Shown here piece after piece: positions 1 through 64,000 of a stretch of DNA of 64,000 nucleotides. The position numbers were made by a program, and so were the translations under genes. The notes below the pieces were generated by a model. The model was not told the origin of the DNA, made no database searches, and worked only from the letters and a program-made list of their open reading frames with translations. The DNA is from Actinoplanes sp. NBC_00393 (GTDB taxonomy: Bacteria > Actinomycetota > Actinomycetes > Mycobacteriales > Micromonosporaceae): NCBI RefSeq assembly GCF_036053395.1, contig NZ_CP107942.1:186001-250000 (forward strand), given 5' to 3'. Each line of letters begins with the position of its first letter. Positions within the stretch are counted from its first letter, which is position 1.

Positions 1-1208
1 GCGTCCCAGCTGGTGGCCGGTTCGCCGAGGCGGACGGTGTGTAGGGCGAGCAGGGCGCCGGCAGTCCCGTCCAGCAACTCGTGAACCCCAGCGGTGATGG
101 ACGCCAGCTGAGCGGTGAGTTGGGCGGCGAGCACCGGAAGGCGGGCGGCGAGTTGGGTTGCCCGGTCGGGATCGCTGCTGCTGGTGGCCATGCGGTGGGC
201 GGACTGCAGCAGCCCGGCTTTGCCGTGACACAGTCCAAGTTCTGGCAGCCGAGCCAGTTGGGTCGGATCGCGGAGGGTAGCCAGCATCGCGGTCTCGGCG
301 CGGCGCCGTCGTACGCTGTCGCCGAGGGCGATGCCGGCGAGTTGTTGGGCGCGGGCTGTGCCTGCGGTGCCGTAGCACCAGGACGGCCGGTGCCGCAGCG
401 GCGTGCCGGCGGCGTCGGTGACGAATCCCGGCCACCACGATTCCCCACCTGTTTCGTGGCGATGCTCGTCGGTCCAAGCGCACAGCTCAGCGATCGCATC
501 CACCACGGCGGGAGCGCCTTCAGTGTGGATGGCGGCGAGCGAGAGCAGGGCGATGACGGCGCTGATGCCGTGGGCGACGCCGAGGTTGCCGTGCCCGTGC
601 GGGTACCGTGGGTCGGCGGTGCCGGCAAGCCCGGATGCCAGCCACCACGGTGGTCGCCCTGGTGGCGTGCTGCCGGGTAGTCGGTAGGTGAGACGGATCA
701 GGTACGCGAGGACGTCGCGGGTAATCGGGTGCTCGGGGTGGCGGTGCAGGTGGTAGACGCCGAGCCCAGTCAGGCCGTGGATCAGGTCAAATTCGTGCAT
801 TGGCAGGGGCTCGCCGCGGTGAATCCGTGCGTACGCCTCGTCGAGTCGTGCTCGGGTGATGGCGATCGTTTTGTCATCCAAGGTTCGCCGGGCGCGGGCG
901 TAGCCGCCGAGTGCGCTTGCGGTGTGCAACACGAAGGCCAGCGCCGGTACGCCGTGATACAGGTTCGCGTTAGCGCCGGCGCTGATCTGGCCGGCTGCTG
1001 CGCGGAGCCAGTGGTGGGCGGCGGCTTCGGGACCGTGCCCGGAGACGGCGCGTTCGATGTGCAGAAGGGCGATGCCGACGGCCCCGCCGGCGAGTGACTG
1101 AGGCCCGTTCCGAGGATCGGATGTCGCGCTGAGGATTGCCGGGTCGGCGAGGCCAGCGGCGAACGCGTCAACGATCTGCGGATCGACGGTAGGCATTGTC
1201 TCGTTCAC
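1..1208 (-). CDS. LanC-like lanthionine cyclase (C-terminus beyond window)
   Basis: Zinc enzyme that would close thioether rings by adding Cys thiols to dehydroalanine/dehydrobutyrine in the lanthipeptide. Reading the minus strand gives about 402 residues with the LanC signatures in order: GVAHGIS, SWCYGTAG (first zinc Cys) and LCHGKAG (second zinc Cys and His). All three zinc ligands are present. The frame is open to the window edge, so only the extreme C-terminus is missing. Start chosen at GTG 1208, with AGGAG about 7 bases upstream; this GTG overlaps the TGA stop of the dehydratase gene (GTGA), so the two are translationally coupled. It is the last visible gene of the cluster. Confidence 0.9.
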   Translation of the reverse strand, partial: MNETMPTVDPQIVDAFAAGLADPAILSATSDPRNGPQSLAGGAVGIALLHIERAVSGHGPEAAAHHWLRAAAGQISAGANANLYHGVPALAFVLHTASALGGYARARRTLDDKTIAITRARLDEAYARIHRGEPLPMHEFDLIHGLTGLGVYHLHRHPEHPITRDVLAYLIRLTYRLPGSTPPGRPPWWLASGLAGTADPRYPHGHGNLGVAHGISAVIALLSLAAIHTEGAPAVVDAIAELCAWTDEHRHETGGESWWPGFVTDAAGTPLRHRPSWCYGTAGTARAQQLAGIALGDSVRRRRAETAMLATLRDPTQLARLPELGLCHGKAGLLQSAHRMATSSSDPDRATQLAARLPVLAAQLTAQLASITAGVHELLDGTAGALLALHTVRLGEPATSWD

Positions 1209-4159
1209 CGGCTACTCCTGGCTCGGGTGCTCCAGCTCAGCGCGGCGGCGCGGGCCAGGTGCAGGCAGGCGCGTTCGCTGTCCAGGTCGGGACCCATAAC
1301 GCGGGCGTGATGCAGGTGCAGCAAGTCGGGTAGCAGGTCCGTGGTGGCGGTCCCGGTGCCGGAGAGTATGTCGCGGTAGGTGCCGAGCGTTATCTGTCGG
1401 CGCCGCCAGGCCTTGCGGACCTCCGGAAGCGCGGTCAGGCCGCATGGCCCTGCCAACTCGATGGCCTGGTCGTAGACCGCACGGTTTGGTGCTGGCCGGT
1501 GGGTACGGGTGTGGCCGATGAGCCAGCGCGCCGCCTCGCTGGGGTCGCCGATCAGCGCCGTCGTGATGTCGAGCAGGCTGGCGGCGGTCAGCGCCTGCGG
1601 ATCTGATCCGCGCCGGGCGGCTGCTAGTTGGGTGAGTGCTGCTGCGGAGTCGGCCGCGAATACGGCCTCGGCAGCCGGGTAGGCGACTGGTCCGCCGAAG
1701 CGAGCTGTCTCGGGAAAGTCGGTGTCCCACTGGACCCGGCATGTCACGTCAGCGTCGCGCAGCTGCTCCGTCCATCCGGTGATCGTCGTCGTGGACAGGG
1801 TGCCCGTGATCCGTAGTCGCAGGTGTGGCTCCGGGTCGCTGTACCGCTGTATCCACCACTTGGCGCCGTACGGCAGCTGGGCGAGCAACGCCGGCAGGTG
1901 GTCCAGCAGAATGGTGTTCTGCCGGCCCGGCACGGTGTAGATCTTGAGGTAATGCCGGTTGATGCTTCCGGGGAAGCTGCCGTGCCGGCGGACGTCGATG
2001 ATGTGGTCGGGCAGTCGAGGTGCGGGTAGCGGGGGAGTGGTGGCGGCCAGTGGGATGACGATCTCGTGCGCGTGCCCGTTGATCCAGTCGGAGGCGTCGG
2101 CGGGCGGAGCGGCGTGCAGGACGGCGCGGTCGGTGCGGTCGAGGTGGTCACGCAGCAGTGCTTCGTGGGCGGGCTCGCGCAGGTCGAGCGTGATTTGTTG
2201 ATCGCTGCCACCGAGTGACAACCGATCCGGGCAGCCGGTGGCCTCGCGCCAGTCGGCCAGGGCCGACGTGCAGGCTGGCGAGCCAGACAAATCGGCTCTC
2301 GTCAGCAGCCACCGTGCCGGGGCGAGGACCGTGCGGCCGTACCGAAGCGACGGGAGGAACGGAAGGTCGCGGGTTGCCGGTCCCCAGTCGAGCGGCGTGC
2401 ATTGGTTCATAAAGGCGGTGGGCGCTTCGGCGAGGAAGCGGACGAGTGGCAGCGTGCGCTGCACGGGTTCGACCGCGTTGACCGGTACCGGCTGGACGGG
2501 GCGCCGCCGGGACATCGAAATCAGGTAAAGGCGGTCGGCGTCGGCGGTGACCGCGATGTCGTCCAGCTCGATGACGTCGGGGGCGTTGCCGATGTATTCA
2601 CCGATCGAGACCAGGAACGGAAGTACGCGCGGGGATCGCGCTACGTCCTGCGTACTGATGTATCTCGTTGCGGCCGAGAGTTGGGCGATCAGCGCGCCTT
2701 CCACTGCGGCCGGCGTGCCGGCCGCGTAGGCAATGGCCATCCGCTGCCGGTCGGCGGCATCAGGCAGATCGAGGAACCGGCCTGTGGTGCTGCCGGCGTG
2801 CCGGGACACCCGAACGACAGACAGACGGAAGTCGCCGGCCTGGATCGCCTCCATCGTTGGCGCGTGCACACGTACCGTGAGTTCGGTCGTGGGTTGCGGC
2901 GCTTCAGACAACTGATCGCCGACCAATGCGGCCACGGCATCGTCGTCCAGCGCCACTTCTTGCTGCCTGCGCAGGGCGGCGCGTTGCGCGAGAGCGAGCA
3001 GAGCACGGTCGCGGTCGGTCAGTGCGGGCGCCGGCGCGGGCGGTGTGCCGGTGAATCCGTGCGGGTAGCCGAGGCCGATCTCGGCGTCGACGGCGTCGCG
3101 GACCGGGACCAGGGCGTGCAGGCCGTAGCGTTCGAGGAATCGTAGGTGCCAGGCCGCCCAGCCGATGGTGGCGGGCCGAGCGAGGCGCACCAGCGCGGTG
3201 GCAGCGCGACACGCTTCAGACGTCACCGTCCGTGGCACCGTGACGTCGCAGTCTGCGCGCAGGTCAACACCGGCTGGCTCACCGATAGTGGCCGTGATTG
3301 CCTGGCGGCGATACGCCGCTGCGTCGACGTTGATCGAGGCATCGTGATGGACGCGTTGGGCGCGAAGGCTCCGTAGCGTGTCGGCGGGTTCGCCAGGCAG
3401 CCCTTCGAGTTGGGTCACGACGGCGGTCAGGGGATCGGTGACGATCGTGGGTGGCCGCAGGTTGGTCAACAGCAGTTGCTGTCGGACGAGTTGTTCCACC
3501 AGGCGATCTGCGGCGGCCGGTGCGGCGCCGGTTTCGGCGACGAGTTTGGCGGTGAGATCGCCCCAGCTGATCGGGTCTGTGGCCAAGGCGAGCGCGGACC
3601 GCACCGGAGCGGTGGCGCGAACTCGTAGATGCACGGGTGCGCCGTCAGGCCGTTCGCCGGCGCGATGCTCCAGCAGGGCATGCGCGCCGCGCTGGACGAC
3701 GAGGTTGTTGGCACGGATTTGCAAGTGCGGCCGCAGGCTCGGATCGGCTTCGAGTTCATCAATTCGCGTCGTCAGCCAGGCCGACGGTATCCGCGCCATC
3801 GGGCGATGGTTGACGCCGAGTCGGGCGGTGCCGGTCGCTGCGACGCTGGCGGGAGCGACTCCGGCGAACAATCCGTAAGGCGTGGCGCGGGTGGTGGCTC
3901 GCAGCAGATACCGCATCACCGCGAGCACCACGCCGCGTGTATCCCGCTCGGAGACCGACATGGTCAAGACGGTGTCGACGCGGGCGCTAAGATCGGGGCT
4001 GGCCTGCCGGAGAGCGCCGGCAAAGCCGGAGATCTGCAGCGTCCGGGACAGCCACGGCCGCCACGTTGCTGCGCTGTTCAAGTCTGGCCATGCGCCGATC
4101 TGGTCGATGCAGCAGACCGCGACGCGTGCCAGCAGTGCGTCTTCCAGGCATCGGTACAT
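1205..4159 (-). CDS. LanB-type lantibiotic dehydratase, full length
   Basis: Dehydrates Ser/Thr of the precursor, in characterised class I LanBs by glutamylation from Glu-tRNA followed by elimination. At 984 residues it has the usual size of a full LanB: a large N-terminal glutamylation region (an RYLLRATTRATPYGLFAG stretch lies near residue 90) and a C-terminal SpaB_C elimination domain recognisable around residues 735-800 (LKIYTVPG, then WWIQRYSDPEPHLRLR). The ATG at 4159 has a strong GGGAGG six bases upstream. It sits 58 bases after the precursor gene, with a hairpin between, and overlaps lanC by 3 bases. Full length and two-domain, so not a split thiopeptide-type dehydratase. Confidence 0.92.
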   Translation of the reverse strand: MYRCLEDALLARVAVCCIDQIGAWPDLNSAATWRPWLSRTLQISGFAGALRQASPDLSARVDTVLTMSVSERDTRGVVLAVMRYLLRATTRATPYGLFAGVAPASVAATGTARLGVNHRPMARIPSAWLTTRIDELEADPSLRPHLQIRANNLVVQRGAHALLEHRAGERPDGAPVHLRVRATAPVRSALALATDPISWGDLTAKLVAETGAAPAAADRLVEQLVRQQLLLTNLRPPTIVTDPLTAVVTQLEGLPGEPADTLRSLRAQRVHHDASINVDAAAYRRQAITATIGEPAGVDLRADCDVTVPRTVTSEACRAATALVRLARPATIGWAAWHLRFLERYGLHALVPVRDAVDAEIGLGYPHGFTGTPPAPAPALTDRDRALLALAQRAALRRQQEVALDDDAVAALVGDQLSEAPQPTTELTVRVHAPTMEAIQAGDFRLSVVRVSRHAGSTTGRFLDLPDAADRQRMAIAYAAGTPAAVEGALIAQLSAATRYISTQDVARSPRVLPFLVSIGEYIGNAPDVIELDDIAVTADADRLYLISMSRRRPVQPVPVNAVEPVQRTLPLVRFLAEAPTAFMNQCTPLDWGPATRDLPFLPSLRYGRTVLAPARWLLTRADLSGSPACTSALADWREATGCPDRLSLGGSDQQITLDLREPAHEALLRDHLDRTDRAVLHAAPPADASDWINGHAHEIVIPLAATTPPLPAPRLPDHIIDVRRHGSFPGSINRHYLKIYTVPGRQNTILLDHLPALLAQLPYGAKWWIQRYSDPEPHLRLRITGTLSTTTITGWTEQLRDADVTCRVQWDTDFPETARFGGPVAYPAAEAVFAADSAAALTQLAAARRGSDPQALTAASLLDITTALIGDPSEAARWLIGHTRTHRPAPNRAVYDQAIELAGPCGLTALPEVRKAWRRRQITLGTYRDILSGTGTATTDLLPDLLHLHHARVMGPDLDSERACLHLARAAALSWSTRARSSR

Positions 4160-4179
4160 GCCGTACCTCCCGAAGTCTG

Positions 4180-4211
4180 CCCTGGCCCAGGGCTGCGACC
4201 CCGGGCCAGGG
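4180..4211 (-). terminator. Hairpin between precursor and dehydratase genes
   Basis: A perfect 9-bp GC stem (CCCTGGCCC at 4180-4188 with GGGCCAGGG at 4203-4211) and a 14-base loop lie in the 58-base gap between the precursor and lanB. There is no U-run. Position suggests a partial terminator or mRNA 3' stabiliser, letting the precursor transcript outnumber the enzyme transcript, as is common for RiPP operons. The function is inferred. Confidence 0.55.
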
Positions 4212-4217
4212 ACGCGA

Positions 4218-4391
4218 TCATCCGCAGCTGGTGCAGGCCGACTGGCAGGTTGACCCGCAGCCGTCGTTGGTCGCGTAGATGAGGTGCTTGACGGTGTCGC
4301 CGGCCTCGACGAACTCGATGTCGAGTTCGAAGTCCTCGGCCGCGACGGGCGCAGGCTGCGGGGCGGGGGGATCGGTGAGCTGGATGGTCAC
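4218..4391 (-). CDS. FxLD-family lanthipeptide precursor
   Basis: Small peptide of 57 residues. Residues 21-24 are the FELD leader motif that names the FxLD family, followed by IEFVEAG. The C-terminal half carries Thr33, Thr41, Ser47, Thr48, Ser51, Thr54 and Ser55 as dehydration candidates and Cys45, Cys49, Cys53 and Cys56 as ring thiols, ending CTSCG. An Asn-Asp-Gly (42-44) precedes the first Cys. The GTG start at 4391 was chosen because GGAGG lies 5 bases upstream; a longer frame reaching 4490 has no such site. Placed between its methyltransferase (upstream) and its dehydratase (downstream). The leader cleavage site is not evident. Confidence 0.88.
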   Translation of the reverse strand: MTIQLTDPPAPQPAPVAAEDFELDIEFVEAGDTVKHLIYATNDGCGSTCQSACTSCG

Positions 4392-4441
4392 AACAACCTC
4401 CTGCAAGAGAGATGTGGTTCCTCCGGGAATTCCGGAAGCCT

Positions 4442-5656
4442 TCAGGACCAGGTGACGGCGAGGGTGCCGTGCCGCTTGACTGTGTTCCACCCGGCCGGCC
4501 CGGTCGCGTCAGCGCCAGCCGGGTGATACGCGATGTGCGCCGAGCCGCGCAGGAAATGGTCGCGGGCCCAGTCGCGGATCAGCTCGAGGAGCCGGTTGGC
4601 GACCTGTTCGGCGTCCGGTCCGTGGGCGATCACGCCGGTCTCGTAGCCGCTGCTGGTCTGCGGGTTGGTGCGTTTGGTGCGGTAGGCGAAGCTGCCGCCT
4701 GCGATGAGCACCGGTACGCCGAGGCGCGCGCTGGGTTGGAACACGTCCTGGTCGATCATCGCTTGGCTGACGTGCAGCATTGGCATCTGAGGGCCGCCGT
4801 TGGTGAGCAGGAACAGTTGCAGCTCGTCGGGCATGTCGAAGGCGGTGCCGGACCAGCGTTCGATGCCCGGTTCGTGGATGGCCTTGCGCAGCGCCGGTAT
4901 GTCGAACCGGGCCTGCTGCTGCGGGTCGAGCCGCAAAGCGACGTCCGGGGTGATCGCGACGAGCTGTTCCTGCGTGGCGCCGTCACCCTGCATTGGCACG
5001 AACGCGCCGAGCCGGTAGCTGGCCGCGGTCAGCACCGAGCTGCCCGGAGCGCGGTCGAAGGCGATGATCCGGGTGATGCCGGCGAAGCGCAGCGGGACCA
5101 CGATCCTGCCGGTCTCGGTGAGCTGTTCGATCCAGGCGGGCGGGATGTCCCACGCGCCCACGGTGACGATGATCCGGTCGAACGGGGCGTGGTCGGGCAC
5201 GCCGTGTTCGGCGTCGGCGGTGACGACGCTGACCCGGCCGTAACCTGACTGCCTCAGGTAGGCAGCTGCCCGGGCGGTGATGTCGGCGTCGATGTCCACG
5301 GTCGTCACCCAGCCGGTCGGGCCGACCAACTCGGCGATCAGGGCCGCGTTGTAGCCGCCCGAGCCGATCTCCAGCACGTTCATGCCGGGTTCGATCTGTG
5401 TCTGTTCCAACATGGCGGCTTGGATCTCGGCGGCGGACACGACGCTGGTCTCCGTTCCGTCCGCGAGGGTTTTCGGCGCAAGGGTGACGTTCAGGTCGTA
5501 AGACCGCTCCAGCGGCTCGCCGGGTGCGAACTGGTGCCGGGGCACGGCGGCGAACGCCGCCGCCACCTCATCCGAGACGATCGCGTCCTGCTCGCGCAGC
5601 TTGACCACCATGGCCTCCCGCAACCAGCCGGCACGCTCCTCGGACTTGTTCTCCAT
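4442..5656 (-). CDS. PCMT-like methyltransferase of FxLD lanthipeptide system
   Basis: SAM-dependent O-methyltransferase of the protein-L-isoaspartate type, known as a companion of FxLD precursors. The 404-residue product has a motif I VLEIGSGGYNAALIAELVG, a VDIDADI acidic loop and the PFDRIIVTVGAWDIPPAW stretch typical of PCMTs, then a long C-terminal part shared by this subfamily. Start ATG 5656 has GGAAAGGAA upstream. The frame is open for another 96 codons upstream, covering a PWPC-type protein (next entry), so the natural product may be a fusion of about 500 residues. By analogy with other PCMT-type RiPP enzymes, the Asp-Gly of the precursor core is a plausible target (inference). Confidence 0.85.
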   Translation of the reverse strand: MENKSEERAGWLREAMVVKLREQDAIVSDEVAAAFAAVPRHQFAPGEPLERSYDLNVTLAPKTLADGTETSVVSAAEIQAAMLEQTQIEPGMNVLEIGSGGYNAALIAELVGPTGWVTTVDIDADITARAAAYLRQSGYGRVSVVTADAEHGVPDHAPFDRIIVTVGAWDIPPAWIEQLTETGRIVVPLRFAGITRIIAFDRAPGSSVLTAASYRLGAFVPMQGDGATQEQLVAITPDVALRLDPQQQARFDIPALRKAIHEPGIERWSGTAFDMPDELQLFLLTNGGPQMPMLHVSQAMIDQDVFQPSARLGVPVLIAGGSFAYRTKRTNPQTSSGYETGVIAHGPDAEQVANRLLELIRDWARDHFLRGSAHIAYHPAGADATGPAGWNTVKRHGTLAVTWS

Positions 5657-5944
5657 CTCGTTCCTTTCCGTCGCAGGCATGTGGTGATCAACGCTGGCCA
5701 GGGGAGCGCGGCGTGTCCAGGACACGAACCGCTGGTAGAGGTCGGCCGGCAACGGCTGACCGGCGGCGGCGAAGTCGTCGAGAGCGTCGTACATCTGCGC
5801 CGCTACCAAGACCCTCAGGATCGACGGGAAGGCGCGGAACTCGTGCGAGAGCGTGGCCTTGGCGTCAGCACACGGCCACGGCTTGCCGCAGACCGAGCAG
5901 TCCCAGCTCGGCCTGACCCTCGTGTGCTCCGCTCCACCGGTCAC
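5657..5944 (-). CDS. Small WxCxxCxxPWPC-motif protein, in frame with the methyltransferase
   Basis: About 96 codons from a GTG at 5944 encode a cysteine motif (WDCSVCGKPWPC) and then a helical stretch ending RFVSWTRRAP. This resembles short, often mis-named proteins found beside XRE/DUF397 genes in actinomycetes; no function is known to me. The GTG overlaps the TGA of the preceding tiny ORF (GTGA), which is strong evidence for a real start. No stop codon separates it from the methyltransferase at 5656, so translation from here gives one about 500-residue protein. Either a true fusion, or the original stop was lost and the methyltransferase keeps its own internal start. Confidence 0.6.
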
Positions 5945-6087
5945 TCCGGCGCCCGAAACAACGTGGCGGTGCTTCCGTGGGTCGGACACTCCAGTGAGAC
6001 GCCGCAGACAGTGCACCATCGATGCCTGGCAGTGGTGGTGACACAGCCTGCCAGGTAGCCCAGCAGCAACGCCGCGATCCCCGCCAT
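5941..6087 (-). CDS. 48-residue small membrane-anchored Cys protein
   Basis: ATG 6087 follows an AGGA-containing site about 7 bases upstream. The product starts MAGIAALLLGYLAGC, one short hydrophobic segment or lipoprotein-like start, then WCTVCGVSLECPTH, a small Cys cluster suited to metal binding. Its TGA stop overlaps the GTG of the PWPC protein by 3 bases, so it heads the coupled cluster. I know of no characterised homologue. Confidence 0.5.
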   Translation of the reverse strand: MAGIAALLLGYLAGCVTTTARHRWCTVCGVSLECPTHGSTATLFRAPE

Positions 6088-6177
6088 CACCGTTCCTCAC
6101 CTGGATTCCCCCGTGGCCGTCGGTCGCCGCTCGATCGCCTTGCCGTTGCCGGCGATCGCCCACGTCCGCGGATGCCG

Positions 6178-6429
6178 CTAACTCGCCTGAGCGAGCCGAA
6201 CTGGGCGAGCATTGATCAACTCAGGTCTGCTGGCGCCGGCGCGGCGTACGGGCAGCCGGAGGCTTCGCGAGAAGATCGCCACTGCGCTCTCCCGTCGCCA
6301 GCACGGCCCCGGTGCGCCGCAGGCCAGGCACCGGCCGGTGGCGCTCGAGGTGACGTGGGTGTCCAGAGTCGTCTGAGCTGCGCTCAACTGTTGCGCAGCC
6401 GACGTCGCGTAGTACGTGCTGCTCGTCAT
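6178..6429 (-). CDS. 83-residue CxxC...PGPCW protein of unknown function
   Basis: Start ATG 6429, with GGGAGAC just upstream. The product has a Ser/Thr/Ala-rich N-terminus, then GRCLACGAPGPCWRRE, similar in style to the PWPC protein downstream, then a basic tail. It is divergent from the XRE/DUF5753 regulator at 6684, a common arrangement in actinomycetes. Function unknown; a structural zinc site is an inference from the cysteines. Confidence 0.55.
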   Translation of the reverse strand: MTSSTYYATSAAQQLSAAQTTLDTHVTSSATGRCLACGAPGPCWRRESAVAIFSRSLRLPVRRAGASRPELINARPVRLAQAS

Positions 6430-6683
6430 CTCGGTCTCCCGGCTGTATGACGTTCCGATCTTCGGCTGGCCGGCTGTGCGGCACACAATCACGATTGCGC
6501 AAGCGGAGACGGGTGGGAATCCTTACTTGCGATTCGACCATTCGTACCTACTTACGGTCCGACTCTGCGCTGAACTGCGATTATGCGTACGTCGCCGGAT
6601 TCTGCCGGTATTGCTCACGGCGTTCGCGAGTTACAGTCAGCCCATCGAATAGACACCACGTCTAACGTGTTGTGCGGAGGTCG
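6430..6683. promoter_or_regulatory. Divergent control region with imperfect palindrome
   Basis: The gap between the minus-strand Cys protein and the plus-strand regulator. At about 6654-6674 there is an imperfect inverted repeat (ACACCACGT, then ACGTGTTGT after two bases and A), just upstream of the regulator's GGAGG at 6676-6680. It could be an autoregulatory operator. No confident -35/-10 pair is visible. Confidence 0.3.
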
Positions 6684-7574
6684 ATGGTGACCGTACCGAG
6701 CCCATTTGTGCGCCGTCATTGGCTCGCAAGGGAGATCCGTCGGCTGCGTCACGAACATGCCTGCTCCGGCGACCAACTCGCGGAGGCCGCGGGGATTCCC
6801 CGGCATCAGCTCCGCGATCTGGAGAACGGACGCAAAGGCCCGGACATCGACGTTGTCGCCGCTGTCTGCGATTACTTGAGCGTCGGTTCGCGCCGACGCG
6901 AGGAAATCATGCACGCCGCGGCCGATGGCTGGAGTGTCGGCTGGTGGGAGGCTTGCGCAGCTCGTATGGGACACCGGCAAGCGCGTTACGCCGACCTGGA
7001 GAGCGGCACCCAGGCCATCGAGGAGTACGCCCTCGGGCTCATCCCAGGCCTGCTGCAAACGGCGGACTTCGCGAGCGCCCGGATGCGCAGCGACCCGGCC
7101 CGTCAGACCGCCGACTTCGATCCCGACGCCGCCGTGGCAGCGCGAGCACATCGGCAACGGCTCCTGCTGGCTGAATCGGGTCCGCGATACGACTTGGTGC
7201 TTGACGAGTTCGCGGTCCGGCGTTGTGCGGCCGACCCTGCCGTCGTGGCCGCCCAACTGCGTCACATCGCTGACCTCTGCGCTCGGCACCCGTCCATCAC
7301 CGTACGGATCCTGCCGATCGACGCCCCGATAAAGGGACACCGTGCGCCACGATCGGCGTACTCCATCTACCGCTACCGCGACGAACACGGCACCCTCGCC
7401 GTAGCCGTGGACACTCTGACGACCGACCTCGTTCTCACCGAACTCGCCGACGTCGACGCCTACCTCAGCCTGCACAGCCGGCTCAAGGCTGCCGCCCTGA
7501 CGCCGCGCGCCTCGATGCAGATGCTGGCCACCATCGCCCCACGGCTTTGCCCGACGGAAGGAGCAGCGGCATGA
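6684..7574 (+). CDS. XRE-family regulator with DUF5753 domain
   Basis: N-terminal helix-turn-helix (about residues 8-65: ARE-IRRLRHEHACSGDQLAEAAGIPRHQLRDLENGRKGP) and a C-terminal DUF5753 region with the family sequence IEEYALGLIPGLLQTADFA, followed by R-rich and LVLDEFAVRR stretches. This is the Scr1/BldB-partner-like class of actinobacterial DNA-binding proteins. GGAGG at 6676-6680 serves either ATG 6684 (spacing 3) or GTG 6687 (spacing 6); the choice is open. The stop overlaps the DUF397 start (ATGA), making the usual regulator/DUF397 couple. Confidence 0.85.
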   Translation: MVTVPSPFVRRHWLAREIRRLRHEHACSGDQLAEAAGIPRHQLRDLENGRKGPDIDVVAAVCDYLSVGSRRREEIMHAAADGWSVGWWEACAARMGHRQARYADLESGTQAIEEYALGLIPGLLQTADFASARMRSDPARQTADFDPDAAVAARAHRQRLLLAESGPRYDLVLDEFAVRRCAADPAVVAAQLRHIADLCARHPSITVRILPIDAPIKGHRAPRSAYSIYRYRDEHGTLAVAVDTLTTDLVLTELADVDAYLSLHSRLKAAALTPRASMQMLATIAPRLCPTEGAAA

Positions 7575-7783
7575 CCCGAGCCGCCTACACCAACTGGCGC
7601 AAGGCCACCGCCAGCGATGCCGGCGACAACTGCGTAGAAGTCGCCGTCTCGACGGACGGGGCGACCGTCGGCATGAGGGACTCCAAGAATCCTCAGGGAG
7701 CCATCCTGCAGTTCGACCAGGGCGGATGGCGAGCCTTTCTCGCTGCCGTCCGCTCCGGGGAATTCGACCCAAGGTTGCCATGA
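7571..7783 (+). CDS. DUF397 protein, partner of the DUF5753 regulator
   Basis: The 70-residue product shows the DUF397 pattern W-K-S/A-x-S...NCVEVA...VGMRDSKNPQGAILQF...W..FL..V..GEF. Start ATG 7571 overlaps the upstream stop by 4 bases and has GGAAGGAG upstream. Known pairs of this kind form a regulator and small antagonist; that role here is inferred from family and position. Confidence 0.88.
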   Translation: MTRAAYTNWRKATASDAGDNCVEVAVSTDGATVGMRDSKNPQGAILQFDQGGWRAFLAAVRSGEFDPRLP

Positions 7784-7926
7784 ACGGTTCGAATCATGCA
7801 GTGGCGCAGCCGCGGCGGTGTTGTCGGGATCGCCGATATAACGGACAATTCAGCGGCACGGAACCTCGCCGCTCACGCTAGGTTCAGCCGGATGTGGCGA
7901 GTAGTCGAGTATTGAGGGAGGTGCTG

Positions 7927-9354
7927 ATGCCTCGCCGACCCGACGCGCTGATCACCCCCAATACGGTGATCAAGGCGGCGCGGGAGCGACTGCCGTCACC
8001 TCGCCGCCAACGCCAGTGCATGTCTCGATCCGAACTCGCCGACGCGATCAACCAAGTGCTGGACCGCCTGTATCCAGGCCGAAACCTTGCGGCCTTCTAC
8101 GTGGACTTCCGCTGGGTCGGCAAACTCGAACGCGGCGAGACTCGCTGGCCGACGGAGGAACGTCGGGCAGCGCTCCGCGAGGTCTTCAACGTCGAGTCCG
8201 ACCTCGACATCGACCTCTACAGCCCTCGGTGGACCGGCGCCCTGGACCAAGGACATGACGCTGTCCGGCATCGAAAGCTCGATGCGCATCAGGCAGAGTT
8301 GGCTGCGGAAGCCCTGATCTTGGGTGAAGCGAACATCGCCACCACCCAGCTCCGTCGGCGTTCCATGCTGTTCGGCATGGCAGCTGTGGTGAGCGCCGCG
8401 GGGCTTGCTGGACCGGAAAGCGGGCATCGGCGGCGAATCGGCGCCACCGATCTGTCACGGCTCAATGCCGTCACCACCCTCTACCGCTCCGTTGATCACG
8501 AGTTCGGCGGCGGGATGCTGGTCGACGATCTCGGCAAGTTCGCCGAATCGGCGACTGGCCTGCTGGACCACGTCGTCTCCGACGCGTTGCGGCCCCACTT
8601 GCTCACAGCAATCTCCAACGCCCGGTACCTCGCCGGCTGGACAGCCTTCGACGCCACCCGGCACGCCGACGCCCAACGACACTTCGCCGCCGCGGAGCGC
8701 TACGCGGTCGAATCCGGTGATCGGCGTCTGCTGGCTTATGTGCGCTACGGCCAGGCCAAACAGCTGCAGCATCTGCGTCACAACCGCGATGCGCTCCACA
8801 CCCTGCAGGCAGCCCATCACGGCCTGGATCCCACGCCGGGAATCCTCGCGATCCTGCACGGTGCGGAAGCAGCGTCGCGTGCTGCCCTCGGTGACGCCGA
8901 GGGGGCCAGGCGGGCGCTCGGACAATCCAGCGAAGCGTTCGGAGCGGTCCGGCCGGGCGAAGAACCCGAATGGATGGGCTTCCTCGACCTCGGCGAGCTC
9001 CTGGCCCAGTACGGACGTGTGTATCGAGACTTCGCCCGTGCGGATCGCCGCTACGGCGACGACGCCGTGCGCTGGGTCGACGATGCCATCGCCTCCTTCG
9101 ACCCGGAGAACGTCCGCAGCTCGGTACTCAACCAGGTCGGCCTGTGCAGTGCGTACTTCCTGGCCGGAGCCCCAGAGTTGGCTGTGCAGGCCGGCCGGGC
9201 AGCGCAGCAACTCGCCACCGAACTGACATCGCAGCGAGTCGTCGAGCGCATCGCGAATCTGCGACGAGATGCCGCCGATCACCTCGACCGTCCCGACGTC
9301 GTGGAATTCCTCCACGACTTGCCCTCGATCCAGCCGCAGCGGAGCGTCTGTTAA
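7927..9354 (+). CDS. XRE-type regulator with TPR-like C-terminal region
   Basis: Starts at ATG 7927, five bases after GGGAGG. The product has 475 residues. The N-terminal quarter resembles the helix-turn-helix part of large actinobacterial regulators (SRSELADAINQVLDRL...FRWVGKLERGETRWP), followed by a short hydrophobic stretch (MLFGMAAVVSAAGLAG, near residue 145) often seen as a pseudo-signal in this family, then alpha-helical TPR-like repeats (ARYLAGWTAFDATRHADAQRHFAAAERYA). Its stop overlaps the kinase start (TAATG), so both are one transcript. Confidence 0.75.
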   Translation: MPRRPDALITPNTVIKAARERLPSPRRQRQCMSRSELADAINQVLDRLYPGRNLAAFYVDFRWVGKLERGETRWPTEERRAALREVFNVESDLDIDLYSPRWTGALDQGHDAVRHRKLDAHQAELAAEALILGEANIATTQLRRRSMLFGMAAVVSAAGLAGPESGHRRRIGATDLSRLNAVTTLYRSVDHEFGGGMLVDDLGKFAESATGLLDHVVSDALRPHLLTAISNARYLAGWTAFDATRHADAQRHFAAAERYAVESGDRRLLAYVRYGQAKQLQHLRHNRDALHTLQAAHHGLDPTPGILAILHGAEAASRAALGDAEGARRALGQSSEAFGAVRPGEEPEWMGFLDLGELLAQYGRVYRDFARADRRYGDDAVRWVDDAIASFDPENVRSSVLNQVGLCSAYFLAGAPELAVQAGRAAQQLATELTSQRVVERIANLRRDAADHLDRPDVVEFLHDLPSIQPQRSVC

Positions 9355-10277
9355 TGAGTGCCGTGGCCGGCAGATTCACCGAAACAGCGATGCGCCAGAC
9401 CCTCCTACGAATTGCGAGCCAACTGGGGGCGGACGCCAGCGAGGCAACTCTGCTGCGTCTGACCAACAACGCGGTCTTCGCGCTGCCCTCCGCCAATCTG
9501 GTCGTACGGATCACCCGCAGCCATCGGCTGCACGCTCGTGTCCACAAGGTGGCAGCGCTCGGTGTCTGGTTCGCCACCGTAGACGCGCCTACCATCCGGC
9601 TCGCCGAGCAGTTCTCCCAGCCGGTCCAGGACGGCCAACTCTTGGCCACGGTTTGGGAACTCGTCCCCGCAACAGAGCCAAAGCCGGATGCGTCGGACCT
9701 CGGCGCAGCCCTGCGCACGTTCCACCACTTGGGCCTACCTCCGTTTGAGCTGCCCGCGTGGGATCCCATCGGAGACGCACGTACCCGGATCGCCGATGCC
9801 GAAGCCCTCGACGGAGCCGATCGCGAATTCCTGCTCGAATGGTGTGACCGGCTGGAACCCCGTCTGGCCGCCTTCATCGCCAGCGCGGAGGTCGGCTTGG
9901 TCCACGCCGACGCCCACGAGGGCAATCTGCTGCGACAGCCGGACGGCCGAGTGGTGTTGTGTGACTTCGACGCGACTTGCCGTGGACCGTGGCAAGTCGA
10001 CCTCGTTCCCGCTCCCGCGAACGAGGCTCGCTTCGGTCGCACAGGCGGGCACCAAAACCTTGCCCGTGCCTATGGATACGACATCACCACCGACCCGGAT
10101 TGGCCGCTGCTCCGAGAAGCTCGGGAACTGAAGATGATCGCAGCCGGAGCCCCGCTGCTCGCCTCGGCTCCCGGCGTCCACGCCGAGTTCCGCCTGCGCC
10201 TCGACTCCGTGCGCAACAACGACGGGCAAACCAGATGGACGGCCTTTGGCGACCTGCCCCCGCTGACCGCTCAGTAA
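9354..10277 (+). CDS. Aminoglycoside-phosphotransferase-family kinase
   Basis: A 307-residue APH/choline-kinase-fold protein. The catalytic loop LVHADAHEGNLL supplies the HxDxxxxN motif and VVLCDFDATCRGP holds the Mg-binding DFD. The N-lobe has ALPSANLVVRITR in place of the usual ATP-binding Lys strand. The substrate cannot be read from sequence; homologues phosphorylate small metabolites as often as antibiotics. ATG 9354 overlaps the upstream TAA, so expression is coupled to the regulator. Confidence 0.8.
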   Translation: MSAVAGRFTETAMRQTLLRIASQLGADASEATLLRLTNNAVFALPSANLVVRITRSHRLHARVHKVAALGVWFATVDAPTIRLAEQFSQPVQDGQLLATVWELVPATEPKPDASDLGAALRTFHHLGLPPFELPAWDPIGDARTRIADAEALDGADREFLLEWCDRLEPRLAAFIASAEVGLVHADAHEGNLLRQPDGRVVLCDFDATCRGPWQVDLVPAPANEARFGRTGGHQNLARAYGYDITTDPDWPLLREARELKMIAAGAPLLASAPGVHAEFRLRLDSVRNNDGQTRWTAFGDLPPLTAQ

Positions 10278-10396
10278 CCGCAGCTCGCGGGGTCCCGTAC
10301 CCGCCGCGCGCGTCGGGGAGCCGGGTAGAGAAACGGCGAGTGACGTCCCCGGCCAGCACGGGCACGAAACCCACAGGCATCCAAAGCGCGGCTAGT

Positions 10397-10427
10397 GACA
10401 ACTTGTCTGGCGCCTATACTAGTCGCC
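10397..10427 (+). promoter_or_regulatory. Leaderless promoter and small operator
   Basis: TATACT at 10415-10420 is a good -10 box placed 7 bases before the ATG at 10428, so the transcript would start at or beside the start codon. No RBS is present, which fits leaderless translation. GACAA-C-TTGTC (10397-10407) is a perfect small palindrome where the -35 region should be, an obvious repressor site. The -35 itself is weak. Confidence 0.5.
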
Positions 10428-10616
10428 ATGGCGCAGACGAGCCTCCGCCTTGTCGGTGCTGCCGAGATCAGCGTGCTTCTCGGCGGTGTCAGCAGGCAGC
10501 GGGTCTACCAGTTGACTCGTCGTGCCGACTTTCCTGCGCCGGTTGCCGATCTCGCGCAGGGCAAGGTGTGGAACGCCGATGACGTGTTGGCGTGGATCGC
10601 CAGTCATCGGCGGTGA
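10428..10616 (+). CDS. AlpA/MerR-like small DNA-binding protein (excisionase type)
   Basis: 62 residues with the winged-helix pattern of AlpA/Xis proteins: VGAAEISVLLGGVSRQRVYQLTRRADFPAPVADL, then KVWNADDVLAWIA. The family includes excisionases and phage/element regulators. It is far from the integrase at 38552, so an excisionase role is only possible. No RBS; a leaderless start is supported by the -10 box 7 bases upstream. Confidence 0.7.
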   Translation: MAQTSLRLVGAAEISVLLGGVSRQRVYQLTRRADFPAPVADLAQGKVWNADDVLAWIASHRR

Positions 10617-10702
10617 AGGGCGACTGCGAGATGGAGTTCTTGCCCGGGATCCGGTGGAGAGTTGGATTCGTCTTCCGGTCAGCGGTTGGCATCAGGCAAG
10701 AC

Positions 10703-12475
10703 TCACGGTTGACCCGGCGTGTTCGTCGTGCGAGCGACGCGCCGACGGAAGCTCGCTAGCAGGCTGTTCGCGCCGTCGTGGTCACCGGTGCGTCGCAGCG
10801 CCTCGGCGGCCCGTAGCTGCAGATCTTCGTTGTCGGGCGCGATCGTGATGGCTGTCTGGAGCAGCCGGACAGCTCCGGGCGGCGGTTCATGCTCAACGAG
10901 GACGACGTAGGCGTCGATGACGTCGCGCCGGAGCGCTTCGCGGACGGGTGTGAGCCACGGCCAGTCCTGTCCGGCGGCGAACTCCCCGGTGTAGCGACGG
11001 ACGACAGCGTGGCAGGCCTGTATCCGGGCCGCGGTTTCGATGGCGCACCCGGCCGCGGCGACCGCGGTGCGCCACTGCCACAGGTCGGTGTCGATGGCCG
11101 CCGTGTTCAGTTGGTAGCGGGTGTCGTGCCGGTTCACCGGGTTGCTGCCGAGCTCGGGCTGGAGCTGTTTGCGCAGGTCGCTGATCGTGGTGTGTAGCCG
11201 TTGGGTGATGGACGCCGGCCGTACGCCGGGCCAGCAGGCGCGGATGAGTTCAGCAGGGCTGGCGCCGTCTGCGTGGACCGCGAGGTAGGCGAGGATCTGC
11301 AGGCCCGCGCTGCGGCGCAGCCGGGTGGGCTGTCCCTGGACGACGAGCTGGCAACCGCCGAGGAGTTCCAGGCGGCCGGGCGCATCGGGCTTTCCGGTTA
11401 CCACCGTGTGCGCCACGCCGGGTCGATGGTCCACGAGCTGGTTCGGGGCGGCCGCGTCGTCCCGGGTGTGCCGTACCAGATCGATCAGGTCGGTGGCGGT
11501 CTGTTGGTCGAGTACACAGACCCGGCGCGGTGCTGCGGCATCCGCACCGATGATCATTCCGTCGGTAGCGACGTGCCACCGGGCTGACGCAGCTACGGTG
11601 GCGTCGAAGGTGAGAACCGTGACGCTTCCAGCAGGGCTGCCTGGGAATGGTCGGACGGTCATGGCCTGTCGCAGGTCAGGATCGATGCCGGGTAGCAGCG
11701 CGTCGATGTCTGTGGCGTCTACGCGTACGTCGTGGGTTGGTGTGCTGTTGGTGGTGGTGAGCGCTGCGCTCACCAGCAGGCCGCGCGCGGCTGCGGCCGC
11801 GCCGGGCCCGGCGAGCGCAAGTACGCCGGAAGGTGGTGCGGCAAGCGGGACCGAAGCCTGCGGCGGTGGGCCGGAGACGGCGATGGCTTCCGCGGCTGGG
11901 GGGAGTCGTTGCAGGTCGGGGTCGCTGGTGTGGCCGTCTGCGCGCGGTGGCCCGGGACGATAGTGGCGCCGACGGTGGAACCAGATCAGCGAGCCAGCAG
12001 CGGTGACCGCCGCGGCGGTGGGGTAGGGGATCCACCCGCCGCCGGGCAACGTGATCCCGCCGTCAGCGGCGCGGGGTTCCGGGAGTTGCTGAGCGACCGC
12101 CGGCCGGGCGACGCCGGTGTCCGCGGACGCGGCGCCAGGCAGCGTGAACGCCGCGACCCCGGCCATCGAGCTGGCCGTCACCTGTGCCGGGGTGGGCAGC
12201 GGCATGCGGCGCAGCCGCCGCCAAACCGTCGCCGCCCACCGCACGGCGCGGCGCCCCAGATAGATGACCAGCACCAGCCAGGCCATCGTGGCGACGGCAC
12301 CACAGCAGGCGACGATCGTCCCGGCTGTCAGCGGCTGCTGCAACCAGCTGTCGACCTGCGTGCGGCTGGGCCACCGCCACGGGTGGTGGGCCAGCCACAG
12401 CGTGGCCAGCAGCGGCGGCACGGTGACGACGGCGAGCAGGATCGCCGCGGTGGCCAGCCGGTTCACCCACCGCAT
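10703..12475 (-). CDS. Membrane-anchored SARP/BTAD regulator without LysM
   Basis: 590 residues from ATG 12475. Two N-terminal membrane segments (ATAAILLAVVTVPPLLATLW; AGTIVACCGAVATMAWLVLVIYLG), an ITLPGGGW motif, a third segment ending in FHRRRHYR, and a cytoplasmic C-terminal half. The C-terminus begins LELLGGCQLVVQGQPTRLRRSAGLQILAYLAVHADG (winged helix) and continues ACWPGVRPASITQRLHTTISDLRKQL, then a BTAD TPR-like region. It is a paralogue of the protein at 14453. The frame is open upstream, but ATG 12475, two bases past the stop of the Hsp70-like gene, fits the hydrophobic N-terminus. Role: membrane-linked transcription factor (inference). Confidence 0.78.
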   Translation of the reverse strand: MRWVNRLATAAILLAVVTVPPLLATLWLAHHPWRWPSRTQVDSWLQQPLTAGTIVACCGAVATMAWLVLVIYLGRRAVRWAATVWRRLRRMPLPTPAQVTASSMAGVAAFTLPGAASADTGVARPAVAQQLPEPRAADGGITLPGGGWIPYPTAAAVTAAGSLIWFHRRRHYRPGPPRADGHTSDPDLQRLPPAAEAIAVSGPPPQASVPLAAPPSGVLALAGPGAAAAARGLLVSAALTTTNSTPTHDVRVDATDIDALLPGIDPDLRQAMTVRPFPGSPAGSVTVLTFDATVAASARWHVATDGMIIGADAAAPRRVCVLDQQTATDLIDLVRHTRDDAAAPNQLVDHRPGVAHTVVTGKPDAPGRLELLGGCQLVVQGQPTRLRRSAGLQILAYLAVHADGASPAELIRACWPGVRPASITQRLHTTISDLRKQLQPELGSNPVNRHDTRYQLNTAAIDTDLWQWRTAVAAAGCAIETAARIQACHAVVRRYTGEFAAGQDWPWLTPVREALRRDVIDAYVVLVEHEPPPGAVRLLQTAITIAPDNEDLQLRAAEALRRTGDHDGANSLLASFRRRVARTTNTPGQP

Positions 12476-12477
12476 GA

Positions 12478-14310
12478 TCAGCCAGACGGTGCGGTGGGTG
12501 TGGTGCGGGCCAGCGTCCAGGTGCGCTGGGCGAACCAGGCGGCGACCGCGAGGGCGTAGATGACGGCGAGGATGTTCGGCCCGGACCGCGAGATGATCAC
12601 GGTGAAGAAGCCGAGCAGCACAGCCAGCACGATCCGGGCGGCGGGGTGGCGGACCAGGGCGCAGGTGATGCCAATGCCCATGAGCAGGCCCCCGGTGTAG
12701 CCGACGAGTTCGTTCCAGTCGTTGGCCCACCACGGCAGGCCGGCGTGCCACCACAGGGCGACCGCGACGGTGCCGACCGCGGCGGTGATCATCGAGCTGG
12801 GGGAGAAGGTGAGGAACGCGTCCCAGCCGCCGGCCGGGGCGGGCCGGCGTTTCCAGGTGAGCGCGGCGAGCAGCAGCACGCAGGCGAGCAGCGGCAGGAT
12901 CGGCATCAGCGACCAGCGCAGCAACTGGCCGGTCGGGTAGGCGAAGTAGACGGCCGCGGTGATCGCGTACAGGCACGCGACCGCGGCGCCGGCGCCGGCC
13001 GCCAGGGCGATGCCGCTGGTGATGCGCGATTCGGGGTATGCACGGGCCGGCGCTTTGTTCTGCTGGTCGAGGATCGCCGCGAACAGCGACGCGGCCTGCA
13101 GGAACGTGATCGCCGCGAGTACGGCTGCGACGGTGAGTTCACCCCAGACCGCGAGGACGTAGTAGCCCTCGCCGCGCCAGGTGGGGGTGCCGTTGTTGAA
13201 GTCGGCGGTGAACACGAAATGCCCGAACAGGGCGAGCGACGCCAGCCCGGGCAGCGCGAGGGCGACGATGCGGCGCAGCGGCGGGACCCGTAGTGCCGCA
13301 TCCGGGCTCCCAAGCGTGGCAGCGACGTCGCCGGCTCCGCTGTCGGCGGCGCCCAGCGCGGCCGTCAGCTCCGGGCGGGACAGCACCTGCGGCGTGGTGC
13401 CGAGCTTTGCAGCGACCGTGTCGACAGCTCCCGGTGTCGTCGCGGCCGCGCCGATCAGGTAGACGGCGTCGAGCTGGTCCGGTTTGAGGTCGGCGGCGGT
13501 GACAGCCTCGGCGGCCAGTTGCCCGGCCCGTTCCAGCACCGGCTGAGCGGCTTGCCGCACGACGCTGGAGTTGACCACGATCGGCGGGTTGCCGCCGGGC
13601 ACCGGCATCGTCACCGCCGGCTGCTCAGCGAGGGCCTGCTTGGCGGTGCGGACCGCGGCGAGCAGCGGCCACCGCTGATCCGCCGCGAGAGTGTCCAGTT
13701 CGGCGCCGGTCAGGGTCATGGTCAGGGCAGCGTCGATGCGGTCACCGCCGCAGTCCGGGTCGGCCAGCGTGGAGAGCACCTCGCCTTCGGCGAGCACGGT
13801 TGCTTCGCAACCAGCACCGAGATCAACCACCAGCACGGTACGGGCGTCGCGGCTGATCTGTGCGGTGGCCGCGATCGGTGCTTCGACCAGGCGGGACACG
13901 GTGAGTCCGGCGCGGCGGGCGGCGTTGCGCAGCCAGGTACGCCGCCGTGGCCCCCACCCGGCCGGGACTACCAGGCGGACGTCCTCGAGGCGTTCCCCGG
14001 CGACCCGGTTGGCCTCCTCGCCGACCTGTCGCAGGGTGGCGGCGACCAGGTCGGCCACCGGAACCTCGGTCCCGGCGACGGTCAGGTTCTCGGTGCCGGC
14101 CCGCAACGGCGACAGCACGAAGCCGTCCGGATCGGAGGTGGCCTGCTGCCACGCCGCCGGCCCGACCGCGATCCCGGCCTTGCTGACGTGCACCGCGCTG
14201 GACAGCTCGGGGGAGCCGCCGAAGTCAAGCACCGTCGAGGATCCGCCTGGCCAGACGAGGACCGCCCGGGTGGAGGCGGCACCGTAATCGATCGCCAGCC
14301 ACGGAAGCAT
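12478..14310 (-). CDS. Hsp70/actin-fold ATPase with polytopic membrane domain
   Basis: 610 residues. The N-terminal ~330 residues show the DnaK/actin ATPase signature: WLAIDYGAASTRAVLVW (phosphate 1), TVLVVDLGAGCEATVL (phosphate 2) and VYLIGAAATTPGAVDTVA (adenosine). No canonical substrate-binding domain follows; instead the C-terminal part contains about seven or eight hydrophobic segments (IVALALPGLASLALFGHFVF to NILAVIYALAVAAWFA). No good RBS precedes ATG 14310. It is transcribed with the SARP protein at 10703 and diverges from the LysM-SARP gene. A membrane Hsp70-like ATPase that senses or remodels a partner is a reasonable guess, not shown. Confidence 0.75.
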   Translation of the reverse strand: MLPWLAIDYGAASTRAVLVWPGGSSTVLDFGGSPELSSAVHVSKAGIAVGPAAWQQATSDPDGFVLSPLRAGTENLTVAGTEVPVADLVAATLRQVGEEANRVAGERLEDVRLVVPAGWGPRRRTWLRNAARRAGLTVSRLVEAPIAATAQISRDARTVLVVDLGAGCEATVLAEGEVLSTLADPDCGGDRIDAALTMTLTGAELDTLAADQRWPLLAAVRTAKQALAEQPAVTMPVPGGNPPIVVNSSVVRQAAQPVLERAGQLAAEAVTAADLKPDQLDAVYLIGAAATTPGAVDTVAAKLGTTPQVLSRPELTAALGAADSGAGDVAATLGSPDAALRVPPLRRIVALALPGLASLALFGHFVFTADFNNGTPTWRGEGYYVLAVWGELTVAAVLAAITFLQAASLFAAILDQQNKAPARAYPESRITSGIALAAGAGAAVACLYAITAAVYFAYPTGQLLRWSLMPILPLLACVLLLAALTWKRRPAPAGGWDAFLTFSPSSMITAAVGTVAVALWWHAGLPWWANDWNELVGYTGGLLMGIGITCALVRHPAARIVLAVLLGFFTVIISRSGPNILAVIYALAVAAWFAQRTWTLARTTPTAPSG

Positions 14311-14350
14311 GACGATGAGTGAAACAGATGACCGCCGATCCGTCAGCCCC

Positions 14351-14390
14351 GTGTGTGAGCAGTTGTGAGGTGTTGTGAGCCCGTGTGAGG
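14351..14390. promoter_or_regulatory. Four TGTGAG direct repeats on 10-bp pitch
   Basis: TGTGAG occurs exactly at 14354, 14364, 14374 and 14384, each followed by C or G alternately, in the 142-base gap between the divergent Hsp70-like and LysM-SARP genes. Equal spacing of one helical turn is what SARP-family activators use for direct-repeat operators (their known spacing is usually 11 bp). Likely the binding site for one or both flanking SARP proteins. Confidence 0.6.
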
Positions 14391-14452
14391 CCCCAGCGAC
14401 CTGGTCACCGGCATAGCGTCAGCCCACTGAGAGCCGCGGGGAGGGGTACGCC

Positions 14453-16957
14453 GTGATTCGGATGGTCGCAGCAATTCGGGTGGTCGTGGTCGCCTGCGCA
14501 TTGCTGTTCGGTGTCCCGGCGCTGCTTTTCGCAGTCGCCGGGAGTCCGCTGCCGGCGCAGACGCCGTCCGCCGAGCAGTGGCAGTTGTGGGCCAATGACC
14601 CGCTGCATCCCCGGTACGCGGGCGCGACTGCCCGTACCGTGATGTGGCTTGTCTGGGCTTTGCTGGCTGTCCTGGTGGCGGCGGCCGTGGCCGCCCGCGT
14701 GCGCCGTCTGCCGTGGAGTCGGGCCGCCGGCTACCTGCCCGGCCCGCTGCAGGGGCTGGCTGCGACGCTCATCGGCGCCGCCACCGTCACGACCGCCACC
14801 ACCACGGCCGACGCCCACGAAGCGGTTCCGGTGACGGCGAGCGTCCCGGACTACCAGCCGGTCGCCCGCACCCTCGAACCCGCGCAAACGGAGCACCGTG
14901 CGACCGTCACGGTGCGCCGCGGCGACACCCTCAGCGGCATCGCGCAGCGAAAGCTGCGCGACGCCGAACGCTGGCCAGAGATCTTCGCCCTCAACCGCAA
15001 CAAACACTTCCCCGACGTCGGTGGACGTCTGCACGACCCGGACGTCATCTACCCGGGCTGGCGGCTGCAACTGCCGGCCGACGCCGCCCCGAAACCACGC
15101 ACACCCGCCCGCCCGAAGCCCGCTACACCGGCACCCACCAAACCTTCCGAGCCCGCCGCCACAGCCGCGCCCGCCGCCACCGAGCAGGCCAACGAGGACA
15201 GGGCGACGGCAGACGAGGGCGTGACGCTGCCCGGCGGATGGATCAGCCTTCCCCTCGCCGCGGCACTCGTCGCCGCCGCAGTCATGGTGTGGCTGCAACG
15301 CCGCCGGCGTTACGTCCCGCCCGCCGTCATCGACTCCGACATCGACGATTCCCACCTGCGCCCGCTGCCCGCGGTCCTGACGACGATCAAACGGCAGGTC
15401 CGGCGCCGCGACCCCGCCCTGCTTGATCCGCCGGCACCGCAACCCACGGTCGCGCAGCACAACGCCGCCGCACCCGCCGACCAACCCACCACCGGCCTGG
15501 ACGGGCTGCAACTCGCGGGACTCGACGGTCGCATGCCGGCGGACGGCTGGGGGTTGACCGGCCCCGGCGCGCACGCCGCCGCCCGCGGCCTGCTCGTCGC
15601 CACGCTGTCGTCGGGCAGTCCCGCTGACCCTGACGCCAAAGGCCAGGTCATCGTGGCTGCGGACACCCTTGAGGTGCTGCTCGGTGCCGCCGGGCAACGC
15701 TACGCCGACATGCCGCGACTGCACCCCACCGCGGACCTGGGGGAGGCGCTCACCCGCGCCGAGGAACTGATCGTCGAACGACGCCGCATCCTGCAGGAAC
15801 ACGACGCCGCCGACCTGGCGGAACTGCGCGCCACCGAACCTTTCCACCCACCGATGCCGCAGGTGCTGCTGCTGGCCACGGCGCCACCAACAGATCTACG
15901 GGGCCGACTGGCGACCACGGTACGGCTCGGAGCATCCCTGCAGATCGCGGTCGTGGTGCTCGGCGACTGGACCGACGGCGACACGCTGACCGTCGCCGAC
16001 GACGGAACAACCGGCACCGAACGGATCGCCGTGCTCGACACTCCCACGGCTCTGCAACTGCTGGACGTGCTGCATGAAGCGCACACCGGAACGCCGGTCA
16101 CTGCGGCCGTGAGCGCAACGGACGGCCCACCGTCATCATCACCCGCCCAGCCCGTCGTTCAACCGGCGGCTGCTGGTGAGCCGCCAAACGATTCGCCACC
16201 GCACACCGTGCGCGTCCGGCTGCTCGGCGAGCCGGCGATCCTCGACAGCGACGGCAAACCGATGACCGGCCTACGCCACCACGCCCGCGGGCTGCTCGTC
16301 TACCTGGCCGTCCACCGCGACGGCGCCCGCCTGCCCGACCTCATGGAAGCGTTCTGGCCAGCCGCCACCGTGCGCCGCGCCTCTGAACGGCTCTCCACCG
16401 AAGTCGCCAACCTGCGCCGCACCATCCGCCAGGCCGCGGGCGACAAGAGCATTCAACCCGTGATCAACACCGGTGGTCACTATCACCTCGACCCGAAACT
16501 GCTCGACATCGACATCTGGCAGGTCGCCGACGCCCTGCGCCAAGCCGCGACCGCCGAACCCGGCGCACGGCTGGCGCTGCTCAGCCGCGCAGTCGACGCC
16601 CACAGCGGGGTCCTCGCCGCCGGGTGCGACTACGAATGGATCGAACAACCCCGCGAACACTTCCGCCGCCTCGGCGTGCGCGCCCGTCTCGAGGCGGCCG
16701 AACTCATCGAACGGGACGACCCCAAGGCGGCTGCCGACCTACTCGGTGACGCGGCAGCAATCGACCCGATCAACGAAGAACTCGCCCGCCGGGCGATACG
16801 CGCAATCGTCGCGGTCGGCGACCACGCCGGCGCGCGATCCGTCATGGAGCACCTGCATGCGGCCCTGCACCACATCAATGAAGAACCGTCCGAGCAGACC
16901 ACCACACTCGCCGCTGAGTTGATCGCCTCCAGGGACAGGCACAGCGAGGGGTTCTGA
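14453..16957 (+). CDS. LysM-membrane-SARP/BTAD transcription factor
   Basis: 834 residues from GTG 14453, with GGGAGGGG upstream. Order: membrane segments near 8-30 and 62-82, a third possible one at 95-115, LysM at about 151-208 (VRRGDTLSGIAQRKLRDAER to YPGWRLQLP), a Pro/Ala linker, VTLPGGW and a membrane segment at 262-281 followed by LQRRRRY, a long cytoplasmic region, then winged helix from about 585 (RLLGEPAILDSDGKPMTGL; FWPAATVRRASERLSTEV) and BTAD to the end. LysM binds peptidoglycan or chitin in known proteins, so an outside-wall sensor wired to an inside DNA-binding domain is likely (inference), comparable in layout to ToxR/CadC. Confidence 0.82.
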   Translation: MIRMVAAIRVVVVACALLFGVPALLFAVAGSPLPAQTPSAEQWQLWANDPLHPRYAGATARTVMWLVWALLAVLVAAAVAARVRRLPWSRAAGYLPGPLQGLAATLIGAATVTTATTTADAHEAVPVTASVPDYQPVARTLEPAQTEHRATVTVRRGDTLSGIAQRKLRDAERWPEIFALNRNKHFPDVGGRLHDPDVIYPGWRLQLPADAAPKPRTPARPKPATPAPTKPSEPAATAAPAATEQANEDRATADEGVTLPGGWISLPLAAALVAAAVMVWLQRRRRYVPPAVIDSDIDDSHLRPLPAVLTTIKRQVRRRDPALLDPPAPQPTVAQHNAAAPADQPTTGLDGLQLAGLDGRMPADGWGLTGPGAHAAARGLLVATLSSGSPADPDAKGQVIVAADTLEVLLGAAGQRYADMPRLHPTADLGEALTRAEELIVERRRILQEHDAADLAELRATEPFHPPMPQVLLLATAPPTDLRGRLATTVRLGASLQIAVVVLGDWTDGDTLTVADDGTTGTERIAVLDTPTALQLLDVLHEAHTGTPVTAAVSATDGPPSSSPAQPVVQPAAAGEPPNDSPPHTVRVRLLGEPAILDSDGKPMTGLRHHARGLLVYLAVHRDGARLPDLMEAFWPAATVRRASERLSTEVANLRRTIRQAAGDKSIQPVINTGGHYHLDPKLLDIDIWQVADALRQAATAEPGARLALLSRAVDAHSGVLAAGCDYEWIEQPREHFRRLGVRARLEAAELIERDDPKAAADLLGDAAAIDPINEELARRAIRAIVAVGDHAGARSVMEHLHAALHHINEEPSEQTTTLAAELIASRDRHSEGF

Positions 16958-17071
16958 CCGCTGCCCAACAGCTGCTCTTCCATGCGACGTCGTTGCTCCG
17001 CGCCGGCCAGGTGACAGACCGGCGACGCGGGCGGGGCAACCGGTACCCTGGCCACAGGCAGGAGGTCACAC

Positions 17072-18247
17072 GTGGACACCACCGCTTTCCGTGACGAGCT
17101 GATCCGGCTTCGCCAACATCGCGGTCTGTCGTATCGACAACTTTCTGCGCTTTCCGCCGTCAGCCACAGCTTGATCAACGACCTGGAAAAGGGTGACCGC
17201 CGGCCCACATTCAAGGTCGTCGCCGCGCTTGACACCGCACTGAACGCCCGTGGCCGCCTCACCGCCACACTGCGCACCTCCACGCCCGATGATGTCGAAG
17301 GCGAGTTCGAAGCGTTGGAACTCGCGCAACGGGCTGCCGCCTCCGATGTCAGCGGTGAGACCCTGGAAGCTCTCGAACACGACGCCAACCTGATGGCCAT
17401 GGCGTATGCGACCACCCCACCGGCCGAACTTCTGCCTCGCGTACGCCGGTACCTGCGGTTCGTCGACCAACTGCTCGACGGTCGCAAGACGCTGAAGCAA
17501 CACCGGCGCCTGCTGGTCGTGGGTGGCTGGCTGTCGCTCCTGCGGGCCACTCTGCACATCGATCTGGGTCAGCGCGGGCCGGCCGCAGCCCACATGAAAG
17601 TCGCTGCCGGACTGGCTGATCAGACGGATCAACCGGAGATCACCGCATGGGCCCTCGAGACACGGGCGTGGGACGAGCTGATCCGGGGCAACTATCGGCA
17701 GGCGGTCGAACTCTCCCGGCACGCTCAAGCGGTCGGGCCGCCGGACGGGTCGGCAATCGTGCAAGCGACCGCACAGGAAGGGCGAGCCTGGGCGCGGCTC
17801 GGTGACCCGGTGGCCTCCCGGAAGGCGCTGCGCCGGGTGGAGGCCATGGCCGAGAGCCGCACGCCACCTCAGCATCCGGAACATCACTATCAGTACGACC
17901 CGGCAAAGGCGCACTCGTACGCGGCGACCACCCTGGCATGGTCCGGCGACCCGGCCGCCGAACAGGTGGCCAGAGACGTGATCGCAGAATTGGAGGCGGA
18001 CGGCGCCCGGCCACGGCGGATCGCGTCCGCCCGCCTCGACCTCGGTCTGGCCTTGCTCACCGGCACCAAGCCACGCGCTGATGAAGCCGCTGCGCAGGCG
18101 CGCGCGGCCATCCGGTCCGGCCGGATAGTGCCGTCGAACTGGTGGCGCGTCGACGAGTTGGTCACCAGCGTCGCCCGGGCCGGTTCACCGGAAGCCTCCG
18201 ACCTACGGGAAGAGGCTGCTACTGCGCGTCCAACCGGCGACCCCTGA
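17072..18247 (+). CDS. XRE-family regulator with TPR-like C-terminus
   Basis: 391 residues. The N-terminal helix-turn-helix is clear (LIRLRQHRGLSYRQLSALSAVSHSLINDLEKGDRRPT, residues ~9-45); the rest is helical and repeat-like, as in many actinobacterial regulators with tetratricopeptide sensors. GTG 17072 has AGGAGG 6 bases upstream. It lies 114 bases after the LysM-SARP gene on the same strand; co-transcription is possible. Two palindromes lie immediately downstream. Confidence 0.8.
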   Translation: MDTTAFRDELIRLRQHRGLSYRQLSALSAVSHSLINDLEKGDRRPTFKVVAALDTALNARGRLTATLRTSTPDDVEGEFEALELAQRAAASDVSGETLEALEHDANLMAMAYATTPPAELLPRVRRYLRFVDQLLDGRKTLKQHRRLLVVGGWLSLLRATLHIDLGQRGPAAAHMKVAAGLADQTDQPEITAWALETRAWDELIRGNYRQAVELSRHAQAVGPPDGSAIVQATAQEGRAWARLGDPVASRKALRRVEAMAESRTPPQHPEHHYQYDPAKAHSYAATTLAWSGDPAAEQVARDVIAELEADGARPRRIASARLDLGLALLTGTKPRADEAAAQARAAIRSGRIVPSNWWRVDELVTSVARAGSPEASDLREEAATARPTGDP

Positions 18248-18259
18248 CCCGCCGGCCTC

Positions 18260-18300
18260 TGTCCGCAGAATTGCGGACACAGTCGCATTGTCCGCGGACA
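18260..18300. promoter_or_regulatory. Pair of TGTCCGC palindromes
   Basis: TGTCCGCA-gaat-TGCGGACA (18260-18279) is a perfect 8-bp inverted repeat and TGTCCGCGGACA (18289-18300) a perfect 12-bp palindrome of the same half-site; centres are 25 bp apart. They sit just after the XRE gene stop. Most likely a repressor operator; the regulated gene is unclear because the next plus-strand frame is doubtful. Confidence 0.5.
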
Positions 18301-18528
18301 CGAATTTCCAGGCAGCGGGCGGGGTTGGGCGCAGAATCGGCAGGTGACGGCGACCGGGATAGCTTCCTCAGACGTTGCCAGCCCGGTCGCCGTCCCATCT
18401 CGAACGGGACTGAACGTGGCCGTCCAGCTGCCCGGCCTGGATTCGAAGACCTCCGGTTCGACCAGGCACGTCCGGACCGGAATCGTCAATCTGACGGCGC
18501 CTATCGCGAAGGGCCGACCCCGTGATGA
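18301..18528. other. Intergenic stretch without convincing gene
   Basis: A 67-codon plus-strand frame from GTG 18344 runs to 18547 and overlaps the end of the convergent hydrolase gene. It lacks an RBS and recognisable features, but the palindromes upstream make a small gene conceivable. I see nothing else. Confidence 0.3.
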
Positions 18529-19539
18529 TCAACTAGCGAAGCGGTAGGGCGTCATCGGATAGGTGCCGAAGTACGGGTACGGGATCAGATGGTGCAGGGT
18601 TCCCGAGCCGCCGGTCTGCTCGAAGCCGTAATAGCTGGTCATCGACTGGTCTGACCAGCGTTCGAACAGTACGACGTGGCCGCGCAGATTCGGTGCGGTG
18701 TTGATCAGCAGGTCGCCGGGCCGTAGCTGCATCTTGTCGATGACCGTCGAGTGTGCCGCCAGGCCGGAGGTGTTCAGTCCCGGCCCGGCGAGGCCCAACG
18801 CCATGGATACGTAGCCCGAGCAGTCGCGCCGGTAGCCGCGGAACCAGTCGGCGGGGTTGCCGCTCGACAGGTAGGGCACCGGCCCGCCTGACCAGCCAGT
18901 CAGCCATGATCGCGCCCGGTCGAAGACGGCGGTGACGTCAGCGCATCGGCCGGAACCATCCCCTGCGGACGGGCAGATGTCGACGCACGGCGGGGGAGTG
19001 GCGAAGCCGCCGCCGGCCACCGCGCGAACGATGCGGGTGGCGTCGGGTTCCCATTTGGCGTATGCCTCGGGATAGGCGCTGCGTTGCACCTGCTGGGCGG
19101 CGGCGGTGAGCGGCATGGTGTGCCATCCGTTGATGGTCAGCAGCTTGGCGTAGAACTTGGTGGCGGCGTATTGCGGGTCGAGCAGCTGTTGCGGGTTGCC
19201 CCAGCCTTGGCTGGGGCGCTGCTGGAACAGCCCGATGGAGTCGCGGTCGCCGCCGGCCAGGTTACGCAGGCCGGATTCCTGCAAGGCGGTGGCGACCGCG
19301 ATGACCTGACCGCGAAAGGGGACACCCAGCTGGCTGCCGACCGCGACGATCGTCGCGGCATACTCGAGTTGTTCCGGCTCGTAGCCGGCGAGCTGGGCTG
19401 AGCCGGCGGATGCCGGGGCGCTGACCGGGTTGCAGGGCACGGCCGTGCCGCCGCCCAGGAGCGACGCTGGCCCGGCGGCGCAGAACAGCACGATACCCAA
19501 GACCACGGCGACGATTCCCGCAAGGAGTTTGCCGATCAT
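18529..19539 (-). CDS. Two-domain peptidoglycan hydrolase of the transfer apparatus
   Basis: 336 residues. After one membrane segment (LLAGIVAVVLGIVLFCAAG, residues ~4-22) comes a lytic-transglycosylase-like domain (VIAVATALQESGLRNL with the catalytic-type Glu; DSIGLFQQRPSQGWG) and then an NlpC/P60 domain with catalytic Cys in YRRDCSGYVSMALGL and His in RGHVVLFERW. This matches the CwlT/VirB1-like enzymes that open the wall for Gram-positive conjugation. ATG 19539 overlaps the stop of a 9-codon ORF (ATGA), which carries the real RBS. It is the last gene of the transfer operon. Confidence 0.85.
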   Translation of the reverse strand: MIGKLLAGIVAVVLGIVLFCAAGPASLLGGGTAVPCNPVSAPASAGSAQLAGYEPEQLEYAATIVAVGSQLGVPFRGQVIAVATALQESGLRNLAGGDRDSIGLFQQRPSQGWGNPQQLLDPQYAATKFYAKLLTINGWHTMPLTAAAQQVQRSAYPEAYAKWEPDATRIVRAVAGGGFATPPPCVDICPSAGDGSGRCADVTAVFDRARSWLTGWSGGPVPYLSSGNPADWFRGYRRDCSGYVSMALGLAGPGLNTSGLAAHSTVIDKMQLRPGDLLINTAPNLRGHVVLFERWSDQSMTSYYGFEQTGGSGTLHHLIPYPYFGTYPMTPYRFAS

Positions 19540-19565
19540 GCCGGCTCGTTCAGGTACGGCAGCAT
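19536..19565 (-). CDS. 9-codon leader ORF before the hydrolase
   Basis: GGAGG, four bases, then ATG 19565 encodes MLPYLNEPA and stops at a TGA that overlaps the hydrolase ATG by ATGA. The hydrolase itself has no RBS of its own, so ribosomes probably reach it by termination-reinitiation. The peptide is too short for a known function; it looks like a coupling leader. Confidence 0.5.
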   Translation of the reverse strand: MLPYLNEPA

Positions 19566-19657
19566 GAAACCTCCAGAAACACGAAAAGGGCGCTGTGCGC
19601 GCCCGGACATGGGGATTGAGTGCGGGGGTGCCGGCGGCTGCCGGCACCCACCGACGA

Positions 19658-20635
19658 TCAAGATGGAGTGGAGTGGTCTGCGGGGTTGTTGTTGTGGCTG
19701 TCCGGCCGGGCGCCGTTGACGGTCAGTCCGGCGAGCCGGTAGGCGGGTGGGACCGGTGAGTCGAGGAAGCCGAGCTGGCCGGCGCGGCGTACCCATTCGA
19801 TTTGTCGTTTGCTGAAATGGTGCCGGGCGGCGACGGCGGCCAGGTCGGGGTGCTCCTGGCTGGTGAGGTCGGCCCACGCGGTGCGCCAACGCTGGTAGGC
19901 GTCGGCATTGGCGGGGATCCGGCGCATCAAGTCGACCGGCACATACACCGGTGGCCTGTCTTCCGGAACCGGAAGCTGCTCGGCGGCGTGGAGTTCGCGT
20001 AGGGCCGCGGCGACGCGCAGGGAGCCGTCCGGGCACAGCTGGTGGTAGGTGGTGATGGCGGTGTCGACGGTGTCGATGCCGAGGAGCAGCGCGGTGCGGT
20101 AGGCGCCGTAGGTGTCGCGGGGTGCGCCGAGGCCGGGTGTCCAGCGGCGCCAGCCGAAGGCGGGTATCTGCCGGTTGCGGCGGCCGCTCTGGCGTTGGAT
20201 CCAGCGACGGAATCTGCCGAGGACGGCTTCCAACAGGGCAGGGCCGGCGATGGACATGAGCGGGAAGAACCAGATGGCGTCCGGCGCGGCGCCGGGCTGG
20301 CTGCTGTGCCGGAAGTTAGCGAACGCCGATCCCAGCGCGAAGCCCCAGACGAGGACACCGAAGATGCCGGCCGGGTCGCCGCGCCACGCCGAGTAGACGC
20401 TGAGCAGTACACAGGCCCCGGCGGCGGAGTCGAGGCTGATCGCCACCAGCAACGGCCACGGGTGCGACAGGTTCAGGCCAGTGCCGGCTGCAGCCCAGGC
20501 GATGAGGTCCTGGCTGGAGAGCACGATCGGGGTCAGGATGACGATGCCCAGCAACAGGGTGACGGCACCGAGCAGGATGCCAATCATCACTGTGGCCGTG
20601 CGCGAACGTTCCGATCGGAGGGCGGAGGCCGTCAT
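19658..20635 (-). CDS. DUF2637-like membrane protein
   Basis: 325 residues from ATG 20635, which overlaps the stop of the ArdC-like gene (ATGA). The N-terminal half has four hydrophobic segments (MIGILLGAVTLLLGIVILTPIV; LIAWAAAGTGLNLSHPWPLLVAISLDSAAGACVLLSVYSA; GIFGVLVWGFALGSAFANFRH; LMSIAGPALLEAVL), and the C-terminal half is soluble with an HTH-like HPDLAAVAARHHFSKRQIEWVRRAGQLG. DUF2637 proteins are frequent in actinobacterial mobile elements, often with spread or transfer genes; function not known. Confidence 0.65.
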   Translation of the reverse strand: MTASALRSERSRTATVMIGILLGAVTLLLGIVILTPIVLSSQDLIAWAAAGTGLNLSHPWPLLVAISLDSAAGACVLLSVYSAWRGDPAGIFGVLVWGFALGSAFANFRHSSQPGAAPDAIWFFPLMSIAGPALLEAVLGRFRRWIQRQSGRRNRQIPAFGWRRWTPGLGAPRDTYGAYRTALLLGIDTVDTAITTYHQLCPDGSLRVAAALRELHAAEQLPVPEDRPPVYVPVDLMRRIPANADAYQRWRTAWADLTSQEHPDLAAVAARHHFSKRQIEWVRRAGQLGFLDSPVPPAYRLAGLTVNGARPDSHNNNPADHSTPS

Positions 20636-21591
20636 AGCGCCGCCTCCAGCTCTGCAGCCGCGGGGTCCAAGTCGGTGAGGATCTGCCGGGCGACGCGCAG
20701 CACGATGTCGGCGCAGTCGCGGATCAGGTCGAGGTCGCCGTCGGCCCAGCCGAGCACGTACGCGTCGCTGTAGTCCTTGGTGTCCAGGTCGAGGGCGGCG
20801 CAGACGATGTGCGCGACGCTTTCCGCCTCGGTCTCGCACCGTCCACGATGTAGGTTCTCGCCGGCCGGCACCTGCTCGACGTGGCCGCAGCGCAGGTGGG
20901 CGAGCTCGTGCGCGGTGGTCTTGACGCGTTGGGCGTCGCTGAGGTCGTCGCGAATCAACACCTGCCGTAAACCGGGCACCGTGACGCCGTTCGCCGCGCC
21001 GAGGTGGCGACTTCCCGGCGCGACGAGCTGGAAGGTGTAGCCGTCGGCGCGGATCAGTGCGACCAGGTCGTCGTAAGCGCCGGTCGGGTCGTCACCGGTC
21101 AACAGCTGCGGCAGCACGCGACCTTGGCGGTGTCGCAGCACGGTGGGCGGGTCGAACGGGTCACCGTCGGTCTGGCCGAGTTCGAACGTGCTGGCCAGCC
21201 GGAACCCGACAATCTGCGGCACGGGCCGGCCGCTGGCGTCACGGCGTACGGTGCGGCCGTCGGCCTCCCACTGCTCGGCTTGCGCGTCGGTGGGGCGCCG
21301 CCGCACCGGGGCCCAGATCTTGTAGGCGGTTTCGCCGCGCCGGACTCGCCGGCCGTGCGCCTTCCAGCCGGTGGTGGCGTCGGCGTTGCCGAACGGCAGA
21401 AAGAAGCACGGGACGATGCCGCGCTGCTCGGCCTGGGAGAGCAGCAGGAGCTGGTTGCCGAGACTGTAGTGGGCGCCGAACACGGCGACCTGGTCGAGGA
21501 ACTCGGCCCACTGCAGGGGGCTTTCGGCGAGTAGGGCGAGCCGGTCGTCGAAGTCCTGTTTGATCTGTTCGAGATCGATGGTGCTGGCCAT
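20632..21591 (-). CDS. ArdC-like antirestriction protein with HExxH metal site
   Basis: 319 residues. The N-terminal part matches ArdC-type ssDNA-binding regions (SPLQWAEFLDQVAVFGAHYSLGNQLLLLSQ; GWKAHGRRVRRGETAYKIWAPV), and the C-terminal part carries TTAHELAHLRCGH with a downstream ETEAESVAHIVCAALDL, a metallopeptidase-like HExxH...E arrangement. Such proteins protect transferred single-stranded DNA from host restriction in known plasmids. AGGAG lies 10 bases before ATG 21591. Part of the conjugation operon, coupled to the DUF2637 gene. Confidence 0.78.
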   Translation of the reverse strand: MASTIDLEQIKQDFDDRLALLAESPLQWAEFLDQVAVFGAHYSLGNQLLLLSQAEQRGIVPCFFLPFGNADATTGWKAHGRRVRRGETAYKIWAPVRRRPTDAQAEQWEADGRTVRRDASGRPVPQIVGFRLASTFELGQTDGDPFDPPTVLRHRQGRVLPQLLTGDDPTGAYDDLVALIRADGYTFQLVAPGSRHLGAANGVTVPGLRQVLIRDDLSDAQRVKTTAHELAHLRCGHVEQVPAGENLHRGRCETEAESVAHIVCAALDLDTKDYSDAYVLGWADGDLDLIRDCADIVLRVARQILTDLDPAAAELEAAL

Positions 21592-21706
21592 GCGTGGCCA
21601 TCTCCTTTCCTGTACGCCTGGCGGCGGGCAGGAAGGGACCGCACCCGGCGACCCCGACCTGCCCGCTTGCGCGAGGTGAGGCCGCCCGCAAGGGGGCGGT
21701 GTTCGG

Positions 21707-22225
21707 TTATCGGGCCGGGATCGGCCGGATGGTCAGCGGCGGGTGCCGCAGCCAGGACGCGGCGAGCACCTGGTCGCGGACGGGATGCGTGACGACGTCG
21801 TAGTCGCGCAGCCAGACCGCGCACCAGGCGTCGGCGGGCGCGTCTGCGCGCAGCTCGCTGCCGGTGTCGGCAGCGATCCCGGCGACACCGGAGCGGGTCT
21901 GCCGGCGGTAGTGCTCGAGGCGGCCGGACAGCATCGGGCAGGCCCGGATGCTGTAGGCGGCGCACGGCGGGCACAGTGCCGGCTCCGACGTGCAGTGCAG
22001 CAGCAGGTCGGCGGGCCGGGCGAACACGATGAGCCGCTCACCGAGGGGTTGCCCGCAGATCTGGCACAGTCGCCGGGTCAACAGGTGCCGCTGCCGGAAG
22101 TTCTCCAGCAGGCCGAACAGCGGCTGCCCGTCGGCGGTGCGTGGTGTGGCTACCGGTACGACCAGGCCGGCACTGGTCGGCCGCCGCCGCAGGTGGACCG
22201 GGATGTCCGGTCGTTGGTTGCTCAT
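21707..22225 (-). CDS. Cys-rich zinc-binding protein of unknown function
   Basis: 172 residues from ATG 22225, which overlaps the stop of the upstream gene (ATGA). Contains CQICGQPLGERLIVFARPADL...CTSEPALCPPCAAYSIRACPML, a treble-clef-like set of cysteines. The reading of the metal site is from the motif; no family name is known to me. Common neighbour of transfer genes in actinobacterial elements. Confidence 0.6.
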   Translation of the reverse strand: MSNQRPDIPVHLRRRPTSAGLVVPVATPRTADGQPLFGLLENFRQRHLLTRRLCQICGQPLGERLIVFARPADLLLHCTSEPALCPPCAAYSIRACPMLSGRLEHYRRQTRSGVAGIAADTGSELRADAPADAWCAVWLRDYDVVTHPVRDQVLAASWLRHPPLTIRPIPAR

Positions 22226-22743
22226 CGCAGACCCCACACGCTCGGGTCGACGGCCGCGAGAGGGTCGGTGTGCGGGAACGGCCCGAACAGTTCGGCGATC
22301 AGAGCCCGGGTCGCGGGTGCATGGCTGCGGCTGCCCGGTAGGCGGGCGCCGATGCGCCACTGTCGATCCCAGCTGCCGTCACTGCTGAGCAGGAACACCT
22401 CCGGCATGAGGAGCCGGGCGCGCAGCAGGACAGCGGCGACGGCGGCGTCGTACGGTTTGCGGCTGGTCTTGCAAAAGTTCGCCTCCCAGACGGTGGTGTT
22501 GCTGTCCGGCGGGGCCGGCAGAACGAAGGTGTCGTTGTCGAGGTCGCTGGTGGCGTCGCCGTTGAAGGCGATGTCGCAGGCCGGGTCGAGCACCGGCCGT
22601 CCGAGGCCGCGGGGTCCGGCGATGACGATGCCGTGGCGGCGGACCGCGTCGATGATGCGCACGGTGTCACCGACCAGCTGCGGCCAGGCGGTGCGGTACT
22701 CGGGGTGCGTGACCGGCACGCTCCAGTAGTGGGTGTAAGCCAT
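22222..22743 (-). CDS. Unknown protein of transfer module (173 aa)
   Basis: Start ATG 22743 with GGGAG 8 bases upstream. The sequence opens MAYTHYWSVPVTHPEYRTAWPQLVGDTVRIIDAVRRHGIVIAGPRG and contains DIAFNGDA and NFCKTSRKPYDAAVAAVLLRA. These motifs recur in uncharacterised proteins; no catalytic site is assignable. Coupled to the zinc protein downstream. Confidence 0.6.
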   Translation of the reverse strand: MAYTHYWSVPVTHPEYRTAWPQLVGDTVRIIDAVRRHGIVIAGPRGLGRPVLDPACDIAFNGDATSDLDNDTFVLPAPPDSNTTVWEANFCKTSRKPYDAAVAAVLLRARLLMPEVFLLSSDGSWDRQWRIGARLPGSRSHAPATRALIAELFGPFPHTDPLAAVDPSVWGLR

Positions 22744-22833
22744 CGGATTTGCTCCCGTGAATAGGGGAGCACCGGGCGCGGCTGCGCCCGGTGCTCCAAG
22801 TGGGTGGCCGGGCATGGGCCGGGTGGAAGAGAA

Positions 22834-23817
22834 TCAGTGGCGCAGGATGCGGCTGACCACCTGCGGGTCGATGCCGAGTTGGATGGCCTGCAGCAGGGTG
22901 CGGGCCAGGGCGTCGTCCGGGTCGGCGTCCAGGACCCGGTGCACGGCGGCGTCGGCGAGCACACCGTTGCCGGCCTGCAGCGCGGCGAGCACGAGCATGA
23001 GGGCCGGGCCGGGCACGAGCAGGTCTTCCGCGCGGCGGGTCAGGTCCGTCCAGGCGCGGATCTGGGCGTCGGTGTGGTCGACGTGGCGGGCGGCGGTGTC
23101 CCAGATTCGCGGCATGCTCAGCAGCACCAACAGCAGCGCCGCCCGCTGATCGGAGAGCCGTTCGCCGGAGCCGGCGGCGGAGACCGCCTCGGCGGCCAAC
23201 GTCTCGGCAAGGCGCCCGAGCTCTGTCTCGGCGTTCCGGTCACCGCCCGCCGCTGCGGCCAACTGGTGGGCGACCTCGATGAAGGCGCGCGCAACGGCGG
23301 CGCTGGTGGCGTCGCGTTCGTCGTCGCAGGTCGGCTGCAGGCCGGCCGCGACCGCGGTCCGGTCGGGCAGGGCGACCAGCCCGGCGACGGTGGCCTGCGC
23401 CGCGGTGGCAGTGGAGGCCGCATCGAACGGGACGCCGCTGGCGGGGCACAGCCGATCCGCGCAGTTGAGGTGCCACAGGCGGCCGTCGTGGACGCGGGCG
23501 GCGGCCATGACCGGGATGCCGGCCTGGCGCAGCGCGTCGGTGGTGGCGTCGACGGCGACCTCGACCGGTTGGGCGGTGCCGTAGCCGATCAGGAACACCG
23601 TCTCGGTGTTCTTGCGGACCAGTAGCCGGGCGATGCGTGCCGCCTCGGTGTCGAACCGGGCGCCCTGCGGCAGTGGGGTGGCCAGGGCGAACACGATTTG
23701 GTGGTCGTGTTGGGCCAGGGCGACGAGGCTGTCGGTGGGCTGGTAGCCGATCAAGTAGGGGGCCAGGCCGACGGTGTCGGGCAGGCTGGTCAGGCGAAAG
23801 ACGTTCGGATTGTTCAT
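22834..23817 (-). CDS. DUF4192-family protein
   Basis: 327 residues matching DUF4192 (APYLIGYQPTDSLVALAQHDHQIVFALATPLP...IARLLVRKNTETVFLIGYG). The family is widespread in actinobacteria with unknown function. Start ATG 23817 has GGAGAAG upstream. The C-terminal half is Ala-rich helical (LVPGPALMLVLAALQAGNGVLADAAVHRVL). Confidence 0.75.
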   Translation of the reverse strand: MNNPNVFRLTSLPDTVGLAPYLIGYQPTDSLVALAQHDHQIVFALATPLPQGARFDTEAARIARLLVRKNTETVFLIGYGTAQPVEVAVDATTDALRQAGIPVMAAARVHDGRLWHLNCADRLCPASGVPFDAASTATAAQATVAGLVALPDRTAVAAGLQPTCDDERDATSAAVARAFIEVAHQLAAAAGGDRNAETELGRLAETLAAEAVSAAGSGERLSDQRAALLLVLLSMPRIWDTAARHVDHTDAQIRAWTDLTRRAEDLLVPGPALMLVLAALQAGNGVLADAAVHRVLDADPDDALARTLLQAIQLGIDPQVVSRILRH

Positions 23818-23931
23818 CGGATTCTTCTCCAGTCCAGAAGGACCGGGGAACCCGGGCACGGACACACTCCCGGCACCTGCCGGGGTGACATACGTCGGGT
23901 TCCCCGGCCTGGGGAGTGGGTTACGGGTGGA

Positions 23932-24663
23932 TCAGCCGGCCTGCCGCAGCGGCGGGCGCCGGCACAGGCACCAGCCGTCGGGGGACTGGCAGTCCTGGCA
24001 GGCGCCGCAGTACGGGCAGTCGTGCAGGCGCTCGTCGAGCGGCATGGTGCACCACCAGCAGGCGCCCGGCTCGGCGGTGCTGCGGCCCAGCAGGTGGCGT
24101 GGCGCGACGAGGTCCTGGTAGCCGTGGTTGGAGTACCAGATGCCGCCGTCCCAGGTGCCGGCTTGTTCGTTGAGCAGGTAGGCGTTGCGCCGGTAGCGGC
24201 GGTCCACGGTCAGGATGGCGATCTTGTTTTGGGCGCCCATCCACCGCTTGAGCCGCAGCCGGGTGCGGCGCAGCCGCAGCGGTCCCATCGCCGGGATCAG
24301 CTCGTCGGCGGCGATGCGGGTGTCCGAGCGCGGATCGGTGCCGGCCACGTCGATCGGCAGCACCCCGTTGTGGGCGAGCACGGTGCGGGTGTCGCCGCCG
24401 AGGCGCAGCGGATGGCAGTTGTCCAGATCGACTGCTCCGGCGGTGCCCCACCGGGAGTGGAACAGGGCCGGGCCGTCAGCGAACGTCCGCCGGGTCGCCG
24501 CGAACTCGTCGATCAGCTGCTCGCCGTGCATGCTGTGGCGCACCAGCAGCCGGTCGCCGGCGACGATCGCGAAGCCGTGCCCGTCGTCGTTGAGCAGGGT
24601 GCCGTTGTACAGGGCGTTCGGATCCGGTTGCACGCCCGGCGGCAGGAACGTCAGAAGGCACAT
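23932..24663 (-). CDS. Class II glutamine amidotransferase-like protein with zinc cluster
   Basis: 243 residues starting MCLLTFLPP, so Cys2 becomes the N-terminal nucleophile after Met removal, as in class II (Ntn) amidotransferases. GTLLNDDGHGFAIV and FHSRWGTAGAVDLDNCHPLRLG...VLAHNGVLP match the GATase II core (R-x-T/A region and HNG loop). The last 45 residues add a Cys cluster (CWWCTMPLDERLHDCPYCGACQDC). The start overlaps the amidoligase end by 13 bases. Probably supplies ammonia from glutamine, or hydrolyses an amide, for the amidoligase product (inference). Confidence 0.78.
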   Translation of the reverse strand: MCLLTFLPPGVQPDPNALYNGTLLNDDGHGFAIVAGDRLLVRHSMHGEQLIDEFAATRRTFADGPALFHSRWGTAGAVDLDNCHPLRLGGDTRTVLAHNGVLPIDVAGTDPRSDTRIAADELIPAMGPLRLRRTRLRLKRWMGAQNKIAILTVDRRYRRNAYLLNEQAGTWDGGIWYSNHGYQDLVAPRHLLGRSTAEPGACWWCTMPLDERLHDCPYCGACQDCQSPDGWCLCRRPPLRQAG

Positions 24664-25715
24664 GACAGCGCCTCCAACTCCCGAGTGAGCGGCGCGTACA
24701 TCGGCCGATCGGAAAGCCAGTCGGTGAACGCCGGCCACGCCCAGCCGCCCGCGGTGATCGCGGCGACGGTCAGGGTGCGGGTGTACTCCACCGACGCGGC
24801 AGCGAACGCGAACGCCGCTTTGATCACGTCCGGGTTCAGGGACCCGGCGAAGATGCGCAGTTCGAGGGTGTCCGGGTTGTTGGTGTTGATCGCCCGGTAC
24901 CGGTCGGCCCACACCGCGCCTTTGACGTAGTGCTTGACGGCGCGCCGGTCCTCCGGCCTGAACGCCGCCCAACTGGGTGCCTGCCGGCGGGCGAGGCGGA
25001 CCACGTCGGCCTCGTTGCGGTAGATAAATTTCATCCACCTGTAGGTGTGCGGTACCGAGGAGAACCCGGCCCGGGAGACGTGCACGTGGATGCCGGTGGC
25101 GTCGGTGGCTTCCGCCCCGTACTGGCTCAGCTCCGTCAGCATCGGCCACGGGAAGTGTTCGATCGCCCAGTCGTAGGCCATCGGATGCGCGACCATCTCG
25201 AATCCGCTGTCCAGGGATCCGTCGTGCTTGAGATAGCCGAGATCGCCGAGGGCATCGGCAGCGATCCGGGCGCACTGGTAGGCATCCCCGCCGATGACTT
25301 CGAGTTCGATTTCCGGGCCGAGATACAGCGGGCCGTCGCCGTAGAAGACCGGTCGCGGCCGGTACCCGTAGTCGTGGATCAGGCCGCCGAAGTCGCGGTC
25401 GCGCTGGTCGCAGTCGTCGCAGTTGCCGCAGTCGCACGGGCAGCCGTTGCCGCATGGATCGTTGTCGCGATTCCAGCCGTCGCAGCCACTGCACTGCCAG
25501 TAGCTGACGTCGCGGCAGTTCAGGCAGATGGTCGAGCCGCGGACCGTCCGTACGGTGAGGTGTCGCGCGGTGAGATGGCGGCAGCGGGCGCAGTGGCGGC
25601 AGGAGAGGCAAAGTTCACCGGGATGGGGCTGCTGGCAGCCGGGGCAGACAGGCTGCGGGCTGTCGGGTACTGCGGGTTCGGGGTTGACCGTGAGGGCCGG
25701 TTGCCGGCACGGCAT
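24651..25715 (-). CDS. GS-fold amidoligase-like enzyme with N-terminal zinc ribbon
   Basis: 354 residues from ATG 25715, with GGAGG 7 bases upstream. An N-terminal dense Cys/His cluster (residues ~25-115, including CPGCQQPHPGELCLSC and CGNGCPCDCGNCDDC) precedes a putative amidoligase domain (YLGPEIELEV, KHDGSLDSGFEMVAHPM, ATGIHVHVSRAGF, NTLELRIFAGSL-type strand). These are the conserved strands of glutamine-synthetase-fold amidoligases (Amidoligase_2), which join carboxylates to amines in peptide tagging or peptide synthesis. Pairing with a class II amidotransferase is a known genomic theme for this family. Substrate unknown. Confidence 0.8.
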   Translation of the reverse strand: MPCRQPALTVNPEPAVPDSPQPVCPGCQQPHPGELCLSCRHCARCRHLTARHLTVRTVRGSTICLNCRDVSYWQCSGCDGWNRDNDPCGNGCPCDCGNCDDCDQRDRDFGGLIHDYGYRPRPVFYGDGPLYLGPEIELEVIGGDAYQCARIAADALGDLGYLKHDGSLDSGFEMVAHPMAYDWAIEHFPWPMLTELSQYGAEATDATGIHVHVSRAGFSSVPHTYRWMKFIYRNEADVVRLARRQAPSWAAFRPEDRRAVKHYVKGAVWADRYRAINTNNPDTLELRIFAGSLNPDVIKAAFAFAAASVEYTRTLTVAAITAGGWAWPAFTDWLSDRPMYAPLTRELEALSCAF

Positions 25716-25967
25716 GGTGGTACCTCCGTGGGACACGTCCCCGGACGTCAGACGCACCGGGACCTCCATCCCGGTGTCCGCGCCTGGCGTCTGCCTGTGA
25801 GGCGAGGGGGACTACGGGATGGAAGAAGGAGCAGCGAAGAGCCGCTCCGAACGCGATCCGCAGGGGGATCGCCGCGGTCGACCGCCCACGGGTGGCGGTG
25901 ACCGGCGGATCAGGGGCACCTCGTGGTCAGGTGCGATGCGGCAGTGAGCCGCGAGCTGGCCAGATGG

Positions 25968-26660
25968 TCAGCGTTGGGTGGCGACGGCGAGCAGGACCGT
26001 GTCGCCGGTCAGATCGGCCAGGTGGGCGTTGGCCGCGTCCAGGTAGGCCAACCGGTCGGCCAGCCGCTGGCTGGCGGAGGACAGGTGGGCGCCGTCGGCG
26101 GTGATCAGGCCGTCAGCGGGGACTGCGGCAAGCGACGCCAGGTTGACGTACGTCAGGTAGCCGTTCTGCAGTTCCTCCAGCGCTGCCGTCGGCAGTGGGC
26201 AGGGTTTGCCGGGCAGCGCGTTGTATGCGGTCATCGCGAGGATCCGCGGTTGGGCCAGGTACTCCGCCTGCATGCGGCGCAGCGGGTGCCGGTCCGGGTC
26301 GGCGTGATGCCGCTCGACATAGGCCCAGAACGGGTCGGCCGGCTTGGTGCCCGCGACGACCTGCTGCCAGAGCAGCCATTGCCTGCCGGCTGCGGCGGCC
26401 GCAGCCGCGCGCATCGCGTCCACGTTCAGCAGTCGCAGCGGACCGCCGGCGGCACGCCCGTACCGATGGCCGATCAGCTGGCGCGACCAGCGGGACCGGG
26501 TGAGAAAGCGCGGCACCAGCCGGTCGGCGCTCACGCCGTGGGCGGTGACCGCGTTGATGGCCCGCTCGGGCAACGGCACCCGGGAATCGGATGAGGGGCA
26601 GACCACCACGATGCAGGGGGCGTTGACCGTCGGACTGACGGTGGGAGGCGAAGCGCGCAT
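25968..26660 (-). CDS. Unknown protein of transfer module (230 aa)
   Basis: ATG 26660 lies five bases after GGAAGGAG. The product is soluble and helical, with RFLTRSRWSRQLIGHRYGRAAGGPLRLLNVDAMR and PFWAYVERHHADPDRHPLRRM. No domain recognised. It is the first gene after the replication-relaxation gene and has its own RBS. Confidence 0.55.
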   Translation of the reverse strand: MRASPPTVSPTVNAPCIVVVCPSSDSRVPLPERAINAVTAHGVSADRLVPRFLTRSRWSRQLIGHRYGRAAGGPLRLLNVDAMRAAAAAAAGRQWLLWQQVVAGTKPADPFWAYVERHHADPDRHPLRRMQAEYLAQPRILAMTAYNALPGKPCPLPTAALEELQNGYLTYVNLASLAAVPADGLITADGAHLSSASQRLADRLAYLDAANAHLADLTGDTVLLAVATQR

Positions 26661-26973
26661 GGCGGCTCCTTCCAATGCGGATCAGGGTTTGCGCCGCGAC
26701 GAGGCGGCAGGGAGTACGAGGACGCGCCGGGCGCGGGGCGCCGTCAGGCGGAGGTCGCTCGTGGGCGGCCGGGGGCCGCGAAGAAGGTGGTGCTGGGGGC
26801 GGTTTCGCCAGGGCGGGAGTCGCCGCCGACCGGCCGTGCGGCGGGTGGGCGAAAGGCGACGTCGCTGCGCTGGCGGGTCACGCCGGGTGGTGCGGTGGAG
26901 CTAACAGGTGGAGAAGAAGAAGGTCTCACCGTAGCGGCCGGACCCAACCAGCCGGGCCGGCGGCTCGTCGTCG
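26661..26973. other. Gap without visible gene
   Basis: About 310 GC-rich bases between the replication-relaxation gene and the 230-residue unknown gene. Frames crossing it lack RBS and protein-like composition. The two flanking genes may be separate transcripts or have a long spacer. I see no origin-like repeats. Confidence 0.35.
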
Positions 26974-27975
26974 TCACCAACCGGCGCCCGGGTTGCCGGT
27001 CAGCAGATGCAGCGGGTCTTCGTCGGCGGCGGGTGGGCCGGGATGGTAGGCCTGCCCGCCGGTGCCGACCGGGCCGGGCAGCTGGGCCAGCCGCCGCCGC
27101 TGCGAACCGTGGCCGACCAGGTGCCACACCGGGCCGGCCGGGCCGCCGTGTTCGGCGGCGTAGTCGCGGGCGGCGGTGGCAACGATGACGCCCTCGGCAC
27201 CGCCGGGCCGGGCCGTCAGATGATCGTGCAGGTGCTGTTCGATCGCGGTGGTGGGCAGCCAGAACAGTACCGGCCAGCTCATGCCGCCCTTGTCGTGCAG
27301 GGTGCGGTAGCCGGGCAGTTTGCCGGCGCGCACCGCGTGCGCTTCGGTGCCGGTGTCGTGTTCCAGGAAGAACGCCACCTGCTTCTCGCCGTCGACCCAG
27401 ACGCCGTGCCCGTCGGGCCGGGTGTTGTGGTTGACCTTGGCGTAGGTTTTGGCGGCCGACCACCAGCGGGCCAACCGGGCAACCGGTTGGGTGCGGGCGT
27501 GCACGAGCAGGTCGATGAAGAACTGGTTGACCCCGTCGGCGTGCAGCAGGTGACCGATGCGGGTCGCCGCCGCCGGATGCGCGTCGTGCTCGTCGCGCAC
27601 GGCGCGGCCGCTCGGCACCCGCTGCCCGTGATACAGGGCGACGTAGCGGGCGGAGAGCCGCCCGGGCACCCAGTGCACCGGCAGCCGGCCGCGGGTGGGG
27701 TGCACCGGCATGAACCAGTCGATGAACCCGATCCGGCGCAGCACGTCGAGACGGTTGCGGCAGGTGCGCGGGGAGCGGAACAGGATCGCCGCGATCTGAT
27801 CGGTGGTCAGGAACCGGTGTTCGGCGAGCAGGTGCGCGATCACGTAGTCGCGAGGTTGCAACCGCCAGGAGACGGCGAGCAAGTCGTCGCGGATGATGGC
27901 TCTACGGGTAGGTTCCCCCGGTCGAGGAATATCCCCCGCAGGGATATTTCGGGGTTGCTGCGGATCGCTGGCCAT
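26974..27975 (-). CDS. Replication-relaxation family protein
   Basis: 333 residues. The N-terminal winged-helix region (DYVIAHLLAEHRFLTTDQIAAILFRSPRTCRNRLDVLRRIGFIDWF) and the later core (HLLHADGVNQFFIDLLVHARTQP; GVWVDGEKQVAFFLEHDTGTEAHAVRAGKLPGY) match the replication-relaxation family, with a PD-(D/E)xK-nuclease-like ExD pattern. Members sit beside coupling ATPases on plasmids and ICEs and are candidate relaxase/replication starters. AGGAGG precedes ATG 27975 by 3 bases. No classical MOB relaxase is visible in this window, so this is the best candidate for DNA processing. Confidence 0.8.
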   Translation of the reverse strand: MASDPQQPRNIPAGDIPRPGEPTRRAIIRDDLLAVSWRLQPRDYVIAHLLAEHRFLTTDQIAAILFRSPRTCRNRLDVLRRIGFIDWFMPVHPTRGRLPVHWVPGRLSARYVALYHGQRVPSGRAVRDEHDAHPAAATRIGHLLHADGVNQFFIDLLVHARTQPVARLARWWSAAKTYAKVNHNTRPDGHGVWVDGEKQVAFFLEHDTGTEAHAVRAGKLPGYRTLHDKGGMSWPVLFWLPTTAIEQHLHDHLTARPGGAEGVIVATAARDYAAEHGGPAGPVWHLVGHGSQRRRLAQLPGPVGTGGQAYHPGPPAADEDPLHLLTGNPGAGW

Positions 27976-28094
27976 CGGCCTCCTAGCTGCTGCGACGGCG
28001 GGTGGTTGGGTAGTTCCGAGCAGTGCATCTCACGCCCAGGGGTCCGCTCAGGGGTTCACCCGCCGGTTCGCCCGGACCGGCCCCTACCCGCTGA

Positions 28095-30554
28095 TCAGCT
28101 TTTGTCGTGCTCACCGTCGGGCGGTTCTACGGGTGCGGTGCGGGCGACCGCTCTGCGCAGCGTGTCGGCTTCGCCGACGAGCGGAGCGGGGGGCAGTGTG
28201 CGCAGGGTGAACGCGGCGGTCTCCCGATTGGCTACCACCAGTCGGGCCGCGGCGGTGTAGGCGTCCAGGTGGGACAGGTCGTGTTCGTCGAGTTCGGGTT
28301 GGGTGTGCCGGGCCAACTGGTGGGCGTCCTCCGGCGAGCAGTTGAAGTAGACCTTGTTGCGGGCGTTGGCGGACAACGCCAGTTGGATGTCGCGAGGCAG
28401 TTGGGTCAGGTTCTGGTGGGCCAGCACCAGGCTGAGCCGGTAACCGCGGGCCTCGGCGAGCATGTCGCCGACCGACCCGGCCAGGTTGAGCACGTTGTGC
28501 GCCTCGTCGGCGTACAGGCAGGCGTCGCGGCGTTTGTCCTCGGGGATGCCGGCGCGGGCGGTGGCGGCCTGCCACACCGAGGCGAACACGAGGCTGCCCA
28601 TCAGTTTGGCAGTCTCTTCGCCGAGTTGGCCCTTCGGCAGCCGGGCGATCAGGATGCCGCCGTCGAGCACCCGAGCCATGTCGAAGCTGGACTTCGGAGT
28701 GCCGAGGGTTCTGCGGACGAAGTCACGCAGTAGGAAGGAACGCAGCCGGGCCAGCACCGGGCCGATCACCTGGGCGCGCAGCTGTGGTGGCGTCGACTCG
28801 TACCATTCCCAAAAGCCCTTGAGCCCTTCCGGGTCGTCGAGGTCGGCGATGTAGTCGGCCCGGAACTTGCGGTCGTTGAGCAGTGGTGGCACTCGCGTGA
28901 GCCGTGGCTTCGGCCGGCGCATCAGAGTCAGGCAGGCGACGCGCAGCACGTCGTCGATCCGTGGTCCCCAGTGCCGTTGGAAGATCCGGCTGAAGATGGA
29001 CACGATGTTGTCGACGACCAGGTCGGGGTCGGCGCCGAGCAGCGGGTTGAGGGTGGCGCCGCCCGGCTGGTCCGGATCGATGATGACGAGCCGGTCGGCG
29101 ACGTCGGCCGGGAGCCGGTCCAGGATGTCCAGGGCCAGATCGCCCTTGGGGTCGATGACCACCACCCCGCGGCGGGCCTTCACGTCGTCGAGGACCAGGT
29201 GGGTCATCAGGGTGGACTTGCCGGAGCCGGTGGCGCCGAGCAGGTGCACGTGCTGGCGGGCGTCGGCCGTACGTAGCGCTACGGTGTGTCCGCCGACCTC
29301 GGCTCGGCCGAGGACGGTGGTGTTGCGGCCACCGCCGGGCACGGCGATCGGTGCCGGGGCGGCTTTGGCGCGGGCCCGGTCGAGGCCCGGAACGGCGACG
29401 TCAGTAGGCAGCGTGGCGAGCGCGGCCAACTCGGCGGCCGACAGCAGGAAGCCCCGGGAGAGACGGCGCTGAGCGAGTACTGCGGCCGGCTGCGCCAGAG
29501 GGCGCCGGCGAAGCCGGTTACGGCCGGTGTAGGTGCCGAAGGCAGAGGCCAACCCGTGGGCGAGCGTGACTAACCGGCGGCGGACCGCATCGACGTCCGC
29601 GTCCGCGCCGCGGCCCGGTCGTGCCGCGACGGCGTAGCGCAGGCTCACCTCCCACTGAGGTGCGAGCGCCTTGTCCATCGCGAGCCGTGCATCCCGATCA
29701 CGGACCGGATCCGCAGACAGCGGCCGAGCCGAAGGCCGTGTCGGGTGAGGACTGCGGACGGGAGTCAGCAACTCCGTCGCCAGGTCGAGTCCCGCCCGCA
29801 GCCAGGCGACCGGATCCAACAGGCCGGTCGTGGGACGGCCGGTGCGCAGCGCAGCCGCGCCGCGTCGTAGTTGGGTGATCCGGCGCGGCGATGCCGGCCG
29901 GGCGAGAATCTGTACGCAGGCATCTTCCGTCCGGGCGAGGCTGGTGCCTGCTGCGATCAACGCTCGTGTTGGGTCGGCATCGTGATCGGTTTCGAGCGGG
30001 TACCACGCCGGGAGCGTCGGAGCCAGAAGTCCACCTTCATCGTGTGCCCGTTGGCTGTGGTCCGAGATCGGCAGCGGCGCGGCGGCATCGGTGATGGTGG
30101 CCGTTGCGCCGGGCCAGGCGGCACGCACTGCTGCGGCTACTGGGCCGGGAGACACCGTTCCCGGCAGCCATACGTGGATGGTCAGTTGTCGGCCGGTCCA
30201 TCGGTACTCGAAGGCGACGTGCGGTATCCCGAGCAGAACGCGCCGTCGCAGCGATGGGGTGAGTAGCTCGTACAGGTTGGCCCACCAGGTGGTCGCACCG
30301 GCCGGCTCGACCTGCGGCGGTGGGGTGATCATCACCTCGTGGGCGTGGCGGGTCAGGCGCCGGTGCCGGCGTCGGCGTAGTTGGGTGCTGGTCGCGGTGC
30401 CGACAAGGATGATCAACGGTAGTGTGAGCGCCAGCCACGGCCGCTGCATCAGCCATGACACGGTGGCGGTGAGGGCGTCGACGAGCCAGGAGTCAGGCGG
30501 AGCCGGCATCGGGGCTTTCGGCCAGCTGGTGCTGGGTTGCGGCGTCGGGGTCAT
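28095..30554 (-). CDS. VirD4/TraG-type coupling ATPase
   Basis: 819 residues with an N-terminal membrane segment (WLALTLPLIILVGTATS), Walker A LLGATGSGKSTLMTHLVLDD at about residue 437, RGVVVIDPKGDLAL, Walker B-like RRDACLYADEAHNVL and a TraM-recognition-type C-terminus (LVLAHQNLTQLPRDIQLALSANARNKVYFNCSPEDA). It brings the DNA-protein complex to the secretion channel. ATG 30554 has AGGA upstream; 13 bases after the VirB4 stop, so the same transcript. Confidence 0.88.
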   Translation of the reverse strand: MTPTPQPSTSWPKAPMPAPPDSWLVDALTATVSWLMQRPWLALTLPLIILVGTATSTQLRRRRHRRLTRHAHEVMITPPPQVEPAGATTWWANLYELLTPSLRRRVLLGIPHVAFEYRWTGRQLTIHVWLPGTVSPGPVAAAVRAAWPGATATITDAAAPLPISDHSQRAHDEGGLLAPTLPAWYPLETDHDADPTRALIAAGTSLARTEDACVQILARPASPRRITQLRRGAAALRTGRPTTGLLDPVAWLRAGLDLATELLTPVRSPHPTRPSARPLSADPVRDRDARLAMDKALAPQWEVSLRYAVAARPGRGADADVDAVRRRLVTLAHGLASAFGTYTGRNRLRRRPLAQPAAVLAQRRLSRGFLLSAAELAALATLPTDVAVPGLDRARAKAAPAPIAVPGGGRNTTVLGRAEVGGHTVALRTADARQHVHLLGATGSGKSTLMTHLVLDDVKARRGVVVIDPKGDLALDILDRLPADVADRLVIIDPDQPGGATLNPLLGADPDLVVDNIVSIFSRIFQRHWGPRIDDVLRVACLTLMRRPKPRLTRVPPLLNDRKFRADYIADLDDPEGLKGFWEWYESTPPQLRAQVIGPVLARLRSFLLRDFVRRTLGTPKSSFDMARVLDGGILIARLPKGQLGEETAKLMGSLVFASVWQAATARAGIPEDKRRDACLYADEAHNVLNLAGSVGDMLAEARGYRLSLVLAHQNLTQLPRDIQLALSANARNKVYFNCSPEDAHQLARHTQPELDEHDLSHLDAYTAAARLVVANRETAAFTLRTLPPAPLVGEADTLRRAVARTAPVEPPDGEHDKS

Positions 30555-30567
30555 CGGCGGGTTCCTG

Positions 30568-32328
30568 TCAGTCGTCGAGGTCGGTCAGGCCGGCGCACAG
30601 TTGGTGTTCGCGGTCGGAGGCGACGGTGTGGAAGGCGACCCGGTGGGCGCCGGCCAGCAGCAGGGCCTGGCCGCGGCCGGCGGTGAGCAGCATCCGGGCT
30701 TCGCCGGCGGTCAGCGCGAACGTGTCGGCGATCAGGTCGATGGCCTGTGGGGCCTGGCGCATCAGGATCTGGGTGGCGGCGTTGGCGATGACCGCCTGAC
30801 CCAACTCGGAGCCGAGCAGGTCGGCGGCGTCCTGGGTGACGACGGCGAGCCCGGCGCGGCGTTTGCGGGCGGCCTTGGCGAGCCGGTACAGGAACCGGGC
30901 ACCTTCGCCGTCGCGCAGCAGCGTCCACGCCTCGTCGACCACGACAAGCCGACGTGGCCCGTGCCCCGCGGTGGCGTCGACGTCGCGCCAGATTGCGTCG
31001 AGGGCGAGCAGCATCCCGGCGGGGCGCAGCTCGTCGGCGAGTTGCCGGGTCGACCAGACGACCAGGTGCCCGCGCGGGCGGAAGGTGGTCGGCCCGTCGA
31101 AGAGTTCCCGGAACGAGCCTTCCACCCACGGCGACAGCCGGGCCGCCAGATTCGTGGATGCCGGCTGGTCGGCGGCGGCCAGCACTGCGGCTAGGTCGCG
31201 CAGCAGCGGGGCCGGCCGGGTCCAGGTGGCCGGGTCGTTGGTGATGCCGGCCGCCGCGTACGTGGCGGTGATCGCCCGGTCCAGGGCGGCGCGTTCGGCC
31301 GCCGGTGGTTGGGCGCCGAGCAGCACCGCGGTCAGGGTGTGCAGGAACAGGGCGCGGCGGGTCAGCGCGTCCGGCCGCCGGTCACCGGCCGGGATGTCGA
31401 GGGGGTTGATGCGGATGCCGGGCGCACCCAACTGGATGGTGGTGCCGCCGACGGCGTCGCATAGCCGCAGGTATTCGTCTTCGGGGTCGATGATGGCGAC
31501 CTGCACGCCGTCGTACAGTGACCGCAGGGTCTCGAGTTTGACCAGGTAGCTCTTGCCGGCGCCGGAGCGGGCGAGCACGACGCTGTTGTGGTTGTCGCAG
31601 GCCCATCGGTTCCACCAGACGACGCCGTTGCTGGCGGTGTTCAGCCCGTACAGCACGCCGCCGGCCGGCATCTGCTCGCCGGGCAGCGGGGCCGGCAGGT
31701 CGGCGGAGGCGAGGGGGAAGGCGGCGGCGAGCGCGTCGGTGTCGAAGATGCGGCGCATCCGCAGGCTGTCCACACCCAACGGCAGCGTGGACGTCCAACC
31801 CTGCAGTTGCCGCCAGGTCGCCGGTTGGGTGTCCAACATGACCGACGCCGCGGCGGCCCGCACCTCGGCGACCGCTTCGACGAGCTCCTGCTCGGTGGCG
31901 GCGTGCACGCACAGGTAATGGCCGACCCGGAACAGCCGGGCCGCGCCGCGCGCAACCCGGTCCGCCAGGTCGGCGGCGTCCTCAGCGGCCGCTTCGGTCA
32001 CCGGGTCGGCGAGCCGGCCGTGATCGGCGTCCAGGCGCCGACTGGCCTCCAGACGGGCCCGCTGGCGGCGCAGCCGCACGGTCGCGGTCTCGGCGGCGAC
32101 GGGTTCGACGTGCTGGACCACGTCGAGGCGGCCGGGCCAAGCGAGCAGAGCGTCCAGCCAGGCCAACCCGACCTCCGGTGGGTAGCCGGTGATGGCCAAG
32201 GTGGCGGTGTAGCCGTCGCCAGCGCGTAGCCGGTGCGGGCGGGCTTCGACGCAGGCTGGGCCGATGGCCGCGGCCATCGCCGCCTGACCCGCGCCTACCT
32301 CCGCGGCTCGCGCTGCACGTTTTCTCAT
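30568..32328 (-). CDS. VirB4-like conjugation ATPase
   Basis: 586 residues. Walker A SVVLARSGAGKSYLVKLETL, then VAIIDPEDEYLRL, Walker B RRLVVVDEAWTLLRDGEGA and FLYRLAKAARKRRAGLAVVTQDAADLL match VirB4/TraE ATPases powering type IV secretion. GGAGG lies 7 bases before ATG 32328, which overlaps the stop of the PrgI-like gene (ATGA). Shorter than Gram-negative VirB4; an N-terminal region of about 230 residues precedes the ATPase. Confidence 0.88.
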   Translation of the reverse strand: MRKRAARAAEVGAGQAAMAAAIGPACVEARPHRLRAGDGYTATLAITGYPPEVGLAWLDALLAWPGRLDVVQHVEPVAAETATVRLRRQRARLEASRRLDADHGRLADPVTEAAAEDAADLADRVARGAARLFRVGHYLCVHAATEQELVEAVAEVRAAAASVMLDTQPATWRQLQGWTSTLPLGVDSLRMRRIFDTDALAAAFPLASADLPAPLPGEQMPAGGVLYGLNTASNGVVWWNRWACDNHNSVVLARSGAGKSYLVKLETLRSLYDGVQVAIIDPEDEYLRLCDAVGGTTIQLGAPGIRINPLDIPAGDRRPDALTRRALFLHTLTAVLLGAQPPAAERAALDRAITATYAAAGITNDPATWTRPAPLLRDLAAVLAAADQPASTNLAARLSPWVEGSFRELFDGPTTFRPRGHLVVWSTRQLADELRPAGMLLALDAIWRDVDATAGHGPRRLVVVDEAWTLLRDGEGARFLYRLAKAARKRRAGLAVVTQDAADLLGSELGQAVIANAATQILMRQAPQAIDLIADTFALTAGEARMLLTAGRGQALLLAGAHRVAFHTVASDREHQLCAGLTDLDD

Positions 32329-33266
32329 TGAACTGCCTCCGGATAGCTGGCGTGCGCGGTGATTGCGTGATCAGCAGGGGTACGCGGCCACGACGCGTCG
32401 GTCGGCTGGTAAGGGTCGACGGCGGTGGTCAGCACCGCCGTCGCGGTCGGCCCGTCCAGTACTTGGGTCTGCGCGCCGAGTGCGGCCAGGGCCGCCGCGG
32501 TGTGTTCGGCGCGGCGCATTGCCTCCGCGGCCGCGCCGTGCTGGCCGGTGGCTGTGCAGGCGACGGTGACCGTGCGCCACAGCGGATCACGGTCGGCGGC
32601 CACGTCCAGCAGAAAATCCGCATAGTCGAGGGCCGCTTGCGCCAGTGCCGGGTTCAGCAGTCCTTCGGCGGCGTCGGTGATGCGTACGGCGTGCCCGGTC
32701 AGATCCACCCGCCGGGCCGATACCACCACCTGCACCGGGCCGGTCAGGCTGTTCAGCCAGCGCGCATAGCCGCCGACCAGGGCGGCCTGCTCCTTACCCG
32801 TACGCAATCCGACGTTGACCGTGCCCGCTGCCACCAGCACCGTCGCACCTTGGCCGAGATCGATGACCCCGTTGTCGTTGATCGTCTGCGCCGGTAGGCG
32901 CAGCACCGCGAGTGACGGCCCAGCCGCCGCGGGCGCCCACGCCGGAGCGTCGCTGACGCCTTCCGGGGCCGGCACCGCACGGCGCGGGGCTCGGCGGTAG
33001 CGCAGCGCGGCCAACAGCCACGCGTCCAAGGGCAGCCCGTCCCGGCGTCCCACGGCGAGAGCCACCGCGACCGCGGCGAACGGGATGAGCAACGCCAACA
33101 GAACGGGCACCGGCACAAGGGCGTCGGCGCTCATGAAGATCAGGTAGCCGATCGCCGCAGCGGTGGCCATGATTGCCACCTGCCGGGCATTCAAGCCCCA
33201 CACGATTCGGTCAGGGGCTTCGATGTCGGCGGGCACCCGGGCACGGACCTCGAGGTCAGTATCCAT
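32325..33266 (-). CDS. PrgI/VirB3-like membrane protein with SCO6880-type extension
   Basis: 313 residues from ATG 33266. VRARVPADIEAPDRIVWGLNARQVAIMATAAAIGYLIFM...LVPVPVLLALLIPFAAVAVALAVGRRDGLPLDAWLLAALRYRRAP is the PrgI-family pattern: two membrane segments then a basic loop. A C-terminal soluble part (DFLLDVAADRDPLWRTVTVACTATG) is usual in actinobacterial versions. Expected at the inner-membrane platform together with VirB4. Follows the TrbL-like gene by 13 bases. Confidence 0.8.
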   Translation of the reverse strand: MDTDLEVRARVPADIEAPDRIVWGLNARQVAIMATAAAIGYLIFMSADALVPVPVLLALLIPFAAVAVALAVGRRDGLPLDAWLLAALRYRRAPRRAVPAPEGVSDAPAWAPAAAGPSLAVLRLPAQTINDNGVIDLGQGATVLVAAGTVNVGLRTGKEQAALVGGYARWLNSLTGPVQVVVSARRVDLTGHAVRITDAAEGLLNPALAQAALDYADFLLDVAADRDPLWRTVTVACTATGQHGAAAEAMRRAEHTAAALAALGAQTQVLDGPTATAVLTTAVDPYQPTDASWPRTPADHAITAHASYPEAVQ

Positions 33267-33279
33267 AGCAGAGCCCCGT

Positions 33280-34611
33280 TCAGCTGCGGCGCCGCGGCTG
33301 CTGCCACGGGCCGGTCGTCGGCGGCCGTACCGGGCGCCTCTTCGGCATCGCGGTCGCCGGATTGACACCCGTCGGCAACGGCGGCCGCGGCCCGGCAGGT
33401 GTGCGATCCGGCTGCACCCCGGCAGCCCGGATCGGCGGACGCGACGACCGCGGCAGGGTAGGCGTCGGCCGCTTCGGCACTGTCCGGGTGTACACGTCCA
33501 CGCCACCGGCGATCTCCTGCGGGGTGTACGGCTTGACCGCGCGACCGGTCGGCCACGCAACCCCGACCCGACCCTGGCCGGCGCCGCGCGGCCGCGGCAG
33601 CCGCCTCTGCCCGGCGGTACCTGACAGGCCCGCCAGTGCGGGGCGAGTGCCACCCGCGCCGGGCGTCGGCGGCCCGGCCGCCGCAGTGCTCGTGAACCCG
33701 CGACGGCCACGGGGCCGGGCAAACGACTTGCGCAGCCGGCCGGTCAGCTGCTGGGCCACGACCATCCGCAGGAACATCGCGGCGGGGTTCCGGCCTCCGC
33801 TGCCGCCGGTGACGTAGCGGCGCAACAGGGCCGGGATCTTGACGGTGATCCACAGCAGACAGACGACGACGAGCAGATCCAGCGTGCCGGAGTCATCGCG
33901 GGCGACGCCCAAGGCTGCGAGATCGGCGTCCGGCGTCAGGAACACCGCCAGCGCCGTGTGCAAGGCGAGCGCCTGCAATAGCACGATGGCGAGCACCGCG
34001 AGCATGGCCCGCCACCACAGCCGGGCCGCCGCCTCGGTGAACGGGGTGGCATGGCAAGCCAACGCGAGCGGGCTCACCCCGACGAGCAGGATCAGCACGC
34101 ACAACCGCACCAGCCACGCGAGGATCAGCATCAGGGTCAGCGCCACGATGAGCAGGCCGATGACCACGGCGAGGATCATGCTCGGCGGGCTGGTCAGGGC
34201 TTCCACGATCACCACGTGCAGGCGGAGCAAGGCGCCGCTGGTGACCACGCCCTCACCGGTCAGAGCGGCGGTCACCGCGTTGGCGACCTCGACCAGTTGG
34301 GTGCAGATCGGCACCGCGAAGTTCGACCCGATCCAGCCGATGATCAGGCGCGGGGCCAGCTCGCCCAGGCCGTAGTGGCTCTGCACGGTTTCGCGCATCA
34401 TCACCGTCACCCCGGCGGCGATGATCGCGAGTACGAAGCTGACGTTCACGATCATGGTTGCCCGCCCGATGATCGCTGCCACGGCGGGCAGCGTCGTCAC
34501 GTCCGGGGTGATGAAGGCGGTGTGCGACAGCAGCTTCCACAGCACGGCGATGACGGCGAGTACGGCGGTGGCGAGCCAGCCGATGGTGCCGTCGATGAAC
34601 CAGTCGGTCAT
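33280..34611 (-). CDS. TrbL/VirB6-like polytopic conjugation protein
   Basis: 443 residues. Six or so hydrophobic segments in the first 290 residues (WLATAVLAVIAVLWKLL; IVNVSFVLAIIAAGVTVMM; MILAVVIGLLIVALTLMLILAWLVRLCVLILLVGVSPLALAC; AMLAVLAIVLLQALALHTALAVFL; LDLLVVVCLLWITVKIPALL), then a Pro/Arg/Gly-rich tail of about 150 residues. Location directly before PrgI and VirB4 genes and after a pilin-like gene supports a channel-core role. RBS weak; ATG 34611 is two bases past the pilin gene stop. Confidence 0.75.
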   Translation of the reverse strand: MTDWFIDGTIGWLATAVLAVIAVLWKLLSHTAFITPDVTTLPAVAAIIGRATMIVNVSFVLAIIAAGVTVMMRETVQSHYGLGELAPRLIIGWIGSNFAVPICTQLVEVANAVTAALTGEGVVTSGALLRLHVVIVEALTSPPSMILAVVIGLLIVALTLMLILAWLVRLCVLILLVGVSPLALACHATPFTEAAARLWWRAMLAVLAIVLLQALALHTALAVFLTPDADLAALGVARDDSGTLDLLVVVCLLWITVKIPALLRRYVTGGSGGRNPAAMFLRMVVAQQLTGRLRKSFARPRGRRGFTSTAAAGPPTPGAGGTRPALAGLSGTAGQRRLPRPRGAGQGRVGVAWPTGRAVKPYTPQEIAGGVDVYTRTVPKRPTPTLPRSSRPPIRAAGVQPDRTPAGPRPPLPTGVNPATAMPKRRPVRPPTTGPWQQPRRRS

Positions 34612-34613
34612 GG

Positions 34614-34946
34614 CTATTTCACCAGGATGCTGTTGAGGATGGTCAGCACGACCGGGGCCAGCAGGGCGAGGGCGTAGCCGACGGCGGCTGACTTGAAGCT
34701 CCCCTTGGCTCGTTCGATCTCCGACGGGTCGCCGCCGGCCATCAGGTAGCGGGCGCCGCCGATGCACAGGAACAGGGTGGCGACCGACCCCAGAACTCCC
34801 ATGATCCAGTAGCGGAGGTTGTTGATGACGGTGGTCAGGTCGTTGACCGACGGCGGTGCGGTCGGCGCCGCCGCGGCCAGGTCGGGAGTCAGCAGGATGA
34901 GAACGGCCGTGCCGAGCAGCACGGCGAGCCTTGTGGTGCGGCACAT
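34614..34946 (-). CDS. Pilin-like small membrane protein (VirB2-like)
   Basis: 110 residues with a signal sequence (LAVLLGTAVLILLTPDLAAAA, residues ~8-28) and two further hydrophobic segments, with a short GGDPSEIERAKGSFKSAAVG loop between them. This is the TrbC/VirB2-type layout, and position at the head of TrbL, PrgI and VirB4 genes agrees. GGGAGG is 11 bases before ATG 34946 and only 1 base before a GTG at 34958; ATG preferred. Confidence 0.7.
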   Translation of the reverse strand: MCRTTRLAVLLGTAVLILLTPDLAAAAPTAPPSVNDLTTVINNLRYWIMGVLGSVATLFLCIGGARYLMAGGDPSEIERAKGSFKSAAVGYALALLAPVVLTILNSILVK

Positions 34947-35255
34947 GGTGGGTGACACCTCCCGGTAGTGGATGGGAGACGTCGCCGCAGAGCTCGGGCG
35001 GACCGTGGGAGCCTTGCTCCTTCACCGGTACGAGAGACGGTGGCTGTGAACACGGCCGTCTCAGCCGTTCCACCCGCCCTGCGGCGACGCCGGGAGCCAG
35101 CGGCGAGGTGCTTCGCTGGCGATTCCTTGACCACCAAGGGCCCCGGTTGGGCGCCCAACCCAGCACCTGCACGTTCCCGGGTCGCCAACAGCGTCCAACG
35201 GGGCGACGGATCAGGCGTCCCGGGTTGCCCGCCGCGTCGGAATCTCCGGACGCAG
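34947..35255. promoter_or_regulatory. Control region ahead of transfer genes, with palindromes
   Basis: About 310 bases between the HTH protein gene and the pilin gene. A perfect 16-bp palindrome GGTTGGGCGCCCAACC lies at 35145-35160, and a 7-bp inverted repeat GAGACGG/CCGTCTC (35034-35040 and 35056-35062) nearer the pilin. One is likely an operator, the other an mRNA hairpin. No clear -35/-10 read. Confidence 0.4.
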
Positions 35256-36287
35256 CTAGCTGCGGTTGGGCACCGGCATTGCCTGGTGCCTAGCGCCACG
35301 GCGCCTGGTCGAGCTCGGTGACGGCCGGTCCAATCGAGTCGTGGCGCTCGGCGGTACCAGGGGAACCCAATCAACCTCTCCGGCGCGTATGGCGACGGCA
35401 AGCCGCAACTCCGCCGCGCGCCGCCAGGCGCCGGCGAGAGCAACGCTGATGTCGAGCTTGTCGGCGACCGTAGCGAGAGCGACGCCGTCGAGCCGGGTGC
35501 TGGAGATCAACAGGCACTCGTCGGGCGTGATGATCGCCGCGGCGACCGCTCGGGCGAGTACCCAGTCAGGGTGATCCCACGGCTGCTGAGGCGGCAGCGA
35601 CCACGACCCAGCAACCCGGACCGCGGCGGCCTCCGACTGCCGGCTGATCGCCTGTTTGACCGCTCGGGCGCCGGCGTCGATCAGCTTGCCGGCGATGCGG
35701 CTCTGGCGGATGTCGAGAGTGCGCATTCGGTCGAGGAAGCCGGTCAGCAGTTCGCTGTCGCGGTCGCTGGAGTCGCCGGTCCACCCTCGGCCGAGCCGAC
35801 CCGCGGTGCGGCGAAGCCCCGGCATGGCGACGCCTACCGCGGCGAGCACCCAGGCGGGCCCGTCACGGCGTGCCCTGGTCACCAGGTCGCGCCAGACGTC
35901 GTCGCGGACGGCCCGGGGTGTCGCGTTCGAGACGAGCAGATTCTTCAGCTCGTCCAGCGGCAGCTGCCGGTCCGGAAGCCCGGCGAACGGCCGGCCGTCG
36001 AAGGTGAGCGGCCGCGGCTGGCAGGTGAGCAGGTCGAAGGCACGTTGCGCTGCGTCCAGCGGCGTGGACGGCCAGGACTGGCCGGTTCCGGCTCGGCGGG
36101 AGGTGGTCATGGCGTGGTCACTCCTTGATGACGGGGGAACGACATCCAGGAGCGCACGCCGAGCGAACCGGTTGACCAACAAGTCACCGGCGGGCCAGAC
36201 CCCGAATTGCCGCCCTGAGTTGGCCTGTTGGGCCAGCTCAGCGCGGTACTGCTCCAGTGCAGTACGGGTTCCGACATCGCTGGACAC
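35256..36287 (-). CDS. HTH protein of unknown role at head of transfer region
   Basis: 343 residues if started at GTG 36287, where the frame already reads protein-like (EQYRAELAQQANSGRQFGVWPAGDLLVNRFARRALLDV). An ATG at 36110 has AAGGAG ten bases upstream and would give 284 residues. The C-terminal third contains DECLLISSTRLDGVALATVADKLDISVALAGAWRRAAELRLAVAI, a sigma-70 region 4 or HTH-like pattern. No sigma region 2 is visible. May regulate the transfer operon downstream. Confidence 0.6.
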   Translation of the reverse strand: MSSDVGTRTALEQYRAELAQQANSGRQFGVWPAGDLLVNRFARRALLDVVPPSSRSDHAMTTSRRAGTGQSWPSTPLDAAQRAFDLLTCQPRPLTFDGRPFAGLPDRQLPLDELKNLLVSNATPRAVRDDVWRDLVTRARRDGPAWVLAAVGVAMPGLRRTAGRLGRGWTGDSSDRDSELLTGFLDRMRTLDIRQSRIAGKLIDAGARAVKQAISRQSEAAAVRVAGSWSLPPQQPWDHPDWVLARAVAAAIITPDECLLISSTRLDGVALATVADKLDISVALAGAWRRAAELRLAVAIRAGEVDWVPLVPPSATTRLDRPSPSSTRRRGARHQAMPVPNRS

Positions 36288-36506
36288 CGATGCTGCCGTC
36301 GTCGCAGGCAGGGCCGCCGTGTTGGGCGTGGTTGGTTCTCGTTGCCCGACGATCCCGCATAGGGATCAGGGACGGAGCCGGCCCCGGCTGGGCCAGTTGA
36401 CTGCCGGTTGGCGGCTGCGCCCGTGCTGTCGACGCGTGGTGGGGCTGCGGTTGGGCCATGCGTTGTTGTGAACACGGCCGGTCCGGCACGGAAGCCGAAC
36501 CTGCGT

Positions 36507-37163
36507 ATGACAGAAGAAGAACCTGAACTCGACCGGGACGCCGCGGATCCGCTCGCGCCGTCCGCGCTGATCGCAGCCGGCTCCATCGCCGTGGCGTCCT
36601 GGGAACCGCCGATCCCGATCTCCGTCTGGCGTGTTCCCGGCACCTACCCCGATCCGTACGAACTCACCCCACCGGTCGCGGCGTCGCTGATCGGCTTCTA
36701 CACCAGCCCCGGCGATATAGTGGTGTCGATCGGCCATGATCCGGCGCTCGCTGGTGCGGCCGGTGCCGGCGGCCGCACCTATCGCTGGGTTGCCGGGACC
36801 GACGCGCTGAACGGCCTGCAGCATGTGACCGGCATGGTCTCGCTGATCGTGCTGCCGTGGCCGCCTCATGAGCAGCGGACCGGGCTGAGCCAGGAGCGGC
36901 TCGTGCACATGTTCGGTGCCTGCCGCAGGTTGATGCGTTCCGACGGCTGCACCATCGTTGCCCTGGCCGCGACTGGCAGCGAGACCTACGCGGAACACAC
37001 CACCCCGATGCTCCCGGCCGCACGGCTCGCCGGGTTGGGCTGGTCGCAGCACATCGTCGCGATCACCGATCAACCCGATACGCCCGTCGCGCACCGGGAC
37101 GCCGACGGCGCCCTGCACATGGACTTCCTCGTCTTCGCGGTGCACCGGAGTCGCCATGCCTGA
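36507..37163 (+). CDS. Degenerate DNA-methyltransferase-like protein
   Basis: 218 residues from ATG 36507 (an in-frame GTG at 36478 is possible; RBS poor for both). It resembles the N-terminal member of paired methylase-like proteins: YELTPPVAASLIGFYTSPGDIVVSIGHDPALAGAAG occupies motif I, but the acidic/Gly residues of the SAM pocket are changed, and SLIVLPWPPHEQ stands where a catalytic (D/N/S)PPY motif would be. It overlaps the second methylase by 8 bases. Possibly a non-catalytic partner subunit (inference). Confidence 0.6.
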   Translation: MTEEEPELDRDAADPLAPSALIAAGSIAVASWEPPIPISVWRVPGTYPDPYELTPPVAASLIGFYTSPGDIVVSIGHDPALAGAAGAGGRTYRWVAGTDALNGLQHVTGMVSLIVLPWPPHEQRTGLSQERLVHMFGACRRLMRSDGCTIVALAATGSETYAEHTTPMLPAARLAGLGWSQHIVAITDQPDTPVAHRDADGALHMDFLVFAVHRSRHA

Positions 37164-38058
37164 GCGGGAACCGAAGTATGGCGTCTGCGACGATCCGTTC
37201 GTCGCAGCCGAGCAACCTGCGTCGCAGCGGCCGGCGATGGCATCGTTACTGGTCGGGCAGCGCAGCCTCATCGCGCAACGGCGCGGCCGGTACGTCGCCG
37301 GATCCACCGCGCATCCGGACCGGATGGCACCGGACCTGGCGGCCACGCTGATCCGTGACTACACGCGCCCCGGCGACCTGGTCGTCGACCCGTTCGCCGG
37401 CGTCGGCACCACCCTGATCGAAGCCGCCCACGCCGGCCGCGACGCGCTCGGCGTCGACTGCGACCCGGGTTGGGTCGCGCTGGTCCGCGCCAACATCGCC
37501 CTCGCCCGCCGCAACGGAGCCACCGGCCACAGCCGGATCCTGCGCGGCGACGCCACCGAACTGCCGCACGGTGTGCCACGAGAGCTGCGTGGCGCGGCCA
37601 GCCTGATCCTCACCGCGCCGCCGTCCAGCCGAACCATGCCCGGGCGTTCACAACGCGTCCGCGCGTCGGCAACGCCGCCCGCGCCGCCCGGAAGATCGTG
37701 CCGACGCGACCGCGTCGACCTGATCGACGGCATCACCGCCGTGTTGCTGGGTTGCGTGCCGCTGCTCAAGCCGGGCGGGCTCATCGTGCTGGTGTCCACG
37801 CCGCACCCGCGCGACCAGGTCCTCGACGCCGCCTCGGACAAGATCGTTCAGCAAGTCGCCGCCGACCTGAACGTCGTCGCCCGCCGGCACGCCGCCCACG
37901 CCGTACTGCGGGACGGACAACTCACGCCGTACGGCGCCAGCCGGCAAACTCGACCGGCCACGACCCACGGTGACAAGAAGACGGCTGTTGCCATCCGATA
38001 CGACGACATCGTCGTCCTGAGCCCTGCAGCTACGCGCGTGACGAGGCGGCGGCCTTGA
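37156..38058 (+). CDS. DNA-methyltransferase-like protein with intact SAM motif
   Basis: 300 residues. DLVVDPFAGVGTTLIEAAHAGRDALGVDCDP is the DPFxGxGTT SAM-binding motif of beta-class N4/N6 DNA methyltransferases (motif I after motif IV would be reversed order, but here motif IV-like LILTAPPSSR follows). The usual aromatic of PPY/PPF is replaced by Ser, so catalysis is doubtful. ATG 37156 overlaps the upstream gene by 8 bases, and the stop overlaps the AbrB-like start (TTGA). Might mark element DNA or regulate excision; role unknown. Confidence 0.68.
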   Translation: MPEREPKYGVCDDPFVAAEQPASQRPAMASLLVGQRSLIAQRRGRYVAGSTAHPDRMAPDLAATLIRDYTRPGDLVVDPFAGVGTTLIEAAHAGRDALGVDCDPGWVALVRANIALARRNGATGHSRILRGDATELPHGVPRELRGAASLILTAPPSSRTMPGRSQRVRASATPPAPPGRSCRRDRVDLIDGITAVLLGCVPLLKPGGLIVLVSTPHPRDQVLDAASDKIVQQVAADLNVVARRHAAHAVLRDGQLTPYGASRQTRPATTHGDKKTAVAIRYDDIVVLSPAATRVTRRRP

Positions 38059-38555
38059 ACGGCCGCCCACTGCGCAAGGCCCTTCCGGCGGTGCCCGGCT
38101 GGCATGATCTCGACTCGGATGTGCCAGCAAGCCGCAGTACGTCGAATCAGTCCACCGGTCTGCCGCTACCGCCGATCATCACGCGCAGGCCTGCCCATCC
38201 GATGTTCTTCGCCGTGTCCGTGGTCGACAGCCGCGGGCGAGTCGTCGCCGCCAGCATCATCGACACGCTGGGATGGCGGCCGGGACACGTTGTCGCCTTC
38301 GCCGTCTCCGAGGAGCAGGTCGTGACAGTGCAACGGCCGCTGGGAACGGCTACCCCGCGGAGTCTTCGGGGGACGATCCGCCGTAGCGGGCGACTGATTC
38401 TTCCGGCCACGCTGCGCCACCGGGCCGGAATCAATCAGGGGAATCGCCTTCTGCTGGCGGCGAACGAAACCTCGCAGCTCCTGCAGATCTATCCAGCACT
38501 GGTGCTTGCCGCCATCCTGCAAGGCCACCACGACGTCAACTGGCGGGCGCGGTGA
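38055..38555 (+). CDS. AbrB/SpoVT-like DNA-binding protein
   Basis: 166 residues if started at TTG 38055, which overlaps the methylase stop. The C-terminal part GTIRRSGRLILPATLRHRAGINQGNRLLLAAN is a swapped-hairpin AbrB motif; the VSVVDSRGRVVAASIIDTLGWRPGHVVAFAVSEEQ stretch looks like a second copy. A later ATG at 38202 is possible. Stop overlaps the integrase GTG (GTGA), so it may control integrase synthesis. Confidence 0.6.
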   Translation: MNGRPLRKALPAVPGWHDLDSDVPASRSTSNQSTGLPLPPIITRRPAHPMFFAVSVVDSRGRVVAASIIDTLGWRPGHVVAFAVSEEQVVTVQRPLGTATPRSLRGTIRRSGRLILPATLRHRAGINQGNRLLLAANETSQLLQIYPALVLAAILQGHHDVNWRAR

Positions 38556-39607
38556 CCGTCCCAGCAGAATCGTCCGCAGCCGCCAGCATCGCCACGATCA
38601 CCGCCCTGCTGAACCACCTCGGCATCACCCCCGAGCAACTCCTCGACCAGACGTCCGGGCCGAAGCCGGAGCCGCCAACCTTCGACCAGTACATTCCCCA
38701 AGTCGCCGCCGCGGTCAGCCCAGGCACCCGCCGTCTGTACGAGACCTACTGGCGGCGGGTCCGCGAAAAGTGGGGCAACCGACGCATCGACGAGCCCTCG
38801 CCGCTGGAGATCAGGCAGCTCGCGGAGGAAGTGCGCAGCACCGTGGTGGCTCGACGCAACGCCCGGGGTGGCAGATCAGCGGCGGAGCACCTCATCGCCG
38901 CCCTGCGCTGCCTCTACCGGTACGCAGCCGCCGACCGGTTGATCGACAAATCGAAGAACCCGGCGGCCCGCGTCGCCAAACCCCGGCGGCAGGCCAGCAC
39001 ACGCCGCGCGCTTCCGGACAAAGGCCTCGCGCAGATCATCGAGGTCGCCGCGAGCACCGGCAACGATCCCGACCTCGACTCGCTCATCCTCCGCCTGCAC
39101 ATCGAGACGGCATGCCGACGGGCCGGGGCCCTCGCCATCCAGCGCAGTGATCTCGACGTTGAGCAATGCCTCGTCCGGCTCCACGAGAAAGGCGAAACCA
39201 TACGATGGCAGCCAATCTCGCCCAGCCTGACGGCAGCTCTGGTAGCGCACTTCGCGCAGCGGGGTGATGGGCAAACGGAAGGTCAACTGCTGCGGTACCG
39301 CAACGGCCAACCGATCACCCGCCGCCGCTACGACTACCTCTGGCAGCGCATCGGCAAGCACCTGCCCTGGGTGGCCACCCAACAGATCAGCACCCACTGG
39401 CTCCGTCACACCACCCTCACCTGGGTCGAACGCCAATTCGGATACGCGATCGCCCGCGCCTACGCTGGCCACAGCGGCAGGAGCGACGCCGGAACTACCT
39501 CCAGCTACATCAAGGCGGACGTCGAGGAGGTCGCCGTGGCGTTGTCGACGCTCAGTCGGGAGGCGCATCCGCTAGCGCTGTCTCAGCGAGATCGTTCTCG
39601 CCAGTGA
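38552..39607 (+). CDS. Tyrosine site-specific recombinase (element integrase)
   Basis: 351 residues. Core-binding SAM-like region (residues ~45-150), then the catalytic set: Arg in ETACRRAGALAIQ, His-x-x-Arg in STHWLRHTTLTW, His in AYAGHSGRSDAG and the nucleophile Tyr in TSSYIKADVEEV. All catalytic residues are present, so it should be active. GTG 38552 overlaps the AbrB-like stop. A decayed homologue lies at 47380, beside tRNA-Leu. Predicted to insert and excise the conjugative element; the attachment site probably lies shortly downstream or at tRNA-Leu. Confidence 0.9.
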   Translation: MTVPAESSAAASIATITALLNHLGITPEQLLDQTSGPKPEPPTFDQYIPQVAAAVSPGTRRLYETYWRRVREKWGNRRIDEPSPLEIRQLAEEVRSTVVARRNARGGRSAAEHLIAALRCLYRYAAADRLIDKSKNPAARVAKPRRQASTRRALPDKGLAQIIEVAASTGNDPDLDSLILRLHIETACRRAGALAIQRSDLDVEQCLVRLHEKGETIRWQPISPSLTAALVAHFAQRGDGQTEGQLLRYRNGQPITRRRYDYLWQRIGKHLPWVATQQISTHWLRHTTLTWVERQFGYAIARAYAGHSGRSDAGTTSSYIKADVEEVAVALSTLSREAHPLALSQRDRSRQ

Positions 39608-39911
39608 GCCGCTGATGGGCTCGCGGGTTCCCTGATTGCCGCAGTCCTGTCCCAACAGGGCGGTTAGCGTGTTCCCGTAAACCGACCGGACGTTGATCTT
39701 CGCTTCGTGCTCTTGGTCAAGGTTTAGATTGAGTTACAACCTGGAACAGCATGGGCCAACCGATTCCGAGGTCTTGGCGGCTAACCTCGCTGGCGTCGAG
39801 TTCGGTCTCGATGTCCAGATGACAGGTCTAGCGGCTCCGAAGCGGCAGCCCCGGGCAATCGCTGTGGTACGAAAGATGACCTCTGAGCGGAGCCTGGCTA
39901 CGGTCGATGGC
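39608..39911. other. Spacer after integrase, possible element edge
   Basis: No gene is visible. Tyrosine integrase genes often lie next to their attachment site, so an att core may be here, but I find no copy of the tRNA-Leu 3' end in it. A 129-codon frame starting at 39693 crosses the region but looks protein-like only from about 39870. Confidence 0.3.
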
Positions 39912-40082
39912 ATGACTGATGAAACGCGTATCGCTCTCAAAAACCTGCTCTGGTTGCAGGAGAACCGCGACGGCGTCGAGATCGACTGGAACACCGACAC
40001 GCTCAGCTACGGCGACGGCGGCGGTGTCCTCGACCTACTGACCGAGCCCGGCTTTACGCCGGCTACGGCGATGAAGGCCTGA
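39912..40082 (+). CDS. Small acidic protein of unknown function
   Basis: 56 residues (MTDETRIALKNLLWLQENRDG then VEIDWNTDTLSYGDGG) with protein-like composition; an in-frame ATG at 39876 would add 12 residues. No clear RBS for either. No family recognised. It is convergent with the membrane protein at 40107. Confidence 0.45.
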   Translation: MTDETRIALKNLLWLQENRDGVEIDWNTDTLSYGDGGGVLDLLTEPGFTPATAMKA

Positions 40083-40106
40083 AGCTGTAGCCGGCCGCCC
40101 TCCGGG

Positions 40107-40886
40107 TCACGGATACCCTGCTTCTGGTGTTTCGGACGGGGGTTCCTCCAACCCGCGGCGGAGCCACGCCTTGTACTCGGGGTCAAGCTTGCGAACAGCG
40201 TCCTTGAGTTCGTCTAACCCTCGGTTTGTTCGCTTGATCTCTTGGACCAGGGTGTGGAAGGAGGTTTCGCCGATCCACACGTCGCGCAACGCGTCCAAGT
40301 CGACGTCGTAAGTTTCAGTGGGAAGAGCGCCGAACGGGCCGTCCGCCTCCACCCTGAAACTGAAGACTGTCGGGAATTTGCCATTGAATATCACTCCTCC
40401 GATTCCAAAGAGGTGCTGCATCCGGTGCCCGGGCGGCATCACCAGGACCGGGTCTGTGAAGATCCGCCACTCGTGCATCTTCTTGCCATCGGATCGGATC
40501 AGCTCGGTTGAGGGCGTAATGCGAACATTGCGGGCCGCTGTCTTGCCCAGGTTCTCAACGACCAGCACCAGCACGCTCGGGTCTGTGCGTCCCTGCTGGA
40601 TGGACACCACCACGGCGGGCAGCAGCGCATCGCGCTCAGCCGTCCGCCGTTGAAATTCCACGAGCTCCGACTGCTCAACCTGGCGCAGCAATAGTGCGGT
40701 CTGCTCGCGGCTGACCTTCACCTGCTCGCGTGCTGCGGTAGCCTGCTCCCTCGCGGCTGCGGCCTGCTCTCGCGCTGACCTTGCCGACCGCGCGGCGAAG
40801 ATGATTCCGACGAGCGCGGCGACTGCCACGAGTACCGCGGCTCGGTCGACGTTGAACCAGCGGATGGCGTCGATGAGGGCGTTCAC
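40107..40886 (-). CDS. Single-span membrane protein with coiled coil
   Basis: 259 residues. One membrane segment (VLVAVAALVGIIFAA, residues ~18-32) is followed by a repeating heptad segment of AREQAAAAREQATAAREQ type up to about residue 75, then a soluble domain with VVSIQQGRTDPSVLVLVVENLGKTAARNVRITPS, like immunoglobulin-type domains of small membrane proteins. Base composition is slightly less GC-biased than the transfer genes, as for accessory cargo. Function unknown. Confidence 0.6.
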   Translation of the reverse strand: MNALIDAIRWFNVDRAAVLVAVAALVGIIFAARSARSAREQAAAAREQATAAREQVKVSREQTALLLRQVEQSELVEFQRRTAERDALLPAVVVSIQQGRTDPSVLVLVVENLGKTAARNVRITPSTELIRSDGKKMHEWRIFTDPVLVMPPGHRMQHLFGIGGVIFNGKFPTVFSFRVEADGPFGALPTETYDVDLDALRDVWIGETSFHTLVQEIKRTNRGLDELKDAVRKLDPEYKAWLRRGLEEPPSETPEAGYP

Positions 40887-41014
40887 CGGACGACCATACG
40901 ATCTACTCGCTTCTCGTCTGATGCGCCGTATGGTCAGGCCCCTTTGATCCCCCGCTTCCTCGACGGCGCTTGAAGCGGCCCCCAGCGCCCATTAGGTCAC
41001 CTTTGGTCGGTACC

Positions 41015-41689
41015 ATGGCCGATTGCTTGCTCCTACGCATCCCTCGCCCGGTGAACGACTCCGGCAGGCATCCGGTCAGTGTTCTGCCGTTGCCGGTCTT
41101 GGATCTGCGGGTCGAGCGCTTCCTAGCGGCGCTCAACATTGCGTATCACTTGACCCTGCTGACGACTGCGCTTGATCATCCGGCTTTACTGCTGCCGGGC
41201 CTGTTGATCATCGACTCGCCGCGCAAAGCCATCGGTGCCGGTGATCGAGACCGCGAACTCGCCCACCGGATCTATGCCCGGCTGGTAACGCTCGCAGAAG
41301 CGTACAAGGACCGAATCCAGTTGATGGTGGCCGACAACGACATCCCCGCCGAGCACGTGACATCCCGCAACATGGTCGAACTGACCTCCGAGCGCTCGAC
41401 CGTTCCGGGCGTCACCAACACCGGTGTTTGGACAAGGGCAGCGAGTCGAGGATCTCTAACCATCGTGTCGGAGCAACCAGCTCGTTGGCACGACGGGCCG
41501 ACAGCGAAATCTAGCGGCCCGCTCCGGGCTCGAATCTCGGATGCGAAGGTCGCTCACGTCTGGACGGCTCTACTACACAACCGCCCATCTGCAAGTCCAA
41601 CGGGAACCGCCTATATGAACGAGCCGGACAAATGTAAGCGGAGCGCGGCTAGATTAGCGGCGCGGGAGGGACTCCGCCGGCTCGGCTGA
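41015..41689 (+). pseudogene. Remnant of SMC/RecN-like ATPase C-terminus
   Basis: LLLPGLLIIDSPRKAIG followed by RELAHRIYARLVTLAEAYKDRIQLMVADNDIP is the Walker B/D-loop end of a large SMC-like ATPase, but the Walker A part and the coiled coil are absent, and the ABC signature that should precede NIAYHLTLL is garbled (it partly reappears in another frame near 41105 with a stop). The frame continues with low-complexity text to a stop at 41689. Best read as a decayed fragment of a defence- or repair-type ATPase. Confidence 0.5.
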
Positions 41690-41782
41690 GATACGTTCTT
41701 CGGGAAAGAATCGAACGGCGACGGTGAACGGTCGCATCCGACGAAGCTACTAGTGCAGCGTTGAACGGCGCCTCGAGCGTCG

Positions 41783-44700
41783 ATGGCGGTCAAGGTGAGC
41801 GTGACAGAGTTTGAGGAAATCTCTTCTGCCCGGGTATTCGCTGCCCGGCAGGCAGATCGACTGCGTACGCCAATGGTGCAGGAAAGTCAGCTACCGCTAC
41901 GGGAGCTGACACCCGAAGTATTCGAGCGGTTGGTGGCGGAGTTTGCGTTGCAGGTCGAGGGTTTACGCAACGCGCACTTCTACGGCAGAAGAGGACAGAA
42001 GCAGTACGGCCTTGACGTCGTCGGCACCACCAGGGATGGAAGGACGGTTGTCTATCAGGCGAAGCGCTTTCAGTCGATCACGATCGAGGATGTCCGTGAG
42101 GCAGTTGAGGCATACGCGGGGAAGCCGGACAGCCGTATGGACCCGTCGACGCGGCGGTTCGGAGCCAGTCAGTTCGTCCTGGCTACCTCGGCGCCCATCG
42201 AGGAGGACACGGGCTTTACTGACGATCTGCTGTCCCTGTGCGCCAAGTACGACGAACGAGGGCTCGCGGTAGACGTCTATGGTGCCGAGCACCTGTCCCG
42301 GTCGCTGCGTGATGCGAGCGGTCTGGTGTACGCCATCTTCGGCCCCGACTGGTCGCGGGCCTTCTGCGGCGTCGAACCCCCTCCGCCGACACCCGGCAGG
42401 CCGTCGGCGTACGGACTGCTGGAGGGCCCCTTGGAGGAGCTGGGTCTCGCCGAGGTGCCCTCTCGCGCGAGGACAATCGCCCAGCAGGATCCGGAAAACG
42501 GAGCGCAGCTGCTGGCGAGCATTGCGGGCGAACTGCGCGCCCACGGCTACCGAGGACATGCCGACACCTTCATCCGCGAAGCAGCACAGACCCTGCTCGA
42601 TGCCGGTCTCGCTGCGTTGGCCTCCGACATCTTGTGGGATGTCGCGATGTCACGATTCTTTCTCGGCGCCGACTCGCCACCGGATGTGCGTAGCCTGTCG
42701 GCACACCTGCCTGACGACCCGGTGCGGGCGGCCCGGTGGGCCGCGCTCGATGAAGTTAGCGCATGGTACGGGTGGACGAGCAGCCCTGCCGCGATCTTTC
42801 CTGCGTTGGACATCCTGCGCGACGCGGACGATTCGGAATACGCCGTCCTAGCGTGCATCGCGATGGAACAGGCCCTCACCGACGGACTGTTCACCGGCGC
42901 ATTCTCGGCACCCCCGCCGACTAGTACGGCCACCGCGGACCCCAATGACAGCAGCACCACCGCGAACCGATTGCTTGATCACGGCCAGCATGCGGCGACG
43001 ATCTGCCGCGACCGGGTATGGCGGTGCCGCTTACGCTGCGCCGTCGCCGACGCCAGCCTTGACCGGCTGGAGCGGGCCCCGTCGACCAGAGACGTGGCGT
43101 CCCACTACGACAGCATTGTGATCGACGCCGGAGCCGGCCGGATACCGCCGGCGGCCGCGGCACTCGCGTTCGCCCGATGCGCCCGCGCGTACGCCACCGC
43201 AGGCGATGTCGAGACATCAGTTGACCACTGGCGCCGAAGCTTTATGGAATCGGTGCGTGCAGAGTATGGCGGCGACGCCCGCAGCGCGATCACCAGCCTC
43301 GAGCAGACCGCGTCCCTGGCCGGTTTGCCGGACCTCACCGCCCTGTCGAATGTTCTGGCCGGCATTCCGGACCGGCGCAGCTTCCTCGGAGGCTCATACG
43401 ACAGCTACCTCAGCGCGCTGGAGGATCTCCACAGCAGCCGGTTGCGCGCCGCGATCCGGCAGGCGCGGCGCAGTCTGCTGCAGGAGCGTGCCGGTGGGTA
43501 CATCAGTGGGGAAAGGCTGACCCGAAGGATCCTGTCCGACGTTCTCGAAAAGGCAGCGCGGCCGTCGGAAGCCGTCGTCCAGGCGGTGCTTGCCGGAGAT
43601 CACAAGTTGGCAGTAAGGCAGGCCGACGGGACCCAGGAATGGATCGACCTCGTGCCGATCGCGCACGCTGGGCCACCGTGGGTCGCAGCGGCAGCGATCC
43701 GTGTACTCGCCGCCCAGCAAGAACTCGTCCCCGATGACCGGATCGCCGAGATCGTCGACCTTATGCTCGTCCCGGCCGAGGTGGCCTGGCAGACGTGGCA
43801 CCTGCTAGCCGTGCCACCCGTCGCTGCGTTCAACGCACTGGCCAGTTTCGCGTTCCGAGTGGACGTCGCTCGGGCAGAACGGTTGGTTGCCCTTGCCGAA
43901 CCGGGGATGTCCCAGGAATCGGTTTACACGAAGCAGGCTGCTCTGATTGTTGCTCGCATCGCCGTCCGGTTCCCCGAGTACGTGGACCGCGCGGTCGAGT
44001 TGTTCCGTTCCGCCATCACCGCGTACACGATCGGCGATGACCTGTGGTCCGTGATCCGGCAGCTCCCGGACCTGCTCGCGCCGCTCACCGACGACATCCG
44101 CGCCAGTGCGGCACGCGGGAATCATCATGCGGTCCGGACGCTGAGCGAATGGGGTATCGCGACCACGGAGACGCGTCGGACTGCGCGCGAGAACGCGTAC
44201 CGGCTATTGCGCACGCCGATCGGCCGGGTATCCAACAGCGTCGGACTAAGCGTCTTTAGGGAGAACACCGCGCAGCTAGTGCGGGCGCTCGTCCGATCCG
44301 GCAACGACGACGATGGGCCGCTGAACCTTCAGCTCCCTCCCGGCGATGAGGCCGATGACCGCCTGCCCAATGACGATCATGCGGCGATCGGCGTGCTAGT
44401 GGCCGGCGACGTGACCGACCTCGCGGCAGCAGTCGTGGACAAGCTCCTTGACCTGGCCGGCGACCATCTCGCCTCCGGCCAGAGCCGCGCCGAGGCAGTC
44501 CGCGCTGTCGTGGCAATGCGTGACGTGGTTCCCCCAGCCCGGGCGCTGGAGATCGCGGAAGCTTTCCTCCGCCTTTCCCGCGAGGTCGGGCTTCACCCGC
44601 TCGATGCGCTCGCGTTCACCACAGATCCGCTGGCGTCCGTCCGCATGACGAACCCACCGGAGACATTGCAGGCAGCGGCGGCGGACGCCGCCAGCCGGCT

Positions 44701-45145
44701 CTACACCAGAGCTAAAGCGGCCGACCCCGCACTCGGCGACGACCAGACTGCGGCTCAGATCGTCGAAGCCGCCGAGCCATTCCTGCGATCGGACAACGAC
44801 CGTGAATGCGTCGCTGCGGCGTGGGCCATCGGCGAACTGGCAAGTTCGGACGCGTCGCTCGCCAGCCTCGCGTGGCATCGCCTCGCCGACGTACGCGTGT
44901 TGGCGATGAACGTTTGGGATCGCAACATCAACCATCCCCTAGCCCTGGTCAGGCAACTCGCCGCCGATCCATCACCGAAGGTCCGCGCTTCGGTCGCGCG
45001 CCGGCATGCCGCACTCGCCGCCGCAGCAGAAGGCCAGGCGATCCTCGCCGAACTCGCGGTGGACCCGCACCACGGAGTGCGGGCGGTCCTGGCCAGGAAT
45101 CAACTCGCGCCAGAAGATTCGCCGGACTGTGTCAGCGCTTTCTGA
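41783..45145 (+). CDS. Mrr-like nuclease fused to large alpha-solenoid
   Basis: 1120 residues. The N-terminal domain has LTPEVFERLVAEFALQVEGL (residues ~42-61), YGLDVVGTTRDGRTVVYQAKRF (Asp78, Gln92-x-Lys94) and an IEDVREAVEAYAG helix: the GxD...QxK catalytic arrangement of Mrr/PD-(D/E)xK endonucleases. The remaining ~900 residues are helical TPR/HEAT-like repeats, ending with HEAT-like VRQLAADPSPKVRASVARR and HHGVRAVLARNQ. No NTPase motif is visible. An IS21 element inserted in its stop codon adds CVSAF to the C-terminus. Start RBS is poor. Likely anti-DNA defence or conflict protein (inference). Confidence 0.72.
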   Translation: MAVKVSVTEFEEISSARVFAARQADRLRTPMVQESQLPLRELTPEVFERLVAEFALQVEGLRNAHFYGRRGQKQYGLDVVGTTRDGRTVVYQAKRFQSITIEDVREAVEAYAGKPDSRMDPSTRRFGASQFVLATSAPIEEDTGFTDDLLSLCAKYDERGLAVDVYGAEHLSRSLRDASGLVYAIFGPDWSRAFCGVEPPPPTPGRPSAYGLLEGPLEELGLAEVPSRARTIAQQDPENGAQLLASIAGELRAHGYRGHADTFIREAAQTLLDAGLAALASDILWDVAMSRFFLGADSPPDVRSLSAHLPDDPVRAARWAALDEVSAWYGWTSSPAAIFPALDILRDADDSEYAVLACIAMEQALTDGLFTGAFSAPPPTSTATADPNDSSTTANRLLDHGQHAATICRDRVWRCRLRCAVADASLDRLERAPSTRDVASHYDSIVIDAGAGRIPPAAAALAFARCARAYATAGDVETSVDHWRRSFMESVRAEYGGDARSAITSLEQTASLAGLPDLTALSNVLAGIPDRRSFLGGSYDSYLSALEDLHSSRLRAAIRQARRSLLQERAGGYISGERLTRRILSDVLEKAARPSEAVVQAVLAGDHKLAVRQADGTQEWIDLVPIAHAGPPWVAAAAIRVLAAQQELVPDDRIAEIVDLMLVPAEVAWQTWHLLAVPPVAAFNALASFAFRVDVARAERLVALAEPGMSQESVYTKQAALIVARIAVRFPEYVDRAVELFRSAITAYTIGDDLWSVIRQLPDLLAPLTDDIRASAARGNHHAVRTLSEWGIATTETRRTARENAYRLLRTPIGRVSNSVGLSVFRENTAQLVRALVRSGNDDDGPLNLQLPPGDEADDRLPNDDHAAIGVLVAGDVTDLAAAVVDKLLDLAGDHLASGQSRAEAVRAVVAMRDVVPPARALEIAEAFLRLSREVGLHPLDALAFTTDPLASVRMTNPPETLQAAAADAASRLYTRAKAADPALGDDQTAAQIVEAAEPFLRSDNDRECVAAAWAIGELASSDASLASLAWHRLADVRVLAMNVWDRNINHPLALVRQLAADPSPKVRASVARRHAALAAAAEGQAILAELAVDPHHGVRAVLARNQLAPEDSPDCVSAF
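45125..45129. repeat. Target-site duplication GACTG, left
   Basis: GACTG directly precedes the left IS end and recurs at 47343-47347, directly after the right end. A 5-bp duplication fits IS21-family transposition and shows the element jumped here as a unit. Confidence 0.8.
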
Positions 45146-45192
45146 AATCTGACCCTCTATGGGTTCGGGAAAGTTAACCCCCTGACCTGCGG

Positions 45193-46011
45193 TTATGAGC
45201 GTTTGGTGCGTGTTTCTCTGGCGAGGAGTTCTCGCCGGTGGCGGGTTCGGTAGGAGTCGCCGGTGAGGGTGAGGACCTCGGCGTGGTGGACGAGGCGGTC
45301 GATCATCGCGGCGGCGACGATGTCGTCGGCGAAGGTCTCGCCCCAGCGGCCGAACGGCAGGTTCGAGGTGACCATGATCGAAGCTTGTTCATAGCGTGAG
45401 GCGATGAGCTGGAAGAACAGGTTGGCGGCGTCCTGGTCGAACGGGATGTAGCCCACTTCGTCGACCACGATCAGTTTGTAGCGGCGGATCTTCTTCAGTT
45501 CGGCGTCGAGCCGGCCGGCTTGATGCGCGGTGGTGAGCCGGGTGATCCAGTTGCTGGCGGTGTCGAACAGCACCGAGTAGCCGGCGTGGGCGGCCTTGAT
45601 GGCCAGGCCGATGGCCAGGTGGGTCTTGCCGATCCCGGGCGGGCCCAGCAGGAGCACGTTCTCGGCCTTGGCGACGAACGTGCCGGTGGCCAGGTGCGCC
45701 AGGACGTCGCGGCGTAGCGACGGCAGGTGGTCGAGGTTGAAGTCCTCCAGGGTCTTGACCTGCGGGAAGTGGGCGGTGCGGATGCGCATCGTGGTGCCCT
45801 TGGACTCCCGGTCGGCAACCTGTCGTTGCAGCACCGCGGCCAGGTATTCCTCGTGCGACCAGTTCTCCTCGCGGGCCTGGACGGCCAGTTCCTCCCAGAA
45901 CGCTGCGATGGTGGGGGTCTTGAGGACCCGGGTCAGATAGCCGATCAGGGACGGGAGGCCGTCACCGGCCGCAGCCCGGGCTGGTGTTCTGTTCTTCGTC
46001 GCTGTGCTCAC
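45193..46011 (-). CDS. istB: IS21 helper ATPase
   Basis: 272-residue DnaA-like AAA+ protein assisting the IS21 transposase. Walker A is LLLGPPGIGKTHLAIGL, Walker B YKLIVVDEVGYIPF, then SIMVTSNLPFGRWGE. GTG 46011 shares one base with the istA stop (TAGTG), giving coupled synthesis. Full length, no disruption. Confidence 0.92.
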   Translation of the reverse strand: MSTATKNRTPARAAAGDGLPSLIGYLTRVLKTPTIAAFWEELAVQAREENWSHEEYLAAVLQRQVADRESKGTTMRIRTAHFPQVKTLEDFNLDHLPSLRRDVLAHLATGTFVAKAENVLLLGPPGIGKTHLAIGLAIKAAHAGYSVLFDTASNWITRLTTAHQAGRLDAELKKIRRYKLIVVDEVGYIPFDQDAANLFFQLIASRYEQASIMVTSNLPFGRWGETFADDIVAAAMIDRLVHHAEVLTLTGDSYRTRHRRELLARETRTKRS

Positions 46012-47282
46012 TACTGGTTACTCGCTTCCGATGGTGGGTTGAAATCGACGCCGAACAGGGCGTCGTAGTCCGGCAGCGCCCGCATGCTCACGGCGTGACC
46101 GTCGGCGTGGTAGCGGGTCGCGGCCTGCCGGCGGCGGCGTTGCTCGGCGAACTCGCGCCGCAGAGCGGCGGCGGTCTGCTTGTGGCCCGGGTCGGTGACC
46201 ACGGCCTGTTTGGCCCAGCACCGCTGATGCCAAGCAACGAGGTGGCCGTCGCAGTGGACGGCGACGGTGTCCAACGTGGCGGTCACGTCGACGAACCGGC
46301 CGATCACCCGCGGGTCGACCGAGTAGTCCACGGTGTCGACCCGCACGTAGTAGTCACGGCCCAGCCGCACCCGCTCACGAAGCCCGACCGCCGGTGCCGT
46401 CGGCGGCAGGACCAGCAGCGACGGATACTCGACGTCGAGCAGGTCGACCGGCCGGCCCTGGATCGAGCGGACCGTGCGGGCGTTGGCGAACGGCAGCCAC
46501 TCCGCGAGCTGGGCGTTGAAGTCGCCTGGTGAGGCGAACGTGCGGCCGGGCAGGAACGAGGTCTCCAGGAATCCGTTGGCGCGTTCGACCATGCCCTTGA
46601 ACTCGGCGTCTCGCGGTGGCGCCAGCTGGATCCGGGTGGCGAGGGTGCCGGCGAACGTCGCCGCCGGGACGCTGACCCGGCCGGTCCCGCCGATCGCTGA
46701 TTCCCGGTCCCACAACAGCGTGCTGCTCACCCGGCCGACGCCCTGGATCAGCAGCCACATCCCGGCCAGGATGTCACCGGCCTGCCGTGACGGGATCATC
46801 ACCGCGGTCATGAACCGGGAGAATGCCAGGGTCATCACCAGCACCGGCAGCATCCGGTCCTGCCCGGCCGCGACCGGGATCCGCGGTTCCGGGAACCACA
46901 GGTCACACTGGGTCAACCGGCCCGGCTCATAAACCACCCGATCCACCGGATCCACACCTACGTACTCCGGCCGGATCCGGGTCAGCAGCTTCTTCAACGG
47001 GCTCAGTGAGTGCGGCCAGCCGATCCGTCGGGCGATCTCCGGTGCCGGCATCCGCGGCCACTCGGTCAGCAACGCCCGCACCCGCGGTTCGAACGCGTCG
47101 GTCACCGACCCTCGCGGCGTCCGCTCGTACTTCGGCGGCCGGTCCGAGGCCAACGCCGACCGCACCGTGTTCCGGGCGATCTTCAGCCGCCGAGCGATCT
47201 CCTTGATGGGCACGCCCTCGGCTCGATGCAGCCGACGGATCTCAGCCCAGTCCTCCACCTTCAGCACCCCTTCCAAGATCAA
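46011..47282 (-). CDS. istA: IS21-family transposase
   Basis: 423 residues with an N-terminal helix-turn-helix (DWAEIRRLHRAEGVPIKEIARRLKIARNTVRSAL) and a DDE core: first Asp in LTQCDLWFPEP, second in LLWDRESAIGG, Glu in EFKGMVERANGFLETSF. All three catalytic residues are present. The open frame begins at TTG 47282; a GTG a few codons in, after GGAAGGG, may be the real start. Probably active. Confidence 0.92.
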   Translation of the reverse strand: MILEGVLKVEDWAEIRRLHRAEGVPIKEIARRLKIARNTVRSALASDRPPKYERTPRGSVTDAFEPRVRALLTEWPRMPAPEIARRIGWPHSLSPLKKLLTRIRPEYVGVDPVDRVVYEPGRLTQCDLWFPEPRIPVAAGQDRMLPVLVMTLAFSRFMTAVMIPSRQAGDILAGMWLLIQGVGRVSSTLLWDRESAIGGTGRVSVPAATFAGTLATRIQLAPPRDAEFKGMVERANGFLETSFLPGRTFASPGDFNAQLAEWLPFANARTVRSIQGRPVDLLDVEYPSLLVLPPTAPAVGLRERVRLGRDYYVRVDTVDYSVDPRVIGRFVDVTATLDTVAVHCDGHLVAWHQRCWAKQAVVTDPGHKQTAAALRREFAEQRRRRQAATRYHADGHAVSMRALPDYDALFGVDFNPPSEASNQ

Positions 47283-47342
47283 GGAGGAGGGGGGTTAACT
47301 TTCCCGGATCCCTACGGGGTCACTCTTCAGGAAGCGGCGACA

Positions 47343-47347
47343 GACTG
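47343..47347. repeat. Target-site duplication GACTG, right
   Basis: The second copy of the 5-bp duplication flanking the IS21 element; its last TG plus the next A recreates the TGA that ended the nuclease gene before insertion. Confidence 0.8.
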
Positions 47348-47379
47348 AGCAGCACCCTTCCCGAGTACGTGCTGGTCGT

Positions 47380-48054
47380 GTCAGCGACGGCACGCGGCGG
47401 GTGTACGGCTCGTACTGGAACAAGCTGGTCGCGCAGTGGGGGGAGCGGCGGCCGGATGAGCCGACGCCGTCGGAGATCGAGAATTTGGCCGAGGTGATCC
47501 GGGCGACGGTCGTGCCAAGGCGTAACGCGCGGGGTGGTCGGGGTTCGGCGGAGCATCTGATCGCCGGGCTGCGCTGCCTGTACCGGCGGGCCGCCGCCGA
47601 CGGGCTGAGCCCGGAGACGTGTAATCCGGCGCTGAAGGCGGCGAAGCCAGGTCGGCTGCCGAGTGCGCGTCGGGCGGTGGCCGATGTGCGGCTTGCGGAG
47701 ATCAATGAGGTGGTGGCGTCGACCGAGGGTGATCCAGTGTTGGAGAGTCTGTTGCAGCGGTTGCACAGCGAGACGGGGTGCAGCCGAGGGCAGCGCTGGC
47801 ACTGCGGCCGACGGACCTGGACGACGAGCAGTGTCTGATCCTATTGCGGAAGGAGGGCGACACGATCCGATGGCAACTGGTGTCCCCGGCCCTGTCGCCG
47901 ACAGACCCTGATGCGGCACCTGCGCAGCATGCCGACGACCGTGGCGCGCAGGAGGATGGTCAGCTGTTGCGGTATCGCAGCGGCCGTCCGATCACCCGTT
48001 GCCGGTATGACACCTGTGGGCGCGGATCGGCTGGCATGTGCCTTGGCTTGCGGT
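47380..48054 (+). pseudogene. Decayed tyrosine integrase, homologue of the 38552 integrase
   Basis: GTRRVYGSYWNKLVAQWGERR, VVPRRNARGGRGSAEHLIAGLRCLYRRAAADGL and LQRLHSETGC align along the intact integrase (GTRRLYETYW; VVARRNARGGRSAAEHLIAALRCLYRYAAADRL; LRLHIETAC). Near 47780 the frame shifts, continuing as LILLRKEGDTIRWQLVSPAL and GQLLRYRSGRPITRCRYDT in another frame. The catalytic C-terminus is lost, replaced by IS3 sequence at about 48055. N-terminal parts before 47380 are also frame-broken. Relic of an earlier element at the same tRNA. Confidence 0.8.
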
Positions 48055-48140
48055 GCAGCGATCGGCTTCCCGGTCTCCCGGACCAGCCGCACCGCACCAT
48101 CTCGGAAGTCCTGATCAAACCTTCGTCGTGTCTCAGCCAT
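48055..48140 (-). pseudogene. 5' fragment of IS3-family transposase OrfA
   Basis: MAETRRRFDQDFRDGAVRLV then RETGKPIA is the start of an IS3-type OrfA helix-turn-helix protein; homology stops abruptly after about 28 codons, where antisense integrase sequence begins. Only a scrap remains, so one IS end probably lies between 48141 and about 48200. Confidence 0.7.
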
Positions 48141-48530
48141 CGCCGGTCACCAATCCTTTAAGGCGATGCCTCCATGTTACGAGGGGAAGCTAACCACTGG
48201 CTTCCACTGACATGGCCACTCAGTCGGCCAGAGCTCGTTCAAGGTGAGAACCTCCGGCGGCGGTGGTCCCGGCGAGCGGGGAGACGAACAGCCGCGGAGG
48301 TTATGGAAGAACGCTTGGCCCTTCACCGCTGCAGGAAGGTCGAACGGCGCCCATGATTGGTCAAGTAGGGCAGCTCAGAAGCCAGGCATAGTTAGTGAAG
48401 CGTCCAATAGCTGCAGACCGGCAGGATGCCTTGATTATCCCATCGAGACCTCGGCTTGGCCGTTCCACTCGATGACCAGCTACTATGCGACACATGAGCA
48501 CCCATGTGATGCATGGATGCTACGTGAAAG
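48141..48530. other. Intergenic DNA between IS scrap and tRNA-Leu
   Basis: No credible gene. CACATG-agcacc-CATGTG (48491-48508) is a perfect 6-bp inverted repeat 22 bases beyond the tRNA 3' end, a place where integrase arm or core sites are common. Otherwise I see nothing. Confidence 0.35.
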
Positions 48531-48614
48531 TGTCCGAGGGGGGACTTGAACCCCCACGCCCTATACGGGCACTAGCACCTCAAGCTAGCGCGTCTGCCAT
48601 TCCGCCACCCGGAC
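48531..48614 (-). tRNA. tRNA-Leu (anticodon GAG)
   Basis: 84 bases on the minus strand. Acceptor GTCCGGG pairs with CTCGGAC (one G-U), discriminator A. The anticodon stem CTAGC/GCTAG encloses loop TTGAGGT (anticodon GAG), a long class II variable arm (CCC-GTATA-GGG) and T-arm GGGGG-TTCAAGT-CCCCC follow. CCA is not encoded. Its 3' end faces the integrase relic and IS debris, the typical geometry of an integration site. Confidence 0.95.
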
Positions 48615-48795
48615 CTGCTCAGTACAGCTTAGCGGAGCCGTCGTCCTGGCTTTCACCTGGGTTTCCGGCTGCCCCGCGGGCCGCACAGGTGAGAACTGTA
48701 CACGGCGCGGAACGGCCTACAAAGCAGGGGTGGGGGACGGACATTCCGGGGCATAAAACCGGTCGACCTGGCGGGTGGGGGACGAACCGGGCAGC

Positions 48796-50481
48796 ATGGC
48801 GGGCGTGGCGCAGCCCTCACCGCTGACTCCGGCGCTTCAACGTGCGCACGCCCTGGTCGCTGCCGGTGACCTGGCGGGGGCGCGAACCCTGTTGGAGCGG
48901 GCGGTTGAGCTGGGCCGGGCGAATCTCGGGGACGACGATCCGGACGTGGTCGCCACCCAGCGCGAGTTGGCCGCGGTGCACCGGCGGGCGGATGATCCGG
49001 CGGCGGCGCGGCGGGCGCTCGAGGAGGCCTACGCGGCTGGGCAGTGGCGGCTCGGCGACAGTGATCCGCTGTTGCTGCAGATCTCCTACGATCTCGGCGT
49101 CGTGGCCGAGGAGCTGGGCAACCGGCACGAGGCCCGCAAGGCTTTCAGCCGCGTGGCCGGCCACGGCCCGGCCGTTCTGGGGCCGCACCACTGGGCGGTT
49201 GCCCAAGCGCAGGCCTACCTAAATCAAGATCAAGACCCCTCTTCGGTACGCAAGAAAGCACCGCCATCGCCCGCCTCCGAGACGACGACGGACCGAGTCC
49301 CTGCGGCCTCGGCTGTGCCGGCACCCCGACCTGCGCCGGTCGAAGCACCTCCGCCGCCTCCGGGCAGAGCGAACGGGGTCGAGGCCGGGGCCGGTAGGAC
49401 GGATCCGTGGTCGGCGCCGCCGCAGCGCAGCGGCCGGGCTGACGTGCCGCGGCCCGAATCTAGTGCCGTCAGTCTTGGGCCCGCCGAGGAGTCCACCGAC
49501 CGGTGCGGCGAGCAGCCGGCGGGTCAGGGCGGTGAGGCGCTCGCCGAGCAGCGCGGTGAGCTGGCCGCCGAGCGGCGTGGCGACCACCCGGCTACCGCGC
49601 ATGGGGATGAACGGCTCGCCGAGCAGCGCGACAATTCGTCGTCCGAGCAGCCCAGCGAACTGCCGACGGCACAGCATGGTGAGTGGCCCGCCGGGCAGCG
49701 CGATGAGTGGCCTTCCGGGCAACCTGTTGGGCAGCGCGGTGGATGGCCTGCCGGGCAGCGCGGTGAGTGGCCGGCCGCGGAGCACGCCGAGCGGTCTACT
49801 GAGCAACGCGGGGAATGGCCGGCTGAGCAGGCGGGCGGGCGGCCTGATGAACGGCCCGGCGGGCAGGCGGTCGCGGCGTGGCCGGGTGGACGGCCGGATG
49901 AGCAGCCGGCGAGCTCGGAAATGGCGATCTGGAGTGGGGCGCCAATCCCGGCGCCCCAACGGTCGCAAAGCCTCTTGCGCGGGGCGGGTGGGCGTAGCTC
50001 GTACCGAATAGGGGTGGGAATGGCCATCGCCGCGGTGGTGGCCGGGATTGTTGCGGTGGCCGCGCTGGTGTTTGTGCTTGTGGATCGGGCGAGTGAGCCT
50101 GCGGCCGCGCCAGGAAGCGTGCCCGGCGGCCAGCCGGCAGGGGCCAGCGGCCAGCCGAGCGTGCCAACTCGGGCGAATGTGTCAAATCTGCCGAGTGTGC
50201 CAACTCTGGCCGGGGAACCGCCGAGGAATGTGCGTCTGGATGACCGCGGCGACAGCGTTCAGATCAGCTGGACTGACCCGGCGAAGGGGCGGGCGCCTTT
50301 CATGGTCACGATGGGGCGGCCGGGGCAGCGGCTGAAGCCGGTTTCGCAGGTCGGAGCTGGGCAGACGTCGTTCTTGATGGGTGGGCTGAACGAGGGGCTC
50401 GACTACTGCTTTGCAGTGGTGGCAGTCTATGCGACGGACCGGTTCGCCAGCTCGGATCAGGTCTGCACGCGGCGGTCCTGA
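48796..50481 (+). CDS. TPR / repeat-linker / fibronectin-III membrane protein
   Basis: 561 residues from ATG 48796. Helical TPR-like N-terminus (residues ~10-125: ALQRAHALVAAGDLAGARTLLERAVELG), then a long Pro- and Glu/Gln/Arg-rich linker with degenerate repeats of the GEWPAGQR type (about residues 250-385), one membrane segment (IGVGMAIAAVVAGIVAVAALVFVLVD) and an extracellular fibronectin-III-like domain (PPRNVRLDDRGDSVQISWTDPA...). Inside-out adaptor layout; function unknown. First of a co-directional set leading to the MoxR operon. Confidence 0.7.
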   Translation: MAGVAQPSPLTPALQRAHALVAAGDLAGARTLLERAVELGRANLGDDDPDVVATQRELAAVHRRADDPAAARRALEEAYAAGQWRLGDSDPLLLQISYDLGVVAEELGNRHEARKAFSRVAGHGPAVLGPHHWAVAQAQAYLNQDQDPSSVRKKAPPSPASETTTDRVPAASAVPAPRPAPVEAPPPPPGRANGVEAGAGRTDPWSAPPQRSGRADVPRPESSAVSLGPAEESTDRCGEQPAGQGGEALAEQRGELAAERRGDHPATAHGDERLAEQRDNSSSEQPSELPTAQHGEWPAGQRDEWPSGQPVGQRGGWPAGQRGEWPAAEHAERSTEQRGEWPAEQAGGRPDERPGGQAVAAWPGGRPDEQPASSEMAIWSGAPIPAPQRSQSLLRGAGGRSSYRIGVGMAIAAVVAGIVAVAALVFVLVDRASEPAAAPGSVPGGQPAGASGQPSVPTRANVSNLPSVPTLAGEPPRNVRLDDRGDSVQISWTDPAKGRAPFMVTMGRPGQRLKPVSQVGAGQTSFLMGGLNEGLDYCFAVVAVYATDRFASSDQVCTRRS

Positions 50482-50575
50482 GCGTCTGTCCACAGCGGCA
50501 CATCGCGGGTATCGACGACCGCCAAGATTTCCCTATGATGGCTCGGTCCTGACCGGCTGTGACGAGGGGATCACG

Positions 50576-53143
50576 GTGGTGAGCAGTTCCGACGCCTCCA
50601 AGACGCGCCGTGGTCACCTGGTCACGATGGGTGTCGTGGTGGTGTTGGCAGCTGCGCTCGGGCTGACCGTGCGCGGGCTGGGGTCCGCCGACGAGGCACT
50701 GGCCAGCTTCGACGCCGCGTCGTGGGTGTGGAGCCGGGAGCGCGGCGAGGTGGCCCGGGTCAACGGGGTCACCGCCAAGGTCGACACCCGGGTCGACGTG
50801 GGGCCGGCGCGCGGGCACGGGGTGCAGGTCAGTCAGAGCGACCGGTACGTGATCCTGCGCGACGTGGACACCGGCGCGATCGCGACCATGGATCTCGCTG
50901 ACCTGCAGGCGTTCTGGCACGGCCAGTCCGAGCCGGGCGTGGGGATCAGTGTGGCGCTGCACGACGACTCGGCGTTCGTGATCGATGCGGTGCAGGGGCG
51001 GGTGCAGCAGGTCGATCCGGCGTCGTTGCAGCCGGTGGGGGAGCCACTGCAGTTCCCGCCGGGCATCACCGGCGGGGTTTTCGACGGCGCCGGGCGGCTC
51101 TGGATCGCGTCGCCGAGCGAGGGCACGGTCACCGAGATCGCGCCGGGGGAGACCGCGCCGAGTCGCGAGCGCACCGAGGCGGTCGCCGAGCCCAGCCACG
51201 ACCTGGCCGTCACCGGGCTGGCCGGCGGGGTGGCGGTGCTCGACCGCACGACCAACGAGCTGACCCGGATCGGTGCCGGCAAAACCACCACTGAGCTGCC
51301 GCTTTCCGGGCCGGGCGTGCTGTCGCCGCACACCGACGGCGACACGGTCGCGGTCACTGTGCCGGCCGACCGACGGGTCTATGCGGTGGACGAGCGCGGC
51401 GTGCGTACCGATGTGGTTGTGCCTGGTGAAGGCCCCGAATTGAGGCCCGCCGTGGCCTGGGAGGGCTTTCTCTATGTCGCCGATGGCGACGTGGTCCACG
51501 TTTTCGACGCGGACGGCAAAGCTCGCGAGGCCATCCGCATTCCGCAGCCGGGCGGCGATCTGGAACTCGAGGTACGCGAGAACCACCTCTTCATCAACGC
51601 TCCGGGAGCTGCCACCGCCCGCGTCGTCGACGACGCGCACCGGGTGCAGGTGGTCGACAAATACGCCGACGACGTCCTCGGCGGTGACGCGCCCCCGGTC
51701 GTCCCGCCCGCGCCGCCGGAACGCAAGCGCAAACCGCCGAAACCGGCCGTCGCCGAGCCGGGCGCGCCCCGCAACGTGCGCGCGTCCGCGGGCAACGCCG
51801 AGGCGCGGGTGACCTGGCAGGCTGCCGCCGCCAACGGCGCTGCGATCAGCAAGTACGTGGTCGCCGGCGCCGGGCGCACCTTTCAGGTGGGGGCGGACCA
51901 GCGGTCCCTGGTCGTCACCGGGCTGGCCAACGGCGAGACGTACCGGTTCCGGGTGCACGCGGTGAACCGGAAGGGTGACGGGCCGGGGCGCAGCAGCAAC
52001 GCGGTCCGCCCCACCGCTGAGGTCCCGGATCCGCCCGGTGCGCCGGTGGCCGTGGCGAAACCGGACGGCACCGTCACGATCAACTGGGCGGCGGCTGACG
52101 GGCAGGGACGCAAGATCAAGCGGTACACGGTTACCGCGGTCGCTGAGGGAGGGGCCACGCCGCTCGGCGAGGTCACCGGCACCTCGCTCACTGTGCCGGG
52201 GCTCGACTACGGCCGGCAGTACGCGTTCACCGTGGTGGCGGTGAACGACCGGGGTGCGGGGTCGAAGGCGTCGGCGGTCAGCAACAGCGTCGTGCCGTTC
52301 ACGAAGCCGGGGCGGCCGGAGGGCGTCCAGGCTGCGACGGTTGGCGACCGGGCCGGGGCGGTCAAGGTCGCGTGGGGTGTGGCGGCGGACAACGGGCGGC
52401 CGATCAGCAGATACGTGGTGACGGCCGGTGGCAAGGACACCGACGTCACCGGTGGCACGGCGGTCACGCTCACCGGGATGGGCAACGGGCAGAACATCGC
52501 GGTGCGGGTCGTGGCGGTCAACGAGGCCGGCGAGAGTGAGCCGGTGAGCGCGTCCGCGCGTACGGTGGCGGTCCCCACGGTCACTGTCACCCGGGTGACG
52601 CCGACGTTCAACGCGGCGACGGTCACGTTCGCCGTGAACCCCGGCGGAGGCGCCGCGGCCTGCGCGCTGACCGTCTCCGGCGGTGGCAAGGGCGCCACCG
52701 GCAGCTGTACCGGACTGAAAGCCAGTGGGCTCAAGCCGAGCACGAAGTACACGTTCACGGTCAGCGCGCGCAACGCCGCCGGGACCGCCACGAAGGCAGC
52801 CTCGGGCACGACGGCCGCCCTGTACGGCACGGCTACCTGCGTCAACGGGGACAGCGGGGAGCAGAAGACGTACTGCGACAAAGACGTCGACGGGCGCAAC
52901 GGCAACGAGATCTTCGAGATCGCCCAGCAGGTCAACGGCCGGCAGGCGGGCTGGGCGAAACCGGGGACGCGGCTCAAGGCGTACTGCAAGAAGGCCGGCG
53001 AAGAGGTGTACGCCTTCGTCTACAACAAGAACAAGCGCAGCACGTGGTGGATCCAGGTCGAGTACAAGGGGAAGAACTACATTCCCTGGGCCTGGCTCAA
53101 CCTCGACGGCGGCGACGACCTGAAGGACCTGCCCACGTGCTGA
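50576..53143 (+). CDS. Secreted or anchored multi-domain fibronectin-III protein
   Basis: 855 residues from GTG 50576 (GAGGGG 6 bases upstream). An N-terminal membrane segment (HLVTMGVVVVLAAALGLTV), a beta-propeller-like region (residues ~40-370, with repeated VxQVDPAS/GRLWIASPSEGTVTEI-type strands), three to four fibronectin-III domains (from about 395: PGAPRNVRASAGNAEARVTW; PDPPGAPVAVAKPDG; KPGRPEGVQAATV), and a C-terminal Cys-containing domain (TATCVNGDSGEQKTYCDKD ... LPTC). It overlaps the MoxR start by 7 bases. Probably acts at the cell surface together with the operon's membrane proteins. Confidence 0.8.
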   Translation: MVSSSDASKTRRGHLVTMGVVVVLAAALGLTVRGLGSADEALASFDAASWVWSRERGEVARVNGVTAKVDTRVDVGPARGHGVQVSQSDRYVILRDVDTGAIATMDLADLQAFWHGQSEPGVGISVALHDDSAFVIDAVQGRVQQVDPASLQPVGEPLQFPPGITGGVFDGAGRLWIASPSEGTVTEIAPGETAPSRERTEAVAEPSHDLAVTGLAGGVAVLDRTTNELTRIGAGKTTTELPLSGPGVLSPHTDGDTVAVTVPADRRVYAVDERGVRTDVVVPGEGPELRPAVAWEGFLYVADGDVVHVFDADGKAREAIRIPQPGGDLELEVRENHLFINAPGAATARVVDDAHRVQVVDKYADDVLGGDAPPVVPPAPPERKRKPPKPAVAEPGAPRNVRASAGNAEARVTWQAAAANGAAISKYVVAGAGRTFQVGADQRSLVVTGLANGETYRFRVHAVNRKGDGPGRSSNAVRPTAEVPDPPGAPVAVAKPDGTVTINWAAADGQGRKIKRYTVTAVAEGGATPLGEVTGTSLTVPGLDYGRQYAFTVVAVNDRGAGSKASAVSNSVVPFTKPGRPEGVQAATVGDRAGAVKVAWGVAADNGRPISRYVVTAGGKDTDVTGGTAVTLTGMGNGQNIAVRVVAVNEAGESEPVSASARTVAVPTVTVTRVTPTFNAATVTFAVNPGGGAAACALTVSGGGKGATGSCTGLKASGLKPSTKYTFTVSARNAAGTATKAASGTTAALYGTATCVNGDSGEQKTYCDKDVDGRNGNEIFEIAQQVNGRQAGWAKPGTRLKAYCKKAGEEVYAFVYNKNKRSTWWIQVEYKGKNYIPWAWLNLDGGDDLKDLPTC

Positions 53144-54114
53144 GCCCCGCCCATGTCAACGGATTCGCCCAGGTAGCCGCACAACTCGCCGACCGGATCG
53201 GCGAAGTCGTACTCGGCAAACCCGAGGTGGTCCAGCTCGCCCTCACCGCGCTGTTCGCCCAAGGCCACGTGCTGCTCGAGGACGTGCCCGGCGTCGGCAA
53301 GACCACGCTGGCCCGGGCGCTCGCCGCGTCGGTGCGCGGGCAGTGGCGGCGCATCCAGTTCACGCCCGACCTGCTGCCGTCCGACGTCTCCGGGGTGACG
53401 ATCTTCAACCAGGCCAGTCGCGGGTTCGAGTTTCATCCGGGGCCGGTCTTCGCCAACATCGTGATCGCCGACGAGATCAACCGGGCGTCGCCGAAAACGC
53501 AGTCGGCGCTGCTCGAGGTCATGGAGGAGCGGCGGGTTACGGTCGACGGGGTGCCGCATCCGGTGCCGCAGCCGTTTCTTGTGGTCGCGACGCAGAACCC
53601 GGTCGAGATGGACGGGACCTACCGGCTGCCGGAGGCGCAACTCGACCGCTTTCTGGTGAAGCTGTCCGTCGGCTATCCCGACGAAGAGGTGGAGATCGAG
53701 GTGCTGCGGGGCGCGGCCGGGCGGTCGGCGGACGCTCTGGAGCCGGTCACCGACACCGACACCATCGGGGAGATGGTGCGGATGGCGCACGGTGTGCACA
53801 TTGCTGACCCCCTTTATGCGTACGCCGTACGCCTCGCCGCGGCGACCCGCAACCATCCCCAGGTGCGGGTGGGGGTCAGCCCTCGCGGGGTGATCGCGCT
53901 GACCCGGGCGGCCAGTGCCTACGCGCTGATCCACGGGCGGGGCTATGTGCTGCCGGAGGACTTCAAGGACCTGATCACGCCGGTGTTCGCGCACCGGGTG
54001 CTGCTGTCGGCAGACGCCCAGCTGCGCGGGGTCACGGCCGTCGAGGTCCTTGCCGACGCGGTGCGGGCGGTGCCCGTACCGTTGCCCGACCAGCGCGTCC
54101 CCGCCGCACCGTGA
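53137..54114 (+). CDS. MoxR-family AAA+ ATPase
   Basis: 325 residues. Walker A LLEDVPGVGKTTLARAL, Walker B NIVIADEINRASPKTQSALLEVMEE and sensor VATQNPVEMDGTYRLPEAQLDRF define the MoxR family, chaperone-like ATPases acting with DUF58/VWA proteins. GTG 53137 overlaps the preceding gene by 7 bases and the DUF58 gene begins at its stop (GTGA). Confidence 0.93.
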   Translation: MLSPAHVNGFAQVAAQLADRIGEVVLGKPEVVQLALTALFAQGHVLLEDVPGVGKTTLARALAASVRGQWRRIQFTPDLLPSDVSGVTIFNQASRGFEFHPGPVFANIVIADEINRASPKTQSALLEVMEERRVTVDGVPHPVPQPFLVVATQNPVEMDGTYRLPEAQLDRFLVKLSVGYPDEEVEIEVLRGAAGRSADALEPVTDTDTIGEMVRMAHGVHIADPLYAYAVRLAAATRNHPQVRVGVSPRGVIALTRAASAYALIHGRGYVLPEDFKDLITPVFAHRVLLSADAQLRGVTAVEVLADAVRAVPVPLPDQRVPAAP

Positions 54115-55217
54115 CCGCCCGCGGCATCGCCCTGCTGGCCGCCGCCGTGCTGCTGCTCGCCGCCGGCTTCCGGTACGGCTACCCCGACCTCGCCCTCCTC
54201 GGCGCCGCCGCCGGCCTCGCGGTGGCCGCCGCGCTCGCCTTCGCCGCCTGGCGCCCGCGCCTCGGGGTGTCCCGGACCGCCGAACCGGAGCGGGTGGCCC
54301 GCGGTGACCCGGCCGCGATCACCCTCACCGTCCGCAACAGCAGTCGGGTACGGGCGGCCACGCTCGTCGCCGTCGACCGCTGCGGGCCGGCGTCCGTTCC
54401 GGTGCCGTTGCTGCGGTTGCGGCCGGGCCGGGATACCACCACGACCTATCCGGTGCCCACCCATCGGCGCGGGCTGGTGCCGGTGGGGCCGCTCGGGGTC
54501 ACTCGTCGTGATCCGCTCGGCCTGGTCCGGGTCTCCCGGTCCTACGGCGGGACCGTCACGGTGCGCGTGCATCCCCGGATCCATCCGCTGCGGGCCGTGC
54601 CTGCGGGGATGACCCGCAGCCTGGACGGGCGGGCTGACCGGGTGCCGCACGGGAGCATCACGTTCGACGCGCTGCGCGAATACGTGCCGGGCGACGAACT
54701 GCGGCGGGTCCATTGGCGCAGCAGCGCCAAAGTGGGTGAGCTGATGGTCCGCGAACAGGTCGACACGGCCGAGCCCACGCTGGTGGTGCTGCTCGATGAT
54801 CGCTCAGAGGCGCACACGCCGGACTCTTTCGAGCACGCCTGCGAGGCCGCGGCCTCGGTGATCACGGCGGCCGTGCGGGAGGCGTTGCCGGTAAGCCTGC
54901 ACCTGGTGTCTTCAGCAGCGACCGGCCCGTTCCTTGACGTGCTCACCGAGGTCGACCTACGCGATGGCGACCTCAGCGCGGTCCTACGCCGGATGCGATC
55001 GCAGCGGCTCGGCGACACCCTGATCTTCCTCACCGGGCCGGCCGGGCGGGCCGACCTCGGCGCGGTCAGCGGCCTGCACGGCACGTACCCGGTGGTTGTC
55101 GCCGCCCTCTTCGACGACCGCGACGCGGCCACCGAGCCCGCCGCCGGCCTGATCATCATCGAAGCCGCTGACGGCGCCGAGTTCGCCTCCGCTTGGGACA
55201 GCGTGCGCGGATGGTGA
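54111..55217 (+). CDS. DUF58 membrane protein
   Basis: 368 residues. Two N-terminal hydrophobic segments (GIALLAAAVLLLAAGF; LALLGAAAGLAVAAALAFAAW), a beta-rich region, then the DUF58 core (FDALREYVPGDELRRVHWRSSAKVGELMVREQ) leading into a VWA-like part (LVVLLDDRSEAHT). Standard partner of MoxR. Starts at GTG 54111 overlapping the MoxR stop. Confidence 0.9.
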   Translation: MTARGIALLAAAVLLLAAGFRYGYPDLALLGAAAGLAVAAALAFAAWRPRLGVSRTAEPERVARGDPAAITLTVRNSSRVRAATLVAVDRCGPASVPVPLLRLRPGRDTTTTYPVPTHRRGLVPVGPLGVTRRDPLGLVRVSRSYGGTVTVRVHPRIHPLRAVPAGMTRSLDGRADRVPHGSITFDALREYVPGDELRRVHWRSSAKVGELMVREQVDTAEPTLVVLLDDRSEAHTPDSFEHACEAAASVITAAVREALPVSLHLVSSAATGPFLDVLTEVDLRDGDLSAVLRRMRSQRLGDTLIFLTGPAGRADLGAVSGLHGTYPVVVAALFDDRDAATEPAAGLIIIEAADGAEFASAWDSVRGW

Positions 55218-55321
55218 GACAGCCACACCTTGCCGCCGGGCTCGCGATGCCCGTGGCGAGACAGCCGGGCCCGGCTCCCGCGCTCCGGGCCGGATCTGCG
55301 CTGCGGGCGGTGTGCGGATGA
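55211..55321 (+). CDS. Possible 36-residue bridging ORF
   Basis: ATG 55211 overlaps the DUF58 stop, and its TGA (55319-55321) overlaps the ATG of the next gene (ATGA). It fills the only gap in an otherwise fully overlapping operon. The peptide (MVRQPHLAAGLAMPVARQPG...) has no features, so it may be only a translational bridge. Low confidence. Confidence 0.25.
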   Translation: MVRQPHLAAGLAMPVARQPGPAPALRAGSALRAVCG

Positions 55322-57825
55322 CCCGGTGGTTGCGAGCCGCGACGGTGCCGGTTGCCCTGGCCGGAATGCTTACGCTAGCCGGTGCCGTGCTCGGGCGGAT
55401 CTACTCGGATGACCTGCTTCTCCAGCTCACCGCGGGCGCCGCGGCGGCCTCGGTCGCCACCGGCGTCATGGCGCGCCGACTGCCGTCGTGGACCGCGGCG
55501 CCGATCTCCGCGCTGCTGCTCGCCGGGTACACCATCCTCGCCGTGCACCTCGCGGCACCCGCCGGGATCACCGCAGCCGTGTTTCGCGACGCCGTCGCCA
55601 ACGGCATCCCACGCCTGCTCACCGCGCTGATCCCGGTCGAATCCACGCCGGACACCGTGGTGGCGCCGGTCGTCGCTGTCTGGCTGACCGGGCTTACGGC
55701 GATGGAGATCGTTGTGCGCGGAGAGCGGGTCCTGCTCGGCTGCCTTCCGCCGGCAGTGCTCTATGCGGCCGCCCTCTACGTGGTCGGGCCGAATGCTGGG
55801 CCGGCGACCGGGTTCAGTCTGGCCTTCGCCGGGCTCGTCGCAGCGGCGTTGATCGGTGGCGCGCCGGCATCGCCTCCGGCGTCGGCCGGGCTTCCCGCCC
55901 GCGTGCGAGCGCACGCGCTCATCACCGCGGCGGCAGGCATGGCGGCCATGCTGGCGTTGGTCGTGGTGGCCGGGCCGTGGGTCAGCCGCCAGGTTGCGGC
56001 AATTCCGGCAGACCCCCGGCGGTACGTGGAACCACCGCGCGTGGACAACCTGGACGAGGGCCCGCTGAACCGGATCTCGGGCTGGGCGCTCACCCCGGAC
56101 CAGCCCCTGCTGGAATTCCGGCCGGCCCCGGCGTCAGGCAGCTCTCCCAGCAGGCCAGCGGTCGGCAGCCCTTCCGATCGGACTGCTGGCGGCGGCCTTT
56201 CCGACCCGACGTCTGCTGGCGACCTTTCTGAACGGCTGGCTGCCGACAGTGCGCAGTCCGACGGTGAGCAGGTTCGGCTGCGGCTTGCCGTCCTGCCCGA
56301 CTACGACGGGGTGACCTGGCGGGTCGGCGGGCTCTACCGCAATGCCGGGCGGGTGCTGCCGGACCAACCGGCGCTGCCCGGCGCGACCTTCACCGACGCC
56401 GGGCAGGAGATCACCGTGACCGGGTTGACCGGCCGCCTGCTACCGGCGATCCCCGCGCCGGTGACGGTTTCCGGGGCGCGGGTGGCCTACGACGCCGGGA
56501 CTGGCACGCTGATCCGGCCCGAAGGGCTCACCTCCGGGCTGCGTTACACAGCCACCTCGCGGGTGCAGACGCCCGACCTCAACCTGCTGCCGATCGCGGA
56601 GGCGCCGTCCGGCGATGCGGTCGCTCGCTATCTCACCGTCGGCGCCGGGGTGCCGGCCCCGATCCAGCGACTCGCCGAGCACCTGGCGGACGGCAACGGC
56701 GGCGCCTACGACCGGGCGGTCGCGATCGAGGAGTTCATCGCCGAGCACTACCGGGCGGTGGCCGACGCACCCAGCGGGCACGCCTACCCGAATCTGACCC
56801 ATTTCCTCTTCGGACGCGCCGAGCAGGGCGGCCGAGCGGGCACCTCGGAGCAGTTCGCCGCCGCGTACGCCCTGCTTGCCCGCCTGACCGGCCTGCCCAG
56901 CCGCATCGTCGTCGGCTTCGCCGCGCCAGCCGCGGGCGGCGCTGTCACCGGCGGTGACGCGCTCGCCTGGCCGGAAGTGTTGTTCGACGGGCTCGGCTGG
57001 GTCGCGTTCGATCCGATGCCGAAGAGCGACGAAGCCCGCCCGGTTGAGGAGGACTTCGCCCTGCAGCCCACCACTCCGCCGCCGACCCCGTCGGACCCGC
57101 CCACCGCGAGCGAGACACCTTCAGCCGAGGGTTCCTCGACGCCGGTTGCACTGCCTGCCGGCAAGGGTTCGCCCGCGCTGGCGGTGGCCGGGGGAGCAGG
57201 CGGATCCGCGCTGGTGGTGGCGGTGACAGGTGCACTGGCGGTGGTGCGGATGCGGCAGATCCGACGGCGTCGCCGGCTGTTCACCGGGGATCCCGGCGAC
57301 CGAATCACCGGGGCGTGGCTGGAACTCACCGACGCACTACGCCTGGCCGGTCGCCCTCTGCCCGCTCACCTGTCAGCGACCGAGGCCGCGGAGTTCGCCG
57401 CCGCGCTGCCATCGCCCGCGCATCGCGGCGCCCTGCTCCGCCGCGCCGCTCCGCTTTGGCTCCGGAACGCCGGCAGATCAGCGACCGCAGACCCGCCGGC
57501 GGCCAACAGCGAGGGCGAGCCGGCGGGCCAGGGCGGAAGTGAGCCGGTGGGCCATGGCGAGGGCGTGCCGGTTGCCGGCGCTGGGGTGTTGACGGTGACC
57601 GAGGACCGCGAGTTCGAAGAGGTCCGCGAGCCGCTGCCGCCGTTGGACGGGCTTGTTGCGGCGGTCAATGTGGCTGGGTTTGCGCCCGGTCGGGCAGACC
57701 CCGCTCAGGTGGACGGCGCGACCACGGAGGTGCTTGCCTTTTGTGCGGCGTTGCGCCGGCGGCGTCCGTGGTGGGCGCGACTGTGGTGGAGCGTTCGGCC
57801 CGGTCCGTTGCGCTGGCACCGGTAG
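55318..57825 (+). CDS. TgpA-like transglutaminase-fold membrane protein, catalytic residues replaced
   Basis: 835 residues from ATG 55318. Five or six hydrophobic segments (residues ~10-225), a periplasmic-side region, a transglutaminase-like core around 505-565 and a last segment (ALVVAVTGALAVVRM). The core keeps the fold signature EQFAAAYALLARLTGLPSRIVVGF and WPEVLFDGLGWVAFDPMP, but the catalytic Cys (expected at x in GxxEQFA) is Ser and the His of HAWxEV is Leu. It is therefore likely a pseudoenzyme, though the DUF3488/TgpA topology is complete. Third gene of the MoxR-DUF58-TgpA set. Confidence 0.85.
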   Translation: MTRWLRAATVPVALAGMLTLAGAVLGRIYSDDLLLQLTAGAAAASVATGVMARRLPSWTAAPISALLLAGYTILAVHLAAPAGITAAVFRDAVANGIPRLLTALIPVESTPDTVVAPVVAVWLTGLTAMEIVVRGERVLLGCLPPAVLYAAALYVVGPNAGPATGFSLAFAGLVAAALIGGAPASPPASAGLPARVRAHALITAAAGMAAMLALVVVAGPWVSRQVAAIPADPRRYVEPPRVDNLDEGPLNRISGWALTPDQPLLEFRPAPASGSSPSRPAVGSPSDRTAGGGLSDPTSAGDLSERLAADSAQSDGEQVRLRLAVLPDYDGVTWRVGGLYRNAGRVLPDQPALPGATFTDAGQEITVTGLTGRLLPAIPAPVTVSGARVAYDAGTGTLIRPEGLTSGLRYTATSRVQTPDLNLLPIAEAPSGDAVARYLTVGAGVPAPIQRLAEHLADGNGGAYDRAVAIEEFIAEHYRAVADAPSGHAYPNLTHFLFGRAEQGGRAGTSEQFAAAYALLARLTGLPSRIVVGFAAPAAGGAVTGGDALAWPEVLFDGLGWVAFDPMPKSDEARPVEEDFALQPTTPPPTPSDPPTASETPSAEGSSTPVALPAGKGSPALAVAGGAGGSALVVAVTGALAVVRMRQIRRRRRLFTGDPGDRITGAWLELTDALRLAGRPLPAHLSATEAAEFAAALPSPAHRGALLRRAAPLWLRNAGRSATADPPAANSEGEPAGQGGSEPVGHGEGVPVAGAGVLTVTEDREFEEVREPLPPLDGLVAAVNVAGFAPGRADPAQVDGATTEVLAFCAALRRRRPWWARLWWSVRPGPLRWHR

Positions 57826-57904
57826 CTGGCACCGGTAGCTGGCACCGGTAGTCGGCGGCACCGGTAGCCGGCACCGCTCGTTGGCACCGGTCGCTGGCAC
57901 CGGA
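57812..57904. repeat. GGCACCGGTAGCT-type tandem repeats over the tgpA stop
   Basis: About seven imperfect copies of a GGCACCGGTAGCT-like unit (mostly 13 bp) begin in the last codons of the TgpA-like gene; the first repeat supplies Trp-His-Arg-stop. ACCGGT is itself palindromic, so the RNA can fold into alternative small hairpins. Possibly a slippage-prone 3' UTR or terminator-like array. Confidence 0.7.
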
Positions 57905-57922
57905 AGGAGGGACGATGCCGGG

Positions 57923-58006
57923 CTACGAGGACATGAGTGCGAGGTACAGCATCAGCGCCGCGGCGGCGAGGATCAGCGTGACTACCAGGATCTGCAGGAA
58001 CTTCAT
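57923..58006 (-). CDS. 27-residue single-span membrane peptide
   Basis: MKFLQILVVTLILAAAALML then YLALMSS, almost entirely one membrane helix. RBS is weak (GGAA about 10 bases upstream of ATG 58006). On the other strand, GGAAGGAGGGACG precedes an ATG of a 53-codon frame with poor composition, so strand assignment is uncertain. I favour the minus strand because of the coherent helix. Confidence 0.4.
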   Translation of the reverse strand: MKFLQILVVTLILAAAALMLYLALMSS

Positions 58007-58162
58007 CGGGTGCCGTTCCGGGGTAGGCGGGGCAAAACGGCCGTCTCACGAAGGGGGCAATGTACTCCAAGGCTGAGACCGATGTCGATCTGCGTGGGTG
58101 GCTGAGTATCCCGGTCGGGAGCGGGTACCGGATGGGCAGCCGAAGTGCGATCGGGCGGGGGC

Positions 58163-59599
58163 ATGGTGACGATCGAGGCTGGGGCTCTGCGACGGGCGCG
58201 GTGGGCGGTGCTGGCCGCGTTCTTTGCGAACGGGGCGGCGTTCGCGACCTGGGCGCCGCGGATTCCGGCTGTGCAGGAGGCGCTCTCGCTGGACGCCACC
58301 ATGCTGGGTCTCGCGCTGACCGGTGGTGCGCTCGGCGGGGTTCTGTTCACGCTGCCCGGTGGGATCATCGTGGACCGGCTGGGCAGCCGCCGGGCGTTGC
58401 TGGTGGCGATCGCTTCTCTCAGTCTGCTGCTGGTACTGCCGGGTCTGGCCCCCGGCTGGTGGTTTCTGCTGGCGGCCATGCTGGTGCTCGGCGCGGTCGA
58501 CTCGCTGATGGACGTGGCGATGAACGCGCACGGTGTCCTGCTGGAACAGCGTGAAGGGCGTTCGCTGCTCAGCGGGTTCCACGCCTCCTGGAGCATCGGT
58601 GCCGTGCTCGGCGGCCTCGCCGGGGCGGCCGCCGCAGCCGCCGGCATACCGGTGTGGGCGCATCTGCTGGCGGCCGGTGCACTGCTCGGGACGGCCACCT
58701 TGCTTGCCGGTCGCGGTCTGCTCGACCAGCGCGAGTCTCCACACGCGGGCGCCGCCGGCAGCAACGCAGCCAGCAACAATGCAGCCAGCAACAGCGCGGC
58801 GAGCAACAGCGCGGCGTGCAACAGCGCGGCGAGCAACAGTGCGGCGAGCAACACTGCGGCGAGCAACAGCGCGGCGAGCAACGACGCGGCCCGCAGCAGC
58901 GCGGCGAGCAACAGCGCGGCCCGCAACAGTTTCGACAACAGCGCGGCTGACGACAGTGCAGCCAGCAACATCGCCGGCAGGGAGAAGAGCACGTCGCGGA
59001 TCGCCCGGCCCACGCCGATTCTGGTGGTTGCCGGCCTTCTCGTGCTTGCCGCCGCGTTCATCGAGGACGTGCCGCTGTCCTGGAGCGCGGTCTACTTCTC
59101 CACCGGCCTCGGCGCCAGCGCCGGTGTCGCTGGGCTGGGCTTCGTGGCGTTCTCGTTCTTCATGGCGGCCGGCCGCATCGTCGGTGACCGGGTCACCGAC
59201 CGGTTCGGTACGCCGCGCGTCCTGCTCGGCGGGGGACTGCTGATCGCGACCGGGTTCGCGGCCGGCCTTGCGATCAACCAACCGCTGGCGGCGATCGCCG
59301 GGTTTGCGCTGGTCGGGCTGGGGGCGAGCCCGATCTTTCCGGCGGCGTTCAGCGTGGCCGGGCGGTCGGCGGGCGGCGCCTCCGGGATCGCGTTCGTCTC
59401 GATGGTGTCGCGGTTCGGGTTTCTCACCGCGCCGCTGCTGGTGGGCATCCTGGCGGACGCCACCGATTTTCGGTACGCGCTGGGCGTCGTAGTGCTCGCC
59501 GGGGCGGTCGTGGCCGTTCTGTCGCGAAAGCTGCGGCGGGAACTGCCGGCCGGGGATCCGTCAGCGGCGGGTGCTGTCCCTGCGTACGATCGCCCATGA
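58163..59599 (+). CDS. MFS transporter with Asn/Ser/Ala repeat loop
   Basis: 478 residues, 12-helix major facilitator. The loop-2/3 motif GGIIVDRLGSRRALL and the later GRIVGDRVTDRFGTPRVL mark the two halves. The central cytoplasmic loop is expanded with about 12 copies of an SNSAA-like unit. Resembles the sugar/proton MFS group near YbjJ; substrate unknown. Start ATG 58163 (GTG 58166 alternative). Tail overlaps the convergent LacI-type gene by 39 bases. Confidence 0.82.
   Translation: MVTIEAGALRRARWAVLAAFFANGAAFATWAPRIPAVQEALSLDATMLGLALTGGALGGVLFTLPGGIIVDRLGSRRALLVAIASLSLLLVLPGLAPGWWFLLAAMLVLGAVDSLMDVAMNAHGVLLEQREGRSLLSGFHASWSIGAVLGGLAGAAAAAAGIPVWAHLLAAGALLGTATLLAGRGLLDQRESPHAGAAGSNAASNNAASNSAASNSAACNSAASNSAASNTAASNSAASNDAARSSAASNSAARNSFDNSAADDSAASNIAGREKSTSRIARPTPILVVAGLLVLAAAFIEDVPLSWSAVYFSTGLGASAGVAGLGFVAFSFFMAAGRIVGDRVTDRFGTPRVLLGGGLLIATGFAAGLAINQPLAAIAGFALVGLGASPIFPAAFSVAGRSAGGASGIAFVSMVSRFGFLTAPLLVGILADATDFRYALGVVVLAGAVVAVLSRKLRRELPAGDPSAAGAVPAYDRP
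58761..58976 (+). repeat. Coding 15-bp repeats (AGCAACAGCGCGGCG type)
   Basis: A tandem array inside the MFS gene encodes N-S-A-A-S repeated about twelve times with substitutions (Cys, Thr, Asp, Arg). Unit length is a multiple of three, so copy-number change keeps the frame. Confidence 0.85.
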
Positions 59600-60595
59600 T
59601 TTCTGATGCGAGCCCGGCTCGCTGCCGAGCGCAGCCAAAGCGCAGGCCGCGCCCTGCTCGCGCAGTGATTGGGCGACCGTGGTCAGCCCGAGCGACGCGG
59701 CCACCGCGGCGTCGTCCCATCCGGTGACCGCGACGTCCTGAGGGATGGTCAGCCCGGCAGCGCGGACCGCGCGGATCACGCCGGCGGCCTGCTGGTCGCT
59801 CATCGCGGCGATCGCGTCGGGCGGTGTGGCGGAGGCGAGCAAGGCGGCGGTCATGCGTTCGGCCTCGGCGAGATCGTTGCGCGCGCACACCGCGACGGTC
59901 ACGTCCGCCCAGGCGATTCCGGCGTCCGTGGCGGCGTCCCGGTAACCCGCCAGCCGGTCGCGGGTCACCGGGAACAGCGCGTCCGCGATGTCGGCGCCGC
60001 GGGTGATGGTGCTGATCCGCGAGCGGGACAGCGGCTGGCTCACGATCGCCGGGCGGCGGGCGCCGGCGAAGACGACCGCGCCGATCTCGCGGGCGGCGGC
60101 CCGGTTGTCGATGGTGACGAGTTCCAGGCCGGGGACTTCGGGGCCGCCGTGGATGACCGCAGGCCGCTTCATGGCCTGGACGGCGGCGAGGACCGGATCC
60201 TCGTCGGAGGTGGTCCAGACGATGAACCCGTCTACGGCCGCGCTGGTGATCCGGGAGACGTCGTCGGGGGCGCCGGAGATCGGCAGGATGGTCATGCCGT
60301 AGCCCTGGTCGGCGCAGACCTCGGCGACGCCGGCCAGGAAGGTGACGGCCTGCGGGTCGTCGAAGGCGTATGTGAGGTGCTCGCCCAGCACCACGCCGAG
60401 CGTCTGCGTGCTGCCGCGGCGCAGGGAGCGGGCGCTCGGGTCGGGTCCCGGGTAGCCGAGGTCGGCGGCGGCGGCGAGCACCCTGCTGCGCGCCTGCTCG
60501 GAGACCCGGCCGGGCTGGTTGTAGGTGTACGAGGCGGTCATCACCGACACCCCGGCCGACTTGGCCACCTGTGCGAGGGTCACCCGTTTCGACAT
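59561..60595 (-). CDS. LacI-family transcriptional regulator
   Basis: 344 residues. The N-terminal HTH is classic (VTLAQVAKSAGVSVMTASYTYNQPGRVSEQARSRVLAAAADLGY) and the periplasmic-binding-like domain follows (LGVVLGEHLTYAF; AMSDQQAAGVIRAVRAAGLTIPQDVAVTGWDDA). Start ATG 60595. Divergent from the MFS gene at 60632 across a 36-base gap containing a palindrome, so it most likely represses that transporter and itself. Confidence 0.92.
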   Translation of the reverse strand: MSKRVTLAQVAKSAGVSVMTASYTYNQPGRVSEQARSRVLAAAADLGYPGPDPSARSLRRGSTQTLGVVLGEHLTYAFDDPQAVTFLAGVAEVCADQGYGMTILPISGAPDDVSRITSAAVDGFIVWTTSDEDPVLAAVQAMKRPAVIHGGPEVPGLELVTIDNRAAAREIGAVVFAGARRPAIVSQPLSRSRISTITRGADIADALFPVTRDRLAGYRDAATDAGIAWADVTVAVCARNDLAEAERMTAALLASATPPDAIAAMSDQQAAGVIRAVRAAGLTIPQDVAVTGWDDAAVAASLGLTTVAQSLREQGAACALAALGSEPGSHQKSWAIVRRDSTRR

Positions 60596-60614
60596 GCACC
60601 TACCCTAACGTCCG

Positions 60615-60628
60615 GTGTATCGTTACAC
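60615..60628. promoter_or_regulatory. LacI-type operator
   Basis: GTGTA-TCGT-TACAC, a perfect inverted repeat, lies four bases before the MFS ATG in the short divergent gap. Size and place fit the operator of the adjacent LacI-family regulator. Confidence 0.65.
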
Positions 60629-60631
60629 AGC

Positions 60632-61783
60632 ATGAGCGACTTCATCCGTGACCGGCTCACCTGGATCGCTTACCTGCTGGTCGCCTGGTTTGCGTATCTG
60701 CAGGCGGCACCCGGTCTGGTGATCCCTCATCTGCGCGAGGAGCTCGACCTGAGCTATTCGACCGCGGGGCTGCACGTCACCGCGTTCGCGGCCGGCAGCA
60801 TGCTCGCGGGGCTGGTCTCGCCGTGGCTGGAACGGGCGCTCGGGCGGCGTACCGTGCTCTGGTCTGCTGTTGCCGTGTTGAGTGCGGCCGCGATCGCTCT
60901 GACGGCCGGGCGCACCGCGACCGTGACCGTCGCCTCGGTGCTGATCATGGGCATCGGTGGTGGGGTGGTGCTCACGACCGTGCAGGCGGCCCTCGCCGAC
61001 CATCACGGTGTGCGCCGCGCCGTCGCGCTGGCCGAGGCGAACGTGGCGGCGAGCGTCGCCTACGTCATCCTGATCGGACTGCTGACGCTGACCGCGAGCC
61101 TGCACATCGGCTGGCGGATCGCGGTGCTGGCGTCGCTCATCGTGCCTGCGCTGACCTGGTGGGGCAACCGTCGGCTGGCCATCGATGCGGCGCCGGTGTC
61201 CGGGGCGGCGCAGGGCCGCCTGCCCGGTGTGTTCTGGATCGCGGCGGCGATGCTGTTCTGCACCACTGCGGCCGAGTGGTGCATCTCGGCGTGGGGCGCG
61301 ACCTTCGTCCAGGAGGCGGCCGGTGTCGCGGCCGATACCGCGGTCCTGCTGATGGCCGGCTTCTACGGCGGTGTGCTGGTGGGGCGGGTGGTGGGCAGCC
61401 GGCTCGCCCGCCGCCGTGACCCGGCGCAGCTGCTCGGCGCCGCCCTGGCGATCGCGGCCGCCGGGTTCGCCGTGCTGTGGCCGTCGACCGGGGCGGCGCA
61501 GGCGGTTGTCGGGCTGTCGCTGCTCGGGATCGGGCTGGGCAACCTGTTCCCGATGGCGTTGTCCGTGCTGGTCGGACTCGTGCCGGAGCAGGCGGTGCTG
61601 GCCAGCGGGCGGGCGGTGACGATCAGCGCGTTCGCGGTGGTGCTGCTGCCGCTCACGGTCGGTGCGCTGGCCGATGCGACGTCGCTGAAGGCGGCGCTCA
61701 CCGTGGTGCCGGTCATTCTGGCGCTCGCTGCGGTGGCGCTCGTGCTGGTGCGCAGGCCCGCCTACTCGCGCAGCCGGCTGTAA
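60632..61783 (+). CDS. MFS transporter controlled by LacI-type regulator
   Basis: 383 residues and about 12 hydrophobic segments (WIAYLLVAWFAYLQAAPGLVIPHL to VPVILALAAVALVLVRR), with the loop pattern SPWLERALGRRTVLW between helices 2 and 3. Cyanate/sugar-type MFS are similar; substrate unknown. ATG 60632 has little leader and no RBS, so it may be leaderless. Confidence 0.85.
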   Translation: MSDFIRDRLTWIAYLLVAWFAYLQAAPGLVIPHLREELDLSYSTAGLHVTAFAAGSMLAGLVSPWLERALGRRTVLWSAVAVLSAAAIALTAGRTATVTVASVLIMGIGGGVVLTTVQAALADHHGVRRAVALAEANVAASVAYVILIGLLTLTASLHIGWRIAVLASLIVPALTWWGNRRLAIDAAPVSGAAQGRLPGVFWIAAAMLFCTTAAEWCISAWGATFVQEAAGVAADTAVLLMAGFYGGVLVGRVVGSRLARRRDPAQLLGAALAIAAAGFAVLWPSTGAAQAVVGLSLLGIGLGNLFPMALSVLVGLVPEQAVLASGRAVTISAFAVVLLPLTVGALADATSLKAALTVVPVILALAAVALVLVRRPAYSRSRL

Positions 61784-61827
61784 AGAGCTGTAAAGACCCG
61801 GCCCGGCTACGAGCGCAGCCGGCTGTA
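61768..61827. repeat. 15-bp direct repeat around convergent gene ends
   Basis: GCGCAGCCGGCTGTA occurs at 61768-61782 (end of the MFS gene) and 61813-61827 (end of the acetyltransferase gene). Each contains the palindrome CAGCCGGCTG. Situated where two convergent transcripts meet, they may act as terminator-like hairpins, though both lie in coding ends. Confidence 0.6.
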
Positions 61828-62319
61828 CAGGTAACCGTCGCGCCACCCGCCGTCGCGGAACTCGCAGCCGCGGATCACGCCCTCGAACTGGAAGCCGGCC
61901 TTCTCTAAGGCCTTCTGCTCAGCGATGTTCTCCGGATGGGTCCCGGCCTGAATCCGGTGCACCGGGGTATGCCGGAACAGGTACTCACAGAACATCGCCT
62001 GCGCCCGCCAGCCGATGCCCTGCCCACGCCACTCCGGCAGCAGCACGATACCGATCTCCACGTGCCGGCCGGCCGCCCCGAACTGCCCCCACCGGTAACT
62101 CACGAAGCCGGCCGCCACCGGCCCGGTCTCCACCTCGACGATCAGGCCGCCGTCGTCCTCACCCAGATAGCTGTCGGCGGCGAAGCGGCGATCGACCGTT
62201 CCCGGGTCGCGGAATCCCGCCCAGTCCAGACCGATGAGCCCCGGCTCGGTCTTGAACCGCCGCAGCATGGCCAGGTCCTCCTCGCCCACCGGCCGCAGCC
62301 GGATCGCCACCCCGGTCAC
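61807..62319 (-). CDS. GNAT-family N-acetyltransferase
   Basis: 170 residues of the RimJ/RimL type. IRLRPVGEEDLAMLRRF opens, the acetyl-CoA loop is VLLPEWRGQGIGWRAQAMFCEYLF (Q/RxxGxG/A), and HRIQAGTHPENIAEQKALEKAGFQFEG is the standard last motif. GTG 62319 overlaps the TetR stop (GTGA), so both are one transcript. Acceptor unknown. Confidence 0.9.
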   Translation of the reverse strand: MTGVAIRLRPVGEEDLAMLRRFKTEPGLIGLDWAGFRDPGTVDRRFAADSYLGEDDGGLIVEVETGPVAAGFVSYRWGQFGAAGRHVEIGIVLLPEWRGQGIGWRAQAMFCEYLFRHTPVHRIQAGTHPENIAEQKALEKAGFQFEGVIRGCEFRDGGWRDGYLYSRLRS

Positions 62320-62912
62320 GAGAGGTAGGCCCCGGCTCGGGCAGCGGCGACCGCAGCCTCGGCGGCCCGGTCGGCCGCCGCCTCGTCCACCGCATCCCCG
62401 CTGATCAACATCCGGTAGTAGAGCGGCGCCGACACCGACCGGATGACCTCCGCCGCGTCCGTACCCGCGGGCACCTCCCGCCGCTGCAACGCCTGCTCCA
62501 CGCACGGCGCCCACTCCGCGATGCGCACCGCGTAGAAGCGGTGCAACGCCTCGGCAGCCCGGCTGTCACAGGTCGCCGCGACGATCACCGCCCGGAACAG
62601 CGGACCCTGCCGGGCATCGCTCAGGGTGCGCTGCACGAGGCGCGCGTTCGCACGCAGATCTTCAATCAAAGACCCGGCATCGGTACGCGGTGACGACTGC
62701 TCCGCCATGTCCTCGAGCAGATCGGCGACGAGCCCCGCTGCGCTTCCCCAGCGCCGGTAGACCGTCGTCTTGCCCACCACCGCCCGGCGGGCCACGTCCG
62801 CGAGATCGAGCCGGTCGAAGCCGTGCTCGACGAGCGCGTCGGCGGCAGCGCTCAGCACAGCCGCCCGCACCCGGGCGGTACGCCCACCGGGCCGGATAGT
62901 GCCGATCGTCAT
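62316..62912 (-). CDS. TetR-family transcriptional regulator
   Basis: 198 residues. N-terminal HTH (AAADALVEHGFDRLDLADVARRAVVGKTTVYRRWGS, residues ~21-56) and a C-terminal ligand domain of the TetR_C group. Divergent from the aldo/keto reductase; two related inverted repeats in the 78-base gap are likely its operators. Confidence 0.92.
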   Translation of the reverse strand: MTIGTIRPGGRTARVRAAVLSAAADALVEHGFDRLDLADVARRAVVGKTTVYRRWGSAAGLVADLLEDMAEQSSPRTDAGSLIEDLRANARLVQRTLSDARQGPLFRAVIVAATCDSRAAEALHRFYAVRIAEWAPCVEQALQRREVPAGTDAAEVIRSVSAPLYYRMLISGDAVDEAAADRAAEAAVAAARAGAYLS

Positions 62913-62915
62913 AAC

Positions 62916-62975
62916 GGGACTCCAGTTCCATTAACCGTGCTAGCCTGACTCCGATACTAACGGAACCAGAGTTCC
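62916..62975. promoter_or_regulatory. Two related TetR-like operators
   Basis: GGAAC-CAGA-GTTCC (62962-62975) is a perfect inverted repeat, and GGGACTCCAGTTCC (62916-62929) is a close relative on the other strand (GGAACTGGAGTCCC). They are 46 bases apart start to start and flank the divergent promoters of the TetR and reductase genes. Confidence 0.6.
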
Positions 62976-62990
62976 TTTAGGGAGGACCTC

Positions 62991-64000
62991 ATGGAATACC
63001 GACGACTGGGCGCATCCGGACTCACCGTCCCCGCCCTGAGCTTCGGCGCCGGCACCTTCGGCGGCTCCGGACCGCTGTTCAGCGCCTGGGGCGACACCGG
63101 CGCCCGCGAGGCCCAGCGCCTCGTCGACGTCTGCCTCGACGCCGGCATCACCATGTTCGACACCGCCGACGTCTACTCCGACGGCGCCTCCGAAGAGGTC
63201 CTGGGCCAAGCGATCAAGGGCCGGCGCGACCGCCTGCTGATCTCCACCAAGAGCGGGCTGCCCACCGGCGACGGACCCGGCGATTTCGGCACCTCCCGGG
63301 CGCGGTTGATCCGGTCGGTCGAGGCCGCCCTGCGCCGGCTCGGCACCGACCACATCGACCTGTTCCAGCTGCACGCCTTCGACGCCGGGACACCGGTCGA
63401 CGAGGTGGTCGCCGCCCTCGACGACCTGGTCCGGGCCGGCAAGATCCGCTACCTCGGCGCGTCCAACTTCGCCGGCTGGCAGCTCATGAAATCCCTCGCC
63501 GTCGCCGACCGCGACCACCGCACCCGCTATGCAGCGCACCAGGTCTATTACTCCCTCGCAGGCCGCGACTACGAGTGGGAACTGCTGCCACTCGGCCTCG
63601 ACCAGGGCGTCGGCGCCGTCGTCTGGAGCCCGCTCGGCTGGGGACGCCTCACCGGCAAGATCCGCCGCGGCGCCCCGCTGCCGGCCGGCAGCCGCCTGCA
63701 CGCCACCGCCGACTTCGGCCCGCCGGTCGACGACGAGCACCTGTTCCGCATCGTCGACGTCCTGGACGAAGTGTCCCGCGAGACCGGCCGGGCCATCCCG
63801 CAGATCGCGGTGAACTGGCTGCTGCAGCGACCCACTGTGGCCAGCGTCATCATCGGCGCCCGCAACGAGGAACAACTGCTGCAGAACATCGGCGCGGTCG
63901 GCTGGTCGCTCACCCCGGACCAGATCGCCCGCCTCGACGCGGTCAGCGAGCGCACCGCGCCGTACCCGTACTTCCCCTACCAGCGCCAGGAAGGCTTCGC
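62991..64000 (+). CDS. Aldo/keto reductase (C-terminus beyond window)
   Basis: 336 residues to the window edge. (beta/alpha)8 NADPH-dependent oxidoreductase: MEYRRLGASGLTVPALSFGAGTFGG, FDTADVYSDGASEEVLGQAI (catalytic Asp and Tyr), LLISTKSG (Lys), IDLFQLHAFD (His), and the cofactor site VIIGARNEEQLLQNIGA. All four catalytic residues appear. GGGAGG lies 5 bases before ATG 62991. Expected to be repressed by the divergent TetR regulator until an inducing aldehyde/ketone-type ligand is present (inference). Confidence 0.92.
   Translation, partial: MEYRRLGASGLTVPALSFGAGTFGGSGPLFSAWGDTGAREAQRLVDVCLDAGITMFDTADVYSDGASEEVLGQAIKGRRDRLLISTKSGLPTGDGPGDFGTSRARLIRSVEAALRRLGTDHIDLFQLHAFDAGTPVDEVVAALDDLVRAGKIRYLGASNFAGWQLMKSLAVADRDHRTRYAAHQVYYSLAGRDYEWELLPLGLDQGVGAVVWSPLGWGRLTGKIRRGAPLPAGSRLHATADFGPPVDDEHLFRIVDVLDEVSRETGRAIPQIAVNWLLQRPTVASVIIGARNEEQLLQNIGAVGWSLTPDQIARLDAVSERTAPYPYFPYQRQEGF

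Follow-up and report, generated by a model that had tools for sequence, protein, structure and literature searches.

Transmembrane one-component regulators of the ToxR/CadC type, as portrayed in the accessible parts of the literature on them, join an outside sensor and an inside DNA-binding part within one chain. The DNA-binding part of these proteins is N-terminal. In a text devoted to such regulators, the terms BTAD, SARP and LysM do not occur (PMC10269533). The SARPs related to AfsR and EmbR combine a winged helix-turn-helix (wHTH) with a BTAD domain, and the binding sites described for SARPs are direct repeats spaced by one or two helical turns, according to the available portion of PMC10936776. 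Actinobacterial integrative conjugative elements (ICEs) are a further point of reference: the portion of PMC3218068 that was available describes an integrase, a VirB4-like protein and a coupling protein, all shared by the element reported below, and mentions NsdA-like XRE proteins on Frankia AICEs, and LysM, SARP and Hsp70 are absent from its text. Here we describe a module of three adjacent genes, encoding a LysM-SARP, an Hsp70-type membrane protein and a SARP without LysM, in a 64-kb window (the whole stretch of DNA that was analysed). We consider it probable that this module is a transmembrane transcription-control switch of VirB4-type ICEs in the Micromonosporaceae, autoregulated and likely controlling transfer.

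The LysM-SARP gene (14453..16957, forward strand) is separated from the two others by a divergent control region of about 142 bp (14311..14452), the single region common to the divergent genes that had been recognised in an earlier sequence-only reading. On the reverse strand follow the genes for the Hsp70-type protein (12478..14310) and for the second SARP (10703..12475). Read by eye, the Hsp70 stop codon occupies 12480-12478 and the ATG of the second SARP 12475-12473, two bases on, and because of this spacing the two genes very probably form one transcript, in agreement with the co-transcription proposed earlier. The third ORF had rightly been taken for a SARP gene, but its listed start (ORF 10703-12976) was over-extended by 500 bp. 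The sole Pfam signal in this ORF is a sub-threshold BTAD match (0.0045); as profiles built from relatives of the LysM-SARP match the protein (wHTH, 6.6e-23; BTAD, 5.4e-23), we classify it as a SARP. Besides wHTH and BTAD it possesses N-terminal membrane segments, two according to a hydropathy scan, and a remnant of an FtsK-like domain. Zero structured RNAs reached gathering scores in an Rfam scan of window positions 10000-20000, and a defence system was rejected, as the three proteins are without a PADLOC match.

In the LysM-SARP, Pfam identifies LysM (E 7.9e-5) and BTAD (1e-6), and an OmpR-like wHTH precedes the BTAD, the arrangement that defines a SARP. The structure model has four helices in the membrane, with LysM at about residues 146-211, an FtsK/EccC-like domain at about 240-543 and wHTH plus BTAD at about 582-826; a simple hydropathy scan recovered three of the four helices and marked a further segment, at 486-504, that is probably spurious. 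The second and the last span are each followed by positive residues, which points to LysM outside and SARP inside, and the model likewise has LysM outside and, inside, the FtsK-like domain and an AfsR/EmbR-like SARP. The predicted protein would carry an outside sensor, a span and an inside DNA-binding domain in one chain, as expected of a transmembrane one-component regulator. This is the topology that the sequence-only reading had put forward, to be given up should the SARP part be placed outside the membrane; the model places it inside. Pfam, the relative-derived profiles and the predicted spans also agree with its claim of two membrane-anchored SARPs, one of them with LysM. Its suggestion that a wall-derived ligand is sensed goes too far, as LysM points at most to wall binding. 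A phage origin was rejected, there being no phage record matching the LysM-SARP.

The middle domain of the LysM-SARP is matched by FtsK/TcpA/EccC-like folds, and the Walker A motif GxxxxGK[ST], which is characteristic of FtsK/HerA motor ATPases and missing from the window protein, occurs in only 1 of 111 whole sequences. The fold, the close linkage to VirB4 and relatives that end Tad pilus operons would all suit a protein that is mainly structural, serving a conjugation or pilus machine as wall anchor and FtsK/EccC-like scaffold, with the wHTH-BTAD part a scaffold or vestige. We regard such a role as very unlikely: the strongest fold match of the protein is that of its wHTH-BTAD part, for which DNA-bound AfsR is among the matches, and a repeat array, described below, is conserved at the LysM-SARP's own promoter.

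The second protein of the module consists of an Hsp70-type nucleotide-binding domain (about residues 1-325; Pfam HSP70, E 1.4e-15, residues 80-322) followed by eight predicted membrane helices (345-601). The helices appear in a model with a mean pLDDT of 93, whereas a hydropathy scan gives six membrane segments, and the many membrane segments noticed earlier are upheld. Foldseek with the whole protein found DnaK (E 1.1e-19), with Hsp70 domains among the 50 matches listed, and PDB sequence matches span about residues 6-339 only. The substrate-binding domain and lid of Hsp70 are absent from the model, the C-terminal half being predicted membrane helices. Catalytic positions were compared under the numbering K70, E171 and T199, which we take to be that of DnaK. 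Among 19 relatives, the T199 position is C or A in 18, the E171 position is A in 17 (18 have an E at the preceding position, which leaves room for an alignment shift), and the K70 position, in a gapped stretch, is L, R or M in all 19. Because the positions aligned with these residues are altered in most relatives, the active ATPase that had been proposed appears doubtful.

Relatives of the Hsp70-membrane protein were retrieved from 5.8 billion proteins; among the best 120 of 243, which were inspected, those with a named organism all belong to genera that we take to be Micromonosporaceae. The titles of 47 loci from a genome scan likewise indicate Micromonosporaceae. When 246 genomes of the class were scanned at 5 scored candidates per genome, full-length matches at E 1e-45 were obtained in two Micromonosporaceae genomes (own included), and two genomes of another family match the Hsp70 domain alone. 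The module was found here only in Micromonosporaceae. Its Hsp70-membrane copies are undercounted, because only 8 or 5 candidates were scored per genome, and the later fetching of loci added five copies. A plasmid search with this protein gave 18 records; no record matched 80 percent of the query at a single place, and the annotated ones are named DnaK, HscC or Hsp70.

By a domain rule, a SARP gene is present in 76 of 87 fetched Hsp70-membrane loci, a count that is inflated, as are the 35 arrays and the 34 of 72 upstream stretches given below, by loci fetched twice (e.g. L011/L058, L015/L057, L026/L061, L038/L060). The 11 loci without one comprise short stretches (L001, L004), loci without a full SARP gene (L020, L083, L085, L088) and stretches that end within about 1.3 kb of the Hsp70 gene (L039, L041, L043, L047, L048). 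Gene lists of the window and of fetched loci were made by a simple GC-position rule. A scattering of homologues without partners, which would have spoken against a module, was not seen; yet in 20 further loci around SARP hits, an Hsp70 gene is present in 5, a LysM-SARP without Hsp70 in 14, and a SARP without LysM in one (L102).

The layouts encountered are a LysM-SARP divergent from Hsp70-SARP (as in the window), a tandem Hsp70-SARP-LysM-SARP, and a LysM-SARP divergent from Hsp70 alone. For 33 deduplicated loci that hold a single gene of each type, the Mantel correlation of distances is r 0.92 between Hsp70 and second SARP and r 0.47 between the LysM-SARP and either of these, values reached by 0 of 2000 permutations in each case. 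Hsp70 and second SARP diverge in parallel, and the LysM-SARP follows loosely. What remains of the Hsp70-like membrane partner of the sequence-only reading is this genomic co-occurrence; direct partnership is not borne out. The genome that holds the window carries a second, diverged LysM-SARP/Hsp70-membrane pair (L090, G000:C1:66473-82254), with genes for a tyrosine integrase and a large serine recombinase beside it, and a third LysM-SARP, without Hsp70, near 8.26 Mb (L109).

The divergent control region contains TGTGAG four times at exact 10-bp steps (14354-14389, forward strand; CTCACA on the other strand). By our array-search rule this is the sole such array in the 64-kb window, with none before its transfer genes. 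A two-unit pattern with up to 2 mismatches occurs 3 times in the window, against 3.57 in shuffles, and all 3 occurrences are exact and within the array. In 1.89 Mb of loci plus window, there are 35 arrays of at least 3 units, with no more than 1 mismatch per unit, at period 10 and zero at periods 7, 8, 9, 11, 12, 13 and 14, the motif having been derived from the same loci before this period control was run; the information content of the array is, moreover, partly circular, the 22 arrays behind it being hand-chosen. All 35 directly precede a LysM-SARP gene, which in one case (L112) stands solo. With duplicates included, 34 of 72 LysM-SARP upstream stretches possess an array by the rule and 38 do not; weaker arrays are present in L014, L062, L034 and L045. 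Two-gene loci have none (0 of 12), and among solo LysM-SARPs it occurs in 1 of 14 (L112).

A TANNNT box follows the array: in 28 promoters, which include L145 and L149, T is found at base 35 past the last unit in 22, A at the next base in 22, and T at base 40 in 23. The corresponding box in the window, TAGCGT (14414-14419, position read by eye), is a putative -10 box of the LysM-SARP gene and lies one step nearer to the array than in the relatives. In published SARP sites the repeat period is 11 or 22 bp, and 8 bp separate the 3' repeat from the -10 box; here the period is 10, and the distance to the -10-like box is 24-34 bp. As both the step and the promoter geometry differ from those published, we interpret the array as a variant of SARP sites and, from the sequence, as a putative operator for the LysM-SARP. 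The divergent-promoter array with its TANNNT box is new beyond the earlier observation of a shared control region.

Similar arrays are found elsewhere in the family. The pattern TGTNAGN4TGTNAGN4TGTNAG occurs in 80 of 354 family genomes, with 2 for the reversed control (by reading of hits). Twenty array regions away from known LysM-SARPs were chosen by hand: 15 adjoin integrase-excisionase, T4SS (pilin, TrbL, VirB4) or Replic_Relax genes, and of the remaining five, two are the module itself, two (of a TGTCAG form) lie beside unannotated genes and one is ambiguous. On one contig (G149:C53), arrays precede an integrase operon (6085), a T4SS operon (13112) and the module (56319-56354). Most arrays at transfer genes carry an extra conserved element, which in the window, allowing up to 3 mismatches, is no commoner than by chance; a tag found upstream of the relatives' arrays has one window occurrence, at 45183, away from the array. 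A SARP hit is present in 34 of 40 array-bearing and 16 of 40 array-free genomes.

These distributions bear on who binds the array. It might be another protein, such as a replication or regulatory protein of the element, the neighbouring NsdA-like XRE protein or a host factor, with the SARPs acting elsewhere. The similar 3-unit arrays, with the extra conserved element, before integrase, T4SS and Replic_Relax genes favour such a binder, as do the 6 of 40 array-bearing genomes without a SARP hit, in four of which no SARP domain turned up in the 77-98 kb surrounding the site. We nevertheless judge it unlikely, since all 35 period-10 arrays are directly upstream of LysM-SARP genes, even of a solo one, and SARPs are known to bind such repeats, as far as the available part of the source goes (PMC10936776). 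In six loci (L151, L157, L158, L160, L162, L163), TGTGAG arrays and a conserved GGCGTTCGCC...GCACACAAAC element precede an integrase, a Replic_Relax or an unnamed 300-aa gene, and the stretches fetched around four of these held no SARP. They are perhaps satellites that use the regulator of a helper.

Next to the module lies a gene for an XRE protein, an NsdA-family TPR-like regulator (17072-18247), followed by genes of a presumed element on the reverse strand (18529..32328): NlpC/P60-SLT, DUF2637, M78/ArdC-like, DUF4192, amidoligase-like, Replic_Relax, TraD/VirD4-like and VirB4-like. A tyrosine integrase (38552..39607, forward strand) probably belongs to it. No ends of the element could be recognised, the 20 listed of 22 direct-repeat families containing no convincing pair of attachment repeats. 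An unnamed 343-aa protein (35256-36287), without a Pfam or NCBIfam match, has relatives that adjoin many TGTGAG-type arrays. Other features of the window are a transposase with a Mu-type C-terminal domain and its partner ORF (45193-47282), presumably IS21-like, tandem 15-bp repeats (58736-58959), and a lantibiotic dehydratase and PCMT-type methyltransferase with a 90-aa ORF between them (4218-4490), which we take to be an FxLD-type lanthipeptide cluster (1205-6163).

The module sits on conjugative elements. In 26 module-bearing genomes, VirB4 is found no more than 80 kb away from 24 of 36 Hsp70-membrane sites, and for Replic_Relax the count at this distance is again 24 of 36, where 1.2 and 1.9 would be expected assuming uniform placement. 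The 36 sites were hand-picked from two scans, with two partial copies (G112:C2, G112:C4) and a stop-containing copy (G137:3354753) among them and a tandem neighbour (G112:C1:1735542) omitted. Of the 12 VirB4 misses, eight are on contigs without VirB4 (one in G044, a genome without any), two are in genomes without VirB4 (G084, G098), and two are far away (G141, and the G137 copy with the stop). When only genomes with one or two contigs are counted, VirB4 is near 11 of 15 sites; two further sites are distant from it (one being the copy with the stop), and two genomes are without a VirB4 hit. Serine recombinases adjoin the four two-gene loci tested (L080, L084, L087, L090), and a VirB4-like gene is present in L087.

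Seen from the conjugation genes, a SARP-family hit lies within 80 kb of 34 of 44 VirB4 copies, the ten misses being on contigs without any listed SARP hit, and of the 53 merged SARP loci, 39 have VirB4 nearby. The SARP list covers the 26 genomes also searched for VirB4, with pieces merged; the 44 copies derive from 47 rows, three G122:C50 pieces being merged and a fragment (G021:C109) omitted. The module might be mere cargo of the element, for example sensing the envelope on behalf of the host, without control of transfer. This would fit the restriction of the array, within the window, to the module's own promoter, and the 20 of 44 VirB4 copies without an Hsp70-membrane site within 80 kb, an upper figure given the undercounted Hsp70 copies. 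Against it stand the genomes of one or two contigs, where, by reading of the lists, a SARP-family hit lies no farther than 80 kb from VirB4 for 16 of 16 copies, and we consider cargo improbable.

The architecture, its recurrence, the linkage to conjugation genes and the conserved array are computational observations, and together they suggest a membrane-spanning SARP that has an operator of its own and perhaps governs conjugation. In the switch that we favour, the predicted LysM-SARP would span the membrane: LysM would lie in the wall space, and the DNA-binding part, of the AfsR/EmbR type, would face the cytoplasm. LysM-SARPs would bind the 10-bp TGTGAG array, probably side by side on one face of the DNA, and the bound array would adjoin the promoters of both the LysM-SARP gene and the Hsp70-SARP operon. 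The Hsp70 protein is probably no functioning chaperone but a switch that binds nucleotide; it may pair with the second SARP and set the activity of this SARP or of the LysM-SARP. The output would be an autoregulated switch, responding perhaps by activation to a wall signal and likely controlling transfer of the element. A bolder version, a mating switch that senses contact or the wall, strikes us as speculative and rather unlikely: clusters of LysM-SARPs would form in the membrane at sites of the wall and align along the four units of the array, thereby both activating the locus and tethering the element's DNA to the membrane, and a nucleotide-gated Hsp70-membrane protein would license the second SARP.

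The titles and opening lines of abstracts that literature searches listed, mostly from outside the subscription journals, contain no account of the trio. Among the known proteins close to the LysM-SARP are LysM-BTAD-type proteins of Tad operons on two plasmids (Kitasatospora, Xylanimonas), which have N-terminal membrane segments, LysM and a SARP wHTH in the same order. They differ in having two or three LysM units and a terminal place in Tad pilus operons, in giving no match to the FtsK-like or BTAD profiles derived from the LysM-SARP, and in having no Hsp70-membrane partner annotated in the stretches read beside the operons. The window genes scanned include no Tad genes, and the LysM-SARP is not the last gene of a Tad operon here. 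LysM and BTAD are also listed for PAGK_2369 of the P. acnes tad locus in the accessible part of PMC3666418. In neighbourhoods of extracellular contractile injection systems, LysM, BTAD and secretion-type neighbours occur together as in the module; the passages available name LysM and BTAD as 'shell' domains without stating whether they share a protein (PMC8213781). The window genes scanned include no such injection system.

In contrast to ToxR and CadC, the LysM-SARP has a C-terminal SARP fold, LysM and an extra FtsK-like domain. With AfsR and EmbR the module SARPs have in common the wHTH plus BTAD fold and direct-repeat sites about one helical turn apart, but they are anchored N-terminally in the membrane, one of the two with LysM outside, no NOD or FHA part was seen in them, and their array has four units at a 10-bp period, farther from the -10 box. 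The Hsp70 protein shares sequence and fold of its nucleotide-binding domain with Hsp70/DnaK, but predicted membrane helices replace the substrate-binding domain and the catalytic positions are changed. VirB4-type conjugative elements of an antibiotic-producing actinomycete family thus gain a candidate regulator and a defined candidate operator, so that binding, regulation and transfer become directly testable. Beside the described systems, the module presents a membrane-tethered form of SARP and an Hsp70 domain that has been remodelled into a membrane protein.
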